Below are positions 1-52,032 of a DNA stretch of 52,032 nucleotides, piece by piece (position 1 is the first letter of the stretch; every line of letters begins with the position of its first letter). Origin of the DNA: Marinobacter sp. (GTDB lineage: Bacteria > Pseudomonadota > Gammaproteobacteria > Pseudomonadales > Oleiphilaceae); contig JAKLLS010000009.1 in NCBI GenBank assembly GCA_022014155.1, forward strand, positions 1-52,032. The letters are read 5' to 3'. The position numbers and the translations under genes are program-made. A model generated the notes under the pieces. That model worked only from the letters and a program-made list of their open reading frames with translations, had not been told where the DNA came from and did not search any database.

Positions 1-368
1 AAGGTGGCATTGCCGGAATTCTCCCTGACCAGAGCCCCCGCGCAAAAGGCGTCGCCCATGCCCCGTTTTTCGGGCTGAATGTACGTACCATGACGCTGGT
101 ATCGAAACTCCTTCAGAAGTCCGATGCCACGCCGCTGATAACCTTCTCCGAGCGCCTGAAAGACGGCAAGGGCTTCCGCCTGATCATCCGCGAGTGCGAG
201 CCCGATCTGGATGCCACCGATCCCGTGATCGCGACCTCCGCGTTGAACCTGTCGATTGAAAACTGCGTGCGCGAAATTCCGGAGCAGTATCAATGGGAAT
301 ACAAGCGCTTTCGTCACCTGACACCGGGAACCCCCAACCCCTACAATCCCAAAAAACTGTGCCGCTGA
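1..368 (+). CDS. Lipid A late acyltransferase (LpxL/HtrB family), C-terminal fragment
   Basis: This is the 3' end of a gene that begins before the window; the open frame runs from base 3 to a TGA at 366-368, giving 121 visible residues. The text GILPDQSPRAKG, then APFFG and MTLVSKLLQKSDATPLITF, and the closing YQWEYKRFR are typical of the C-terminal half of Kdo2-lipid A lauroyl/myristoyl acyltransferases. These inner-membrane enzymes add secondary acyl chains to lipid A from acyl-ACP. The catalytic HxxxxD box lies upstream and is not visible. The internal ATG at base 90 is not the true start because the family homology extends upstream of it. The gene sits directly before the LPS glycosylation cluster, which fits its role. 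LpxL and LpxM types cannot be told apart from this fragment. Confidence 0.88.
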   Translation, partial: GGIAGILPDQSPRAKGVAHAPFFGLNVRTMTLVSKLLQKSDATPLITFSERLKDGKGFRLIIRECEPDLDATDPVIATSALNLSIENCVREIPEQYQWEYKRFRHLTPGTPNPYNPKKLCR

Positions 369-469
369 CCCTTCCCGATCGTAAGAATCCCTGACAGGAA
401 ACATGCCGCCAGCGCGTGTATACTAGGCCCCTGATTTTACTACGACACCGTCACGGGCCCGACTGAGTT

Positions 470-1318
470 ATGACACCACAATCCATTGGCGTGGTTATCA
501 CCACCTACAATTCCCCCTTGTGGCTTGGCAAGGTATTGACCGGGTACGAAAACCAGACCTGGAAAGACTTTCGTGTCATCGTGGCCGATGACGGCTCCAC
601 GGACGAAACCCGACAGCTGATCGAAAGCTTCAGGGAACGCGGCATTCTTACTATTGATCATGTCTGGCATGAGGACGACGGCTTCCGTAAATGCCAGATC
701 CTCAACAAGGCAATCCATGAAACCAGTTGCGATTACCTGATCTTTACCGACGGTGACTGTATTCCCGAGCCGCGCTTTATTGAAAGCCATCGCACTCTGG
801 CAGAGCCCGGCTACTTTTTGTCCGGTGGGTACATCAAACTCACCATGCCGGTCTCCGAGACTATTTCCGATGATGACATCCGCACCGGGGTGATATTTGA
901 CTCCAAGTGGCTGGTAGCGAATGGGCAGCCCAAAACCCACAAACTCTGGAAGCTGTCGCCTTCTCCGTTAGTGAAAAAGCTTATGAACTCCGTTACCCCC
1001 GCTGCCGCCAGCTGGAATGGCATGAACAGCTCCACCTGGACGAAAGACCTGATCGCGGTAAACGGGTTCAACGAGGATATGCAATACGGTGGACTGGACC
1101 GGGAGCTGGGCGAACGCCTGTGGAACTACGGCCACAAATCAAAACAGATTCGTTACAGCACCGTGTGCCTGCACCTGGACCATGCCCGCGGCTATTCCAA
1201 ACCGGAGATCTGGGCAAAGAACCGCGCCATTCGTAAAGCGGTGAAAGATAACCGCACGTTCTGGGCGGTCAACGGAATCGAGAAGCGCTCTAGCCATAGT
1301 GGTCACAGCAACCCATGA
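470..1318 (+). CDS. Family 2 glycosyltransferase (GT-A), LPS/surface glycan
   Basis: A 282-residue soluble GT-A glycosyltransferase. The N-terminal nucleotide-sugar fold shows VVITTYNS (residues 8-15), ADDGSTDE (39-46) and a metal-binding TDGDC (93-97). The second half has WNGMNSS (182-188) and GGLDRELGERL (207-217), the acceptor/catalytic segment seen in galactosyltransferase-like GT2 enzymes, followed by an HLDH pair (235-238). It should transfer a sugar from an NDP donor onto a core or O-unit acceptor at the cytoplasmic face of the inner membrane; donor and acceptor cannot be read from sequence. The ATG at 470 has only a weak ribosome binding site. The last codons overlap the next gene by 4 bases (ATGA), so the two are translationally coupled and this is probably the first gene of the long glycan operon. 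Confidence 0.85.
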   Translation: MTPQSIGVVITTYNSPLWLGKVLTGYENQTWKDFRVIVADDGSTDETRQLIESFRERGILTIDHVWHEDDGFRKCQILNKAIHETSCDYLIFTDGDCIPEPRFIESHRTLAEPGYFLSGGYIKLTMPVSETISDDDIRTGVIFDSKWLVANGQPKTHKLWKLSPSPLVKKLMNSVTPAAASWNGMNSSTWTKDLIAVNGFNEDMQYGGLDRELGERLWNYGHKSKQIRYSTVCLHLDHARGYSKPEIWAKNRAIRKAVKDNRTFWAVNGIEKRSSHSGHSNP

Positions 1319-2673
1319 GTTGGCAAAAGCACCTCGCGTCAATTATTGAGCAGGAACCTGAACTTTGGCTCGACTATCTCACCGGCAAAAGGCTGGCGGG
1401 TGATTTGCCAATGCTCAAAACAAAACGATTCGCCCCCCCTACTTTCGGGTTGAAAGCGCTATGGTTTGCTGTGTGGGCACTGGGCAAATGGTCTTTCCGC
1501 GCAGAGTTTTCCCCCACTACGCATGCAAAGAGTAGCTTTGTCGTTCTAGCAACCTCTCGCAATCAAATCAACACCACATCCGGCACGATTGAAGCACTGA
1601 GGGCCGAAGGAAACTCTGTACTCGGTATTTCCAAAAAAAAACGCCTAAAAGCAACAGACGAGAAGCGTCTGTACGATCCGATTGCATATAATGCCAAAGA
1701 CATAATCCGAGCCTTGATTGCCTTCAGAAACCATGGGCGCACGCTGGACAATCAACTCAAAGAGAAGTGCGTAAAGGGCGCACGAAGCTACTTTCTGGAA
1801 ATAGCGAAAGTCTACCTTTACCTTGCCTACTTCTATCGTATTCTCGGTGAAACCAATCCCAAGTATGTTGTAACCAGTAACGATCATAGCGCCCTCAACC
1901 GTTGCATGCTTGCAATAGCTCATCACCTTGATATAAAGACTGTTTATATCCAGCACGCATCTGTGAGCCCCGCTTTTCCTGCTTTGTTATTCGACTATGC
2001 ATTTTTGGATGGACCTGCGGCGGCAGAAACTTATGCGCGCTGTTCGGATAATCGTCCTGACACGCTAAAGCGCTGTGTAAAGCCCAATATCATTTACTCC
2101 GGACAAAAAAAGTCGCTCACGAGACAGTCTGAGAAAACGAAACATAACGTCGGAATCGCAGTAAACAAACTGGATGATATGGATTCCGTTATCGAGGTTA
2201 TACAGTCACTGATCAACCAGAGTGTAAAAGTCATAACGCGCTGGCATCCGCGACAGAGTATGAGCGATATCCGTAAGCTCGAAAAACAGGCAAGCTATAG
2301 CGTAAACCTTACTCTCAGCAACCCTGAGCACGAGACCGTCGATGATTTCCTTAGTTCACTGGACTGGCTCGTAGCAGGCAATAGCAGCATTCATCTGGAA
2401 GGGGCAATCAAGGGGGTCGCTCCTATATACTATGAATTTTCGCCTGCTGAGATCTCAGATTACTACGGTTACGCAAAAAAGGGCTTGGCCAAATGGGTGA
2501 AATCGGAAAATGAGTTGCTTGCGATATTAACCTCGGGCGCGCCCCCTGAGTTGAACAGAAACGCCGTGAGATTTTACAGTTCAACTTTTGGCACTGAATG
2601 GGAAGGCCGGGAAAGTGAATTAGTGGCCAAGCACCTATCTTCACAGCCGTTGGCAAACGACCAAACCGACTAA
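1315..2673 (+). CDS. Uncharacterised GT-B-like surface carbohydrate transferase
   Basis: A 452-residue protein that I do not recognise as a named family. It shows signs of a two-domain GT-B fold. The first half ends with YVVTSNDHSALNR (184-196), YIQHASVSP (211-219) and DYAFLDG (227-233), resembling the 'QHG ... D' segment of capsule polysialyl- and CDP-glycerol-type transferases. The second half has RWHPRQ (309-314), like their conserved H-P motif, and AGNSSIHLEGAIKGVAP (354-370), like the donor-site 'SS..EA...G.P' loop. No signal peptide or convincing membrane segment is visible. It overlaps the GT2 gene by 4 bases and lies upstream of the CMP-pseudaminic acid genes, so a nonulosonic-acid transferase is a reasonable guess but only inference. 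Codon use is visibly A+T-richer than in flanking housekeeping genes. Confidence 0.7.
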   Translation: MSWQKHLASIIEQEPELWLDYLTGKRLAGDLPMLKTKRFAPPTFGLKALWFAVWALGKWSFRAEFSPTTHAKSSFVVLATSRNQINTTSGTIEALRAEGNSVLGISKKKRLKATDEKRLYDPIAYNAKDIIRALIAFRNHGRTLDNQLKEKCVKGARSYFLEIAKVYLYLAYFYRILGETNPKYVVTSNDHSALNRCMLAIAHHLDIKTVYIQHASVSPAFPALLFDYAFLDGPAAAETYARCSDNRPDTLKRCVKPNIIYSGQKKSLTRQSEKTKHNVGIAVNKLDDMDSVIEVIQSLINQSVKVITRWHPRQSMSDIRKLEKQASYSVNLTLSNPEHETVDDFLSSLDWLVAGNSSIHLEGAIKGVAPIYYEFSPAEISDYYGYAKKGLAKWVKSENELLAILTSGAPPELNRNAVRFYSSTFGTEWEGRESELVAKHLSSQPLANDQTD

Positions 2674-2705
2674 ACCTTCGACATTAACAAGGCTCAGAGA
2701 TTTTT

Positions 2706-3851
2706 ATGGCTCACATTTTCAAGCACCCCACGCCCACAGAAAAAGGGATCGTTACGTTTACCCACAAGGAGCTTCAGTTTCTGATCTCCAAAATGGGCCT
2801 TCCCAAGCTGAATGCGGCCAAGTCCATGCCTGCAGCAAAAAGACTTTACAAGAAACTAACGCGTTCAAATACGGCCATTCGTCAAATAGAGAAAATCCGA
2901 GAATCCTATTTTATTGGGGTTCACTGGGGCTTTTACTTCGAGAACATCCGTACGCCCTACTGGGTGGATTTCCATCTTGCATCGCCAGGAACCTGCCAGT
3001 TCATTGATGAACAGTTCATCATCCCGCTAAGCTCCGCCAGCTTTACACCGGTAGTGATGAAAAATAATCATTTGCCAAAGTATTGGGACATCATTTGTGT
3101 CGCCAAGAACGATCATAAGAAAAAATATCCCGAATTGATGGAACAGATCAGAAAAATATTCGATAACGGGTATGAATATAATGCTCTGTTTGTCATTGCT
3201 TCAAACAAAAACGAAACCGAAAAAGGTTACTACTCAAGTATACTGGATGACTATTTTTCCATGTTCTCTGCGCAGGAACGGGAACGTTTCACGATCATCA
3301 AGACAGATCCCAACCTCGGGTTTCAGGGGTTCTCGTACACCTTCCTGTCGCATCTCTACAATCAGTCAAAAGTTTTTACCATTTTTTCCCAAAAGGAAGG
3401 TGTTTGCAAAGTTATCAAAGAGGCGCAGCTGTGTGGTCTCCCGGTAGTTGTGAAGAATGATATGCAAGGCGGGGGTCGAGACTACTTAAACGAAAGCAAC
3501 TCCTTGACCTTCGAGAGCTATGACACTGCTTACAAGACATTGATTGAGGCCGTTGAAAACTATCAGAATTTCAACGTCGACCATGATGAGATCGAGGGCA
3601 CGATTGGTGAAAAATCAAGCCTGAAAAAATTGAAGGCGCACCTGTCTGAACTCTATGAAAGGAACGGGCAGAAGTTCGATGGCGAATTGATCAATACTGA
3701 CAATTTAAATCGCAGGCTTCCTGCTCACTATTTCGACGAGTCTATTTCGTGGGCTAACAGCCCTGAGTTTCGCTTTAAAACCACAGACATAGTCAACACT
3801 CAAATGCTCTCAGATTTTTATAATGAACTGAAAATTCAGGATAGTGAGTAA
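2706..3851 (+). CDS. GT4-like glycosyltransferase, divergent N-terminus
   Basis: A 381-residue protein whose C-terminal half resembles family 4 retaining glycosyltransferases. KEGVCKVIKEAQLCGLPVVV (230-249) contains the E-X7-E signature (E231 and E239) followed by the G-x-P-V-V donor-site strand, and a glycine-rich QGGGRDYL (254-261) follows. A strand-turn typical of the second Rossmann domain (DIICVAKNDHKKKYPEL, 128-144) lies upstream. The N-terminal 110 residues look unlike ordinary GT4 acceptor domains. The ATG at 2706 follows an AAGG-type ribosome binding site after a 32-base gap, and the stop overlaps the next start by one base (TAATG). It is expected to act in the cytoplasm on a lipid-linked or core acceptor; the sugar is unknown. 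A+T-rich like its neighbours. Confidence 0.75.
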   Translation: MAHIFKHPTPTEKGIVTFTHKELQFLISKMGLPKLNAAKSMPAAKRLYKKLTRSNTAIRQIEKIRESYFIGVHWGFYFENIRTPYWVDFHLASPGTCQFIDEQFIIPLSSASFTPVVMKNNHLPKYWDIICVAKNDHKKKYPELMEQIRKIFDNGYEYNALFVIASNKNETEKGYYSSILDDYFSMFSAQERERFTIIKTDPNLGFQGFSYTFLSHLYNQSKVFTIFSQKEGVCKVIKEAQLCGLPVVVKNDMQGGGRDYLNESNSLTFESYDTAYKTLIEAVENYQNFNVDHDEIEGTIGEKSSLKKLKAHLSELYERNGQKFDGELINTDNLNRRLPAHYFDESISWANSPEFRFKTTDIVNTQMLSDFYNELKIQDSE

Positions 3852-4771
3852 TGAAACGGATATCTGCTTTTGGTCTCGACATAGATGTCCACGCCAGACG
3901 TAAGGGCGAGCAGCCGTTATCCCTGGATGACATCAGGGCGTTGAATGATGAAACGGTTCTCTACATGCGTTCGCTTGATGAATCCGAGCTAAAGTCGCGG
4001 GTTTCCGAAGTGACAGCGTTCAGCCTTTCCAACATATCTTCGGTCAACGCCATCCTTGAAAGGCATGGCATCGTTATTATTCCTGACTTCATCGACGAAG
4101 ATTCCATCAACAACGTCAGTAGCGCGATGGCCAACCTCCAATCGATGGTTGATAAGTTCGCCCAGTCATCCGAAAAGTTTCAGGAAGGCGAAAACTACCT
4201 CCTTCAAAAAGGCGCCTGCAAAGTTTCAGGGTATGGCAACCTCTCTGGTTACGGAAAAACGGTTATTCAAATACGTGATGGGCAGGATTCTGGAATGGTC
4301 GACGTGTTCAATATCGACCACTTGTTCAAAGAATTCAAAGAGATCATCAGGCCGGCCTACGAAAACTCTGCAATCAGCGATATTCTAGGAGCAACTTCGC
4401 ACCAATTGCAGGCAAAGAATCTGAACCTTTACGTGAATTCCGGCATAACGAAAACCAGAGGATTTCATGTTGACGCCTACCGGAAGAAACTGAAATCGTT
4501 CATATACCTTACCGATGTTCTCAACCTTGAGGATGGCCCCTATACCTATGTGAGAGGAAGCCACGTCGATTCTGCGTACAGAAGAATCAACAAAACCTTG
4601 TCGAGACACCTTCCTAATCGGACAGAAACACCAATAGTGCCCCTGGATTCTATTATTCCTGCCATCGCACGAAAGGGTACGCTGGTCATTTCCGATCAAG
4701 GAGGATCTCACCGTGGATTTCCCCAGAAACAAGGTCACACGAGAATGGTCTCGGTGATGAATTACAGCTAA
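3851..4771 (+). CDS. PhyH-type Fe(II)/2-oxoglutarate-dependent dioxygenase
   Basis: A 306-residue member of the phytanoyl-CoA dioxygenase-like superfamily. The iron-binding facial triad is visible as H206-x-D208 in GFHVDAY and a distal H287 in GGSHRGF; R298 in HTRMV is in the right place to bind 2-oxoglutarate. The segment GPYTYVRGSHVDS (229-241) matches the usual 'GP...PGSH' of the family. Such enzymes hydroxylate or otherwise oxidise small molecules using O2 and 2-oxoglutarate. The start overlaps the upstream glycosyltransferase stop by one base and pseB follows after 38 bases, so it belongs to the glycan operon and may modify a sugar, an acyl substituent or the finished glycan. The N-terminal 70 residues have no recognised motif. 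Substrate is unknown. Confidence 0.8.
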   Translation: MKRISAFGLDIDVHARRKGEQPLSLDDIRALNDETVLYMRSLDESELKSRVSEVTAFSLSNISSVNAILERHGIVIIPDFIDEDSINNVSSAMANLQSMVDKFAQSSEKFQEGENYLLQKGACKVSGYGNLSGYGKTVIQIRDGQDSGMVDVFNIDHLFKEFKEIIRPAYENSAISDILGATSHQLQAKNLNLYVNSGITKTRGFHVDAYRKKLKSFIYLTDVLNLEDGPYTYVRGSHVDSAYRRINKTLSRHLPNRTETPIVPLDSIIPAIARKGTLVISDQGGSHRGFPQKQGHTRMVSVMNYS

Positions 4772-4809
4772 AGTTGAATTTAATCTGCTTTTACGGAACT
4801 TGAACGCTT

Positions 4810-5808
4810 ATGCTTAAAAACTCAACCATTCTGGTGACGGGTGGAACTGGCTCATTCGGTCACAAATTTATTCCGATGACCCTGGAAAAGTATAACCCGA
4901 AGAAAATCATTGTATTCTCGCGCGATGAGATGAAGCAGTGGGAAATGGCAAAGCTGTTTCAAGACGATGACCGCATGCGATTTTTCATTGGTGACGTGCG
5001 CGACCGCGAACGCCTTTACCGTGCTCTCGACGGTGTCGACTATGTGGTTCACGCAGCGGCGACCAAGATCGTTCCAACAGCGGAATACAACCCGTTCGAA
5101 TGCGTCAAAACCAACATTAATGGTGCAATGAATCTGATCGACGCCTGTATCGACAAGGGGGTGAAGGGGGTTGTGGCCCTGTCCACAGATAAAGCCAGTA
5201 GCCCGATAAATCTTTACGGCGCGACCAAGCTCGCATCCGACAAGCTGTTTGTGTCCGGGAATTCTTATTCCGCTTCTCACGCTACAAGATTCTCTGTGGT
5301 GCGTTACGGCAATGTCATGGGGTCCAGGGGATCAGTTATTCCCTTCTTCATGTCCATCAAGGATCAGGGCACCCTCCCGATTACAGATCCGCGCATGACT
5401 CGCTTCATGATTTCCCTGGAGCAAGGAGTGGAACTGGTCTGGCACGCTTTTGAAGACATGGAAGGTGGCGAGATCTACGTCAAGAAAATTCCATCAATGA
5501 AAGTCACTGATCTCGCCAACGTAATTGCGCCAGAGGCGAAGCAAGAGGTTGTCGGGATCCGGCCGGGCGAAAAGCTCCACGAGCAAATGATCGGCGCCGA
5601 AGACGCATTTTACACCTACGAATATCCGGAACATTTCAAGATTCTTCCCGCAATCAATAGCTGGGATAGGGACAAGAATCGAATAAAAGATGGTAAGCGA
5701 GTCCCCGAGGGCTTTGTCTATTCCAGTGACAACAACACCGAATGGATGAGCGAGGAAGAGTTGAAGCACTGGATCGATGGCAATTACACAGAGATCGGGA
5801 AAATTTGA
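4810..5808 (+). CDS. pseB: UDP-N-acetylglucosamine 4,6-dehydratase (inverting), PseB
   Basis: A 332-residue short-chain dehydrogenase/reductase that starts pseudaminic acid synthesis: it dehydrates UDP-GlcNAc and epimerises C5, giving the 4-keto-6-deoxy-L-arabino sugar. The NADP-binding loop TGGTGSFG is at residues 10-17, the catalytic TDK at 126-128 and the Y-x3-K pair at Y136/K140. Length and the RDEMKQWEM segment are those of the PseB branch, as opposed to retaining dehydratases. It acts in the cytoplasm. It is the first gene of a complete pse set, and pseC starts two bases after its stop, so the pair is coupled. Identity is secure from motifs together with neighbours. Confidence 0.95.
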   Translation: MLKNSTILVTGGTGSFGHKFIPMTLEKYNPKKIIVFSRDEMKQWEMAKLFQDDDRMRFFIGDVRDRERLYRALDGVDYVVHAAATKIVPTAEYNPFECVKTNINGAMNLIDACIDKGVKGVVALSTDKASSPINLYGATKLASDKLFVSGNSYSASHATRFSVVRYGNVMGSRGSVIPFFMSIKDQGTLPITDPRMTRFMISLEQGVELVWHAFEDMEGGEIYVKKIPSMKVTDLANVIAPEAKQEVVGIRPGEKLHEQMIGAEDAFYTYEYPEHFKILPAINSWDRDKNRIKDGKRVPEGFVYSSDNNTEWMSEEELKHWIDGNYTEIGKI

Positions 5809-5810
5809 GC

Positions 5811-6971
5811 ATGATTCCCTACGGGCGACAGGACATTACCGCGCAAGACATCGACGCAGTGACTGCGGTGCTTCAGTCGGACTTTCTGACGCAAGGCCCA
5901 GTTGTCCCAAAGTTTGAAAGATCTGTTGCGGCACGAGTGGAAGCCAACCACGCACTAGCGGTAAACAGTGCAACATCAGCCTTGCATATTGCCTGCCTTG
6001 CTCTCGGGCTGGGGCCTGGCGACTGGCTGTGGACAACCCCGATTACATTCGTGGCTTCCGCGAATTGTGGCCTATACTGCGGGGCGCAAATCGATTTCGT
6101 CGACATTGACCCGAAAACTTACAATCTTTGCTCAAAAACACTGGCCCAAAAATTGGAACAGGCAGAGCGGGAAGGCCGACTCCCCAAGGTTGTGGTTGCG
6201 GTTCACCTATGTGGCCAACCTTGCGATATGGTCGCAATTTCCGAGTTAGCGCAGAAATATGGTTTCAAGGTAATCGAAGACGCGTCTCATGCCATCGGCG
6301 GAGCATACGAGGGAACACCGATTGGCAGTTGCCGCTACAGCGATATTACGGTATTCAGTTTTCATCCGGTCAAGATTATTACCAGTGCAGAAGGCGGTGT
6401 AGCCGTTACCAACGACGCTGATCTTGCAACCAAGATGGAACTGTTCAGAAGTCACGGTATTACGCGAGATCCTGACCTGATGACAAAGGAGCCGGACGGC
6501 CCCTGGTACTACCAACAGATTGAGTTAGGGTTCAACTACAGAATGACCGAACTCCAGGCTGCACTTGGCTTAAGTCAAATGGATCGTCTGGACACCTATG
6601 TCGAACGCCGCCACGCTCTCGCCAAACGCTATGATGAACTATTGGCCGATCTCCCGGTAACGACTCCATGGCAGGCCCCCAATCAATATTCGGGCCTTCA
6701 CCTTTACGTCATCAGGCTTAAGCTGAATGCCATCGGCTCATCACACCGGGAAGTCTTTGAAAACCTCCGCGAAAGAGGAGTTGGGGTTAATCTCCATTAC
6801 ATCCCGGTATATCATCAACCATACTATGCTGGTGAAACGTACGGTAATGGCCCCTTCCCGGAGTCCGAGCGTTACTACAGTGAGGCTATCAGCCTGCCGA
6901 TGTACCCGCTCATGACCGCTGAGCAACAAGACTATGTCGTCAGCTGTCTGTTTAAGGCGGTAGCTTCATGA
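5811..6971 (+). CDS. pseC: UDP-4-keto sugar 4-aminotransferase, PseC
   Basis: A 386-residue PLP-dependent aminotransferase of the DegT/DnrJ/EryC1 type that converts the PseB product to UDP-4-amino-4,6-dideoxy-N-acetyl-beta-L-altrosamine, with glutamate as amino donor. VNSATSALH (51-59) binds the cofactor phosphate, EDASHA (156-161) holds the aspartate that contacts the PLP nitrogen, and K188 in SFHPVKIITSAEGG is the Schiff-base lysine. I chose the ATG at 5811 (MIPYGRQDI), which follows the pseB stop by two bases. An in-frame ATG at 5742 would add 23 unrelated residues inside pseB. The stop overlaps the pseF start by 4 bases. Confidence 0.95.
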   Translation: MIPYGRQDITAQDIDAVTAVLQSDFLTQGPVVPKFERSVAARVEANHALAVNSATSALHIACLALGLGPGDWLWTTPITFVASANCGLYCGAQIDFVDIDPKTYNLCSKTLAQKLEQAEREGRLPKVVVAVHLCGQPCDMVAISELAQKYGFKVIEDASHAIGGAYEGTPIGSCRYSDITVFSFHPVKIITSAEGGVAVTNDADLATKMELFRSHGITRDPDLMTKEPDGPWYYQQIELGFNYRMTELQAALGLSQMDRLDTYVERRHALAKRYDELLADLPVTTPWQAPNQYSGLHLYVIRLKLNAIGSSHREVFENLRERGVGVNLHYIPVYHQPYYAGETYGNGPFPESERYYSEAISLPMYPLMTAEQQDYVVSCLFKAVAS

Positions 6972-7675
6972 AAGTGGCGATCATACCGGCCCGGGGTGGC
7001 AGTAAACGCATACCCCGGAAAAACATCAAGCCTTTCTGTGGCAAACCAATGATTGCCTGGACAATAGAGGCTGCCATTAAAAGTCATTGCTTTGACAGGA
7101 TTCTGGTGTCAACAGACGACAGGGAGATAGCTGAAGTAGCTAACACCTATGGCGCAGAAACGCCCTTTATCCGGCCAGCAGGACTTTCAGATGATCACGC
7201 TGGGACGATGCCGGTCATTGCCCATGCAATTGAAACGCTGGCCCACCCAATTCCCGACCTGGTTTGTTGCATCTATGCCACTGCTCCCTTTATCGCACCT
7301 GAAAATATTCAGTTAGGAGAGCGCAGATTGTTGGACAGTGACGCGAATTATGCTTTCAGCGTCACCAGTTACCCTTTTCCGATTCAACGCGCGATCAGAA
7401 TGACGCCAGATGAGCGGGTGGAGATGTTTTACCCTGAGGAGTTCTCCAAGCGCTCCCAGGATTTGGAGGAAGCCTGGCATGACGCAGGCCAGTTCTATTG
7501 GGGTAAAGCGTCCGCATGGTTGGAGCAAAGACCTGTATTCGACCATGGATCGGTTCCAGTGAAACTCCCCCGGCATCAAGTGCAGGACATAGATACGCCA
7601 GAGGACTGGTTACGTGCGGAGTGGATGTTCAAATCTATGATTCTAGAAAAAACCAACCCCACCTCTCCGATATGA
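6968..7675 (+). CDS. pseF: Pseudaminic acid cytidylyltransferase, PseF
   Basis: A 235-residue nucleotidyltransferase that activates pseudaminic acid with CTP to CMP-pseudaminic acid, the donor used by the transferases. The CTP/metal-binding loop IPARGGSKRIPRKNI at residues 6-20 is the hallmark of CMP-nonulosonate synthetases. YATAPFI (about 100-106) and the closing DIDTPEDW are typical of the PseF/NeuA group. It is cytoplasmic. ATGA overlaps join it to both pseC upstream and pseG downstream. NeuA-like specificity is unlikely because the rest of the cluster is the pseudaminic acid pathway. Confidence 0.93.
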   Translation: MKVAIIPARGGSKRIPRKNIKPFCGKPMIAWTIEAAIKSHCFDRILVSTDDREIAEVANTYGAETPFIRPAGLSDDHAGTMPVIAHAIETLAHPIPDLVCCIYATAPFIAPENIQLGERRLLDSDANYAFSVTSYPFPIQRAIRMTPDERVEMFYPEEFSKRSQDLEEAWHDAGQFYWGKASAWLEQRPVFDHGSVPVKLPRHQVQDIDTPEDWLRAEWMFKSMILEKTNPTSPI

Positions 7676-8766
7676 ACGTTGTTTTTAGAGTAGACGCATC
7701 CGTTCAGATGGGAACGGGGCATGTCATGCGCTGCCTTACACTTGCAGATGAACTCAGAATCAATGGCGCGAGTTGCCACTTCATCACGAGAGAGCAACAA
7801 GGTGATATGGCGGAGGCCATAAGGTCCAGAAAGCACCGCGTGCACGTGTTGCCCAAAGTCCCTCTTTCAGAAAGAAATGATCAGACACCAGACGATCCCC
7901 CACACTATCACTGGCTAAGGAGTGGATGGGAGCACGATGCTGATCAATCTCGCTCTATCCTCAGCAATCTGATGCCCCAATGGTTGATCATCGATCATTA
8001 CGGAATTGACCACCGCTGGGAAGAGGCGCTTTCAGAATATTGCGACAACATGATGGTAATCGACGACCTGGCAGATCGCGCGCACCAATGTGATTTGCTT
8101 CTCGACCAAAACTGGCACGGCCAGACAACACATAAGCGCTACAACACTCTGGTGCCAGATAAAACGATCAAACTTCTCGGCCCGGAATACGCCTTGCTTC
8201 GACCGGACTACCCCCTCTTACGCAGCCTGATGCCGCGGAGAGACGGCAATATCACTCGTGTACTGGTTTTTATGGGCGGAAGCGATCCGGGAAATGAAAC
8301 AGAGAAAGCCATTAAGGCTTTATCTTCACCGGATTTATGTCATTTAGTGATCGACGTTGTTCTTGGAGCCAATCATCCTGATCCGGAAGGCATTGCAGCT
8401 CTATGCAAAGCCAGGTCCAGGGTCAATATTCACCAGAATCTTCCCGGTCTGGCAGGCCTGATGGTAAGGGCTGACCTGATGGTTGGCGCCGGCGGTGCAA
8501 CGACCTGGGAACGTATGTGTTTAGGGCTTCCGTCCATTATCATCAGCATTGCGAATAATCAGACGCCGACTAACCGTGCCCTCATGGAGGCTGGGTTCAT
8601 CAACTTCCTGGGAGAGAGCTCTGACGTTTCCGGACAAGATATTGCGGTAGCAGTACGGAGGAGCCTTGCCTTCCGTGAGCCTATGCAATTGCAGTCACGC
8701 CTCATTGAATCACTGGTTCCGGGTGATGGTGTAGCGAAAACAGTTTCACATTTAATCAGGAGCTAA
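7672..8766 (+). CDS. pseG: UDP-2,4-diacetamido-2,4,6-trideoxy-altrose hydrolase, PseG
   Basis: A 364-residue GT-B-fold hydrolase that removes UDP from the diacetamido sugar to release the free 6-deoxy-AltdiNAc for PseI. The N-terminus MNVVFRVDASVQMGTGHVM includes H17, at the place of the catalytic histidine of characterised PseG. GAGGATTWE (272-280) is the MurG-like nucleotide-binding loop. The start at 7672 gives the usual PseG N-terminus and an ATGA overlap with pseF; an in-frame ATG at 7516 would add 52 unrelated residues inside pseF. pseH follows after 3 bases. The segment LRPDYPLL / VLVFMGGSDPGN in the middle is typical of the family. Confidence 0.93.
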   Translation: MNVVFRVDASVQMGTGHVMRCLTLADELRINGASCHFITREQQGDMAEAIRSRKHRVHVLPKVPLSERNDQTPDDPPHYHWLRSGWEHDADQSRSILSNLMPQWLIIDHYGIDHRWEEALSEYCDNMMVIDDLADRAHQCDLLLDQNWHGQTTHKRYNTLVPDKTIKLLGPEYALLRPDYPLLRSLMPRRDGNITRVLVFMGGSDPGNETEKAIKALSSPDLCHLVIDVVLGANHPDPEGIAALCKARSRVNIHQNLPGLAGLMVRADLMVGAGGATTWERMCLGLPSIIISIANNQTPTNRALMEAGFINFLGESSDVSGQDIAVAVRRSLAFREPMQLQSRLIESLVPGDGVAKTVSHLIRS

Positions 8767-8769
8767 CAA

Positions 8770-9324
8770 ATGCCTCTTCGCCCTCTATCAGAAACTGACC
8801 TAGACAAGATGCTCGAATGGCGTAATGCCCCTGAAGTTCGGAAAAATATGTACACCTCCCATGAAATAACCAAGGCGGAGCACAAAAGCTGGTTTGATCG
8901 TATGAAACACGATGACCGTGCTCGCTGGTACATCTATTCAGATGAGGACGGGAAAGCAGAGGGCGTCGTGTACTTTACGAATTACGCTCCGCGAAGCGGT
9001 AGTGTATTTTGGGGCTTTTACGCTGCGCCTGACGCTAGGCGAGGTGTAGGCTCGCGTATGGAAATCGAGGCGCTCGAGCATGCGTTTTCAGATTTAGGCG
9101 TTCACAAGCTTAATTGTGAGGTTCTCGCAAGCAACCCAAAAGTTATCAATTTGCACAAAAAGTTCGGATTCGTAGAAGAAGGGCAGTTCCGCGAATACCA
9201 TTTCGATGGAGAGCAGTACGTAAGCGTAGTAAGGCTTGGAATGATCGACCACGAGTGGCCATCAAACAGAGAAAGCGCACGTAAGCGGCTTGCCGCCTAT
9301 CGAACCGATACAAAAGTCGAATAA
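8770..9324 (+). CDS. pseH: UDP-4-amino-altrosamine N-acetyltransferase, PseH
   Basis: A 184-residue GNAT-family acetyltransferase that acetylates the C4 amino group of the PseC product; that position becomes C7 of pseudaminic acid. The opening LRPLSETDLDKMLEWRN is the classic GNAT entry. RRGVGS (90-95) is the acetyl-CoA pyrophosphate loop, followed by HKLNCEVLASNPKVINLHKK and KFGF, the usual motif B. AGGAG lies upstream of the ATG at 8770. Its presence means the standard N7-acetyl route is intact. That matters for interpreting the formyltransferase and deacetylase that follow. Confidence 0.92.
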   Translation: MPLRPLSETDLDKMLEWRNAPEVRKNMYTSHEITKAEHKSWFDRMKHDDRARWYIYSDEDGKAEGVVYFTNYAPRSGSVFWGFYAAPDARRGVGSRMEIEALEHAFSDLGVHKLNCEVLASNPKVINLHKKFGFVEEGQFREYHFDGEQYVSVVRLGMIDHEWPSNRESARKRLAAYRTDTKVE

Positions 9325-9349
9325 TTAGTGCTTTAAGAGACTTTCTCAC

Positions 9350-10054
9350 ATGACTGATTACATCGTCGCAGCATCAAAACCCTGGCATAAAGAAGGTTTT
9401 GAATCCATCTCAAGGGCGCTCTCGGGCAAGTGGCATTATGTTGAGTCGCCAAATGAGCTGGCAGAGACTCTCGCCCAGACCAGCCCGAGATACGTTTTTT
9501 TCCTGCACTGGAACTGGCGCGTCCCCAAAGAAATATGGTCAGAACAGGAGTGTGTCTGTTTTCATATGACCGATGTGCCCTACGGGCGCGGCGGCAGCCC
9601 CCTTCAAAACCTGATTCTTGCTGGGCACCATGACACCAAACTCTCAGCTCTTCGCATGGTGGATGAAATGGATGCCGGTCCTGTTTATACGAAACGGGAA
9701 CTTAGCCTTGAGGGTAGCGCTGCGGAGATATTTCAGCGCGCCGGTGTACTGGCCTTTGAGATAATTGGCTGGATGGTGAAAAACGAACCTCAACCCACGC
9801 CTCAGTCAGGTGACCCAACCATTTTTCAGCGAAGAAAACCAGAGGAGAGTGAACTCCCCTCCTTTGGCGATTTAAAGGTACTGTACGACTATATCCGGAT
9901 GCTGGACGCGCCCACGTATCCGAAGTCCTTTATAAGGTACGGAGACTTTATTCTGGAGTTCTCGGACGCCCAACAGGGCGACAGTATTCTGGAAGCCAAA
10001 GTAAGCATTCGCAAGATTTCAGACTCAGGAGATAGCAATGACTGTAACCATTGA
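9350..10054 (+). CDS. Formyltransferase-like protein of the pseudaminic acid cluster
   Basis: A 234-residue protein with the N-terminal hydrolase fold of methionyl-tRNA/sugar N-formyltransferases, which use 10-formyl-tetrahydrofolate. The key segment is CFHMTDVPYGRGGSP (70-84). H72 matches the catalytic histidine, and D108 in EMDAGPVY matches the catalytic aspartate. The usual catalytic asparagine two residues before the histidine (N-x-H) is C70 here. The last 40 residues are short compared with the tRNA enzyme and carry no clear tRNA-binding domain. It lies between pseH and pseI, overlapping pseI by 17 bases, so it most likely formylates an amino group of a pseudaminic acid intermediate. Formylated pseudaminic acids are known in Pseudomonas glycans. 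Activity is not proven by sequence. Confidence 0.78.
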   Translation: MTDYIVAASKPWHKEGFESISRALSGKWHYVESPNELAETLAQTSPRYVFFLHWNWRVPKEIWSEQECVCFHMTDVPYGRGGSPLQNLILAGHHDTKLSALRMVDEMDAGPVYTKRELSLEGSAAEIFQRAGVLAFEIIGWMVKNEPQPTPQSGDPTIFQRRKPEESELPSFGDLKVLYDYIRMLDAPTYPKSFIRYGDFILEFSDAQQGDSILEAKVSIRKISDSGDSNDCNH

Positions 10055-11084
10055 CGGTCGAAAAATTGGCCCCGAGCACCCTCCGTATATCATTGCAGAG
10101 CTCTCTGCCAACCACAACGGATCCCTGGAGCGTGCTCTGGAAACCATTGACGAAGCACACCGGCGCGGTGCTTCTGCGGTCAAACTACAAACATACACCG
10201 CTGACACCATGACCATTGATTCTGACCGTCCCGAGTTCCAGCTCACAGAGGGGCCCTGGGCAGGATATAAGCTATACAACCTATATCAGTGGGCCCAAAC
10301 TCCATTCGAGTGGCATCAAGCAATGTTCGAACATGCGAGGAAACTTGGCATTACAGTTTTCTCAACACCGTTCGATGAAACTGCTGTTGATTTGCTCGAG
10401 AGCCTCAATGCGCCAGCATACAAAATAGCCTCTTTTGAGGTGACTGATCTGCCACTGATTGAGTACATCGCCAAAACCGGCAAACCGATCATTATGTCAA
10501 CAGGTATGGCTAATGAGGAGGAAATTCAGGAGGCCGTTGATACAGTGCGGAGTGCCGGATGCGAGGAATTGGTACTACTTCATTGCATCAGCAGTTATCC
10601 GGCACCAATGGATCAGGCAAATCTGGCACAGGTTATGGAGTTGGGCAGAAGGTTCAACGCAATTCCCGGACTATCTGATCACACGCTTGGAACAACAGCT
10701 TCTGTTGCAGCAGTGGCCCTTGGCGCCTGCCTTATCGAAAAGCACTTTACGCTGAGTCGTGGAGATAAAGGCCCAGACAGCGACTTCTCCATAGAGCCGG
10801 ATGAACTTGAGAGGCTCTGCGTGGATACGAAAGATGCCTGGTCATCCATTGGACAAGTCGGTTACACACGACAGCAAGCAGAGAAAGGGAACCGGCAGTT
10901 CCGACGTTCCATCTACTTTGTGAAAGATTTGACCGCAGGCACGATTGTCGGAGAATCAGACATTCGTAGAATTCGGCCTGGCTCCGGTCTCGATCCGAAG
11001 TTCTTCAGGGATCTGATCGGTAAGCGATTAAAAGTGGACGTAAAGTACGGAACTCCAACAAGCTGGGAGCATTTCGATGGCTAG
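10038..11084 (+). CDS. pseI: Pseudaminic acid synthase, PseI
   Basis: A 348-residue NeuB-family synthase that condenses the 6-deoxy-AltdiNAc sugar with phosphoenolpyruvate to give pseudaminic acid. The TIM barrel begins with IIAELSANHNG (18-28). MSTGMAN, GLSDHT and EKHFTLSRGDKGPDSDFS mark the PEP and metal sites, and a C-terminal antifreeze-like SAF domain covers roughly residues 285-345. The form of NHNG and the LYQWAQTPFEW insert match PseI rather than NeuB or LegI. It overlaps the upstream formyltransferase gene by 17 bases and the downstream deacetylase gene by 8 bases, so expression is tightly coupled. Confidence 0.94.
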   Translation: MTVTIDGRKIGPEHPPYIIAELSANHNGSLERALETIDEAHRRGASAVKLQTYTADTMTIDSDRPEFQLTEGPWAGYKLYNLYQWAQTPFEWHQAMFEHARKLGITVFSTPFDETAVDLLESLNAPAYKIASFEVTDLPLIEYIAKTGKPIIMSTGMANEEEIQEAVDTVRSAGCEELVLLHCISSYPAPMDQANLAQVMELGRRFNAIPGLSDHTLGTTASVAAVALGACLIEKHFTLSRGDKGPDSDFSIEPDELERLCVDTKDAWSSIGQVGYTRQQAEKGNRQFRRSIYFVKDLTAGTIVGESDIRRIRPGSGLDPKFFRDLIGKRLKVDVKYGTPTSWEHFDG

Positions 11085-11748
11085 GAATGTACTTGTAGTC
11101 GCTGCCCACACAGATGACGAGGCACTGGGTTGCGGAGGAACTATCGCCAAGCACGTTGCAGACGGAGACGTTGTGCACGCTGTGTTTATTGCAGATGGTG
11201 TATCTTCCAGGTCAAACGCAGAAAAGGAAGAACTGGATCTTCGCAACAATGCCGCCGCGAATGCTCATCGCATTTTGGGGATCTCCCAGTCGTTCATGTT
11301 GGGTTTTCCAGACAATCGTCTAGATTCTCGTCCCCTGCTCGAAATCGTTCAGGCGCTAGAAACCGTAATCGATAAAGTGAAACCTGAGATTATTTACACT
11401 CATCACATTGGCGATCTCAATATCGATCACGAGATAACGCACCGCGCAGTGATGACCGCTTGCAGACCTGCACCCGGCTCCAGCGTGAGGGAAATCTATG
11501 CCTTTGAAGTATTGTCCAGCACGGAATGGAATACGCCGGGCGTCCGACCCTTCACGCTCAGTCACTATGTAGATATCACGGATACAATCGAAAAAAAGCT
11601 GGAATCTCTTGGCGCCTATGAGCTGGAAATGCGAGAAAGCCCCCACTCAAGATCACTAGATCACGTTCGCGCCCTTGCCCGCAGCAGAGGCCACACTGTC
11701 GGCACCTATTATGCCGAAGCATTCATGACTATTCGTGTAATCAAATAA
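11077..11748 (+). CDS. PIG-L family sugar N-deacetylase
   Basis: A 223-residue zinc-dependent LmbE/PIG-L deacetylase. AHTDDEALGCGG (10-21) is the canonical metal-binding AHPDDE box, with H11 and D14 expected to bind zinc and D13 to act as base. H109/H110 and D117-H118 in THHIGDLNIDH supply the remaining metal site. Relatives remove N-acetyl groups from amino sugars or related compounds. The start lies inside the last 8 bases of pseI, which ties it to the same pathway. Together with the formyltransferase gene two positions upstream, it suggests that an acetyl group of the nonulosonic acid is removed and replaced by formyl. An alternative is N-deacetylation of another glycan sugar. Confidence 0.85.
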   Translation: MARNVLVVAAHTDDEALGCGGTIAKHVADGDVVHAVFIADGVSSRSNAEKEELDLRNNAAANAHRILGISQSFMLGFPDNRLDSRPLLEIVQALETVIDKVKPEIIYTHHIGDLNIDHEITHRAVMTACRPAPGSSVREIYAFEVLSSTEWNTPGVRPFTLSHYVDITDTIEKKLESLGAYELEMRESPHSRSLDHVRALARSRGHTVGTYYAEAFMTIRVIK

Positions 11749-11762
11749 TGCTGGAATTCTGA

Positions 11763-12503
11763 ATGAACACTCCTTTCCTACATCGCGGTTACCGAGTTTT
11801 CTCGGCGACCGGTACTGACGTAGACACTACACGCGGCCTTATCGATAACATTATAGATATGAACATCAAGCCGCAGCACACCTTTAAAAACAATACCCGA
11901 ACTTATAGCGCATTGTTTGAATTGGATTCTCAGCCTGTAATGCTGAAAATCCCCAGAGGTAGAAACCGCCGAAAATGGGAACGGTTTCTTACGCTTTTCA
12001 GGAGGAGCGAAGGAGTGCGGACCTTCAATAACCTAACACTCATGCAGGAGTTGGGATTAAATGCACCGCCCCCTCTATTTGCAGCAGAAAGGCGGAAACT
12101 TGGGGTCGTAGTTGACAGTTTCGCGTGCTATGCCTTTGAAAAAGGACAACCTGCAGGCCCGAAGGATGCTCAAGCGGTAATTTCCGCCCTGATAAAGCTC
12201 CACAACACGGGCTACCTCAGGACCGACCCGCAGCCAGCGAACTTTCTAATATCTGGCCGTGGAGTTGTATTCATTGACTTCAGACTGAAAAGGCCACTTC
12301 TCTTTCCAAGGTTGAAGAAAAACCTGGAACTGGCGAAGCTTATCCGGGTTTATCCAGAGTCTACCCCCTATATCCCGAGAGATATTGCGAAATCAGCGTG
12401 CTTCAGTCTCGCTCAGCGAATCGAATTAGGGTTATATCGGATAAGACAGGGAAAGCGAAAGTTGAGGCGCAGCTGTCAAAATAAACTACAACGGAATCGG
12501 TAA
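11763..12503 (+). CDS. LPS core kinase-like protein (WaaY/RfaY type)
   Basis: A 246-residue protein-kinase-like fold similar to the LPS core heptose kinases. LIKLHNTGYLRTDPQPANFL contains the catalytic loop with D155 and N160, and FIDFRLKRP has D172 in the place of the DFG aspartate. VMLKIPRGRNR around residues 60-70 may carry the ATP-contacting lysine. The C-terminus is very basic (RIRQGKRKLRRS), suited to the phosphate-rich inner core at the membrane. It starts 14 bases after the deacetylase stop and ends 13 bases from the convergent waaL gene, so it is the last gene of the glycan operon. Phosphorylation of a core heptose is the likely role; the substrate is inferred. Confidence 0.72.
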   Translation: MNTPFLHRGYRVFSATGTDVDTTRGLIDNIIDMNIKPQHTFKNNTRTYSALFELDSQPVMLKIPRGRNRRKWERFLTLFRRSEGVRTFNNLTLMQELGLNAPPPLFAAERRKLGVVVDSFACYAFEKGQPAGPKDAQAVISALIKLHNTGYLRTDPQPANFLISGRGVVFIDFRLKRPLLFPRLKKNLELAKLIRVYPESTPYIPRDIAKSACFSLAQRIELGLYRIRQGKRKLRRSCQNKLQRNR

Positions 12504-12516
12504 AAATTAGAAAGCT

Positions 12517-13821
12517 TTAACAGGCGCCCAGAGCTTTCTTTTCTCTCGCTGCAGTCGCCAACAAAAAAACAATCATAAACAAAAACATCATAATCCCGAT
12601 GCTTCGCTCAAGGGTGCTTAATGTGATACTGAGTACGAGGTGCTGTATCACAAAAACTATGCCTGCCGCTGCAAGAGCATGCCCGGAAGCGGATATTCGA
12701 TTGTCGGAAAATATTCGCTTGAATGAATACAGTATTGATCCGATTAAAAAAACGTAAAATACGATACCTACCAGGCCCTGCCGAGCCAGAATATCGATGT
12801 ACTGGCTATGTAGGTGCCTGAAACTGGCGGTGTTGGGGTGTATTATTTGCTCGTCAACAAGGCGCTCTACTGTGCGGTCGACACCAGCGGGTCCCACACC
12901 GATGAAAGGATTCTCCTTGAAGGCAATTACTCCTGCTTTCCACATATCCAATCGCAAACCCACAGAGGTACTATTACGGCCCAACTGAAAGTAATCGCTA
13001 TATTCCGTAATACCGTTATTCACCCTCGACTCAATGGCGTCGAATTGAAACAATGTAACCGCACCTAAAACGGTCGCCACAATGATTCCGCCAGCCGCTT
13101 TCTTCGTTGCGGGAATCCTTCGCCAATACAGAGCCATAAGCACCGAAACCAAGATTGGGAACGCTATCCATACTCCACGAGACCCGGAAGCCAACGATGC
13201 ATACATTCCCGCCACAAACCCGAGTGCCAGACCTACAGCTAAATGGATTGAGATTCTCTTCTCAAGACCACTGAGCAAACCGCACAGACAAATAAGTGCC
13301 AACGCCATCGAGCCATTACCATAATGAATCGCATTATCAAAAGTGTCGACTCGATATGAGTGAAGCACCTCTATCTGATATAGCGCATACCCCCCTGATA
13401 TAACGGCACCCACAGCGCAAAAAGCAAACACAGTTGTTCCTGAAACCGGATACTTCGAAACAAAAACCAAGACAAAGGCTGCAGCAATATAACGAAAAGC
13501 CAGATCGAATTCTGATACATCCTCACCGTGAATCGCCAAAATCAGCCACTGGACAAAACAGTATAAACAAAGAGCAATGGATACCCAGCGTAAGCTGAAA
13601 CCTCGAAATCCTTGAAGATCGGAAAGCCGTAAACAAAAAACAGATAACAGCAACAGAATGGCAGGACCAATCGAATAAGCTCTAGGCACCAACCCATAGA
13701 GACTCAGGTAAGAACCGACAACGAGGAAAACGATCCCTGATAATACCGGTGGACACTTTCGATTACTCCTCTGCGATCTAGTAAACGGCAGGCGCACGTG
13801 CATCGTTTTTTCAAGTGACAC
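12517..13821 (-). CDS. O-antigen ligase family membrane protein (WaaL-like)
   Basis: A 434-residue polytopic membrane protein with about ten to twelve hydrophobic helices. The Wzy/WaaL pattern is visible: SGSRGVWIAFPIL in a mid helix, a large periplasmic loop starting after QFDAIESRVNNG, GLRLDMWKAGVIAFKENPF, then RHLHSQYIDILARQGLVG, which carries the catalytic-type histidine. It would ligate undecaprenyl-linked glycan to the lipid A-core on the periplasmic side. A Wzy polymerase looks similar, but position between core kinases favours ligase. The start is GTG at 13821, preceded by GGAG; an ATG at 13803 lacks a ribosome binding site. It lies 35 bases after the Kdo kinase gene on the same strand. 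Confidence 0.8.
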   Translation of the reverse strand: MSLEKTMHVRLPFTRSQRSNRKCPPVLSGIVFLVVGSYLSLYGLVPRAYSIGPAILLLLSVFCLRLSDLQGFRGFSLRWVSIALCLYCFVQWLILAIHGEDVSEFDLAFRYIAAAFVLVFVSKYPVSGTTVFAFCAVGAVISGGYALYQIEVLHSYRVDTFDNAIHYGNGSMALALICLCGLLSGLEKRISIHLAVGLALGFVAGMYASLASGSRGVWIAFPILVSVLMALYWRRIPATKKAAGGIIVATVLGAVTLFQFDAIESRVNNGITEYSDYFQLGRNSTSVGLRLDMWKAGVIAFKENPFIGVGPAGVDRTVERLVDEQIIHPNTASFRHLHSQYIDILARQGLVGIVFYVFLIGSILYSFKRIFSDNRISASGHALAAAGIVFVIQHLVLSITLSTLERSIGIMMFLFMIVFLLATAAREKKALGAC

Positions 13822-13856
13822 TTATTCAGGACTCCGAAAGGAATTTGGGCATGAGT

Positions 13857-14594
13857 TCACAAAGAGTAATTTCCTACCGCGCCTTCGTAGTAGGCATCTA
13901 GCAAAACTCGCCATAAAGTTTCTCGAGAACAGTCGGTCATAGCATCGCACCGTTTTTCCACGGACCGCCGCAATCGCTTAAGATTACGCCCTTTCCAATG
14001 CACCGATCCTTCCGTCTTTTTGTGCAAAATGCAGCGGTCAAAGTCGATCAGAAAAACGTCATCACCAGCCACCAGGATGTTATCGCAGTTTAGATCCACA
14101 TGATCCAAACCTTCCCGATGAAACCAAGAAATAGTTTGCCCGACTCGATGCCAAAGCCACTCATCCCTCACATCAGGATGTTCAGGCAACGGCTGCGCCC
14201 CCTCAATTCTCTCTATAAGGATCGCCGCCTCATAAGACAAGCCATGTCGGCGCGCAATAGCCGCTACCGGTTTCGGGACTGGCAAACCGCGTTCATGCAG
14301 GCTCTGCAACAACCTGAACTCCGAAAAGGAGCGAGTCTTGTCGAAACCGGTAAACAGGTAGCGGCGATCAGATACCCGAGCCGCAAGCCCACCCCTTCGG
14401 TAGTGCCGCAAAACCAGCGCCCCTGATTCAGACTGAATAAACCAGGCACTGCCTCTACCACCGGCAGCCACAGAGTGAGCCTGATCTCCCCACATTTCAG
14501 GACGGAACCATTGCTCATCAACCTGTTCATAGCCCGGAGCACGGAGTATACGAGCCCCTTTCCAGCCTGCATTGTCCTTAGAGCCGAACTTCAA
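13857..14594 (-). CDS. kdkA: 3-deoxy-D-manno-octulosonic acid (Kdo) kinase
   Basis: A 245-residue LPS kinase with a protein-kinase-like fold, which phosphorylates Kdo of the inner core with ATP at the cytoplasmic membrane. GGRGSAWF (45-52) is the glycine loop, followed by the characteristic LRHYRRGGL (62-70). LPVPKPVAA, the catalytic loop HVDLNCDNIL (D167, N172) and LIDFDRC (D184) follow. KGRNLKRLRRS near the end is also typical of KdkA. The best start is TTG at 14594; no in-frame ATG precedes the conserved region, so the first few residues are uncertain. It is the first gene of a kdkA-waaL minus-strand pair and diverges from the GT9 gene. KdkA is characteristic of bacteria that carry a phosphorylated Kdo. 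Confidence 0.88.
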   Translation of the reverse strand: MKFGSKDNAGWKGARILRAPGYEQVDEQWFRPEMWGDQAHSVAAGGRGSAWFIQSESGALVLRHYRRGGLAARVSDRRYLFTGFDKTRSFSEFRLLQSLHERGLPVPKPVAAIARRHGLSYEAAILIERIEGAQPLPEHPDVRDEWLWHRVGQTISWFHREGLDHVDLNCDNILVAGDDVFLIDFDRCILHKKTEGSVHWKGRNLKRLRRSVEKRCDAMTDCSRETLWRVLLDAYYEGAVGNYSL

Positions 14595-14744
14595 TGTGAT
14601 GACACCATTTACCTGGAACCCTGGACCACCTTGCCAAGGCTCACAAGACGTTGGCCGGGGAGTACGTTAGAATGGCGCACAGTTTACCAACGACACCCTC
14701 CCGGCACTACAACAGCCGGTTAAAGAATCGAAACGGACCGTAAC

Positions 14745-15836
14745 TTGGACAGTCATACCCTTCATCAGCCCATCAATTCCATCTGCATTCTGCGCCTCTC
14801 AGCCATCGGAGATGTTACCCACGTAATCCCGGTGGTTCTGAGCCTTCAGGAGCAGTGTCCCGGCATTAAAATTACCTGGGTGATCGGCAAGATCGAAGCC
14901 AAACTGATAGGCGATCTTCCGGGTGTGGAGTTTGTGATCTTTGACAAGAAGTCCGGCCTCAAAGGCTATACCGAGCTTCACCAAAAACTGCGTGGGCGGA
15001 ATTTCGATGCGCTCCTGCACATGCAGGTGGCTTTTCGGGCCAATCTCGCCGCCGCCGTGATTCCCGCGAAAGTGAAAGTCGGCTACGACAAGGCGCGCAG
15101 CAAAGATCTTCACAGCCTGTTTATCAACAAGCGTATTGCACCTGCTCCACAGCAACATGTGCGGGACTGCCTGGCCAGCTTTCTGGAACCGTTGGGACTG
15201 AAACCCGCGCGCCCCCAGTGGACCATTCCGTTGACGGAGGCAGATCATGAGTTTGCCCGGGAACAGTTGGCTGACGACCGCCTGAATCTGGTGATCAGCC
15301 CCTGCGCCAGCCACACCCTGAGAAACTGGCCAGCCGAGCGCTATGCTCAGCTTGCGGACCATGCTGTTCGTAAACACGGCATGAAGGTGATCCTGGTCGG
15401 CAGTCCCGCACCGTTTGAAGCGGAATACTGCGCCGCTATCGAAGGCGGGATGAAGGAGAAAGCCCACAACATATGCGGCAAGGACACTCTCAAGCAACTG
15501 ACCGCTCTGCTCACCCATGCTGACCTTGCGGTTGCCCCAGACACCGGCCCGGCTCATATTGCGAGCGCGGTGGGTACCGATGTGCTCGGCATTTTTGCCG
15601 CCAGCAATCCTTATCGCTCAGGCCCATACAACTCGCTGGATTGGTGTGTAAACCGCTATCCGGAAGCACTGAGGCAATTTACGGGTAAAAGCGTGGATGA
15701 CGCTCGCTGGGGAGCGAAGGCTGAGTTTGAGGGGGCCATGGAGCTTGTGACAGTGGCGGATGTTACTGCCATGCTGGATAAGTGGATTGAGACTCAACGA
15801 GTAGCGGAAACGAAAACGGCGTCGGATCTGGGGTGA
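14745..15836 (+). CDS. Family 9 glycosyltransferase (LPS heptosyltransferase)
   Basis: A 363-residue GT-B enzyme of the ADP-heptose:LPS heptosyltransferase family. ICILRLSAIGDVTHVIPV (13-30) is the signature N-terminus with the conserved D of SAIGD. LHMQVAFRANLAA, the central SPCASHTLRNWPAERYAQL with the ADP-heptose contact region, and PDTGPAHIASAVG follow, the last being the usual C-terminal donor loop. It adds heptose to the inner core at the cytoplasmic face. The start is TTG at 14745, the only start codon between an in-frame stop at 14721 and the conserved region, with a weak CGGA upstream. WaaC- and WaaF-type specificity cannot be separated with confidence. Confidence 0.9.
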   Translation: MDSHTLHQPINSICILRLSAIGDVTHVIPVVLSLQEQCPGIKITWVIGKIEAKLIGDLPGVEFVIFDKKSGLKGYTELHQKLRGRNFDALLHMQVAFRANLAAAVIPAKVKVGYDKARSKDLHSLFINKRIAPAPQQHVRDCLASFLEPLGLKPARPQWTIPLTEADHEFAREQLADDRLNLVISPCASHTLRNWPAERYAQLADHAVRKHGMKVILVGSPAPFEAEYCAAIEGGMKEKAHNICGKDTLKQLTALLTHADLAVAPDTGPAHIASAVGTDVLGIFAASNPYRSGPYNSLDWCVNRYPEALRQFTGKSVDDARWGAKAEFEGAMELVTVADVTAMLDKWIETQRVAETKTASDLG

Positions 15837-15852
15837 TCTGACGCCGGCTTTC

Positions 15853-15931
15853 GTAGGTCGGGTTAGCGAAGCGTAACCCGACATTGGAATTGATGCTGGT
15901 TGTCGGATTACGCTTTGCTAATCCGACCTAC
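15853..15931. repeat. Inverted pair of REP-like hairpins
   Basis: Two 30-base copies, 15853-15882 and 15902-15931, lie in opposite orientation 19 bases apart. Each is itself a hairpin with a 9-bp stem and 8-base loop (GTCGGGTTA/TAACCCGAC and GTCGGATTA/TAATCCGAC). Aligned head to head the copies differ at three bases, and two of the differences form a compensatory G-C to A-T pair within the stem. The pair sits between convergent GT9 and DUF6165 genes, the usual place of REP/BIME elements, and may also stop transcription from both sides. No transposase is nearby. Confidence 0.85.
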
Positions 15932-15954
15932 AGGTCTCCCGCCCAGCCAGGCGA

Positions 15955-16362
15955 TTACTTACGGGCGGTGTAATCCTGGTAGGATTTTTCTTCCACGAAA
16001 CGGGAGCCCAGCGCCAGGTTGACCTCTTTCTTGATGGCAGCGCGCTTGTCGTTGGTGACGTAGACCGCGCGCGCCAGCTCGATGAACTTCGAACCAAAGT
16101 CCTGAGCCGCTTCCTGATCGCGGATGTCATCTTCGATCACCCACAGCTCTTCGTTGACTGCCTTCAGTTGCTCGCGAAGATCGGCGATTTCCGCAGCCCT
16201 GTCTTTCACCGCTTCGTCCCAGGTAGCACTCAGCTCATCCAGCTCCAGGCGAACGTTTTTGACTTTTGCCTCGTCCTTGATGCGCTCGGATTTGATTTCG
16301 AGAATGGTGATCTTGTCCAGCACCTCGCCGAAGGATACCGGTACCTTGATTACGTCTGCCAT
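15955..16362 (-). CDS. DUF6165 family protein
   Basis: A 135-residue cytoplasmic protein of no known function, predicted mostly alpha-helical and strongly charged. It opens with MADVIKVPVSFGEVLDKITILEI and continues as a long heptad-rich helix (residues 20-90) that could form a coiled coil. The family is often found beside LPS or sugar biosynthesis genes. The ATG at 16362 is preceded by AGGACGA at proper distance; an in-frame ATG at 16473 would add 37 residues that run through a terminator hairpin, so it is rejected. It follows ilvE by 86 bases on the same strand. Confidence 0.75.
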   Translation of the reverse strand: MADVIKVPVSFGEVLDKITILEIKSERIKDEAKVKNVRLELDELSATWDEAVKDRAAEIADLREQLKAVNEELWVIEDDIRDQEAAQDFGSKFIELARAVYVTNDKRAAIKKEVNLALGSRFVEEKSYQDYTARK

Positions 16363-16392
16363 TGGCTCGTCCTGCAGGTCAAATTGATTTGG

Positions 16393-16433
16393 AAATAACA
16401 AAGCCGCCGGGCTGAAACAGTCAACGGCGGCTT
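16393..16433 (-). terminator. Intrinsic terminator after ilvE
   Basis: On the minus strand a 9-bp perfect stem (AAGCCGCCG at 16433-16425 pairing with CGGCGGCTT at 16409-16401) is followed by a T-rich TGTTATTT. It lies 16 bases after the ilvE stop and before the DUF6165 ribosome binding site. Confidence 0.7.
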
Positions 16434-16448
16434 GCGAACGTTCCGGGA

Positions 16449-17375
16449 TCAGCCCTTTACGTGAGTCAGCCAACCACTGTGCCCGGGCGACTTACCCTTA
16501 ACCGCGTCGAAGTACATCGCCTGCAGCTTTTCGGTGACCGGGCCGCGCTTGCCAGCGCCGATGACACGGCCATCCAGTTCACGGATCGGCAGCACCTCAG
16601 CGGCAGTACCGGTAAAGAAGGCTTCATCAGCGATGTAAACCTCGTCACGAGTGATGCGGCGCTCTTTCACCGGAATGCTCAGTTCGCGAGCGAACTCCAG
16701 AATGGTCGCACGGGTAATACCCTCCAGACAGGAGGTCAGTTCCGGGGTGTGCAGCACGCCGTCACGCATGATGAAAATATTCTCGCCCGAACCTTCCGCC
16801 ACATAGCCTTCATTGTCCAGCAACAGCGCTTCCTCGCAACCGCTTGCGATGGCTTCATTCAGTGCCAGCATGGAGTTGATGTAGTTGCCGTTGGCTTTCG
16901 CCTTGCACATGGTGATGTTGACGTGATGGCGAGTATAGGAAGACGTGCGCACCTTGATGCCGATTTCCTTGGCTTCCGGGGACATGTAGGACGGCCAGCT
17001 CCAGGCGGCAACCATCACATGCACCTGAAGATTATCAGCACGCAGCCCCATGCCTTCAGACCCCAGGAACACCATCGGGCGCAGATAGGCTTCGTCCAGG
17101 TTGTTGTCGCGAACGGCCGCGCACTGCGCTTCGTTCAGCTGTTCCTTGGTGAACGGCATTTTCATGTTCAGGATATGGGCAGAACGGAACAGCCGGTCGG
17201 TGTGCTCCTTCAGACGGAAAATCGCCGGGCCGTTGGCGGTATTATAGGCACGCACACCTTCGAAACACCCCAGACCATAATGCAGGGTGTGGGTCAGCAC
17301 GTGAGTTTTGGCTTCCCGCCAGGGAACCATTTCACCATCCAGCCAGATCAGGCCATCGCGATCAGCCATCGACAT
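16449..17375 (-). CDS. ilvE: Branched-chain amino acid aminotransferase
   Basis: A 308-residue class IV PLP enzyme that transaminates leucine, isoleucine and valine with 2-oxoglutarate. LHYGLGCFEGVRAY (31-44) and LRPMVFLGSEGMGL mark the N-terminal domain. K160 in AKANGNYINSMLA is the Schiff-base lysine. EGYVAEGSGENIF and ELTSCLEGITRATILE bind the cofactor phosphate in the C-terminal domain, and FFTGTAAEVLPI is also conserved. Length matches the E. coli enzyme. It lies 79 bases after glnE on the same strand and may be cotranscribed, with a terminator hairpin directly after it. The first ATG at 17375 and a second one two codons on are both possible starts. Confidence 0.95.
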   Translation of the reverse strand: MSMADRDGLIWLDGEMVPWREAKTHVLTHTLHYGLGCFEGVRAYNTANGPAIFRLKEHTDRLFRSAHILNMKMPFTKEQLNEAQCAAVRDNNLDEAYLRPMVFLGSEGMGLRADNLQVHVMVAAWSWPSYMSPEAKEIGIKVRTSSYTRHHVNITMCKAKANGNYINSMLALNEAIASGCEEALLLDNEGYVAEGSGENIFIMRDGVLHTPELTSCLEGITRATILEFARELSIPVKERRITRDEVYIADEAFFTGTAAEVLPIRELDGRVIGAGKRGPVTEKLQAMYFDAVKGKSPGHSGWLTHVKG

Positions 17376-17454
17376 TGTATCTGCTCCATAACAAGCGGTT
17401 TTCGGGAAACCGGCATTCTAGCAGGAAAATTCCGTGGAACCGAAGCGTCGTAGA

Positions 17455-20355
17455 CTAATCTATCATCACCGCCTGCCACATGCCGCTTATATAGGCGCGC
17501 TCCTCGGGAAACGCATCACCCTCAACCTGACTGTTCAGATTCTGTAATGCCCTGCGATGAATCGTCGAGCGCAGGGTGATATAGGACTCGCGAAGTTTCC
17601 CGGCATCCTCCATATCGATAACCCCGACGCGGCCAAGTTCTTCCAATTGCCGGATGTTATCAGACCATTGGGTCAGCTCCGGGTGGTCAGAGCTGTAGGC
17701 CAGCATGAGATACTGAACCATGAACTCAATGTCCACGATGCCGCCGTTGTCGTGCTTGATATGGAAGGTTTCATTACGCTGACCTTCTGGCGTTCCCAGG
17801 CTGGCACGCATTTTTTCACGCATGTCCACCACTTCTGTGCGCAGCCTGGCCCGATCCCGACGCTGACACAATAAATCGTGCCGCAGGGCTTCGAAGTCCG
17901 CCAGCGCGGTCCTGCACCCGGCGACACCGCGCGCCCTGGCCAGTGCCTGGTGCTCCCACGTCCAGGCGTCGTTGCGCTGATACTTTTCAAAGGCCGGCAG
18001 AGTGCTGACCAGAAGCCCGGAGTTGCCGGATGGACGCAGGCGCATATCGACTTCGTACAGCTGACCAGATGGCGTCTGGGTACTGAGAATATGCACAATC
18101 CGCTGACCAAGCCTGGTGTAGAAAATGGCGTTATCAATAGGCCTGTCCCCGTCACTCGCCAGCTCCGGATCCGCATTGTGCACGAACACCAGATCCAGAT
18201 CCGAGGTATAGCCCAGCTCAATGCCACCGAGCTTGCCGTAGCCGATGATGGCGAAATCGGTGTCACAGGCGGATCCATCGGCCCGGCGCGGATAGCCGTG
18301 ACGGCTGACAAGGTTGGCGAAGGCTACATCAACCACATGATCCAATACCACCTCGGCAATCCAGGTCAGATAGTCGCTCACCTTCATCAGTGGCAGCGTA
18401 CCCTTCAGTTCTGACGCGGCAACCCGCAGGATATGTGCTTTCTTGAAGTGTCGCAGGGATTCCATCTGCTCTTCCAGATCCTCAAACGGAATCCGCAGCA
18501 TTTGCTGGCGAAGGTCATCCTGAAGCTCTTCCTTGGCGGGCGGGTGATACAGGCTCTCGGCATTCAACAACTCGTCAAGCAACAGAGGTGTTTCCGCCAG
18601 CTGCCGGGCGATCCAGGGGCTTTCACTGCACAGCTTGACCAACTGGGTTCGTGCGCCCGGATTCTCCAACAACAAAACCATGTAAGCAGTACGCCGCAAA
18701 ATGGCTTCGACGAGTTGCAGCACCCTGGCCAGCGTTTGCGACGGTGCGTCCACCAGGGTCAAGGCCTCCAGCAGCACCGGCATGAACTGGTTCAGGCGTT
18801 TCCGCCCCTGGGTCTGCATTACCTGGATGGTACGGCTGTCACGCAAATTGCACAGCAGTTCATAGCTGTCCAGCGGGTCTTCAAAGCCATGCTCCTCCAG
18901 CCATTGCCTGGAGGCTTCCCCATCCATTTCAGCCAACCAGACTTCGTGCCAACCTTCCTCAAGGGCGCCGGATTCCTGCTCTTCTTCCTCGGTGGCAATG
19001 ATATCCGCGAAATGCCTGGCAACGCGCTCCCGGTGTTCCTCAAGCTCCTGCACACAGGCCTCCCAGCTTTCAAAGTTCATAATCAGGGCAATACGGGCCT
19101 GTGTCAGCTCATCATCCGGTAGCAATTGAGTCTGCTTGTCTTCAACGCCCTGCAGGGCGTGCTCGAGGTCACGAAGGAACACGTACGCGTCACGCAACTC
19201 CCGGACCACAAGAGAGGGCAGCAACTCCAGCGCTTCCAGCTCCTTGAGGATCACCAGCAGTTCACGCTGCTGAAGCTCCCGGTCACGACCACCCCGGATC
19301 AGTTGGAATGCCTGCACCACAAACTCGATTTCACGAATACCACCACTGCCCAGCTTGATGTTGTTCTCAAGCCCCTTACGGCGAACTTCGCGGCCAATCA
19401 TCGCTTTCATGCTTCGCAGGGACTCGAAGGCACTGAAATCCACGTACTTGCGATACACAAACGGCCGCAAGCTTTCCATCAGCACCTGCCCCGCACGCTC
19501 ATCGCCTGCCACAACCCGAGCTTTGACCATGGCGTAGCGCTCCCAATCACGCCCCTGGTCCTGATAGTAGGTTTCCAGTGCTGCAAAACTCAGCGCCAGG
19601 GCGCCACTCTGGCCATAAGGCCTCAGGCGCATGTCAACGCGGAAGACAAAGCCGTCGGCCGTAATTTGATCCAGCGCCTGAATCAGTCGCTGCCCCAGGC
19701 GGATGAAAAACTGCTGGTTGTCGATGGAACGGGGACCGCCCCGGGTTTCCCCCTGCCCCGGAAAGGCAAAGATCAGGTCGATATCGGACGAGACATTCAG
19801 CTCCCGACCACCCAGCTTGCCCATGCCTAACACCACCATGGACTGGGGAGCCTCCTCTCCTGTCACCGGGTCCGCCCCCCAGGGCGTACCCGACTGCGCG
19901 CAGGTGTCTTCATAGAGCCAGTCCAGCGCGCCCTGAATGCAGGTCTCGGCAAACCCGCTGGTCGCCGCCATGGTTTCATCGAGGTCAGCCCAACGCATCA
20001 GGTCACGCCAGATAATGCGAAACTGACTCTCTCGCCGGAATCGGCGCAGCGCCGCATGCAAGGAAAGTTCGTCCGATACGTCTGAGAGATACTCTTGCCA
20101 GCGTTCATTGAGGTATTCCGGGGTTGTTGGGTCCCGGAGTGAACGCGACAAAACCAGCGCCTCAACCTGCTCGGGGTGCCGTTCCAGGGTCTGCTTAAGA
20201 AACACACTGCGCGCCATGGCGTTCGCCACATCGACTTCTGACAAGCCTGCCGACTCCGTCATCCAGGACGGATGCCCATCGCCAATCACCGAGGACCAAT
20301 CCGCAGCGACATCACCGGCAAGCACTTTCGGAAGCGTGCTCCATGGCTCGGACAT
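17455..20355 (-). CDS. glnE: Bifunctional glutamine synthetase adenylyltransferase/deadenylase
   Basis: A 966-residue enzyme that adds AMP to, or phosphorolytically removes it from, a tyrosine of each GlnA subunit in response to PII signals. It has two nucleotidyltransferase domains. The N-terminal deadenylase domain shows VVLGMGKLGGRELNVSSDIDLIF, split here as GMGKLGG and SDIDLIF; the C-terminal adenylylase domain shows GYGKLGG and TSDLDLVF. Each has the D-x-D metal site, and a long helical regulatory linker lies between them. Length is that of full GlnE (about 950). glnA with its target tyrosine and ntrBC are within the same window. It is transcribed divergently from the K+ channel gene. 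Confidence 0.96.
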   Translation of the reverse strand: MSEPWSTLPKVLAGDVAADWSSVIGDGHPSWMTESAGLSEVDVANAMARSVFLKQTLERHPEQVEALVLSRSLRDPTTPEYLNERWQEYLSDVSDELSLHAALRRFRRESQFRIIWRDLMRWADLDETMAATSGFAETCIQGALDWLYEDTCAQSGTPWGADPVTGEEAPQSMVVLGMGKLGGRELNVSSDIDLIFAFPGQGETRGGPRSIDNQQFFIRLGQRLIQALDQITADGFVFRVDMRLRPYGQSGALALSFAALETYYQDQGRDWERYAMVKARVVAGDERAGQVLMESLRPFVYRKYVDFSAFESLRSMKAMIGREVRRKGLENNIKLGSGGIREIEFVVQAFQLIRGGRDRELQQRELLVILKELEALELLPSLVVRELRDAYVFLRDLEHALQGVEDKQTQLLPDDELTQARIALIMNFESWEACVQELEEHRERVARHFADIIATEEEEQESGALEEGWHEVWLAEMDGEASRQWLEEHGFEDPLDSYELLCNLRDSRTIQVMQTQGRKRLNQFMPVLLEALTLVDAPSQTLARVLQLVEAILRRTAYMVLLLENPGARTQLVKLCSESPWIARQLAETPLLLDELLNAESLYHPPAKEELQDDLRQQMLRIPFEDLEEQMESLRHFKKAHILRVAASELKGTLPLMKVSDYLTWIAEVVLDHVVDVAFANLVSRHGYPRRADGSACDTDFAIIGYGKLGGIELGYTSDLDLVFVHNADPELASDGDRPIDNAIFYTRLGQRIVHILSTQTPSGQLYEVDMRLRPSGNSGLLVSTLPAFEKYQRNDAWTWEHQALARARGVAGCRTALADFEALRHDLLCQRRDRARLRTEVVDMREKMRASLGTPEGQRNETFHIKHDNGGIVDIEFMVQYLMLAYSSDHPELTQWSDNIRQLEELGRVGVIDMEDAGKLRESYITLRSTIHRRALQNLNSQVEGDAFPEERAYISGMWQAVMID

Positions 20356-20434
20356 AATGCAAACCCCTGTATCTCTGTTATATTCCCACTACTGTATAAC
20401 GAACTGTCACCCGACTGAACCGCCCAGGCCCTTA

Positions 20435-21586
20435 ATGCTCAGAAACCGCCGCCCGCTCAACCCGGAACATCAATTTGCGCACCTCCCGATTTCCGGCATT
20501 ATCCGTTCACGCATCAAGCGGCTGTTTGCCATTCTTGGCGCTCTTTTGGTGTTTCAGGTCATGGTCATCTGGTCCGTGGAAAACCTCACCCTGTTCGAGT
20601 CATTCTGGCTGACCATGACCACCCTGGTTACCGTGGGTTATGGGGACCTTTCCCCGGAAACGGTCATTGGGCGGGTCAGCACCGTTATCGTCATGTTTAT
20701 CAGCGCCATCACCATAATGACGCTGATCGTCAGTGATTTCATCGAGTACCGGTTTTATCGCCGGGAACGCATCGTAACCGGACGCTGGGTATACAAAATG
20801 AAAGACCACATCGTAATCATCAACACTCCACGAAACGGCGGCGAGCAATACTTTATGCGGTTCGCCTCACAGATACGCGCGATTCCCGAATACGAAACGG
20901 TGCCCATCCTCATCTTGACACGCCAGTTCCCAAGCGGATTGCCACCCGAACTGGCGGACGTCGGCCTGGTCCATTTTCATGGTTCTGGCAGCGATCCGGA
21001 GGCGCTGAAGGCCGCCCATGCCGGAAGCGCCCGCCACATTGTCGTGTTGGCGGCCGATGAGGCAGACCCGGCTTCCGACAGCCTGACGTTTGATATCGCC
21101 CATCGCCTGACTGAGGCCAATCTGGGCAATCGAACAACAGTGGAATGTGTGAGTGACCAAAACCGACAGAGGTTTAAAGCGGTGGGCGTCAGGACCATCA
21201 TCCGGCCGGTCCGGACCTACCCGGAAATCATGGTCCGTGCGATCGTGGCTCCCGGTTCGGAGAAAGTGCTGGAGGACATGTTCAATTACCAGAACGACCA
21301 TCCTCACCGGTACGACCTGAAGCTTGATAACCTGAACTGGGCCGATATTGTCAGCGCTCTGGTCCGCCACGGCATAGGCACGGCACTGGCTTACATCGAC
21401 AATGACGACGAGGTGAACTGTCACCCGCCCACGGATGAAATCATTGAAGGCAAGGGATTGATCGTACTGGTAAAATCACATGACACCCCGAGCGTCCAGG
21501 TGGTGGAGGAGGCCCTTGACCGTTTCCGGATGTTCCTTGAGAAGTGGCATGATGCCCAAAAGGAACAGGCAGCCCCCTCTCATTAA
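20435..21586 (+). CDS. Two-transmembrane potassium channel with RCK/TrkA-N-like domain
   Basis: A 383-residue inner-membrane ion channel. Transmembrane helices at about residues 28-48 and 81-100 flank a pore loop with the potassium selectivity filter TVGYGD (66-71). A cytoplasmic Rossmann-like RCK domain starts at HIVIINTPRNGGEQ (125-138), where the usual glycine-rich GxGxxG nucleotide-binding loop is not preserved. SARHIVVLAADE and VECVSDQNRQRFKAVGV later in the domain are ordinary for RCK. The ATG at 20435 was chosen because longer in-frame starts would run back into glnE. The gene is divergent from glnE with 79 bases between starts. Its stop codon shares TTAA with the stop of the convergent CYTH gene. 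Confidence 0.88.
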   Translation: MLRNRRPLNPEHQFAHLPISGIIRSRIKRLFAILGALLVFQVMVIWSVENLTLFESFWLTMTTLVTVGYGDLSPETVIGRVSTVIVMFISAITIMTLIVSDFIEYRFYRRERIVTGRWVYKMKDHIVIINTPRNGGEQYFMRFASQIRAIPEYETVPILILTRQFPSGLPPELADVGLVHFHGSGSDPEALKAAHAGSARHIVVLAADEADPASDSLTFDIAHRLTEANLGNRTTVECVSDQNRQRFKAVGVRTIIRPVRTYPEIMVRAIVAPGSEKVLEDMFNYQNDHPHRYDLKLDNLNWADIVSALVRHGIGTALAYIDNDDEVNCHPPTDEIIEGKGLIVLVKSHDTPSVQVVEEALDRFRMFLEKWHDAQKEQAAPSH

Positions 21587-22443
21587 CCCGCCGCGATGCT
21601 CAGCTGCAACTGCCCGAGCGCCCTGCGCTCGGCAATGCGCGCTACCACCTCTCCAGACTCAAGACTGGCGCGTACGTCATCAAACTGCGGCCGGGTACCA
21701 CGATTATTCGCCAGCCGACCGACTTCCACCAGGTCGTCTGCATCCACGGATAATGTCTCACCTTTAAGCCAGGCCACGCTCAACCCGTGAAGGAATCCTG
21801 AAAGAGACAGCACTTGCTCGTCATCTGCCGGAAGAACTGAAGGATCGTGCAGGCCTGCCAGGAAATAGCCCTGCTCCGCCTTACTCACCAGGTTCAAAAA
21901 CACCGGAACTTCATCGGCCAAGGCGCGGGCCCACCGGACCAGATGCGACGCATCGCCGGCTTTCAGTTCAAACTCCACTTCATGCAATGGCCGCCTTTGC
22001 CCTCCGGCTTCTATATAACCGGCATCTACAGCCACCTCAATCACCGTTTCACCTTCTTCGATCATCACGATCTGACGCTCAAAGTTGGTTTCAAAAACCG
22101 GTTTCAGGTCCGCAAGGTTGATGTTTTCCCCCACCGGCGTATCAGCCAACAGACCAATATTCAGCTCTGCACCCATCAACGGCCACTCCCATTCCTGGCG
22201 CCTGTGGGCGCCATTCACAAATTCGCCCTGGGTTTTGAGCGTCTGAATGAACTGTTCTCCCGACTGCCGAATCCGCAAGGCAATGCGTTGTCGATTAAGG
22301 TCGGCATTCGGCGTATCGAAATACCGGTTCACCAGTTTTTTTCGCTTACCTTCGATAGCACTGCCCTGCGACAGCAACCATTCCAGGGCAGCCACCTGAT
22401 TTACGGCAGACAGACTCAGCTTGATTTCCAGCTCTTCGGCCAT
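21583..22443 (-). CDS. CYTH domain inorganic triphosphatase (YgiF-like)
   Basis: A 286-residue protein whose N-terminus MAEELEIKLSL contains the ExExK motif (E4, E6, K8) that defines the CYTH triphosphate-tunnel enzymes. Arg/Lys-rich tunnel strands follow (KRKKLVNRYFDTP, RIALRIRQSG, EWEWPL), then EVEFELKAGD and a closing lysine strand. E. coli YgiF hydrolyses inorganic triphosphate; it also carries a CHAD domain, and only a short C-terminal extension is present here. The ATG at 22443 follows GGAGG. A start at 22476 would add 11 residues without support. The stop overlaps that of the convergent channel gene. Confidence 0.85.
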   Translation of the reverse strand: MAEELEIKLSLSAVNQVAALEWLLSQGSAIEGKRKKLVNRYFDTPNADLNRQRIALRIRQSGEQFIQTLKTQGEFVNGAHRRQEWEWPLMGAELNIGLLADTPVGENINLADLKPVFETNFERQIVMIEEGETVIEVAVDAGYIEAGGQRRPLHEVEFELKAGDASHLVRWARALADEVPVFLNLVSKAEQGYFLAGLHDPSVLPADDEQVLSLSGFLHGLSVAWLKGETLSVDADDLVEVGRLANNRGTRPQFDDVRASLESGEVVARIAERRALGQLQLSIAAG

Positions 22444-22479
22444 GGCACGCCTCCATTGATTGATTTCAGCATACATAAA

Positions 22480-22510
22480 AAAACCGGCGACCCGAAGGTC
22501 ACCGGTTTTT
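22480..22510 (-). terminator. Intrinsic terminator after the porin gene
   Basis: A 13-base arm AAAACCGGTGACC pairs across a four-base loop with GGTCGCCGGTTTT (one mismatch) and is followed by a run of T on the minus strand. It lies 29 bases beyond the porin stop, before the CYTH start. Flanking A and T runs make it usable from both directions. Confidence 0.88.
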
Positions 22511-22538
22511 ATAACTACTTGATTAGCTTGTTAGCTGA

Positions 22539-23522
22539 TCAGAAGTAGTAAACTGCACCAACAGAGGCAATGGAACGCTCATCCGTGAAAGCAGTGTTAC
22601 CGAGCTCATCTTCATACTCGTATACTTCGTCGCCACCACCCAGGTAGCCTTCGAAGTAAACGTACATGTGATCGGACACATTGTGCAGCGCTTGCAGAGT
22701 AATAGTATCGCGCTCAGTGTCGTCGGCATCGTCAGCTATGCCCAGCTCATAAGACAGTGCAAACTGGTTCGCCCCCATGGTGTAGATGCCCAAAAGGCCG
22801 AACAGGTCGCCAGAATCCTTACGGTTATGATACTCACCAGTCAAGCGGAGGTTATCCAGGTTGTAGCTAGCGCGCAGACCGTAAGTGTTCTCGTTATTGC
22901 CATCGCTGGTGTCGTTGGAATCCATGGCTACCGCCAGTTCCAGAGCGTCAACTTCGTACAGTGCGGCCAGCTGGTACGGGTAAGACTTGTCGGCACCGCC
23001 CTTGGTATCGCTGTCGCCGTTGAACTGAACAGCACCCAGCAGAGTCAGACCGCCGAAGGACGGAGACATGTACTGGATCAGATCGCCTTCACCAGTGGTG
23101 TAGTCCGGACCGATATTCAAAGTGGCCACTTCGTAGAACTGCGCAATCTCGTCAACAGCACGTTCGTATGTGGAGTCATCAGAACCTACCCACACCTGAC
23201 CGAAGTCATCGCCTTTAACACCAATGTACGCTTCGTCCAGAGCATCGATACCGGAACTTCCGGACTTATCGTCGGCGTTGATGCCTTCCAGCTCAACCTT
23301 GAAGAAACCAGTGATACCCGGCGCAATTTCGTGGTCGTGCTTGACGCCCAAGGTAGAACCGTTGTCGAAATGGTTGATCTCTGAGGGACCACCATCGAAG
23401 TTGTCATGAGCAATAGCGTACTGGATGTTACCGTACACTGTCGGCAGATTCGCGTCCTGTGCCAGCGCTGCGCCGGAGAAAGTTGCGGCTGCAACAGCAG
23501 ATGCGATGAGCGTTTTTTTCAT
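22539..23522 (-). CDS. Gram-negative outer-membrane porin
   Basis: A 327-residue trimeric-porin-type beta barrel. Residues 1-21 (MKKTLIASAVAAATFSGAALA) are a signal peptide with cleavage before QDANLPTVYGN. The body consists of alternating amphipathic strands with acidic turns, including the strand-like NTYGLRASYNLDNLRLTGEYH. The chain ends VGAVYYF, with the terminal phenylalanine that BamA recognises. It should form a diffusion channel for small hydrophilic solutes, and the many Asp/Glu in loops suggest a cation preference. Its codon use is highly biased, as expected for an abundant protein. It has its own terminator and a long upstream region, so it is monocistronic. Confidence 0.92.
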   Translation of the reverse strand: MKKTLIASAVAAATFSGAALAQDANLPTVYGNIQYAIAHDNFDGGPSEINHFDNGSTLGVKHDHEIAPGITGFFKVELEGINADDKSGSSGIDALDEAYIGVKGDDFGQVWVGSDDSTYERAVDEIAQFYEVATLNIGPDYTTGEGDLIQYMSPSFGGLTLLGAVQFNGDSDTKGGADKSYPYQLAALYEVDALELAVAMDSNDTSDGNNENTYGLRASYNLDNLRLTGEYHNRKDSGDLFGLLGIYTMGANQFALSYELGIADDADDTERDTITLQALHNVSDHMYVYFEGYLGGGDEVYEYEDELGNTAFTDERSIASVGAVYYF

Positions 23523-24028
23523 GTTGCGTCTTCCTTTATTGAGTTAACTCAGGTTTTAGCGACGGGTTCAGTTCCCGTTCTTTAGCTTTTCCAGTGAGGC
23601 TGGATAAAGCCTTATTTTGTGTCGCCATCATGTCACTTTAATGACACACGGATAACATTCTTCATTTTATCAATGATCTGAGCCACCTCAGACCTTTGCA
23701 GCTCAATAAGTTACAGATATAAGTTAAAGCGCTGCATGATGCATGCTTTTTTAATACAACAAACCCTGTTTTGCAAATGATTAATGTTGGCGTTTTAGCT
23801 CTTCTAATACCAACCTTTGCAAGCCACAGACCAGACTGGCCTTGCGCCCTCGCTTCTTCAAACGAATCAATTTAAGGGCCAAAAAAATAAATATCAATAA
23901 TATTCAATAAGTTACTTGAGCTCAAGCCAGTCAGTCAAAGAATGCCCTCGCTTAAACCACCTTCACTTCGCACTAATTAGGGTCGCACATTACAATCGAG
24001 CGCTATTATAGGGCGTGATCGTACTTTT
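23523..24028. other. A+T-rich intergenic region upstream of the porin gene
   Basis: 506 bases lie between the porin start and the end of dtd, notably richer in A+T than the flanking genes. I see no gene of useful length and no RNA gene. A likely operator-like inverted repeat lies at 23631-23646 and a near-palindromic TGCATGATGCATGC at about 23733-23746. GAAAGGAAGA-like purines just before the porin ATG form its ribosome binding site. No unambiguous -35/-10 pair for the porin could be picked. Confidence 0.6.
23631..23646. promoter_or_regulatory. Inverted repeat TGTCA-N6-TGACA, candidate operator
   Basis: TGTCACTTTAATGACA is a 16-base near-perfect palindrome about 110 bases upstream of the porin start codon. 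The position suits a regulator of the porin promoter. The factor is unknown. Confidence 0.4.
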
Positions 24029-24484
24029 TCAGGAATTGCCTCCCACTTGTAGCATGAAGGTAACCGGCCCATCATTGACCAATGACACTTTCATGTCTGC
24101 CCCGAATTGGCCTCGTTCAACACAACCGCCTTCAAGCATGGCCTGCGCAGCACTCAAAAAATCAAGGAATAGCCGTTCCGCCACTTCAGGTGCTGCGGCC
24201 GATGAAAACCCCGGGCGTGTACCGGAGCCGGTATCCGCTGCCAAAGTGAATTGGGGAACCACAAGGAGAGAGCCGCCCGAATCCTTCAGGCTTCGATTCA
24301 TCCGTCCCTGGTCATCGGGGAAAATGCGATAGTTCAACACCTTTTTCGCCAGGCCCTGAACTTCCTTGATCCCGTCACCACGCTCAACCCCCAAGAGAAG
24401 CAACAGGCCTTTCTGGATTTCAGCAACTTGTTGATTATCAACAGTAACACTGGCACTTGAAACACGCTGAATAAGCCCTTTCAT
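24029..24484 (-). CDS. dtd: D-aminoacyl-tRNA deacylase
   Basis: A 151-residue homodimeric editing enzyme that frees D-amino acids (and glycine from tRNA-Ala) from mischarged tRNA. The start [16 protein letters not shown], the middle [19 protein letters not shown] and the C-terminal NDGPVTF with the conserved Gly-cisPro dipeptide are typical. The usual SQFTLAAD motif reads PQFTLAAD here, so the motif serine is proline. The ATG at 24484 follows AGGGAG; an upstream in-frame start at 24559 adds 25 residues absent from the family. It follows the proline iminopeptidase gene by 80 bases on the same strand. Confidence 0.93.
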
Positions 24485-24564
24485 CAAACTCCCTGTGGAA
24501 GGACCATTAAGAATTTGCAAGAGTGTATCCATGGCACCGGAGGACCGCAACCCCTCCACTCAGC

Positions 24565-25527
24565 TCATTCTGAAGCGCCGGTCACTTTTGCTGCCACTTC
24601 ATCCACGCCACGCATCAATGCGTCAACAATGGCAGGCTCCGATGCAGAGTGACCCGCATCGCGGATAATTCTCAGATCGGCCTGCGGCCAGGCAGTGGCC
24701 AGTGCCATGGCGTTATCCAGCGGGCATACCATGTCATAACGCCCGTGAACAATGACACCAGGAATATCAGCGAGCCTGGGCGCATCGCGAACGATCTGAT
24801 CCACTTCGAGAAAAGCATTATTCATAAAGTAGTGGCACTCAATCCTCGCCAATGCAATCGCAACATGGGGATGACCAAAGTGTTCAACCACTCTGGGGTT
24901 GGGGTGGAGAGTCGCACATCGACCCTCCCAGACGGACCAAGCCTTGGCGGCCTGAATCTGTTCCAATTCGTTACAACTTGTAAGTCGTTGGTAATAGGCC
25001 TTCACCAAATCCCCCCTTTCACTCTCGGGGATCGGCCCCAGGAAGTCCTGCCAGTAATCCGGAAAGACCCTGCTTGCACCTTCCTGGTAGAACCAGTGAA
25101 TATCCCTGGGGCGACAGAGAAAAATACCCCGGAGAACCAACCCTAGCACTCGCTCCGGATAGGCCTGGGCGTAGACGAGGCTCAGGGTTGATCCCCAACT
25201 CCCCCCAAACAGCAGCCACTGATCAATTCCCAGAAACGTGCGCACAGTCTCCATATCCTCTACCAGCTTATCCGTGCTGTTTCCCTCCAGCTCTGCAAGC
25301 GGGGTTGAGCGGCCCGCACCACGCTGGTCCATCAGAATGATGCGGTATCGTTCGGCATCAAAAAAACGACGATGGTAATCCTCACACCCGCCACCCGGTC
25401 CACCATGAACAACCAGTACCGGCATACCTCTCGGATTCCCACTCTCCTCCACATGCAACTCGTGGGGTGGATCAACGGCAATGCGGTGCTGGGCATTCGG
25501 CTTGATTTCGGGGTAGAGAGTGAGCAT
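24565..25527 (-). CDS. pip: Proline iminopeptidase
   Basis: A 320-residue alpha/beta-hydrolase that removes N-terminal proline from peptides in the cytoplasm. HGGPGGG (41-47) forms the oxyanion region and DQRGAGRSTP (67-76) is typical of the family. GGSWGS (108-113) holds the nucleophile S110. The acid is the aspartate of HGRYDMVCP and the base the histidine of DAGHSASEP. The ATG at 25527 gives the standard MLTLYPEI start; the ORF extends 17 codons upstream without homology. It lies between typA and dtd on the same strand, separated from typA by a terminator. Confidence 0.93.
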   Translation of the reverse strand: MLTLYPEIKPNAQHRIAVDPPHELHVEESGNPRGMPVLVVHGGPGGGCEDYHRRFFDAERYRIILMDQRGAGRSTPLAELEGNSTDKLVEDMETVRTFLGIDQWLLFGGSWGSTLSLVYAQAYPERVLGLVLRGIFLCRPRDIHWFYQEGASRVFPDYWQDFLGPIPESERGDLVKAYYQRLTSCNELEQIQAAKAWSVWEGRCATLHPNPRVVEHFGHPHVAIALARIECHYFMNNAFLEVDQIVRDAPRLADIPGVIVHGRYDMVCPLDNAMALATAWPQADLRIIRDAGHSASEPAIVDALMRGVDEVAAKVTGASE

Positions 25528-25576
25528 GGAGGCGCTCCGACAATAAGGGTGTAACCGGAGTTTAGCTGAAGTGAAC

Positions 25577-25609
25577 AAAAAAGGGGCGGCTCCCCACGGA
25601 CCCGCCCCT
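25577..25609 (-). terminator. Intrinsic terminator after typA
   Basis: An 8-bp stem AGGGGCGG/CCGCCCCT (arms 25609-25602 and 25589-25582) is followed on the minus strand by TTTTTTG. It lies 20 bases after the typA stop codon. Confidence 0.85.
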
Positions 25610-25628
25610 CTGTTTTACGTACCGCAGA

Positions 25629-27440
25629 TTACTTCTTGCCGGCGCGCTTACGCTCATTTTCGGTGAGGAGCTTCTTGCGCAGACGGATCGACTTGGGCGT
25701 CACTTCCACCAGCTCGTCATCATCGATGAACTCCAACGCCTGCTCGAGCGTGAACTTGATCGGCGGCACCAGGCCGATAACCTCGTCTTTGCCGGAAGCG
25801 CGCATGTTATCAAGCTTCTTACCCTTGGTCGGGTTGACGACCAAATCGTTATCGCGACTGTGAATACCACACAACTGGCCTTCGTAGATCTCCTGACCAG
25901 GATCCAGGAATAGCTTTCCACGACTTTGAAGGGTTTCCAGAGAGTATGTCAGGGCCGTACCGGTCGCCATCGACACCAGCACACCGTTCTGACGACTGGT
26001 CACGTCACCACCCTTGATCGGGCCGTAATGGCTGAAGGTTGACGTAAGAATACCGGAGCCGGATGTCAGGGTCAGGAACGAGTTGCGGAAGCCGATTAGG
26101 CCGCGCGCCGGAATCGTGTACTCAAGACGCATACGCCCCTTGCCGTCCGGGACCATGTTGGTCAGGTCACCCTTGCGCAGGCCCATCTGATCCATCAGGG
26201 CGCCCTGGTGCTGTTCTTCGATGTCGATAATGACGTTCTCGTATGGCTCCTGCTTCACACCGTCGATTTCCCGGATAACCACTTCAGGACGACCGACCGC
26301 CAGCTCGAAGTTTTCGCGGCGCATGTTTTCGATCAGTACCGACAAGTGCAGCTCACCACGACCGGATACCTTGAACTTATCCGCGGAATCACCCTCTTCG
26401 ACACGCAGAGCGACGTTGTGAAGCAGCTCTTTCTCAAGACGCTCCTTGATATTCCGACTGGTGACGAACTTGCCTTCTTTGCCACAGAACGGTGAGTCGT
26501 TGACCTGGAAGGTCATGGACACGGTCGGCTCGTCCACCGTTAGCGGTGGCAACGCTTCGACATTGGCGGGATCACAAAGAGTATCTGAAATGAACAACGC
26601 ATCCAGACCGCTCACACATACGATGTCGCCTGCTTGCGCTTCCTCGACTTCGACACGCTGCAAACCGGAGTGTCCCATGATCTTCAGAATGCGGCCCTGG
26701 CGCTTTTTACCGTCGGCGCCAATCGCGGCCACAGGCGAATTGGCCTTGATCTTGCCACGCATAATGCGACCGATACCAATCACCCCCAGGAAGCTGCTGT
26801 AGTCCAGCTGGGAAATCTGCATCTGGAACGGCCCATCGAGATCGACGGACGGAGCAGGCACGTGGTCAACAATCGCCTGGAAGACGGCATCCATGTTGTC
26901 ATCGAGATTTTCATGATCCATCCCGGCGATGCCGTTGAGGGCACTGGCGTAAACGATGGGGAAATCCAGCTGCTCATCGGTGGCGCCCAGGTTGTCGAAC
27001 AGATCAAACACCTGATCAACTACCCAGTCCGGACGGGCACCAGGACGGTCAATCTTGTTCACCACCACAATCGGATGCAGGCCGGCATCGAAAGCTTTTT
27101 GTGTCACAAAGCGGGTTTGCGGCATCGGGCCGTCAATGGAATCAACCACCAACAGCACACAATCGACCATACTCATCACCCGCTCTACTTCACCACCGAA
27201 GTCAGCGTGGCCTGGCGTGTCGACGATGTTGATATCGTAGTCGTTCCACTTCAGCGCCGTGTTCTTGGCCAGAATGGTGATACCACGTTCTTTTTCCTGG
27301 TCGTTGGAATCCATAACGCGCTCGCTTTCGAGCTCTTTGCGCTCAAGCGTACCGGACTGACGCAGCAACTGGTCTACCAGAGTGGTTTTACCATGGTCAA
27401 CGTGGGCGATGATGGCGATATTACGAAGTTTTTCAATCAC
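25629..27440 (-). CDS. typA: Ribosome-associated GTPase TypA/BipA
   Basis: A 603-residue translational GTPase related to EF-G that aids 50S assembly and adaptation to stress. G1 is AHVDHGKT (12-19), followed by [10 protein letters not shown] (switch I), [12 protein letters not shown] (G3) and [10 protein letters not shown] (G4). The EF-G-like domains II, III and V follow, with a BipA-specific C-terminal domain that ends in a lysine-rich [15 protein letters not shown]. The start is GTG at 27440, preceded by AGGA; length then equals that of E. coli BipA. A further upstream start would add 25 residues. The leader contains a predicted three-way junction described separately. Confidence 0.96.
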
Positions 27441-27453
27441 AAAAATAATCCTG

Positions 27454-27509
27454 CGGCATGCACTCAATGACCTGAGAGGGTCATTCGCAGGGTAATCCCT
27501 GACATGCCG
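27454..27509 (-). promoter_or_regulatory. Structured typA 5' leader (predicted three-way junction)
   Basis: Read on the minus strand, a 7-bp outer stem CGGCATG (27509-27503) / CATGCCG (27460-27454) encloses two perfect hairpins. One is CAGGG-ATTA-CCCTG (27501-27488), the other AATGACC-CTCTCA-GGTCATT (27485-27466). The typA Shine-Dalgarno AGGA begins two bases after the outer stem. Nineteen base pairs without a mismatch argue for a real RNA fold. Function, for example thermo- or ligand-controlled translation, is unknown, and it could also act in mRNA stability. Confidence 0.55.
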
Positions 27510-27682
27510 TCTCAAATCCGTAAAATGAATTCATTCACCAGAACCGGCTGGCCCGGCGCCCTGCATACCGTTCGGAATTTTTCATCCAAAAGTCGCAGGG
27601 TAAAAATGAGGTGGCGCGCAGTATATCGAAAAGTCCGTGTCGTTTATATGAAGAAAAACGCCTATTCCTTACAATACCCCAT

Positions 27683-27701
27683 TGCACCAATTTAGGTCGC
27701 A
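27683..27701 (+). promoter_or_regulatory. Weak second NtrC-type site upstream of glnA
   Basis: TGCACCAATTTAGGTCGCA has the left NtrC half-site TGCACC and a degraded, one-base-shifted right half. Its centre is about 29 bases from that of the strong site, roughly three helical turns, as in enterobacterial glnA enhancers. Confidence 0.4.
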
Positions 27702-27712
27702 ATACTTCGCCA

Positions 27713-27729
27713 TGCACCATTTTGATGCA
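27713..27729 (+). promoter_or_regulatory. NtrC enhancer site for glnA
   Basis: TGCACCATTTTGATGCA matches TGCACC-N5-GGTGCA with one deviation. It lies about 130 bases upstream of the predicted start of transcription from the sigma-54 promoter, the usual distance for an NtrC enhancer. Confidence 0.75.
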
Positions 27730-27826
27730 CCAAAGCAGTGCTGATTACCAGGGCACCGCTTCCTCCACGCGCCAAAAAAGTCCGCCGCCCTTGTGGTTGC
27801 GCTTTTCTGGCGCACACCATACAAAT

Positions 27827-27842
27827 TGGCAAGGCAATTGCT
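27827..27842 (+). promoter_or_regulatory. Sigma-54 promoter of glnA
   Basis: TGGCAAGGCAATTGCT fits the -24/-12 consensus TGGCAC-N5-TTGCW with a single change, and the invariant GG (27828-27829) and GC (27840-27841) are separated by exactly ten bases. Transcription should begin near 27853, giving a leader of about 140 bases with two perfect hairpins (27878-27896 and 27921-27933). Confidence 0.82.
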
Positions 27843-27995
27843 TTAGCCCTGTCAGCCGATTTTGCAGGTAAGAGGCCGCAGCTTTTGATAAGCTGCCTCA
27901 GCCTCAAAACAGATCGGAAGTCAGCACTGCTGAACGATCCGGCACAACGAACATGAAATCACCCGCCCGGCGGGAAACACCATGGAGCATGCACA

Positions 27996-29399
27996 ATGTC
28001 CAAGACAGTTGATTTGATCAAAGAACACGAAGTCAAATGGGTTGACCTGCGTTTCACGGACAGCCGCGGTAAAGAGCAGCACGTCACACTGCCTGCCACC
28101 GAAGTAGACGACGACTTTTTCACCGATGGCAAGATGTTCGATGGCTCATCAATTGCCGGCTGGAAGGGCATCAACGAATCCGACATGATCCTGATGCCGG
28201 ATGACGAAACTTCCGTTCTGGATCCGTTCACCGAAGAAACCACCGTTAACATTACCTGCAACATTGTAGAGCCTTCTACCATGCAGGGTTATGAGCGTGA
28301 TCCGCGCTCTGTTGCCCGTCGTGCAGAGGAATACCTGAAGTCCACTGGCATCGCCGATAGCGCCCTGTTCGGCCCCGAGCCGGAATTCTTCGTGTTCGAT
28401 TCCGTGAAGTGGGAAGTCGACATGAAAGGCGCCAGCTACTCGATCCACTCCGAAGAAGCTGCCTGGGTATCCGGCGAGGACTTCGATCGCAACAACATCG
28501 GTCACCGTCCGGGCGTAAAAGGCGGCTACTTCCCGGTTCCGCCAGTAGACAGTCTGCACGACTTGCGTGGCGCCATGTGTGCGGCCATGGAATCCATGGG
28601 CCTGGATATTGAGGTTCACCACCACGAAGTCGGCACAGCCGGCCAGTGCGAAATCGGCGTTGGCGCCAACACCCTGGTCAACAAGGCCAACGAAGTACAG
28701 ATCCTCAAGTACTGCGTTCACAACGTAGCCCACGCTTACGGCAAGACCGCTACCTTCATGCCCAAGCCGGTCGTGGGTGACAACGGCTCCGGCATGCACG
28801 TGCACATGTCCCTGAGCAAGGACGGCAAGAACGTCTTCGCTGGTGACAGCTATGCAGGCCTGAGCGAATCCGCTTTGTACTACATCGGCGGCATCATCAA
28901 GCACGCCAAGGCGATCAACGCCTTCACCAACGCCTCCACCAACAGCTACAAGCGTCTGGTTCCCGGATTCGAAGCTCCGGTTATGCTGGCCTACTCCGCT
29001 CGCAACCGCTCCGCTTCCATCCGTATCCCGTACGTAAACAGCCCGAAGGCACGTCGTATTGAGGTGCGTTTCCCAGACGCGTCCGCCAACCCATACCTGG
29101 CGTTCGCAGCTCTGATGATGGCTGGTCTCGACGGCATCCAGAACAAGATCCACCCTGGCGATGCCATGGACAAGGATCTGTACGATCTGCCGAAGGAAGA
29201 AGCACTGAACATTCCGAAGGTTGCTGAAACCCTCGCGGAAGCCCTGGACTGCCTGGAAGCTGACCACGAGTTCCTGACTCGCGGCGGCGTCTTCACCGAA
29301 GATATGATTGCAGGCTACATTGATCTGAAGCGCGGTGAAGTTGAACGTCTGAACATGACAACTCACCCGGTTGAGTTCGATCTGTACTACTCCTGCTAA
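27996..29399 (+). CDS. glnA: Glutamine synthetase, type I
   Basis: A 467-residue GSI-beta subunit of the dodecameric enzyme that makes glutamine from glutamate, ammonia and [30 protein letters not shown] with metal ligands, [28 protein letters not shown] and [19 protein letters not shown] are the standard active-site blocks. Y396 in [11 protein letters not shown] is the tyrosine that GlnE adenylylates. The ATG at 27996 follows GGAG. A sigma-54 promoter with NtrC sites lies upstream and a strong terminator downstream, so it is a monocistronic NtrC-dependent gene in a block that also carries ntrBC and glnE. Confidence 0.98.
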
Positions 29400-29433
29400 G
29401 CGCAGCCGCAGCTGATCTCCGGATCACAGCGTG

Positions 29434-29464
29434 AAAAAGCCCCGCCTCGGCGGGGCTTTTTTTT
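29434..29464 (+). terminator. Intrinsic terminator of glnA
   Basis: An uninterrupted 7-bp GC stem GCCCCGC/GCGGGGC with a short CTCG loop is followed by eight T residues; AAAAA precedes it. It starts 35 bases after the glnA stop. Confidence 0.95.
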
Positions 29465-29586
29465 GTGACCCCCACCACAGTCCCTGTTGCCCTTAACGAT
29501 ATGTAACCCTTTGAACCCTCGCCACCATTGAAAACACCGACCCCGCCATTGATAATCAAATCAGGCAATCACTATAGGCTATCGGA

Positions 29587-30111
29587 ATGAACTTACGGCT
29601 CGGATTATTCGCTGGCATTCTCGTATTCATCGCCGCCCCCGCCATGGCAGAGGTCTACAGAAATGTCGATGCTCAGGGCAATGTCACCTACTCTGATGAA
29701 CCTTCGGATGGCGCAGAGGAAGTCAAGGTCAAGCCAGTAACAACGATCACCCTGCCCAAGCCGGCAGACGTTCGAGAGCCCGAGAGACTTCGCAAGGAAG
29801 TTGAAAAAGAAGGATCAGTTTACGACAACGTCCGAATCCTGGCCCCCAAGAACGATGAAGCCTTTCACAGCGGAAGTGGTGACGTAGCATTCCGAGTCAC
29901 CAGCGCTCCGGGCCTGAGAGAGGGGCACCGCTACGAGGTTACCCTGGACGGCCAGCCCGTGGGACAGACCACGTCGAATACCCTTACGGTGCGGAACGTG
30001 TTCCGAGGCACCCACAATGCCGGCGTTCACATCATCGATGAAAAAGGCGTCCAGGTAAAAACCGGCGACGTCGTCCGCTTTACCATTCATCGTCCTTCCG
30101 TCAACAACTGA
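29587..30111 (+). CDS. DUF4124 domain-containing periplasmic protein
   Basis: A 174-residue exported protein. Residues 1-21 (MNLRLGLFAGILVFIAAPAMA) form a signal peptide. The DUF4124 motif follows at once as EVYRNVDAQGNVTYSDEP (22-39). A charged linker comes next, then a beta-rich C-terminal half (about 80-172) that looks like an immunoglobulin-like fold: VAFRVTSAPGLREGHRYEV and VRNVFRGTHNAGVHIID. Function is unknown. It lies between glnA and ntrB, a position this family also occupies in other gammaproteobacteria, but there is no functional link visible. Confidence 0.85.
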   Translation: MNLRLGLFAGILVFIAAPAMAEVYRNVDAQGNVTYSDEPSDGAEEVKVKPVTTITLPKPADVREPERLRKEVEKEGSVYDNVRILAPKNDEAFHSGSGDVAFRVTSAPGLREGHRYEVTLDGQPVGQTTSNTLTVRNVFRGTHNAGVHIIDEKGVQVKTGDVVRFTIHRPSVNN

Positions 30112-30135
30112 TCCTCACGCCAACACGCTCTATTT

Positions 30136-30151
30136 TGGTGCGCTCGCACCA
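30136..30151. promoter_or_regulatory. Palindrome upstream of ntrB
   Basis: TGGTGCGCTCGCACCA has two perfect 7-base arms around CT. The half-sites TGGTGC and GCACCA are those of NtrC but in reversed order relative to the known enhancer arrangement, so assignment to NtrC is doubtful. It lies 210 bases before the ntrB start, in a 249-base gap that shows no other gene. Confidence 0.4.
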
Positions 30152-30360
30152 TAAAAACGCCATACTCTGATCGGCAACGGGGCGTTTTGGCCGTAACACT
30201 AGGTGCCTCCTCTTTCAAATGCACTAAGCCCTAGCGCGCACGCTACCTATACAGCGCTATGCCCGCTAAGCGGGCACGCAACCTGGGCCGAACCCTCAAA
30301 CTGGTTCACTTTTTGCAGAACCATGGATACCTGTTTTTGCCCATCAACCGAGACAGCAGC

Positions 30361-31467
30361 ATGGCACTCTCAATGGCAGCCCCACAAATCAAAGCCAACG
30401 GCTACAAGAACATATTGGACAGCCTGACCACGGCCATCCTGGTACTGGGAGATGGTCTGCGTATCGAGTATCTGAACCCGGCGGCCGAGAGCCTGTTTGA
30501 GACCAGCATTACCAGAAGCCAGGGCCTGCCTATCCGGGATATTCTGGCAGACTCCGAAGACGCGCTGACAACGCTGCACGCAGCAGCCGACAATGGGCAT
30601 TCGTACACTCGCCGCGAGGCAGAGTTTGTACTGACCAGCGGCTCACGGCTCACGGTCGATTATTCTGTATCCCCGATCAACCTCAGCCCTGTTGAACTGC
30701 TAATCGAGATTCAGCCCCGGGACCGCTTGCTGCGCATCAGCCGGGAGGAAGACATCATTTCCCAACAGGAAACCACCCGCATACTGGTGCGCGGCATGGC
30801 CCACGAAATCAAGAACCCCTTGGGTGGCATCCGCGGCGCGGCACAGCTACTGGACAGGGAACTGAGCGATGGAGATCAACGGGAGTATACCCAGGTCATC
30901 ATCGCCGAAGCCGATCGCCTGCGGTCTCTTGTCGACCGGATGCTGGGACCCAACAAGGCTCTGAAACTCGCCCCCACCAACATTCATGAAGTACTGGAGC
31001 GGGTCAAGACCCTGCTGGAAGCCGAGAGCCGCGGTCGACTGACATTCCGTCGCGATTACGACCCCAGCCTGCCGGAATTCGAAGGTGACAAGGAGCAACT
31101 GATCCAGGCCTTCCTGAACATTGCCCGCAACGCAATGGAAGCAGCCTTCGAGAACCAGAGCGAGCATGCCGACGGAGAACCGCCAACCATTACCTTCCGT
31201 ACCCGGGCCCTTCGCCAGTTCACCATCGGCCATAAACGTCACCGCCTGGTGTGTCGGGTTGACGTGATTGATAACGGCCCCGGCATCCCGCCGGATCTGC
31301 TACAGAACATTTTCTATCCAATGATCAGCGGCCGTGCCAGTGGCACCGGCCTGGGCTTGTCCATCACCCAAAGCATCATTGGACAACATCACGGGCTGGT
31401 TGAGTGCGAAAGCGAGCCCGGGAAAACCGATTTCATCATCTTCCTGCCTCTGGAGGACAACCAATGA
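30361..31467 (+). CDS. ntrB: Nitrogen regulation sensor histidine kinase NtrB (GlnL)
   Basis: A 368-residue cytoplasmic histidine kinase/phosphatase that phosphorylates NtrC when nitrogen is short and is switched by PII. A PAS domain covers about residues 15-125. The phospho-acceptor is H148 in RGMAHEIKNPLGGIRGA. The ATP-binding domain shows NIARNAMEA (N box), DNGPGIPPD (G1) and SGTGLGLSITQSI (G2). The ATG at 30361 gives family length and lies before the PAS domain; a longer in-frame start at 30259 lies within a hairpin and would add 34 residues without homology. The stop overlaps the ntrC start by ATGA. Confidence 0.95.
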   Translation: MALSMAAPQIKANGYKNILDSLTTAILVLGDGLRIEYLNPAAESLFETSITRSQGLPIRDILADSEDALTTLHAAADNGHSYTRREAEFVLTSGSRLTVDYSVSPINLSPVELLIEIQPRDRLLRISREEDIISQQETTRILVRGMAHEIKNPLGGIRGAAQLLDRELSDGDQREYTQVIIAEADRLRSLVDRMLGPNKALKLAPTNIHEVLERVKTLLEAESRGRLTFRRDYDPSLPEFEGDKEQLIQAFLNIARNAMEAAFENQSEHADGEPPTITFRTRALRQFTIGHKRHRLVCRVDVIDNGPGIPPDLLQNIFYPMISGRASGTGLGLSITQSIIGQHHGLVECESEPGKTDFIIFLPLEDNQ

Positions 31468-32891
31468 GCCAACCGGCAAACGTCTGGATAATAGACGACG
31501 ACCGTAGTATTCGCTGGGTGCTGGAACGCGCCCTGAACCAGGCCGGTATGCAGCCCCGGGTCTTCGAGAACGGTGAAAGCATCATGATGCGGCTGGAACA
31601 CGAACAGCCCGACGCCATCATCAGCGATATTCGCATGCCCGGTCTGGATGGCATCACGCTGCTGTCCCAGATTGTCGAGGTGCACCCCGATCTCCCTGTC
31701 ATCATCATGACCGCTCACTCCGATCTGGAAAGTGCCGTCACCAGCTACCAGACCGGCGCCTTTGAGTACCTGCCCAAACCCTTCGACGTGGACGATGCGG
31801 TCGCTCTGGTGAAGCGTGCAGTAGCGCACAGCCACGAACGCCGGGCCACCTCGGAACCCCAGGCAGAAAGCACCCAGCGCAACACCGAAATCATCGGCGA
31901 AGCGCCGGCGATGCAGGAAGTATTCAGGGCCATCGGCCGCCTGTCCCACTCCAACATCACGGTACTGATCAACGGTGAAAGTGGTACCGGTAAAGAGCTG
32001 GTCGCCCAGGCCCTTCACAACCACAGCCCGAGGGCCAACCACCCCTTTATCGCACTCAATATGGCGGCTATCCCCAAGGACCTGATTGAATCCGAACTGT
32101 TCGGGCACGAAAAAGGTGCATTCACCGGCGCCGGGGCAGCACGGCAGGGACGCTTTGAACAGGCCAACGGTGGCACCCTGTTCCTGGATGAAATCGGCGA
32201 CATGCCAGCCGACACCCAGACCCGACTTTTGCGTGTGCTGGCGGACGGCGAATTTTACCGGGTCGGTGGCACCACGCCGATCAAGGTTGATGTGCGCATC
32301 ATCGCAGCAACACACCAGGACCTGGAGAAACTGGTTCAGGGCGGTTCCTTCCGGGAAGACCTGTTTCACCGCCTGAACGTCATCCGGGTGCATCTGCCCA
32401 AACTGGCCGAGCGCCGGGAAGATATCCCCAAATTGATGCAGCACTTCCTGAAACGGGCGGCAAAAGAACTGACCGTGGAACCCAAGATTCTCAGGTCCGA
32501 GGCGGAGGAATACCTCACCACCCTGCCCTGGCCTGGCAACGTTCGCCAATTGGAGAACACCTGTCGCTGGCTGACCGTCATGGCCAGTGGCCGCGAAATC
32601 CATATCGATGACCTGCCGCCCGAGCTGCTCCATCAGGCGGAAACCCCGACCACAGGTCAGACCTGGCAGGAAGGCTTGCGCAACTGGGCGGAACAGGAGC
32701 TTAAACGAGGGCGCAAAGGCATCCTGGATACCGCAGTACCCGAATTCGAAAAAATCATGATCGAAACGGCACTCAAACACACGGGGGGGCGACGGCGAGA
32801 TGCATCCATTCTTTTGGGATGGGGAAGGAACACCCTGACCCGGAAGATCAACGAACTGGGAATGGATCACCCTGAAGGTGATGAAGATTAG
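31464..32891 (+). CDS. ntrC: Nitrogen regulation response regulator NtrC (GlnG)
   Basis: A 475-residue sigma-54 activator. The receiver domain (1-120) carries D11/D12 and phospho-acceptor D55 in ISDIRMPG, with PKPF holding the conserved lysine. The AAA+ domain has Walker A GESGTGKE (171-178), the sigma-54-contacting GAFTGA (218-223) and Walker B TLFLDEIGD. A Fis-type helix-turn-helix at the end reads RRRDASILLGWGRNTLTRKI. ATGA overlap with ntrB and a GGAGG site ensure joint production. It should activate the glnA promoter seen 3.6 kb upstream. Its gene converges on ssb. Confidence 0.97.
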   Translation: MSQPANVWIIDDDRSIRWVLERALNQAGMQPRVFENGESIMMRLEHEQPDAIISDIRMPGLDGITLLSQIVEVHPDLPVIIMTAHSDLESAVTSYQTGAFEYLPKPFDVDDAVALVKRAVAHSHERRATSEPQAESTQRNTEIIGEAPAMQEVFRAIGRLSHSNITVLINGESGTGKELVAQALHNHSPRANHPFIALNMAAIPKDLIESELFGHEKGAFTGAGAARQGRFEQANGGTLFLDEIGDMPADTQTRLLRVLADGEFYRVGGTTPIKVDVRIIAATHQDLEKLVQGGSFREDLFHRLNVIRVHLPKLAERREDIPKLMQHFLKRAAKELTVEPKILRSEAEEYLTTLPWPGNVRQLENTCRWLTVMASGREIHIDDLPPELLHQAETPTTGQTWQEGLRNWAEQELKRGRKGILDTAVPEFEKIMIETALKHTGGRRRDASILLGWGRNTLTRKINELGMDHPEGDED

Positions 32892-32905
32892 AAATTAAGC
32901 TGACC

Positions 32906-32952
32906 GGGACCAGGAGTTCAATCCTGGCCCCGCTCCGACGACCTTAGTCGTC
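32906..32952. terminator. Two tandem hairpins between convergent ntrC and ssb
   Basis: CCAGGA-GTTCAA-TCCTGG with flanking GGG/CCC (32906-32930) and GACGAC-CTTA-GTCGTC (32937-32952) fill the 78-base gap between the converging stops. Neither has a T-run, so they are probable but not textbook terminators. Confidence 0.5.
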
Positions 32953-32969
32953 ATGCCCGGAGTAATTCT

Positions 32970-33506
32970 TCAGAACGGAATATCGTCGTCAAAATCATCC
33001 ACCGGCTCAGGCATGCTGCCCTGCGACGGCTGACTGTAACCGCCAGACTGCGGCTGCGGCTGCGGCTGGTTGCCCTGATTGGCGGGCGGTGCGTTGTAAC
33101 TGGACTGCTGTTGCTGGGGCCGACCTGCGGGCGCACCCTGGCTCATGCCACCTTCACCACCGCGGCTATCGAGCATCTGCATCTGGCCATTGATATCCAC
33201 CACCACTTCCGTGGTGTATCGATCCTGACCGTCCTGTCCCTGCCATTTACGGGTTTGCAACTTGCCTTCGATATAGACCTTGGACCCCTTACGCAGGTAC
33301 TGGCCGGCCACTTCGGCAATCTTGCCGAACATCACAATGCGGTGCCATTCGGTTTTCGGCACCATCTGACCGGTTTGCCTGTCCTTGTAACTTTCATCCG
33401 TGGCAAGGTTCAGGTTTACCACCGCATTGCCATTGGGTGTGTAACGGGTCTCCGGGTCCTGCCCCAGATTGCCGATAAGTATGACCTTGTTTACGCCTCG
33501 TGCCAT
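32970..33506 (-). CDS. ssb: Single-stranded DNA-binding protein
   Basis: A 178-residue homotetrameric SSB. The OB fold occupies residues 1-110, starting [19 protein letters not shown] and including [16 protein letters not shown] and [15 protein letters not shown] Gln/Pro/Gly-rich disordered linker follows (about 115-168). The acidic tip DFDDDIPF recruits replication and repair partners. It lies 58 bases downstream of the MFS gene on the same strand and near divergent uvrA, the classic ssb-uvrA neighbourhood. Confidence 0.98.
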
Positions 33507-33564
33507 GATCTGCTCCTGACTCAGTTTTCAGGGATGACCCAACCTCCGTGCGGGCCTCCAAATT

Positions 33565-34935
33565 TCAAGAACTGCTACCCTGCCGGACAAACGGAAAGTC
33601 CGCAAGTAACCCCTCATCAAATAGTTGGCGATCCACCTTCAGGTAAGCGGTGTCCGCGTCTTCAAGGATCACCACATCCTGCACACCAGGAAGCTGACGA
33701 AAGGCATCGTCAATACTATCAAACTGGCTGTGCGCCACTTGCCGTAACTGTACCACGAAACTGGTGGTGTAACCCGGGGAAGGCATTGTCAATGCTACCA
33801 CCAGCCACAACACCAGCACGGCTGCCATCAGCCACAACACACCGCTGACGCCTATCTGTTCCAACAGCACGCCACCAACGGCTCCACCGATAAAAGCACC
33901 GAGAAACTGGGACGTGGAATACACCCCCATGGCCGTGCCCTTACTTGCCGCCGGTGATTCCTTGCTGATCAGCGAAGGCAGGCACGCCTCAAGCAGGTTG
34001 AACGCCATGAAGAAGAAAAATAGCACCGCCCAGGCGGCATAGAGACTGACACTTACCTGCGCCAGCCCCGCCGTTGCCAGAGTTAACAGCCCAATGGCGC
34101 CACACAGCACCGGCTTCATCTTGCGTTTTTTCTCGCCGATGATGATAAACGGCACCATCGCAAAGAACGAAGTGACCATAACCGTCAAATAGAACCACCA
34201 GTGAGACGATGATGGCAGGCCCAACTGATCCTGCAACAGAGTCGGAAACACCAGAAAAATGGCGGTCAGTGCCAGATGAAGGGCAAAAATACCGAAGTCC
34301 AGACGAAGCAGGCGGCGATCTGACAGTACTCTGGAGAGCATAGCCTTCGCGGGTCGGGTATCCGCACTGATTTTGTGCTGATGCGGGGTGGGCACCAGAC
34401 GCCAAACAACCAGCATCGCCACCAGCGCCAGCACAGCCGTAAGGTAAAACAGACCTGACAGGCCAAAGGCGGATCCGATAAGGGGGCCAAGCACCAGGGA
34501 GACGGAAAACGACAACCCGATGGAAATCCCCACCGTTGCCATCGCCTTGGTCCGCTCCTCTTCCCGCGTCAGGTCACTGAGCAAGGCCATCAACACACTG
34601 GCGATGGCACCCGCGCCCTGTAGGATCCGTCCGGCAATAACAACGTATATGGAATCTGTTGATGCGGCCACAAGACTGCCTGCGGCAAAGAGGATCAGTC
34701 CGATGTAGATCATGCGCTTGCGGCCTACGCGATCCGACAGCAGACCGAAGGGAATCTGCAACAACGCCTGACTCAGACCGTAGGCACCGATAGCCAGACC
34801 AATCAGCGCCGGAGTCGATCCCTGCAGGTCGTCGCCTAGCAGGACAAACACCGGCATCACCATGAACAGGCCCAGCATCCGCATGGCATAAACCGATGCC
34901 AACGCCGCTACTGATCGCCTTTCAAGTGCATTCAT
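33565..34935 (-). CDS. YajR-like MFS transporter with C-terminal ferredoxin-like domain
   Basis: A 456-residue inner-membrane transporter with twelve predicted helices. The MFS A-motif GLLSDRVGRKR lies after helix 2, and GRILQGAGA falls in helix 4. After helix 12 the chain continues for 60 residues with IDDAFRQLPGVQDVVILED, a small soluble alpha/beta domain like the YAM domain of E. coli YajR, whose length (about 454) is the same. Substrate is unknown; it is probably a proton-coupled exporter. The start at 34935 (MNALERRS) has AAGG upstream and is preferred to ATGs at 34950 and 35031. The ssb-MFS-uvrA order is common in Pseudomonas relatives. Confidence 0.85.
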   Translation of the reverse strand: MNALERRSVAALASVYAMRMLGLFMVMPVFVLLGDDLQGSTPALIGLAIGAYGLSQALLQIPFGLLSDRVGRKRMIYIGLILFAAGSLVAASTDSIYVVIAGRILQGAGAIASVLMALLSDLTREEERTKAMATVGISIGLSFSVSLVLGPLIGSAFGLSGLFYLTAVLALVAMLVVWRLVPTPHQHKISADTRPAKAMLSRVLSDRRLLRLDFGIFALHLALTAIFLVFPTLLQDQLGLPSSSHWWFYLTVMVTSFFAMVPFIIIGEKKRKMKPVLCGAIGLLTLATAGLAQVSVSLYAAWAVLFFFFMAFNLLEACLPSLISKESPAASKGTAMGVYSTSQFLGAFIGGAVGGVLLEQIGVSGVLWLMAAVLVLWLVVALTMPSPGYTTSFVVQLRQVAHSQFDSIDDAFRQLPGVQDVVILEDADTAYLKVDRQLFDEGLLADFPFVRQGSSS

Positions 34936-35082
34936 GGGGGAGCCTTTCATTAATTCGGTTTCTGGCGGACAGCCGCCTTTCCGGAAACCGCGCATTGTAC
35001 CAGAACACGGTTCGTCACGGCACAGGGACAAACCGCATAGTCACTTACCATCACGGCTTTCGCCGGGCGGGTTATAACACGG

Positions 35083-35088
35083 TATAAT
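35083..35088 (+). promoter_or_regulatory. Candidate -10 element of uvrA
   Basis: A perfect TATAAT lies 27 bases before the uvrA ATG. There is no good TTGACA at 16-18 bases upstream, and no CTGT-N8-ACAG LexA box is visible near it. Confidence 0.4.
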
Positions 35089-35114
35089 CCCGTTTTTTCT
35101 TCGAGCGAGGTGTT

Positions 35115-37937
<2,823 letters not shown>

Positions 37938-37963
37938 AACAGACTATCCCTACTAGCTAAGAC

Positions 37964-38056
37964 GGGCCTGGGGTGGGGTGTCTTTTCTGACGGAACAAAG
38001 GTGTCTGAGCGCAGCGAGTTCTTTTTCCATAAGAAAAGACACCCCACCCCAGGCCC
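37964..38056. repeat. 93-bp element with perfect 25-bp inverted arms
   Basis: The 25 bases at 37964-37988 are the exact reverse complement of 38032-38056, separated by 43 bases. The left arm begins GGGCCTGGGGTGGGGTG and ends TCTTTTCT. The spacer contains GTGTCTGAGCGCAGCGAG and a smaller GAAC/GTTC pair. It lies 26 bases after uvrA and before the rplQ terminator. It resembles a MITE or a REP-class element and could act as a terminator, although no T-run follows it. No transposase or target duplication was seen. Confidence 0.85.
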
Positions 38057-38115
38057 AGTCCGCCAACAAGCAGGCCAGTCACACGCATTACGGTCCAAGA
38101 CATTTCTTCAGACCA

Positions 38116-38147
38116 AAAAAAACCGGAGGTCACCCCCCGGTTTTTTT
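38116..38147 (-). terminator. Intrinsic terminator of the ribosomal superoperon
   Basis: AAAAAAACCGG (38116-38126) pairs with CCGGTTTTTTT (38137-38147), giving an 11-bp stem with a T-run on the minus strand. It lies 20 bases after the rplQ stop, and could also stop readthrough from uvrA. Confidence 0.92.
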
Positions 38148-38166
38148 CTGGACAATTCCGAAGAAT

Positions 38167-38565
38167 TTACTCTTCGTCGTCGTCCACCTCTTCCGCTTCG
38201 ATATCCAGCGGACGGCCAACCAGCTCGACGAATGCCATCGGGGCATTGTCGCCGGCACGGAAGCCGCACTTCAGGATACGAAGGTAACCACCCGGACGCT
38301 CGCTATAGCGGGGACCCAGCTCATCAAAGAGCTTGGCAACCGCAGCATCGTTGCGCAGGCGAGAAAACGCCAGACGACGATTCGCGACCGAATCATTCTT
38401 GGAGAGCGTGATCAAAGGCTCAGCTACACGACGAAGCTCTTTGGCTTTCGGCAGCGTTGTCTTGATCAGCTCGTGTTCAACCAGTGACGCAGTCATGTTA
38501 CGGAACATGGCCTTGCGATGCGCACTGGTCCTGCTGAACTTACGACCACTCTTACGATGACGCAT
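38167..38565 (-). CDS. rplQ: 50S ribosomal protein L17
   Basis: A 132-residue large-subunit protein located near the exit tunnel. It opens [20 protein letters not shown] and continues [20 protein letters not shown], typical of L17, and ends with an acidic tail [10 protein letters not shown]. It is the last gene of the alpha operon, 33 bases after rpoA, and is followed by a strong terminator. Confidence 0.98.
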
Positions 38566-38598
38566 TGCTCTGATTCCTTACCTTAAACTAATCGGCGA

Positions 38599-39603
38599 TT
38601 AACCGCCCAGTACCCGGTCGTCGCCACGAAGGCTAGCCGGCGGCCAGTTATCAAGACGCATACCCAGTGACAGACCGCGGGACGCGAGCACGTCCTTGAT
38701 CTCGGTAAGCGACTTTTTACCAAGGTTAGGCGTCTTCAGCAGCTCAACTTCTGTGCGCTGGATCAGATCGCCGATGTAGTAGATGTTCTCAGCCTTCAAG
38801 CAGTTCGCTGAACGCACAGTCAATTCCAGATCATCCACCGGACGCAGCAGAATCGGATCAATCTCTTCCTCTTCCTCTACTCGCTCCGGTTCTTTCTCGT
38901 GATCGAAATCAACAAACACCGCCAGTTGCTGCTGGAGAATGGTTGCGGCCCGGCGAATCGCTTCTTCCGGATCGATGGTACCATTGGTTTCCAGATCAAT
39001 AACCAGCTTGTCCAGGTCAGTGCGCTGCTCTACCCGTGCACTTTCCACGGCATAAGCAACACGACGAACCGGACTGAAAGTTGCATCCAGCTGCAGGCGT
39101 CCGATAGCGCGAGTTTCGTCCTCGTCCAGACCCCGCTGATCGGCAGGCTCATAGCCGCGACCACGAGCAACCTTCAGGCGCATGTTCACTTCACCCTTTT
39201 CACTGAGGTGACAGATCACATGATCCGGGTTGGTGATCTCGACATCATGATCCAGCTTGATATCTCCGGCTGTGACAGCACCCGGGCCTTTCTTGCTGAG
39301 GGTAACCTCGGCTTCATCCCGACCGCCCATCTTGACAGCTACGCCCTTGAGATTCAGAAGAATCTCGATGACGTCTTCCTGGACACCCTCGATTGCGCTG
39401 TACTCATGCAGAACGCCGTCAATCTGTGCTTCGGTGATCGCACAGCCCGGCATTGAGGACAAGAGTATACGACGCAGTGCGCTGCCCAGGGTATGGCCGA
39501 AACCTCTTTCCAGAGGCTCCAGCGTTACCTTGGCGCGCATGGCGCTTGATTCTTTCACGTCAATGGTACGAGGTGTCAATAACTCATGTACTGAACGCTG
39601 CAT
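38599..39603 (-). CDS. rpoA: RNA polymerase alpha subunit
   Basis: A 334-residue subunit that dimerises to start polymerase assembly. The N-terminal domain (1-230) contains [20 protein letters not shown]. An acidic, flexible linker [12 protein letters not shown] follows. The C-terminal domain has [17 protein letters not shown] and [16 protein letters not shown], which contact UP elements and activators. It lies 35 bases after rpsD in the alpha operon. Confidence 0.99.
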
Positions 39604-39638
39604 AGACGCCCCTAATTGCTCTCGTTGCTAACTGGGCT

Positions 39639-40259
39639 TTACTTGGAGTAAAGCTCGACGATGAGGTTCTCGTTGATGTCGGCCGGCAATTCAGTGCGCT
39701 CAGGCACTGACCTGTAAACGCCGGACATCTTGCTGGCGTCGACCTCTACCCAGCTCACCGGTGCGCGGCTTGCAGACAGATCCAGCGCGCCTTTAACGCG
39801 AAGCTGGTTTTTTGCCTTTTCACGCACGCTCACAACATCACCCGGCTTAACCTGGTAGGAAGGAATGTTCACTACCTTGTCGTTGACCAGGATCGCCTTG
39901 TGAGAAACGAGCTGACGGGATTCAGCACGGGTAGAACCAAAACCCATGCGATATACAACGTTGTCGAGACGCCCTTCAAGCAGCTGCAGCAGGTTTTCAC
40001 CCGTTGCACCTTTGATGCGGGCAGCCTCTTTGTAGTAGTTACGGAACTGCTTCTCAAGCACACCGTAAATACGACGGACTTTCTGTTTTTCACGAAGCTG
40101 TACGCCGTACTCGGACAGACGACCGCGACGCGCGCCGTGCATACCCGGCGGAGTCTCGATGTTGCACTTTGAATCGAGCGCGCGAACACCGCTCTTCAGA
40201 AAAAGATCTGTCCCTTCACGACGAGACAGCTTGCACTTCGGGCCTATATAACGAGCCAT
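39639..40259 (-). CDS. rpsD: 30S ribosomal protein S4
   Basis: A 206-residue primary 16S rRNA-binding protein that nucleates 30S assembly and, in enterics, represses the alpha operon by binding its leader. [16 protein letters not shown] opens it; the S4 RNA-binding fold is [20 protein letters not shown] followed by [10 protein letters not shown]. Only one N-terminal cysteine is present (C9 region), so it is the zinc-free type. It follows rpsK by 18 bases. Confidence 0.99.
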
Positions 40260-40277
40260 TTTTCACTGTCTCCTGTG

Positions 40278-40667
40278 TTAGACGCGGCGCTTTTTGGGCG
40301 GACGACAACCGTTATGGGGAATCGGCGTCACATCAGTGATGTTAGTGATCTTGTAGCCGCACGCGTTAAGCGCGCGAACCGCAGATTCACGTCCGGGCCC
40401 CGGACCTTTAACCTCTACGTCCAGGTTTTTAAGGCCGTATTCAGCAGCCGCATTACCGGCTCTTTCAGCTGCTACCTGCGCAGCAAAAGGTGTACTCTTG
40501 CGTGACCCACGGAAACCGGAACCACCAGAGGTAGCCCAGGACAGGACGTTGCCCTGACGGTCAGAAATGGTCACGATAGTGTTGTTGAAGGACGCGTGAA
40601 TGTGCGCGACGCCATCAACAACCGTCTTTTTCACCTTTTTACGGGTACGTGTACCTGGCTTTGCCAT
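40278..40667 (-). CDS. rpsK: 30S ribosomal protein S11
   Basis: A 129-residue protein of the 30S platform. [20 protein letters not shown] and [19 protein letters not shown] (here [12 protein letters not shown]) are the conserved blocks, and it ends with [18 protein letters not shown]. It starts 13 bases after rpsM in the alpha operon. Confidence 0.99.
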
Positions 40668-40680
40668 GTTTGCCTACCTG

Positions 40681-41037
40681 TTACTTACGAATAGGTTTGC
40701 GAGGACCTTTACGGGTGCGTGCGTTGGTCTTTGTGCGCTGGCCACGGACCGGAAGGCCATGACGATGACGCAGACCACGGTGGCAACCGAGATCCTTCAA
40801 ACGCTTAATGTTCATCTGAACTTCACGACGCAGATCGCCTTCAACGGCCAGCTTGCCTACTTCAGTACGAAGTGATTCAAGCTGCTCGTCGGACAGGTCT
40901 TTGACCTTGACGTCCGGCTTGACGCCGGTTGCATCGCAAAGCTTCTGGGCTGCTGTCCGGCCGACTCCAAAGATGTAAGTCAGCGAGATAACAGCATGTT
41001 TGTGATCGGGTATATTGACACCGGCTATACGTGCCAT
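40681..41037 (-). CDS. rpsM: 30S ribosomal protein S13
   Basis: A 118-residue 30S head protein that contacts the P-site tRNA and the 50S subunit. [19 protein letters not shown] opens it, and the C-terminal extension [19 protein letters not shown] is lysine/arginine-rich. The ATG at 41037 follows GGAG; the in-frame start at 41130 is rejected because it overlaps the promoter. It is the first gene of the alpha operon. Confidence 0.99.
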
Positions 41038-41100
41038 CCAAATTACTCCGCGTTCAAAGCTTTGCTGTGTGAATTTTCCGCCACTATAAAAGGGCGCGAA

Positions 41101-41130
41101 ATAATAGCGCCTGACCCCACCTGAGGTCAA
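41101..41130 (-). promoter_or_regulatory. Sigma-70 promoter of the alpha operon
   Basis: On the minus strand, TTGACC (41130-41125) and TATTAT (41106-41101) are separated by 18 bases. Transcription should start near 41094, with a leader of about 57 bases before rpsM. The promoter sits within an extended inverted repeat (41103-41138). Confidence 0.82.
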
Positions 41131-41138
41131 GCGCTATT
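41103..41138. repeat. Interrupted palindrome overlaying the alpha-operon promoter
   Basis: AATAGCGC-C-TGACC, eight bases, then GGTCA-A-GCGCTATT: 13 of 14 arm positions pair. The left part covers most of the -10 and the right part the -35 hexamer. It could be an operator or a terminator for the spc operon; no T-run follows. Confidence 0.6.
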
Positions 41139-41178
41139 AATCGTACCCTCTGCAATGTCAGTGCTGAATCCGTAAGGA

Positions 41179-41292
41179 TTAACCCTGGCGCTGCTTGTGA
41201 CGAGGCTCCGAGCAAATGACTCTTACTGAGCCATTGCGACGAATTACTTTGCAGTTACGGCAAATTTTCTTTACCGAAGCGCGTACTTTCAT
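41179..41292 (-). CDS. rpmJ: 50S ribosomal protein L36
   Basis: A 37-residue zinc-ribbon protein of the large subunit. Translated from ATG at 41292 it reads [19 protein letters not shown] and ends EPRHKQRQG before TAA at 41181-41179. C11, C14, C27 and H33 form the zinc site, so this is the zinc-binding (C+) paralogue. It follows secY by 30 bases and is the last gene of the spc operon. Confidence 0.98.
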
Positions 41293-41322
41293 TGTCGACT
41301 CCAGTTTTCAAGGGGAACGGGA

Positions 41323-42645
41323 TTAACCGTTCCGACCATAGCCCTTGAGATTGGACTTCTTCATCAACGAATCATATTGATGAGACATCAGGTGCGACTG
41401 AACCTGAGCCATGAAATCCATCACCACGACTACAACAATCAGCAGTGACGTGCCGCCCAGATAGAACGGAACATTCCCGGCCACCATCAGGAACTGAGGG
41501 AACAGGGAAACTGCTGCAATGTACATTGCACCGAACAGAGTCAGCCGGGTCAGAACGCCATCGATATACTTGGCCGTCTGATCACCGGGACGAATGCCCG
41601 GAATAAACGCTCCAGAGCGCTTGAGGTTATCCGCAACTTCTTTCGGGTTGTACATCAGCGCTGTGTAGAAGAAGCAGAAGAAAACCACTGCTGCCGCAAA
41701 CAGGATGATATACAACGGCTGGCTTGGCGCCAGTGCCTGGGAGATATCACTCAGCCACTCCATGCCTTCGCCCTGACCAAACCACTGCCCCAGAGATGCC
41801 GGGAACAACAGGATGGAGGAAGCAAAGATGGGCGGAATAACACCGGCCATATTGACCTTCAGCGGCAGATGGCTGGACTGCTGGGCAAAGACCCGGCGGC
41901 CCTGCTGGCGCTTGGCGTAGTTGATAGTCAGACGACGCTGACCGCGCTCCATGAACACCACGAAGCCAACCACGGCAATAGCCAACACACCAATGCCCAG
42001 AACAACGAGAAGACTCATCTCACCATTCCGGGCCTGCGACAGAGTCTGACCGATAGCACCGGGCAAGCCAGCAACGATACCCGCGAAAATCAGCAGGGAA
42101 ATACCGTTACCGACGCCACGCTCGGTGATCTGCTCACCCAGCCACATCATGAAGACGGCACCACTGACGAAGGAAACAACTGCCACAAAGTGGAAGCTGA
42201 AACTGTCGTTAAAGGTGACGCCCTGAGATGCCAGACCGACAGAAATACCAAAGCCCTGAACCAGGGCCAGGATAACCGTACCATACCGCGTGTACTGACT
42301 GATCTTACGACGACCAGCCTCGCCTTCTTTCTTCAGCTGCTCAAGCTGCGGACTGACCGCAGTCATGAGCTGCATGATGATGGATGCAGAGATGTACGGC
42401 ATGATACCGAGTGCGAAGATACTCATGCGCTCAAGCGCACCACCGGAAAACATGTTGAACAGGCTCAGGATTGTACCCTGATTCTGATCAAACAATGCTG
42501 CCAGGCGGTCAGGGTTTATACCCGGCACCGGAATATGGGCACCGATCCGGTACACCAACAATGCCAGGAAGACGAACCAGAGCCGCGAACGCAGCTCCGC
42601 CAGTCCTTTTCCCGCGCCCGCAGGCAATGATGCTGTCTTGGCCAT
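41323..42645 (-). CDS. secY: Preprotein translocase subunit SecY
   Basis: A 440-residue inner-membrane protein with ten helices that forms the Sec channel with SecE and Sec[23 protein letters not shown] marks helix 1 (in part), [11 protein letters not shown] follows, and [17 protein letters not shown] is the plug-near helix. [15 protein letters not shown] and [14 protein letters not shown] are conserved loops that contact SecA and the ribosome. It lies 17 bases after rplO, in the usual spc position. Confidence 0.98.
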
Positions 42646-42662
42646 TTAGTCCTCGACTCGCC

Positions 42663-43097
42663 TTAGTCTTCGACTTTTCCACCCGCGGCAGTAATCGCCT
42701 CGCGTGCGCCCTTGGTCACTCGCAGACCTTTGACGGTTACCGCCCGGCTCAGTTCGCCGGAAAGGATAACCTTGGCTTCGCGAATTTCTTCACGAACGAT
42801 GTCTGCTTTCTTGAGTGCTTCGAGGTCAACTACGTCACCCTCTACCTTCGCCAGTTCGTTCAGGCGAATCTCAGCCACATAACGCTGCTGACGAGAAGTA
42901 AAACCAAACTTCGGCAGACGGCGGGCCAACGGCTGCTGACCACCCTCGAAACCAGGAGCAACACTGCCACCGGAACGGGATTTCAGACCCTTATGACCAC
43001 GGCCACCGGTTTTACCGAGACCGCTACCGATACCGCGACCTACGCGCTTGGCTGCAGGACGTGAACCGGGATCCGGACTAAGTTCGTTCAGACGCAT
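42663..43097 (-). CDS. rplO: 50S ribosomal protein L15
   Basis: A 144-residue early-assembly protein of the large subunit. It opens [20 protein letters not shown], followed by a glycine/arginine-rich tail that enters the rRNA core ([18 protein letters not shown]). The ATG at 43097 was preferred to an in-frame start at 43130, which lies inside rpmD. Its start is one base after the rpmD stop. Confidence 0.98.
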
Positions 43098-43098
43098 C

Positions 43099-43287
43099 TT
43101 AGTTCTCCTCAACCCGAACCAGGTAATCAACCCGGTTGATCATGCCGCGGATGGAAGGTGTATCTTCCACTTCCACGGTGTGACCGATTTTACGAAGACC
43201 CAGGCCCTTGACGCACAGTTTGTGCTTGGGCTGGCAGCCGATTGGGCTGCGGGTCAGTGTAACTTTGATCGTTTTTGCGTTCGCCAT
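43099..43287 (-). CDS. rpmD: 50S ribosomal protein L30
   Basis: A 62-residue large-subunit protein. [20 protein letters not shown] and [20 protein letters not shown] are characteristic, and the length is that of E. coli L30. The ATG at 43287 is the family start; an ORF start at 43335 lies in rpsE. It is 4 bases after rpsE. Confidence 0.97.
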
Positions 43288-43291
43288 GACT

Positions 43292-43792
43292 TCAACCCAG
43301 AATCTCTTCCACGGTTTTACCGCGCTTGGCTGCAATATCCTCAGGCGCCTGTGTCGCCTGGAGACCCTTGATGGTGGAACGTACCACGTTCACCGGGTTG
43401 GTAGACCCGTAACACTTGGACAGTACGTTCTGAACACCGGCAACTTCCAGTACCGCACGCATCGCACCACCGGCGATGATTCCAGTACCTTCAGACGCAG
43501 GCTGCATGTAGACTTTGGAGCCGCCATGCTGAGCCTTGACCGCGTATTGCAGAGTGGTGCCGTCCAGCGGAACCTCTACCATGTTTTTACGTGCAGCTTC
43601 CATGGCTTTTTGGATAGCGACCGGCACTTCACGCGCCTTGCCACGACCAAAACCAACGCGACCTTTACCATCACCCACTACAGTCAGTGCGGTGAAGGCG
43701 AAAATACGGCCACCTTTTACAACCTTGGCGACACGATTGACCTGAACCAGCTTCTCCTGGAGCTCAGGCGCCTTCTGTTCGTTAACGCTCAT
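43292..43792 (-). CDS. rpsE: 30S ribosomal protein S5
   Basis: A 166-residue 30S protein important for decoding accuracy. [19 protein letters not shown] and [20 protein letters not shown] form the double-stranded RNA-binding domain, and [20 protein letters not shown] belongs to the C-terminal domain. The ATG at 43792 (MSVNEQK) gives the usual length; a GTG nine bases upstream is possible but less likely. It follows rplR by 12 bases. Confidence 0.98.
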
Positions 43793-43804
43793 CTTCTCCA
43801 CCTC

Positions 43805-44152
43805 TTAGAATTGCAAGCCAGCTTCACGGGCTGCGTCGGCCAGAGCCTGAACGCGGCCGTGATAACGGTAACCGGAGCGGTCAAAAGCAACCTGCTCAAC
43901 ACCTGCTGCCTTGGCACGCTCAGCAATCAGCTGACCGACCTTTTTGGCAGCGTCCACGTTACCGGTTGCACCCTGGCGCAGGTCCTTATCCAACGTGGAG
44001 GCAGCCGCCAGCACCTTGCTGCCGTCTGCAGTCGTAACCTGGGCATACATGTGCCGCGGTGTACGATGTACACACAGGCGGTTGGTACCCAGCTTACGGA
44101 TCTTCATGCGCACTTTGCGTGCGCGACGCAATCTTTCGTTATTCGCGCTCAT
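43805..44152 (-). CDS. rplR: 50S ribosomal protein L18
   Basis: A 115-residue protein that binds 5S rRNA in the central protuberance. [20 protein letters not shown] and [20 protein letters not shown] are the conserved blocks, and the N-terminus is strongly basic. It lies 9 bases after rplF in the spc operon. Confidence 0.98.
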
Positions 44153-44161
44153 AGTCCCGCC

Positions 44162-44695
44162 TTATTTCTTCTTGGCTTCTTTGCGTCTGACCTGCTCATC
44201 CGCATAACGCACACCCTTGCCTTTATAAGGCTCTGGCGGACGGAATGCACGGATCTCAGCAGCGACCTGGCCAACCTGTTGCTTGTCGATTCCGCGAATC
44301 ACAACTTCCGTATTAGACGGAGTTTCAGCGGTAATCCCCTCGGGCAGCTCATACTCAACCGGGTGTGAAAAACCCAGTGTCAGATTGAGCTTCTTACCTT
44401 GCGCCTGGGCACGGTAGCCTACGCCCGTCAGCGCGAGCTTGCGCTCGAAGCCTGTGGTCACACCGGTCACCATGTTGTTGACCAATGCGCGGGTAGTACC
44501 AGCAAGAGCGCGGGACTGTTTGGCTCCATCACGGGCGGCGAAGCGCAGAACATTCTCTTCCTGCGTCACGTCAACCACATGGTGGATGGTGAATTGAAGC
44601 GATCCCTTGGACCCCTTCACATTAATTTCCTGTCCGTTCAGCTTAACCTCAACACCGGAAGGCAGCACGACAGGATTATTGGCAACCCTGGACAT
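44162..44695 (-). CDS. rplF: 50S ribosomal protein L6
   Basis: A 177-residue large-subunit protein near the factor-binding site. [19 protein letters not shown] opens it. The second repeat of the L6 fold ends with the signature [14 protein letters not shown]. It follows rpsH by 9 bases and ends in a lysine-rich tail. Confidence 0.98.
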
Positions 44696-44704
44696 GTGGT
44701 TCTC

Positions 44705-45097
44705 CTAGAATACGGTGCAGATGACTTCGCCACCCACGCCAGCAGCACGTGCGGCGCGGTCTGTCATAACGCCCTTGGACGTTGAGACAATCGCGACTCC
44801 CAGACCACCGGATACTTTCGGCAGTTCCCCAGCGCCTTTGTACTGGCGCAGACTCGGACGGCTGACCCGCTTGATCTCTTCAATAACCGGCTTGCCGCCG
44901 AAATATTTCAGAGTAATCGTCAGCTCGGGCTTCGCGTCAGCTGAAACGGAAAAATCGTCAACGTAACCCTCGTCCTTCAGGACCTGGGCCACGGAGATTT
45001 TCATCTTTGAAGACGGCATGGCCACGTCGGCCTTCTGTGCCATCTGTGCATTACGAATACGTGTAAACATATCCGCAAGCGTATCTTGCATACTCAT
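44705..45097 (-). CDS. rpsH: 30S ribosomal protein S8
   Basis: A 130-residue central-domain 16S rRNA-binding protein; in E. coli it also represses the spc operon. [20 protein letters not shown] opens it, and the C-terminal [20 protein letters not shown] is its RNA-contacting core. The start at 45097 matches family length, with an AGGAG site upstream. A 90-base gap that can fold into a hairpin separates it from rpsN. Confidence 0.98.
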
Positions 45098-45187
45098 TGG
45101 TATGAGGCTCCTGATCTTTTTAGTTGTGCAGCGGCGTGCCGCACCGCTTACCAACGGGCACCTGACCGGGTGGCCAGGGTGCCTGTC

Positions 45188-45493
45188 TTACCAGCTTGCC
45201 TTGGTCAGACCCGGTACGTCACCGCGCATTCCGTATTCACGGAGTTTGATCCGTGAAAGCTCGAACTTGCGCAGAACGCCGTGGGGGCGACCAGTCACCT
45301 GGCAACGATTACGAAGACGTGACGGGCTGGCATCACGAGGAAGCTGTTGCAGCTTCATCTGTGCGTCCCAACGCTCTTCATCGCTGGTATTCGGGTTCTT
45401 GATAATCGCCTTGAGCTCGGCACGCTTCGCTGCAAACTTCGCAACGGTCTTTTCGCGCTTGAGCTCACGGTTCTTCATGGAAACCTTAGCCAT
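45188..45493 (-). CDS. rpsN: 30S ribosomal protein S14
   Basis: A 101-residue 30S head protein. It opens [19 protein letters not shown] and contains [20 protein letters not shown] and a C-terminal [12 protein letters not shown]. Only one cysteine lies in the region that forms a zinc knuckle in short S14, so this is the long zinc-independent form. It lies 12 bases after rplE. Confidence 0.98.
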
Positions 45494-45505
45494 TACACTC
45501 GTTCC

Positions 45506-46045
45506 TTATTTCTTGAACGGAAAGCCAAAGGCTTTCAACAGTTCGCGACCTTCGTCGTCGGTACCGGCAGTGGTGGTAATGGTGATGTCCAGACCACGGA
45601 TCTTGTCGACTTTGTCGTACTCGATCTCAGGGAAAATGATCTGCTCACGCACACCCATGCTGTAGTTACCGCGACCGTCGAACGACTTGGGATTCAGACC
45701 ACGGAAGTCACGAACGCGGGGAACCGCGATGTGAACCAGGCGATCAAAGAAGTCCCACATACGCTCGCCACGCAGGGTAACCTTACAACCGATAGGCCAA
45801 CCTTCACGGATTTTGAAGCCCGCGACGGATTTACGTGCCTTGGTGACAACCACTTTCTGACCTGCCAGGCGCTCAAGATCCGCCACGGCATTCTCAATCA
45901 GCTTCTTGTCACCAACCGCTTCGCCGACACCCATGTTCAGGGTGATCTTTTCGATACGCGGCACCTGCATAATGTTCTTGTAGCCGAACTCTTTCTGCAG
46001 GGCGGGTACCACTTCCTTACTGTACTGCTCTTTCATGTTAAGCAT
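45506..46045 (-). CDS. rplE: 50S ribosomal protein L5
   Basis: A 179-residue 5S rRNA-binding protein of the central protuberance that touches P-site t[39 protein letters not shown] and [20 protein letters not shown] are diagnostic. Starting at ATG 46045 (MLNMKEQYS) gives the E. coli length; starts at 46057 and 46036 are also in frame. It follows rplX by 15 bases. Confidence 0.98.
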
Positions 46046-46060
46046 CGTAACCACCACCGC

Positions 46061-46381
46061 TTACTGGTTATCGACAGCTTCGTTCGTGGACTTGAAGATC
46101 CGCACTTTGGCGCCGTCTTCCTTGATCTGGAAGCCTACGCGATCGGCTTTGCCGGTCTGCGGATTAAAAATAGCCACGTTGGAAGCCTGGATAGGTGCTT
46201 CTTTTTCGACGATGCCACCTGGGGTGCCCAGCATCGGGTTCGGCTTGGTGTGCTTCTTGATCATATTGATCCCAGAAACTACTACCCGGCCATCGTCCTG
46301 AACCTTCAGGACTTTACCACGTTTGCCTTGGTCTTTCCCCGTAGTGACGATTACTTCGTCATCTCGTTTGATCTTTTTCAT
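46061..46381 (-). CDS. rplX: 50S ribosomal protein L24
   Basis: A 106-residue assembly initiator protein of the 50S subunit. [20 protein letters not shown] with GKRGKVLKV is the KOW motif that binds 23S rRNA, and [20 protein letters not shown] is the conserved second half. It lies 16 bases after rplN. Confidence 0.98.
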
Positions 46382-46397
46382 AACCGGCCTCTGGTCC

Positions 46398-46766
46398 TTA
46401 AAGTACTTCGGGTGCCAGTGAGATAATTTTCATGAACTTTTCATTACGCAGTTCACGGGTAACCGGTCCGAAGATACGGGTACCAATCGGTGCGTCCTGA
46501 TTGTTCAGAAGTACTGCCGCGTTTCCGTCGAAACGGATAAGCGACCCGTCGGGACGACGTACACCCTTGCGGGTACGTACAACGACAGCTTTCAGGACCT
46601 GGCCTTTCTTCACTTTACCGCGGGGGATGGCTTCCTTGACGGTCACCTTGATGACATCCCCTACGCTGGCATAACGCCTGTGTGAACCGCCCAGGACCTT
46701 GATGCACATCACCTGACGCGCACCGCTGTTATCCGCGACTTCAAGCATTGTTTGAGTCTGAATCAT
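46398..46766 (-). CDS. rplN: 50S ribosomal protein L14
   Basis: A 122-residue protein at the subunit interface. [20 protein letters not shown] opens it, and [20 protein letters not shown] is typical; the length equals the E. coli protein. It starts 18 bases after rpsQ. No separate spc promoter is visible in that short gap, so the S10 and spc groups are probably read as one transcript here. Confidence 0.98.
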
Positions 46767-46784
46767 GGTTGTTCTCCGGGCGAG

Positions 46785-47051
46785 TTACACCTTGGATGCA
46801 CGTTCGGTGACTTCCACCAGGGCCCAGCTCTTGGTCTTGGAGACCGGACGGGTTTCCTGAATGGTCACAGTGTCACCGACATTGCACTGATTGCTCTCAT
46901 CATGAGCGTGGATCTTGGTCGAGCGCTTCATGTACTTACCGTACAGCGGGTGTTTCACCTGGCGCTCCACCAGGACCACGATGGACTTCTCCATCTTGTT
47001 GCTCACGACCTTGCCGCTCAGAGTTCTGGCAGTTTGGGTAGCTTCGGTCAT
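46785..47051 (-). CDS. rpsQ: 30S ribosomal protein S17
   Basis: An 88-residue OB-fold 16S rRNA-binding protein. [20 protein letters not shown] and [20 protein letters not shown] are diagnostic. The ATG at 47051 (MTEATQTAR) is one base after the rpmC stop; a start at 47072 would add seven residues inside rpmC. Confidence 0.98.
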
Positions 47052-47052
47052 G

Positions 47053-47244
47053 TCACTGTCCTGCCTTTTCATTCAATACTGTTTTCACGCGAGCGATGTC
47101 GCGCTTCACATTGCCGAGAAGGTGAGACTGATTCAGCTGACCTGTCGCCTTACGCATGCGCAGGTTGAACTGCTCCTTCAGGAGGTCGATCAGCTCTTTG
47201 TTCAGCTCCTCGACGGACTTTTCACGCAGCTCTGTTGCTTTCAT
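47053..47244 (-). CDS. rpmC: 50S ribosomal protein L29
   Basis: A 63-residue two-helix protein beside the exit tunnel that helps bind trigger factor and [23 protein letters not shown] opens it and [17 protein letters not shown] closes it, almost as in E. coli. Its ATG shares one base with the rplP stop (TGATG), so translation is coupled. Confidence 0.98.
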
Positions 47245-47657
47245 CACATCACCGTCCTCGTTACAAAGGTGGTCTGTACCGGCAATTTGGCCGCAGCAAG
47301 AGTGAACGCGTCACGAGCGATTTCCTCGGAAACACCTTCCATCTCATACAGCATCCGGCCCGGCTGGATTTCAGCCACCCAATACTCGACAGAACCCTTA
47401 CCTTTACCCATTCGAACTTCAAGCGGCTTGCCAGTGATCGGCTTGTCCGGGAACACCCGGATCCAGATCTTACCGCCCCGCTTGATACGACGAGTCATGG
47501 TACGACGCGCCGCCTCAATCTGGCGCGCAGTTATACGCCCACGGCTGGTCGCCTTCAATCCGTATTCACCGAAGCTCACCTTGTTAGCGCGGTGCGCGAG
47601 ACCGGTGTTACGGCCTTTCATTACCTTGCGAAATTTGGTGCGTTTTGGTTGCAGCAT
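47244..47657 (-). CDS. rplP: 50S ribosomal protein L16
   Basis: A 137-residue protein near the peptidyl-transferase and A sites. [20 protein letters not shown] opens it. [20 protein letters not shown], then [20 protein letters not shown], are the conserved blocks; the arginine-rich loop around residue 81 is the site hydroxylated in E. coli. It lies 12 bases after rpsC. Confidence 0.98.
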
Positions 47658-47669
47658 TAGAGTGCCCCT

Positions 47670-48353
47670 TTACTTAGAACCTTTCTTCCCAGAGGCTTTC
47701 TTGTCAGCACGGACCTGCTCCATACCACCAAGAATCTCACCTTTGAAGATCCATACCTTGACGCCGATTACGCCGTAAGTGGTATGCGCTTCGTAGGTTG
47801 CGTAATCAATATCTGCACGCAGAGTGTGCAGAGGTACACGACCTTCGCGATACCACTCGGAACGCGCAATTTCAGCACCCCCGAGACGACCGCCTACCTG
47901 GATCTTGATACCCTTGGCACCCTGACGCATGGCGTTCTGTACCGCACGCTTCATAGCGCGACGGAACATCACACGACGCTCCAGCTGGCCGGCAACGTTT
48001 TGCGCTACCAGGCGGGCATCCAGGTCCGGCTTGCGGACTTCTTCGATGTTGATGTGCACAGGCACACCCATCATGTCGCTGACTTCGCGACGCAGACGGT
48101 CAACATCTTCACCCTTCTTACCGATAACAATACCGGGACGGGCTGTATGGATCGTGATACGGGCGTTCTGAGCAGGGCGCTCGATCACAATCTTGCTGAC
48201 AGACGCCTTAACCAGACGCTTGTCGAGGAATTCACGAACCTGAATGTCGTTCAACAGGTTGTTCGCGTATTCCGCTTTTTCGGCATACCACACTGAGTTG
48301 TGCTCTTTGATCACACCCAGGCGCATGCCGGTTGGATTTACTTTATGACCCAT
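47670..48353 (-). CDS. rpsC: 30S ribosomal protein S3
   Basis: A 227-residue 30S protein at the mRNA entry channel with helicase activity. [20 protein letters not shown] opens it. A KH domain shows [20 protein letters not shown], and the C-terminal domain [20 protein letters not shown] follows. A lysine-rich tail ends the chain. It follows rplV by 11 bases. Confidence 0.98.
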
Positions 48354-48364
48354 CTGAGCATCTC

Positions 48365-48697
48365 CTACTTGTCGGCGACCTTGACGGTGATATGACAGGT
48401 GCGCTTGAAAATCCGGTCAGCGCGCCCCTTGGCTCGAGCTTTGATTCGCTTGAGCGTCGGACCCTCATCCACCATAACGGTGGAAACCCGCAGATCATCT
48501 ACGTCCAGACCTTCGTTGTGCTCAGCATTGGCAATGGCGGATTCAAGAGCTTTCTTGATCACGACCGCTGCCTTTTTCGGGCTGAAAGTCAGAATGTTCA
48601 GGGCATCCTCAACAGCTTTGCCGCGTACCTGGTCAGCGACAAGACGTGCTTTCTGAGCTGAGAGGTTAGCGCCCTTGTACTTGGCTGCTACTTCCAT
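48365..48697 (-). CDS. rplV: 50S ribosomal protein L22
   Basis: A 110-residue protein whose hairpin lines the exit tunnel. [20 protein letters not shown] and the tunnel loop [20 protein letters not shown] are diagnostic; changes in the loop cause macrolide resistance in other species. The ATG at 48697 was chosen, giving E. coli length; the open frame runs far upstream without homology. Confidence 0.98.
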
Positions 48698-48713
48698 TTC
48701 TATTCCCTCACAA

Positions 48714-48989
48714 TCAGCGTTTAGCTTTCTTGTCGGCCGCATGACCACGATAAGTACGCGTTGCCGCGAACTCACCCAGCTTATGACCGACCATATCTTC
48801 GGTGACATAAACCGGCACGTGCTGCTTGCCGTTGTGGACTGCAATGGTCAGGCCTACCATCTCCGGAAACACTGTCGACCGGCGGGACCAGGTTTTGATC
48901 GGTCGCTTGTCGTTCGCTTCCAGAGCTGCCTCGACCTTCTTCAACAGATGCAGGTCTATAAAAGGACCTTTCTTTAAAGAACGTGGCAC
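48714..48989 (-). CDS. rpsS: 30S ribosomal protein S19
   Basis: A 91-residue 30S head protein. [20 protein letters not shown] opens it, and [20 protein letters not shown] plus [20 protein letters not shown] are conserved. It starts 23 bases after rplB. Confidence 0.99.
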
Positions 48990-49012
48990 AGCAATTACCT
49001 CTATGTAGTCGT

Positions 49013-49840
49013 TTACTTGGCCGAACGACGACGTACTATCATCTTGTCAGTACGCTTGTTCTTACGAGTCTTATGCCCTTTGGTCGGAACACCCCACGGA
49101 GTAACCGGGTGACGCCCGCCAGAGGTACGCCCTTCACCACCACCATGTGGGTGGTCAACTGGGTTCATAGCAACACCACGTACTGTTGGACGTTTACCGC
49201 GCCAACGTGATGCACCCGCTTTACCAAGCTGCTTGAGGCTGTGCTCGCTGTTGGACACTTCACCCAACGTTGCGCGACAGTCAACAAGCACCTTACGCAT
49301 TTCACCTGAGCGCAGGCGGATGGTGGCATAAGCCCCTTCCCGAGCAACCAGCTGTACGGATGCGCCCGCGGAGCGAGCCAGCTGGGCACCTTTGCCAGGC
49401 TTGAGTTCGACGCAGTGGATCACGGAACCGACCGGAATATTCCGGAGCGGAAGCGTGCTGCCCACCTTGATCGGCGCGTCGATACCGGAACGCACAGGGT
49501 CTCCGATCTGCATACCTTTGGGAGCGATGATGTAACGACGCTCGCCATCGGCGTACTTCAGGAGCGCGATGTGCGCAGAGCGGTTCGGATCATATTCCAG
49601 GCGCTCAATAGTCGCCGGGATACCATCTTTGGTCCGCTTGAAGTCAATGACGCGGTAGTGCTGCTTGTGGCCACCACCAACGTGACGGGTAGTGATGCGA
49701 CCAAAATGGTTACGACCACCCGATTTACTCTTAGTTTCTACCAACGGCTCGTAAGGGCGCCCTTTGTGCAGATCAGGGTTGTAGAGCTTTACAACGTGAC
49801 GGCGGCCGGCAGATGTTGGCTTGGTTTTGACGATCGGCAT
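49013..49840 (-). CDS. rplB: 50S ribosomal protein L2
   Basis: A 275-residue universal protein needed for subunit joining and peptidyl transfer. [19 protein letters not shown] opens it. The C-terminal part has [20 protein letters not shown] with the conserved histidine (H230 region). It lies 17 bases after rplW. Confidence 0.99.
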
Positions 49841-49857
49841 ATTACGACCCCTTTACC

Positions 49858-50151
49858 TTATTCCACATCCAGAAAATCGATGTCCTGACCTTCCGCAAGC
49901 TTTACATAAGCCTTGCGCAGATCATTACGCTTGCCGAAACCGCGGATGGTACGCTTGAGCTTACCCTTACGGTTCAGAACCTGAACACCTTCGACGGTGA
50001 CGTTGAACAGCTGCTCAACGGCTTTCTTGATCTCGGGCTTGGTGGCATCAGGCGCTACACGAAACACAACCTGATTGCTCTCCGCCACCAGAGACGCTTT
50101 CTCTGATACGTGCGGTCCCAGAAGAACCTTGTAAATACGTTCCTGATTCAT
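49858..50151 (-). CDS. rplW: 50S ribosomal protein L23
   Basis: A 97-residue protein at the exit tunnel that docks trigger factor and [23 protein letters not shown] opens it and [20 protein letters not shown] is typical. Its start overlaps the rplD stop as ATGA. Confidence 0.98.
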
Positions 50152-50753
50152 CCCAGCATCTCCTCGATCTTCTTAAGAGCGGGAACAGTCACAACGACTT
50201 TCTCGAAGGCAACCAGGCTAACCGGATCCAGGCCGGCAACGTCACGCACATCAACGTGCGGAATGTTACGGGAGGCCAGATGCAGATTCTGCTCAACGTT
50301 GTCAGACAGAATCAGGGCGTTATTCACACCGATATCCTTCAGCTTGGCGCTGAAAGCCTTGGTCTTCGGGGTGTCGACGTTCATGTCGTCAACCACAACC
50401 AGGCGTTCCTGGCGAACCAGCTCGGAAAAAATGGAGCGCATCGCTGCGCGGTACATTTTACGGTTAACCTTCTGCTCAAAGTCACGAGGCTTGGCAGCAA
50501 AGGTCACACCACCGGAGCGCCAGATCGGGCTACGGATTGTACCTGCACGGGCACGACCAGTGCCCTTCTGACGCCAGGGCTTCTTACCACCGCCACTGAC
50601 TTCTGAACGTGTTTTCTGAGCCTTGGTACCCTGACGGCTGGCTGCCATATAAGCAGTAACCACCTGGTGAACCAGCGACTCGTTAAAATCTTTGGCGAAT
50701 GCGACGTCGGAAACAGAGATTCCCTTGCCGCTACCTGTAATAGTCAATTCCAT
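50148..50753 (-). CDS. rplD: 50S ribosomal protein L4
   Basis: A 201-residue protein whose loop reaches the exit tunnel; in E. coli it represses its own operon. The loop [20 protein letters not shown] and then [20 protein letters not shown] are diagnostic. It lies 11 bases after rplC and overlaps rplW by 4 bases. Confidence 0.99.
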
Positions 50754-50764
50754 CGAACCGCTCC

Positions 50765-51403
50765 TCAGGCTTTAACTGCAGGCTTGATGACAACGTTACC
50801 GCCGGTCGCACCGGGAACGGCACCACTTACCAGCAGCAGGTTGCGCTCGGCGTCGACGCGGACGATCTTCAGGTTCTGCACAGTGACCTGCGCATTACCC
50901 ATCTGACCCGCCATCTTCTTGCCCTTGAATACCTTGCCCGGAGTCTGGTTCTGACCAATAGAACCCGGAGCACGATGAGACAGTGAGTTACCGTGGGTCG
51001 CGTCCTGCATGGAGAAGTTCCAGCGCTTAACACCGCCCTGGAAACCTTTACCCTTGGACTGACCAGTGGCATCAACAACCTGACCGTCTTCGAAGACAGA
51101 AGCAGTGATCTCGCCGCCGGCCACAAGGTCTTCACCTTCGCCATCGGCCAGACGAAACTCCCACATACCGCGACCGGCTTCAACGCCAGCTTTGGCAAAA
51201 TGGCCTGCTTCGCTCTTGGTCACACGAGAGGAACGACGAGTACCGACGGTAACCTGAACCGCGCGATAACCATCGCTTTCAAGAGTTTTGAGCTGGGTAA
51301 TGCGGTTGGGCTCAACCTCAATTACCGTCACGGGCAACGCCTGCCCATCTTCCGTAAAAATACGGGTCATACCGGCCTTACGACCGACAACACCAATTGC
51401 CAT
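50765..51403 (-). CDS. rplC: 50S ribosomal protein L3
   Basis: A 212-residue primary 23S rRNA-binding protein close to the peptidyl-transferase centre. [20 protein letters not shown] opens it. [15 protein letters not shown] and [20 protein letters not shown] form the central extension, including the glutamine methylated in E. coli. A 74-base gap separates it from rpsJ. Confidence 0.99.
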
Positions 51404-51477
51404 GTTTCACCTCTTAAGTGTACGGGGCTCTCACCCTCTATGGCCTTATGACAGTTACACAGACTAACCCGCAGGGT

Positions 51478-51789
51478 TTAGCCGAGGCTGATCTGAACGT
51501 CTACACCTGCTGCCAGGTCCAGCTTCATCAAAGCATCTACTGTCTTTTCCGTCGGCTCAACAATGTCGAGCAAACGCTTATGAGTACGAATTTCATACTG
51601 ATCGCGCGCGTCTTTGTTGACGTGCGGAGAAATCAGCACTGTGTACTTTTCCTTCCGCGTCGGCAGAGGGATTGGCCCACGCACCTGAGCGCCGGTCCGC
51701 TTAGCGGTATCGACAATCTCCTGCGTGGACTGGTCGATCAGGCGATAATCAAACGCCTTCAACCGGATTCGAATTTTTTGGCTTTGCAT
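51478..51789 (-). CDS. rpsJ: 30S ribosomal protein S10
   Basis: A 103-residue 30S head protein that is also the NusE antitermination factor. [20 protein letters not shown] and [20 protein letters not shown] are diagnostic. It is the first gene of the S10 operon, with a near-perfect promoter about 60 bases upstream. Confidence 0.99.
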
Positions 51790-51851
51790 GATGCACCAAA
51801 CTCCACTCGTAGCAGCTACTTGTTTAGCCGACCTTCAAAAAAAGGAGCCGC

Positions 51852-51880
51852 ATTGTATGCATAATACCCAACCATGTCAA
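51852..51880 (-). promoter_or_regulatory. Sigma-70 promoter of the S10 operon
   Basis: On the minus strand, consensus TTGACA (51880-51875) and TACAAT (51857-51852) are separated by exactly 17 bases. Transcription should start near 51845, so the rpsJ leader is only about 55 bases, much shorter than the L4-controlled leader of E. coli. Confidence 0.92.
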
Positions 51881-51928
51881 CTGCAATGCAGGCTGACTCG
51901 GTCAGGCATCAATGTGCGGCTGAAACAG

Positions 51929-51958
51929 AAAAAGGGGCTGATGTTTCAGCCCCTTTTT
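51929..51958 (-). terminator. Intrinsic terminator after tuf
   Basis: AAAAAGGGGCTGA pairs with TCAGCCCCTTTTT across a four-base loop, a 13-bp perfect stem with T-runs in both directions. It lies 19 bases after the tuf stop and separates tuf from the S10 promoter. Confidence 0.97.
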
Positions 51959-51977
51959 CCTGGATCAATCGAGCGGA

Positions 51978-52032
51978 TTACTCGATGATCTTGGCGACTA
52001 CGCCGGCACCAACGGTACGGCCACCTTCGCGG
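51978..52032 (-). CDS. tuf: Elongation factor Tu, C-terminal end (partial)
   Basis: Only the last 17 codons and the TAA stop are in the window. The visible REGGRTVGAGVVAKIIE is the near-invariant end of EF-Tu, which carries aminoacyl-tRNA to the ribosome. Its position before rpsJ is the normal place of tufA at the end of the str operon. The rest lies beyond base 52032. Confidence 0.96.
   Translation of the reverse strand, partial: REGGRTVGAGVVAKIIE

Follow-up and report, generated by a model that had tools for sequence, protein, structure and literature searches.

A pseudaminic acid operon in an LPS locus

The window (the whole stretch of DNA analysed, 52,032 nucleotides) carries a set of genes for the synthesis of CMP-pseudaminic acid (CMP-Pse) on its forward strand. 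pseB, encoding an inverting UDP-GlcNAc 4,6-dehydratase (4810..5808; TIGR03589, 551 bits, cut-off 408), is followed by pseC, encoding the C4 aminotransferase (5811..6971; TIGR03588, 566 bits, cut-off 424), pseF, encoding CMP-Pse cytidylyltransferase (6968..7675; TIGR03584, 336 bits, cut-off 206), pseG, encoding the UDP-sugar hydrolase (7672..8766; TIGR03590, 299 bits, cut-off 154), and pseH, encoding the N-acetyltransferase for the C4 amine, the future N7 (8770..9324; TIGR03585, 152 bits, cut-off 93). Next come FMT, a predicted formyltransferase of the 'FHMTDLPxGRGG' type (9350..10054; PF21553, Formyl_trans_C_2, 60 bits, cut-off 27), pseI, encoding Pse synthase (10038..11084; TIGR03586, 505 bits, cut-off 340), and a gene for a predicted PIG-L deacetylase (11077..11748; PF02585, 100 bits, cut-off 28). 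NCBIfam equivalog cut-offs were exceeded by all six pse proteins, and the spacings from PseB to PIG-L are +2, -4, -4, +3, +25, -17, and -8 bp, counted from the likelier starts of PseC (5811) and PseG (7672), which were picked by coupling, rather than from the longest ORFs. pseB-C-F-G-H, FMT, pseI, and the PIG-L gene form a single tight operon within an LPS locus. This bears out what had been read from the sequence alone, namely that six coupled pse genes are present, that a formyltransferase-like gene sits between pseH and pseI, and that the PIG-L gene overlaps the end of pseI.

PseB and PseC produce UDP-2-acetamido-4-amino-2,4,6-trideoxy-L-altrose, the C4 amine of which is acetylated by PseH; UDP is then taken off by PseG, pyruvate is added by PseI, and the CMP sugar is formed by PseF. 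All six enzymes of this canonical CMP-Pse5Ac7Ac pathway are found in the window above curated cut-offs, but the operon departs from it in having linked FMT and PIG-L genes and a divergent PseI. A relative in the genus (G495) has a pse set without FMT or PIG-L at the same LPS locus (L204).

The neighbouring genes are of the LPS type. Upstream lie the tail of a lipid A acyltransferase gene (3-368, family-level match), a GT2 glycosyltransferase gene at the edge of the variable LPS locus (470..1318, forward strand; 94% identical in L200), a candidate CMP-Pse transferase gene (1315..2673, forward), a glycosyltransferase gene (Glycos_transf_1; 2706..3851, forward; 77% identical in L246), and a gene for a PhyH-like protein, possibly an Fe/2-oxoglutarate dioxygenase (3851..4771, forward; PF05721 at 20.2 bits, under the cut-off of 22, with an HVD motif). 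A WaaY-like LPS core kinase follows the operon (11763..12503, forward; PF06176, 22 bits, cut-off 20), and an O-antigen ligase/polymerase family gene, a Kdo/WaaP kinase, and a GT9 heptosyltransferase were matched at family level. The families named in the sequence-only reading (lipid A acyltransferase, waaL, Kdo kinase, heptosyltransferase) were thus recovered, at that level. The candidate transferase falls in no Pfam family; its structure model (pLDDT 71) matches GT-B folds, and homologues of it (39-49%) lie close to pse genes in six other clusters of the genus, with a further one (30%) in L046.

The earlier statement that no flagellar gene is seen holds for the window but not for the genome, in which one Maf (MptE-like) and three flagellin matches lie on contigs C115 and C44. 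C115 carries a flagellar locus with flagellins, Maf, a FliD-like gene, and a Leg-type pathway, and no flagellin or Maf gene linked to the operon was found on C98, whose left end falls inside the LPS locus. Flagellin was rejected as the target of the operon because C115 has this flagellar locus of its own. Linkage likewise favours LPS over flagellin, as had been proposed, and the separate flagellar locus with its Maf and Leg-type pathway points to LPS or another surface glycan as the probable destination of the operon product.

The PhyH-like dioxygenase was considered as a part of the FMT/PIG-L module and rejected, since three of the four genus clusters having it are pse sets without FMT and PIG-L; the earlier idea of a dioxygenase acting in combination with the module is therefore not upheld. 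In L253 and L266, its homologues separate pseB from pseC, and the protein may still modify Pse for other reasons.

Residues of the predicted formyltransferase and deacetylase

By sequence, FMT appears to belong to the folate-dependent N-formyltransferase superfamily. In addition to the PF21553 match, its closest PDB sequence is 1zgh (E 6e-56), which is of the same subfamily and has the HMTDLPFGRGGSPLQNL motif, and ArnA was also matched. We take 1zgh to be the 'methionyl-tRNA formyltransferase' of C. thermocellum, and to our knowledge its function has no experimental assignment. The window FMT did not reach E 0.001 against PF00551 (Formyl_trans_N). PseJ, a formyltransferase named for the Pse pathway (PDB 6ci2, 6ci4), is absent from the 14 PDB sequences matching FMT at E 0.01 and is instead a distant match (E 7e-5) of FMT2, a second type of formyltransferase, which is present in other clusters.

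The catalytic triad of formyltransferases is Asn-His-Asp. Among 84 FMT relatives, His72 is kept in 83 and Asp108 in all 84, but the position of the Asn is taken by V, C, I, M, or L in 82 and by N in one; the triad of the window FMT is incomplete, having C70 at this position. Since the Asn is missing, activity or donor could differ, and PIG-L might leave the N5 amine free or the FMT-fold protein might use another donor to install a non-formyl acyl group. In keeping with this, PIG-L in L274 is accompanied by an AMP-ligase, an SDR, and a weak GNAT match, with FMT absent, and Pse5(R-lactoyl)7Ac has been published for Psychrobacter marincola (PMC7281560). However, the retention of His72 and Asp108, together with the occurrence of an Asn-less Leg-type formyltransferase in L172, the match of a 5-N-formyl-Leg producer, makes a free N5 amine or a non-formyl acyl group very improbable. 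The Asn is also missing in six Leg-type formyltransferases of set A3.

The metal-binding and catalytic residues of PIG-L proteins are an HxDD motif and a downstream His. Among 82 relatives of the window protein, H11, D13, and D14 are each found in 81 and H118 in all 82; with its Pfam domain over the cut-off and these residues kept, the product of 11077..11748 belongs by sequence to the PIG-L de-N-acetylase family. It shares the family match and the metal-binding residues with de-N-acetylases such as BshB1, but is linked to nonulosonic acid (NulO) genes, and it scored 80 bits against the BshB1 equivalog model, for which the cut-off is 182.5.

Co-occurrence and the position of the acyl exchange

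Judged from their neighbourhoods in the sequences compared, the pairing of FMT with PIG-L is conserved and extends over many bacteria and some archaea. Of 80 FMT loci (14 named phyla), 78 have a PIG-L gene on the same strand no more than 1.1 kb away, 63 of them within 150 bp, and the two FMT loci without a nearby PIG-L are both at contig ends. The comparison with pse sets proposed in the sequence-only reading gave, for 47 PseI clusters in the genus of the window, FMT in six, PIG-L in seven, and both in six (Fisher 6.5e-7, with relatedness ignored). When FMT distances were correlated with those of five other cluster proteins, PIG-L ranked first (r 0.90) and PseG second (0.88), and the partial correlation was also highest for PIG-L (0.48); in 34 non-redundant clusters, the values for FMT and PIG-L were r 0.54 and partial 0.45 (Mantel 0/2000). 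PIG-L without FMT occurs in the genus in L274, and a phylum search gave two further cases, L135 and L140, among its ten top-ranked PIG-L relatives. Co-occurrence therefore strongly supports the earlier suggestion that deacylation and formylation constitute a single module.

The distribution of PseH and FMT2 bears on which amine is exchanged. At domain level, with PseH counted also where it forms a fusion with PseG, FMT, or PIG-L, the 80 loci comprise 58 with PseH-like only, 11 with FMT2 only, two with both, and nine with neither (p 1e-6); the corresponding genus counts are 40, four, zero, and three (p 2e-4). Mutual exclusion is strong but not absolute, as both are found in L024 and L026 and a PseH-FMT2 fusion in L092. 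Four combinations occur in genus clusters: PseH; FMT2; PseH with FMT and PIG-L; and FMT2 with FMT and PIG-L. Within the stretches fetched, FMT2 lacks a PIG-L in four clusters (L094, L195, L262, L270), and FMT and PIG-L are retained where FMT2 replaces PseH (L194, L132, and L137, and 11/80 loci).

An exchange at N7, in which PIG-L would remove the C4 acetyl added by PseH and FMT would formylate N7, is suggested by the window itself, where PseH accompanies the pair, and by PseH-like and FMT genes, which adjoin or, in L042, L044, and L059, are fused. However, PseC already yields a free C4 amine, so that no deacetylase is needed for N7 formylation, with which the FMT2 clusters without PIG-L agree; moreover, FMT and PIG-L persist without any PseH acetyl, and the Halorubrum precedent discussed below has its formyl group at N5. 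We regard the N7 exchange as quite unlikely. The sequence-only reading had taken removal and replacement of the acetyl from PseH as one simple option, which is disfavoured now that FMT2 is seen to stand in for PseH and can do so without PIG-L, while its other option, remodelling of a second amino group, is the best fit to the clusters in which the pair remains and PseH does not. Because FMT2 is usually found where PseH is missing and can lack PIG-L, PIG-L most likely acts on the acetyl derived from GlcNAc (the future N5), and FMT would formylate the same site.

From the observed gene identities, operon structure, and co-occurrence, we infer a substrate, position, step order, and acceptor: the operon probably contains an N5 acyl-exchange module and directs the synthesis of CMP-5-N-formyl-7-N-acetyl-Pse. 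PseH would supply the N7 acetyl, PIG-L would cut the C2 N-acetyl inherited from UDP-GlcNAc from a hexose intermediate, and FMT would formylate the freed amine with 10-formyl-THF as donor. The resulting 2-formamido-4-acetamido hexose would be condensed by a module-type PseI, giving a product with one CH2 (14 Da) less than Pse5Ac7Ac, to be transferred to LPS or another surface glycan, probably by the candidate transferase at 1315-2673. By calculation, the nonulosonic acid would have a mass of 320.12 Da, against 334.14 Da for Pse5Ac7Ac.

Order of steps and related clusters

Genus PseI proteins are 0.81 identical among FMT+PIG-L clusters and 0.55 identical to the remaining PseI, and PseB, C, F, and G in the genus have no comparable split between module and non-module clusters. 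This difference suggests that PseI sees an altered N-acyl group, hinting that the acyl swap may precede the PseI step, although linkage of overlapping genes could account for the pattern. The same N5 exchange might instead be a late tailoring step that follows PseI and acts on Pse or CMP-Pse, which would be compatible with the flanking and overlapping of pseI by FMT and PIG-L. In a quick tree, the window PseI falls in a set of 15 rows, of which 13 are from FMT+PIG-L clusters, but L252 and L272, genus PseI whose clusters lack the module, group with module PseI. Outside the genus, PseI does not track the module closely: 13 of 20 module PseI picked from other genera lie outside the set, and one of these, L057, groups with ordinary genus PseI. 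FMT and PseI distances have a partial correlation of 0.08. Weighed against the PseI split within the genus, with linkage as its caveat, exchange after PseI is rather unlikely, and exchange on the hexose before PseI is retained here.

Halorubrum sp. PV6 makes 5-N-formyl-legionaminic acid, and for this sugar the passages on its published gene cluster name only a candidate formyltransferase (PMC6137143, which gives GenBank MH673034). The archaeal locus L172 matches this cluster in gene order and sizes (LegI 1059 vs. 1053 bp), on which the equivalence of the two rests, and has a PIG-L gene between neuD and legI, the single slot undescribed in the main text of that paper, where the word 'deacetylase' has no occurrences and HrrPV6_1052 is absent. 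Like the window, the Halorubrum cluster would combine a NulO pathway and a formyltransferase with, by the L172 match, a PIG-L; in contrast, its sugar is legionaminic acid, and the L172 formyltransferase (317 aa) is of another lineage (PF00551/PF02911). A NulO pathway, formyltransferase, and deacetylase share one cluster in the window and in L172. 5-N-formyl-Pse was not found in the literature searched, which had most subscription journals outside its reach; Pse5Ac7Fo, formylated at N7, is published for Pseudoalteromonas distincta KMM 638.

More broadly, and tentatively, PIG-L could serve bacterial and archaeal nonulosonic acid synthesis generally as the enzyme that unlocks N5, freeing the GlcNAc-derived amine on the hexose before the synthase, with the site refilled by interchangeable acyl modules (at least two formyltransferase lineages without the classical Asn, or AMP-ligase/SDR). 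With N7 set by PseH or FMT2, the two positions would then make up a modular acyl code (N5/N7: Ac/Ac, Fo/Ac, Ac/Fo, Fo/Fo) swapped as serotype-like cassettes. The module offers genes for an apparently unexplained step, the exchange of the GlcNAc-derived N5 acetyl in nonulosonic acids, and hints at how their formylated forms might be made enzymatically; if the proposal is true, genomes could be used to predict which N-acyl groups surface Pse and Leg carry. The group I flagellin glycosylation islands of Aeromonas, as described in PMC7874193, are flagellar, unlike the window operon, and the passages describing them propose no acyl exchange. In subgroup IE of these islands, pseH and pseI are separated by a 'deacetylase' and a 'glucuronic acid dehydrogenase', and in subgroup IF by a deacetylase alone.

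A pse operon in the LPS locus

The source assembly is gammaproteobacterial (3.76 Mb in 249 contigs, 82% complete), and the window is the whole of its contig C98. Eight forward-strand genes at 4810-11748 follow the order pseB, pseC, pseF, pseG, pseH, a formyltransferase gene (FMT, 9350-10054), pseI and a PIG-L deacetylase gene (11077-11748), with successive gaps of +2, -4, -4, +3, +25, -17 and -8 bp, as in coupled genes. All six pse proteins exceeded their NCBIfam equivalog cut-offs, FMT matched PF21553 (nearest PDB sequence 1zgh, E 6e-56) and the deacetylase matched PF02585, bearing out the sequence-only reading of a complete pse set with a formyltransferase between pseH and pseI and a PIG-L gene overlapping pseI. 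In PIG-L, H11, D13 and D14 are kept in 81/82 sequences and H118 in 82/82; in FMT, H72 is kept in 83/84 and D108 in 84/84. At the position of the Asn of the classical formyltransferase triad (C70 in the window), the 84 aligned relatives carry Val (56), Cys (14), Ile (7), Met (3), Leu (2), Asn (1) or a gap (one), so that mechanism or donor may differ. Six aligned Leg-type formyltransferases have Gly there, and Val is found in those inspected proteins of a second formyltransferase type (FMT2, motif VVHES..LP.GKGWSPL) that span the site.

To the left of the operon lie the tail of a lipid A acyltransferase gene, at the window's end, and then genes for a GT2 glycosyltransferase, an orphan protein (1315-2673), a second glycosyltransferase and a PhyH-like protein; to the right are a WaaY-like kinase, an O-antigen ligase/polymerase family gene, a Kdo/WaaP kinase and a heptosyltransferase. 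G+C is 0.44-0.52 over 1.5-13.5 kb vs 0.545-0.60 in 20 of 24 sub-windows from 15 kb on. The heptosyltransferase is present in 51 of 61 sampled Marinobacter genomes, and a 19.9 kb stretch of the locus was retrieved from seven of them. The nearest of the seven by heptosyltransferase (G1160; 93%, GT2 94%) has the same locus ends as the window and no pse set in its 19.9 kb, a 27% PseF-like match being the sole exception. Another, G495, carries pseB-C-F-G-H-I, with FMT and PIG-L absent from the 19.9 kb stretch, and pse genes were not found in the stretches of the remaining five. Since these loci differ in pse content, the pse operon is a variable cassette at the LPS locus. The same eight-gene order occurs in G530, where the surrounding locus is of capsule type and includes Wzz, Wzi, Poly_export and Polysacc_synt genes. 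A DUF6165 gene (15955-16473) beside the heptosyltransferase holds this position in six of the seven fetched loci (unmatched in L204).

The formyltransferase and deacetylase as a pair

A GTDB genome scan found 147 FMT relatives, and we examined the loci of the 80 best. These comprise 78 bacterial and 2 archaeal rows spanning 14 named phyla, apart from one unassigned row; at least 24 are Lachnospiraceae, and the rows are not independent. Co-occurrence of both genes with pse sets, raised by the sequence-only reading, was seen: among these best 80 of 147, a PIG-L gene lies within 1.1 kb of FMT on the same strand in 78 (within 150 bp in 63), a PseI/NeuB-family synthase is present in 78 and PseB in 60, many contigs being short. 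In the two exceptions, the contig ends 49 bp past FMT (L038) or within a PIG-L fragment detected by tblastn (L047). Across 50 clusters with six proteins each, the nearest partner of FMT by distance was PIG-L (r 0.90; PseG, 0.88); the FMT-PIG-L partial correlation (0.48) topped all pairs, and its raw r was second to PIG-L-PseG (0.92). In 34 non-redundant clusters, r was 0.54, exceeded by PseC-PseG (0.66) and PIG-L-PseG (0.57), and the partial correlation of 0.45 was highest by a narrow margin (Mantel 0/2000). PF21553 is rare: among 369 genomes from the class, 4, our own among them, scored above its cut-off, as did 0/14 control genomes, 7/14 of which have PIG-L; our genome has one PIG-L match only. 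FMT and PIG-L are thus a pair.

The PIG-L alignment was also searched against 398 genomes of the phylum (E 1e-20; 61 matched), and we examined the neighbourhoods of the best 21 of these 61, the window among them. FMT is present in eight of the 10 that score above 250 bits; L135 had none in its neighbourhood, and L140 has a different formyltransferase-like ORF instead. Among the next 11, a longer Leg-type formyltransferase directly adjoins PIG-L in five (L143, L144, L145, L146, L150), and LegG-type genes accompany three of these pairs. L141 has such a formyltransferase on the opposite strand, and the L147 contig is 4.9 kb long. Deacetylase-formyltransferase pairing therefore spans at least two formyltransferase lineages. 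The two genes are a real and widespread addition to the known nonulosonic acid pathways.

Acyl groups at N5 and N7

In pseudaminic acid synthesis, the C4 amine (future N7) is freed by PseC and acylated by PseH, and the C2 amine (future N5) arrives as N-acetyl from UDP-GlcNAc. PMC5109656 also gives these steps. Only C2, therefore, calls for a deacetylase. PseH-like domains alone occur in 58 of the 80 FMT loci, FMT2 alone in 11, both in 2 (L024, L026) and neither in 9 (Fisher 1e-6, relatedness ignored). PseI was above cut-off in 47 of 124 Marinobacter genomes; in these 47 clusters, all read (L256 and L273 are short contigs), a PseH-like gene occurs in 40, FMT2 in 4, both in none and neither in 3. 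FMT2 thus tends to replace PseH in both sets, and it occurs without PIG-L in the fetched stretches of L094, L195, L262 and L270, as expected of N7 formylation. The earlier proposal that the PseH acetyl is removed and formyl put on N7 is disfavoured on these grounds. PseH-like genes stand alone in 34 Marinobacter clusters, with FMT and PIG-L in 5 and with PIG-L but no FMT in 1; FMT2 stands alone in 3 and with FMT and PIG-L in 1; 3 have none of these genes. All four combinations are present, the pattern expected if N7 acylation were set by PseH or FMT2 and, independently, the N5 acetyl were left alone or replaced with formyl by PIG-L and FMT.

Domain fusions of the types GNAT (PseH-like)-FMT, PIG-L-GNAT and PseH-FMT2 occur at L042:5470-6636, L044:9515-10699, L059:9479-10684, L026:3434-4561 and L092:8140-9360, the last a PseH-FMT2 fusion outside the 80. 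At L020:11971-13731, a 586 aa protein joins an FMT2-type formyltransferase to an APH-family phosphotransferase-like domain. The cluster with PIG-L but no FMT (L274:7919-12481) has a same-subfamily PIG-L beside pseI, with an AMP-ligase, an SDR and a weak GNAT match nearby; a different N5 acyl group is possible there.

PseI bears on the timing of the proposed exchange. The six Marinobacter PseI from FMT+PIG-L clusters share a mean identity of 0.81 (lowest 0.74), vs 0.55 (highest 0.79) with the other 41. Identities within and between cluster types show no such split for PseB (0.75, 0.80; 44 rows), PseC (0.67, 0.71; 46), PseF (0.66, 0.64; 36) or PseG (0.44, 0.41; 46). With PseI alone set apart, we read it as a synthase adapted to an altered C2 acyl group, which would place the exchange before PseI. 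The main alternative is linkage, as FMT, pseI and PIG-L overlap. We also built a quick ML tree (SH-aLRT support only) from the 47 Marinobacter rows and 21 author-chosen rows taken from elsewhere. In it, a set of 15 rows with support 99 unites these six with seven PseI from module-bearing clusters of other genera and with two Marinobacter PseI whose clusters lack the module (L252, L272). The remaining 39 Marinobacter PseI and 13 of 20 module PseI from other genera fall outside, L057 among ordinary Marinobacter PseI, and a single module-type PseI is not supported by the wider tree. On balance, acetyl-to-formyl exchange at N5 ahead of PseI appears the probable course, and the same exchange after PseI rather improbable. 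The predicted product is Pse5Fo7Ac, of which no report was met in the literature searched, coverage of which excluded most subscription journals.

The formyl group in the sugar of Halorubrum sp. PV6 was reportedly placed at N5 by Kandiba et al. 2012. The sugar is 5-N-formyl-legionaminic acid (PMC6137143). That paper names HrrPV6_1046-1051 as LegC, LegB, LegF, LegG, a possible formyltransferase and NeuD and gives their RT-PCR product sizes as 1139, 1025, 722, 1163, 953 and 629 bp, and that of LegI (HrrPV6_1053) as 1053 bp; its main text makes no mention of HrrPV6_1052. A Leg-type formyltransferase was searched against 392 archaeal genomes of one phylum (that of L024; 90 matched), and the best 15 of 90 neighbourhoods were fetched. 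One, L172, shows this gene order with ORFs of 1140, 1026, 723, 1164, 954 and 630 bp; PIG-L (669 bp) and LegI (1059 bp) come next, on the other strand. Gene order and sizes suggest that L172 matches the PV6 cluster (LegB and LegC follow PMC6137143 usage); its dehydratase and aminotransferase score under both Leg and Pse NCBIfam cut-offs, and its NeuC-, NeuB- and NeuD-type proteins score above theirs. Should the match hold, the only cluster in this comparison whose 5-N-formyl chemistry is known would contain the PIG-L that the N5 model requires; formyltransferase and PIG-L occur together as in the window, whereas the sugar is legionaminic acid and the formyltransferase Leg-type. Eight of the 15 fetched loci have PIG-L next to the formyltransferase or close by, and no nonulosonic acid synthase was detected in the stretches of six of the eight (L173, L175, L176, L179, L181, L182), so the pair may also serve other N-acetyl sugars.

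Target glycan and accessory genes

A separate locus of the same genome, on contig C115, carries two flagellins, a FliD-like gene (under its equivalog cut-off), a Maf glycosyltransferase, LegB, LegC, NeuC, NeuB and NeuD above cut-off, a PseF-like cytidylyltransferase and a nucleotidyltransferase. One genome thus has two separate nonulosonic acid systems, Leg-type on C115 and pse on C98. Because the Leg-type pathway adjoins the flagellins and Maf, flagellin probably has its own nonulosonic acid and the C98 operon probably serves LPS or another surface glycan; this linkage supports the earlier assignment to LPS and not flagellin.

No Pfam family was found for the 1315-2673 protein. Its predicted model is GT-B-like (mean pLDDT 71, from 3 sequences), homologues lie near pse genes in six other Marinobacter clusters and in L046, and it is a candidate Pse transferase. 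Four of the 47 Marinobacter clusters carry the PhyH-like protein (3851-4771 in the window, HVD motif), and three of the four, L253 and L266 among them, lack FMT and PIG-L; this argues against the dioxygenase being tied to the deacylation/formylation module, and a separate Pse-linked modification is possible. Its placement between pseB and pseC in two clusters (L253:15282-16199, L266:13184-14119) hints at a hydroxylated Pse or intermediate.
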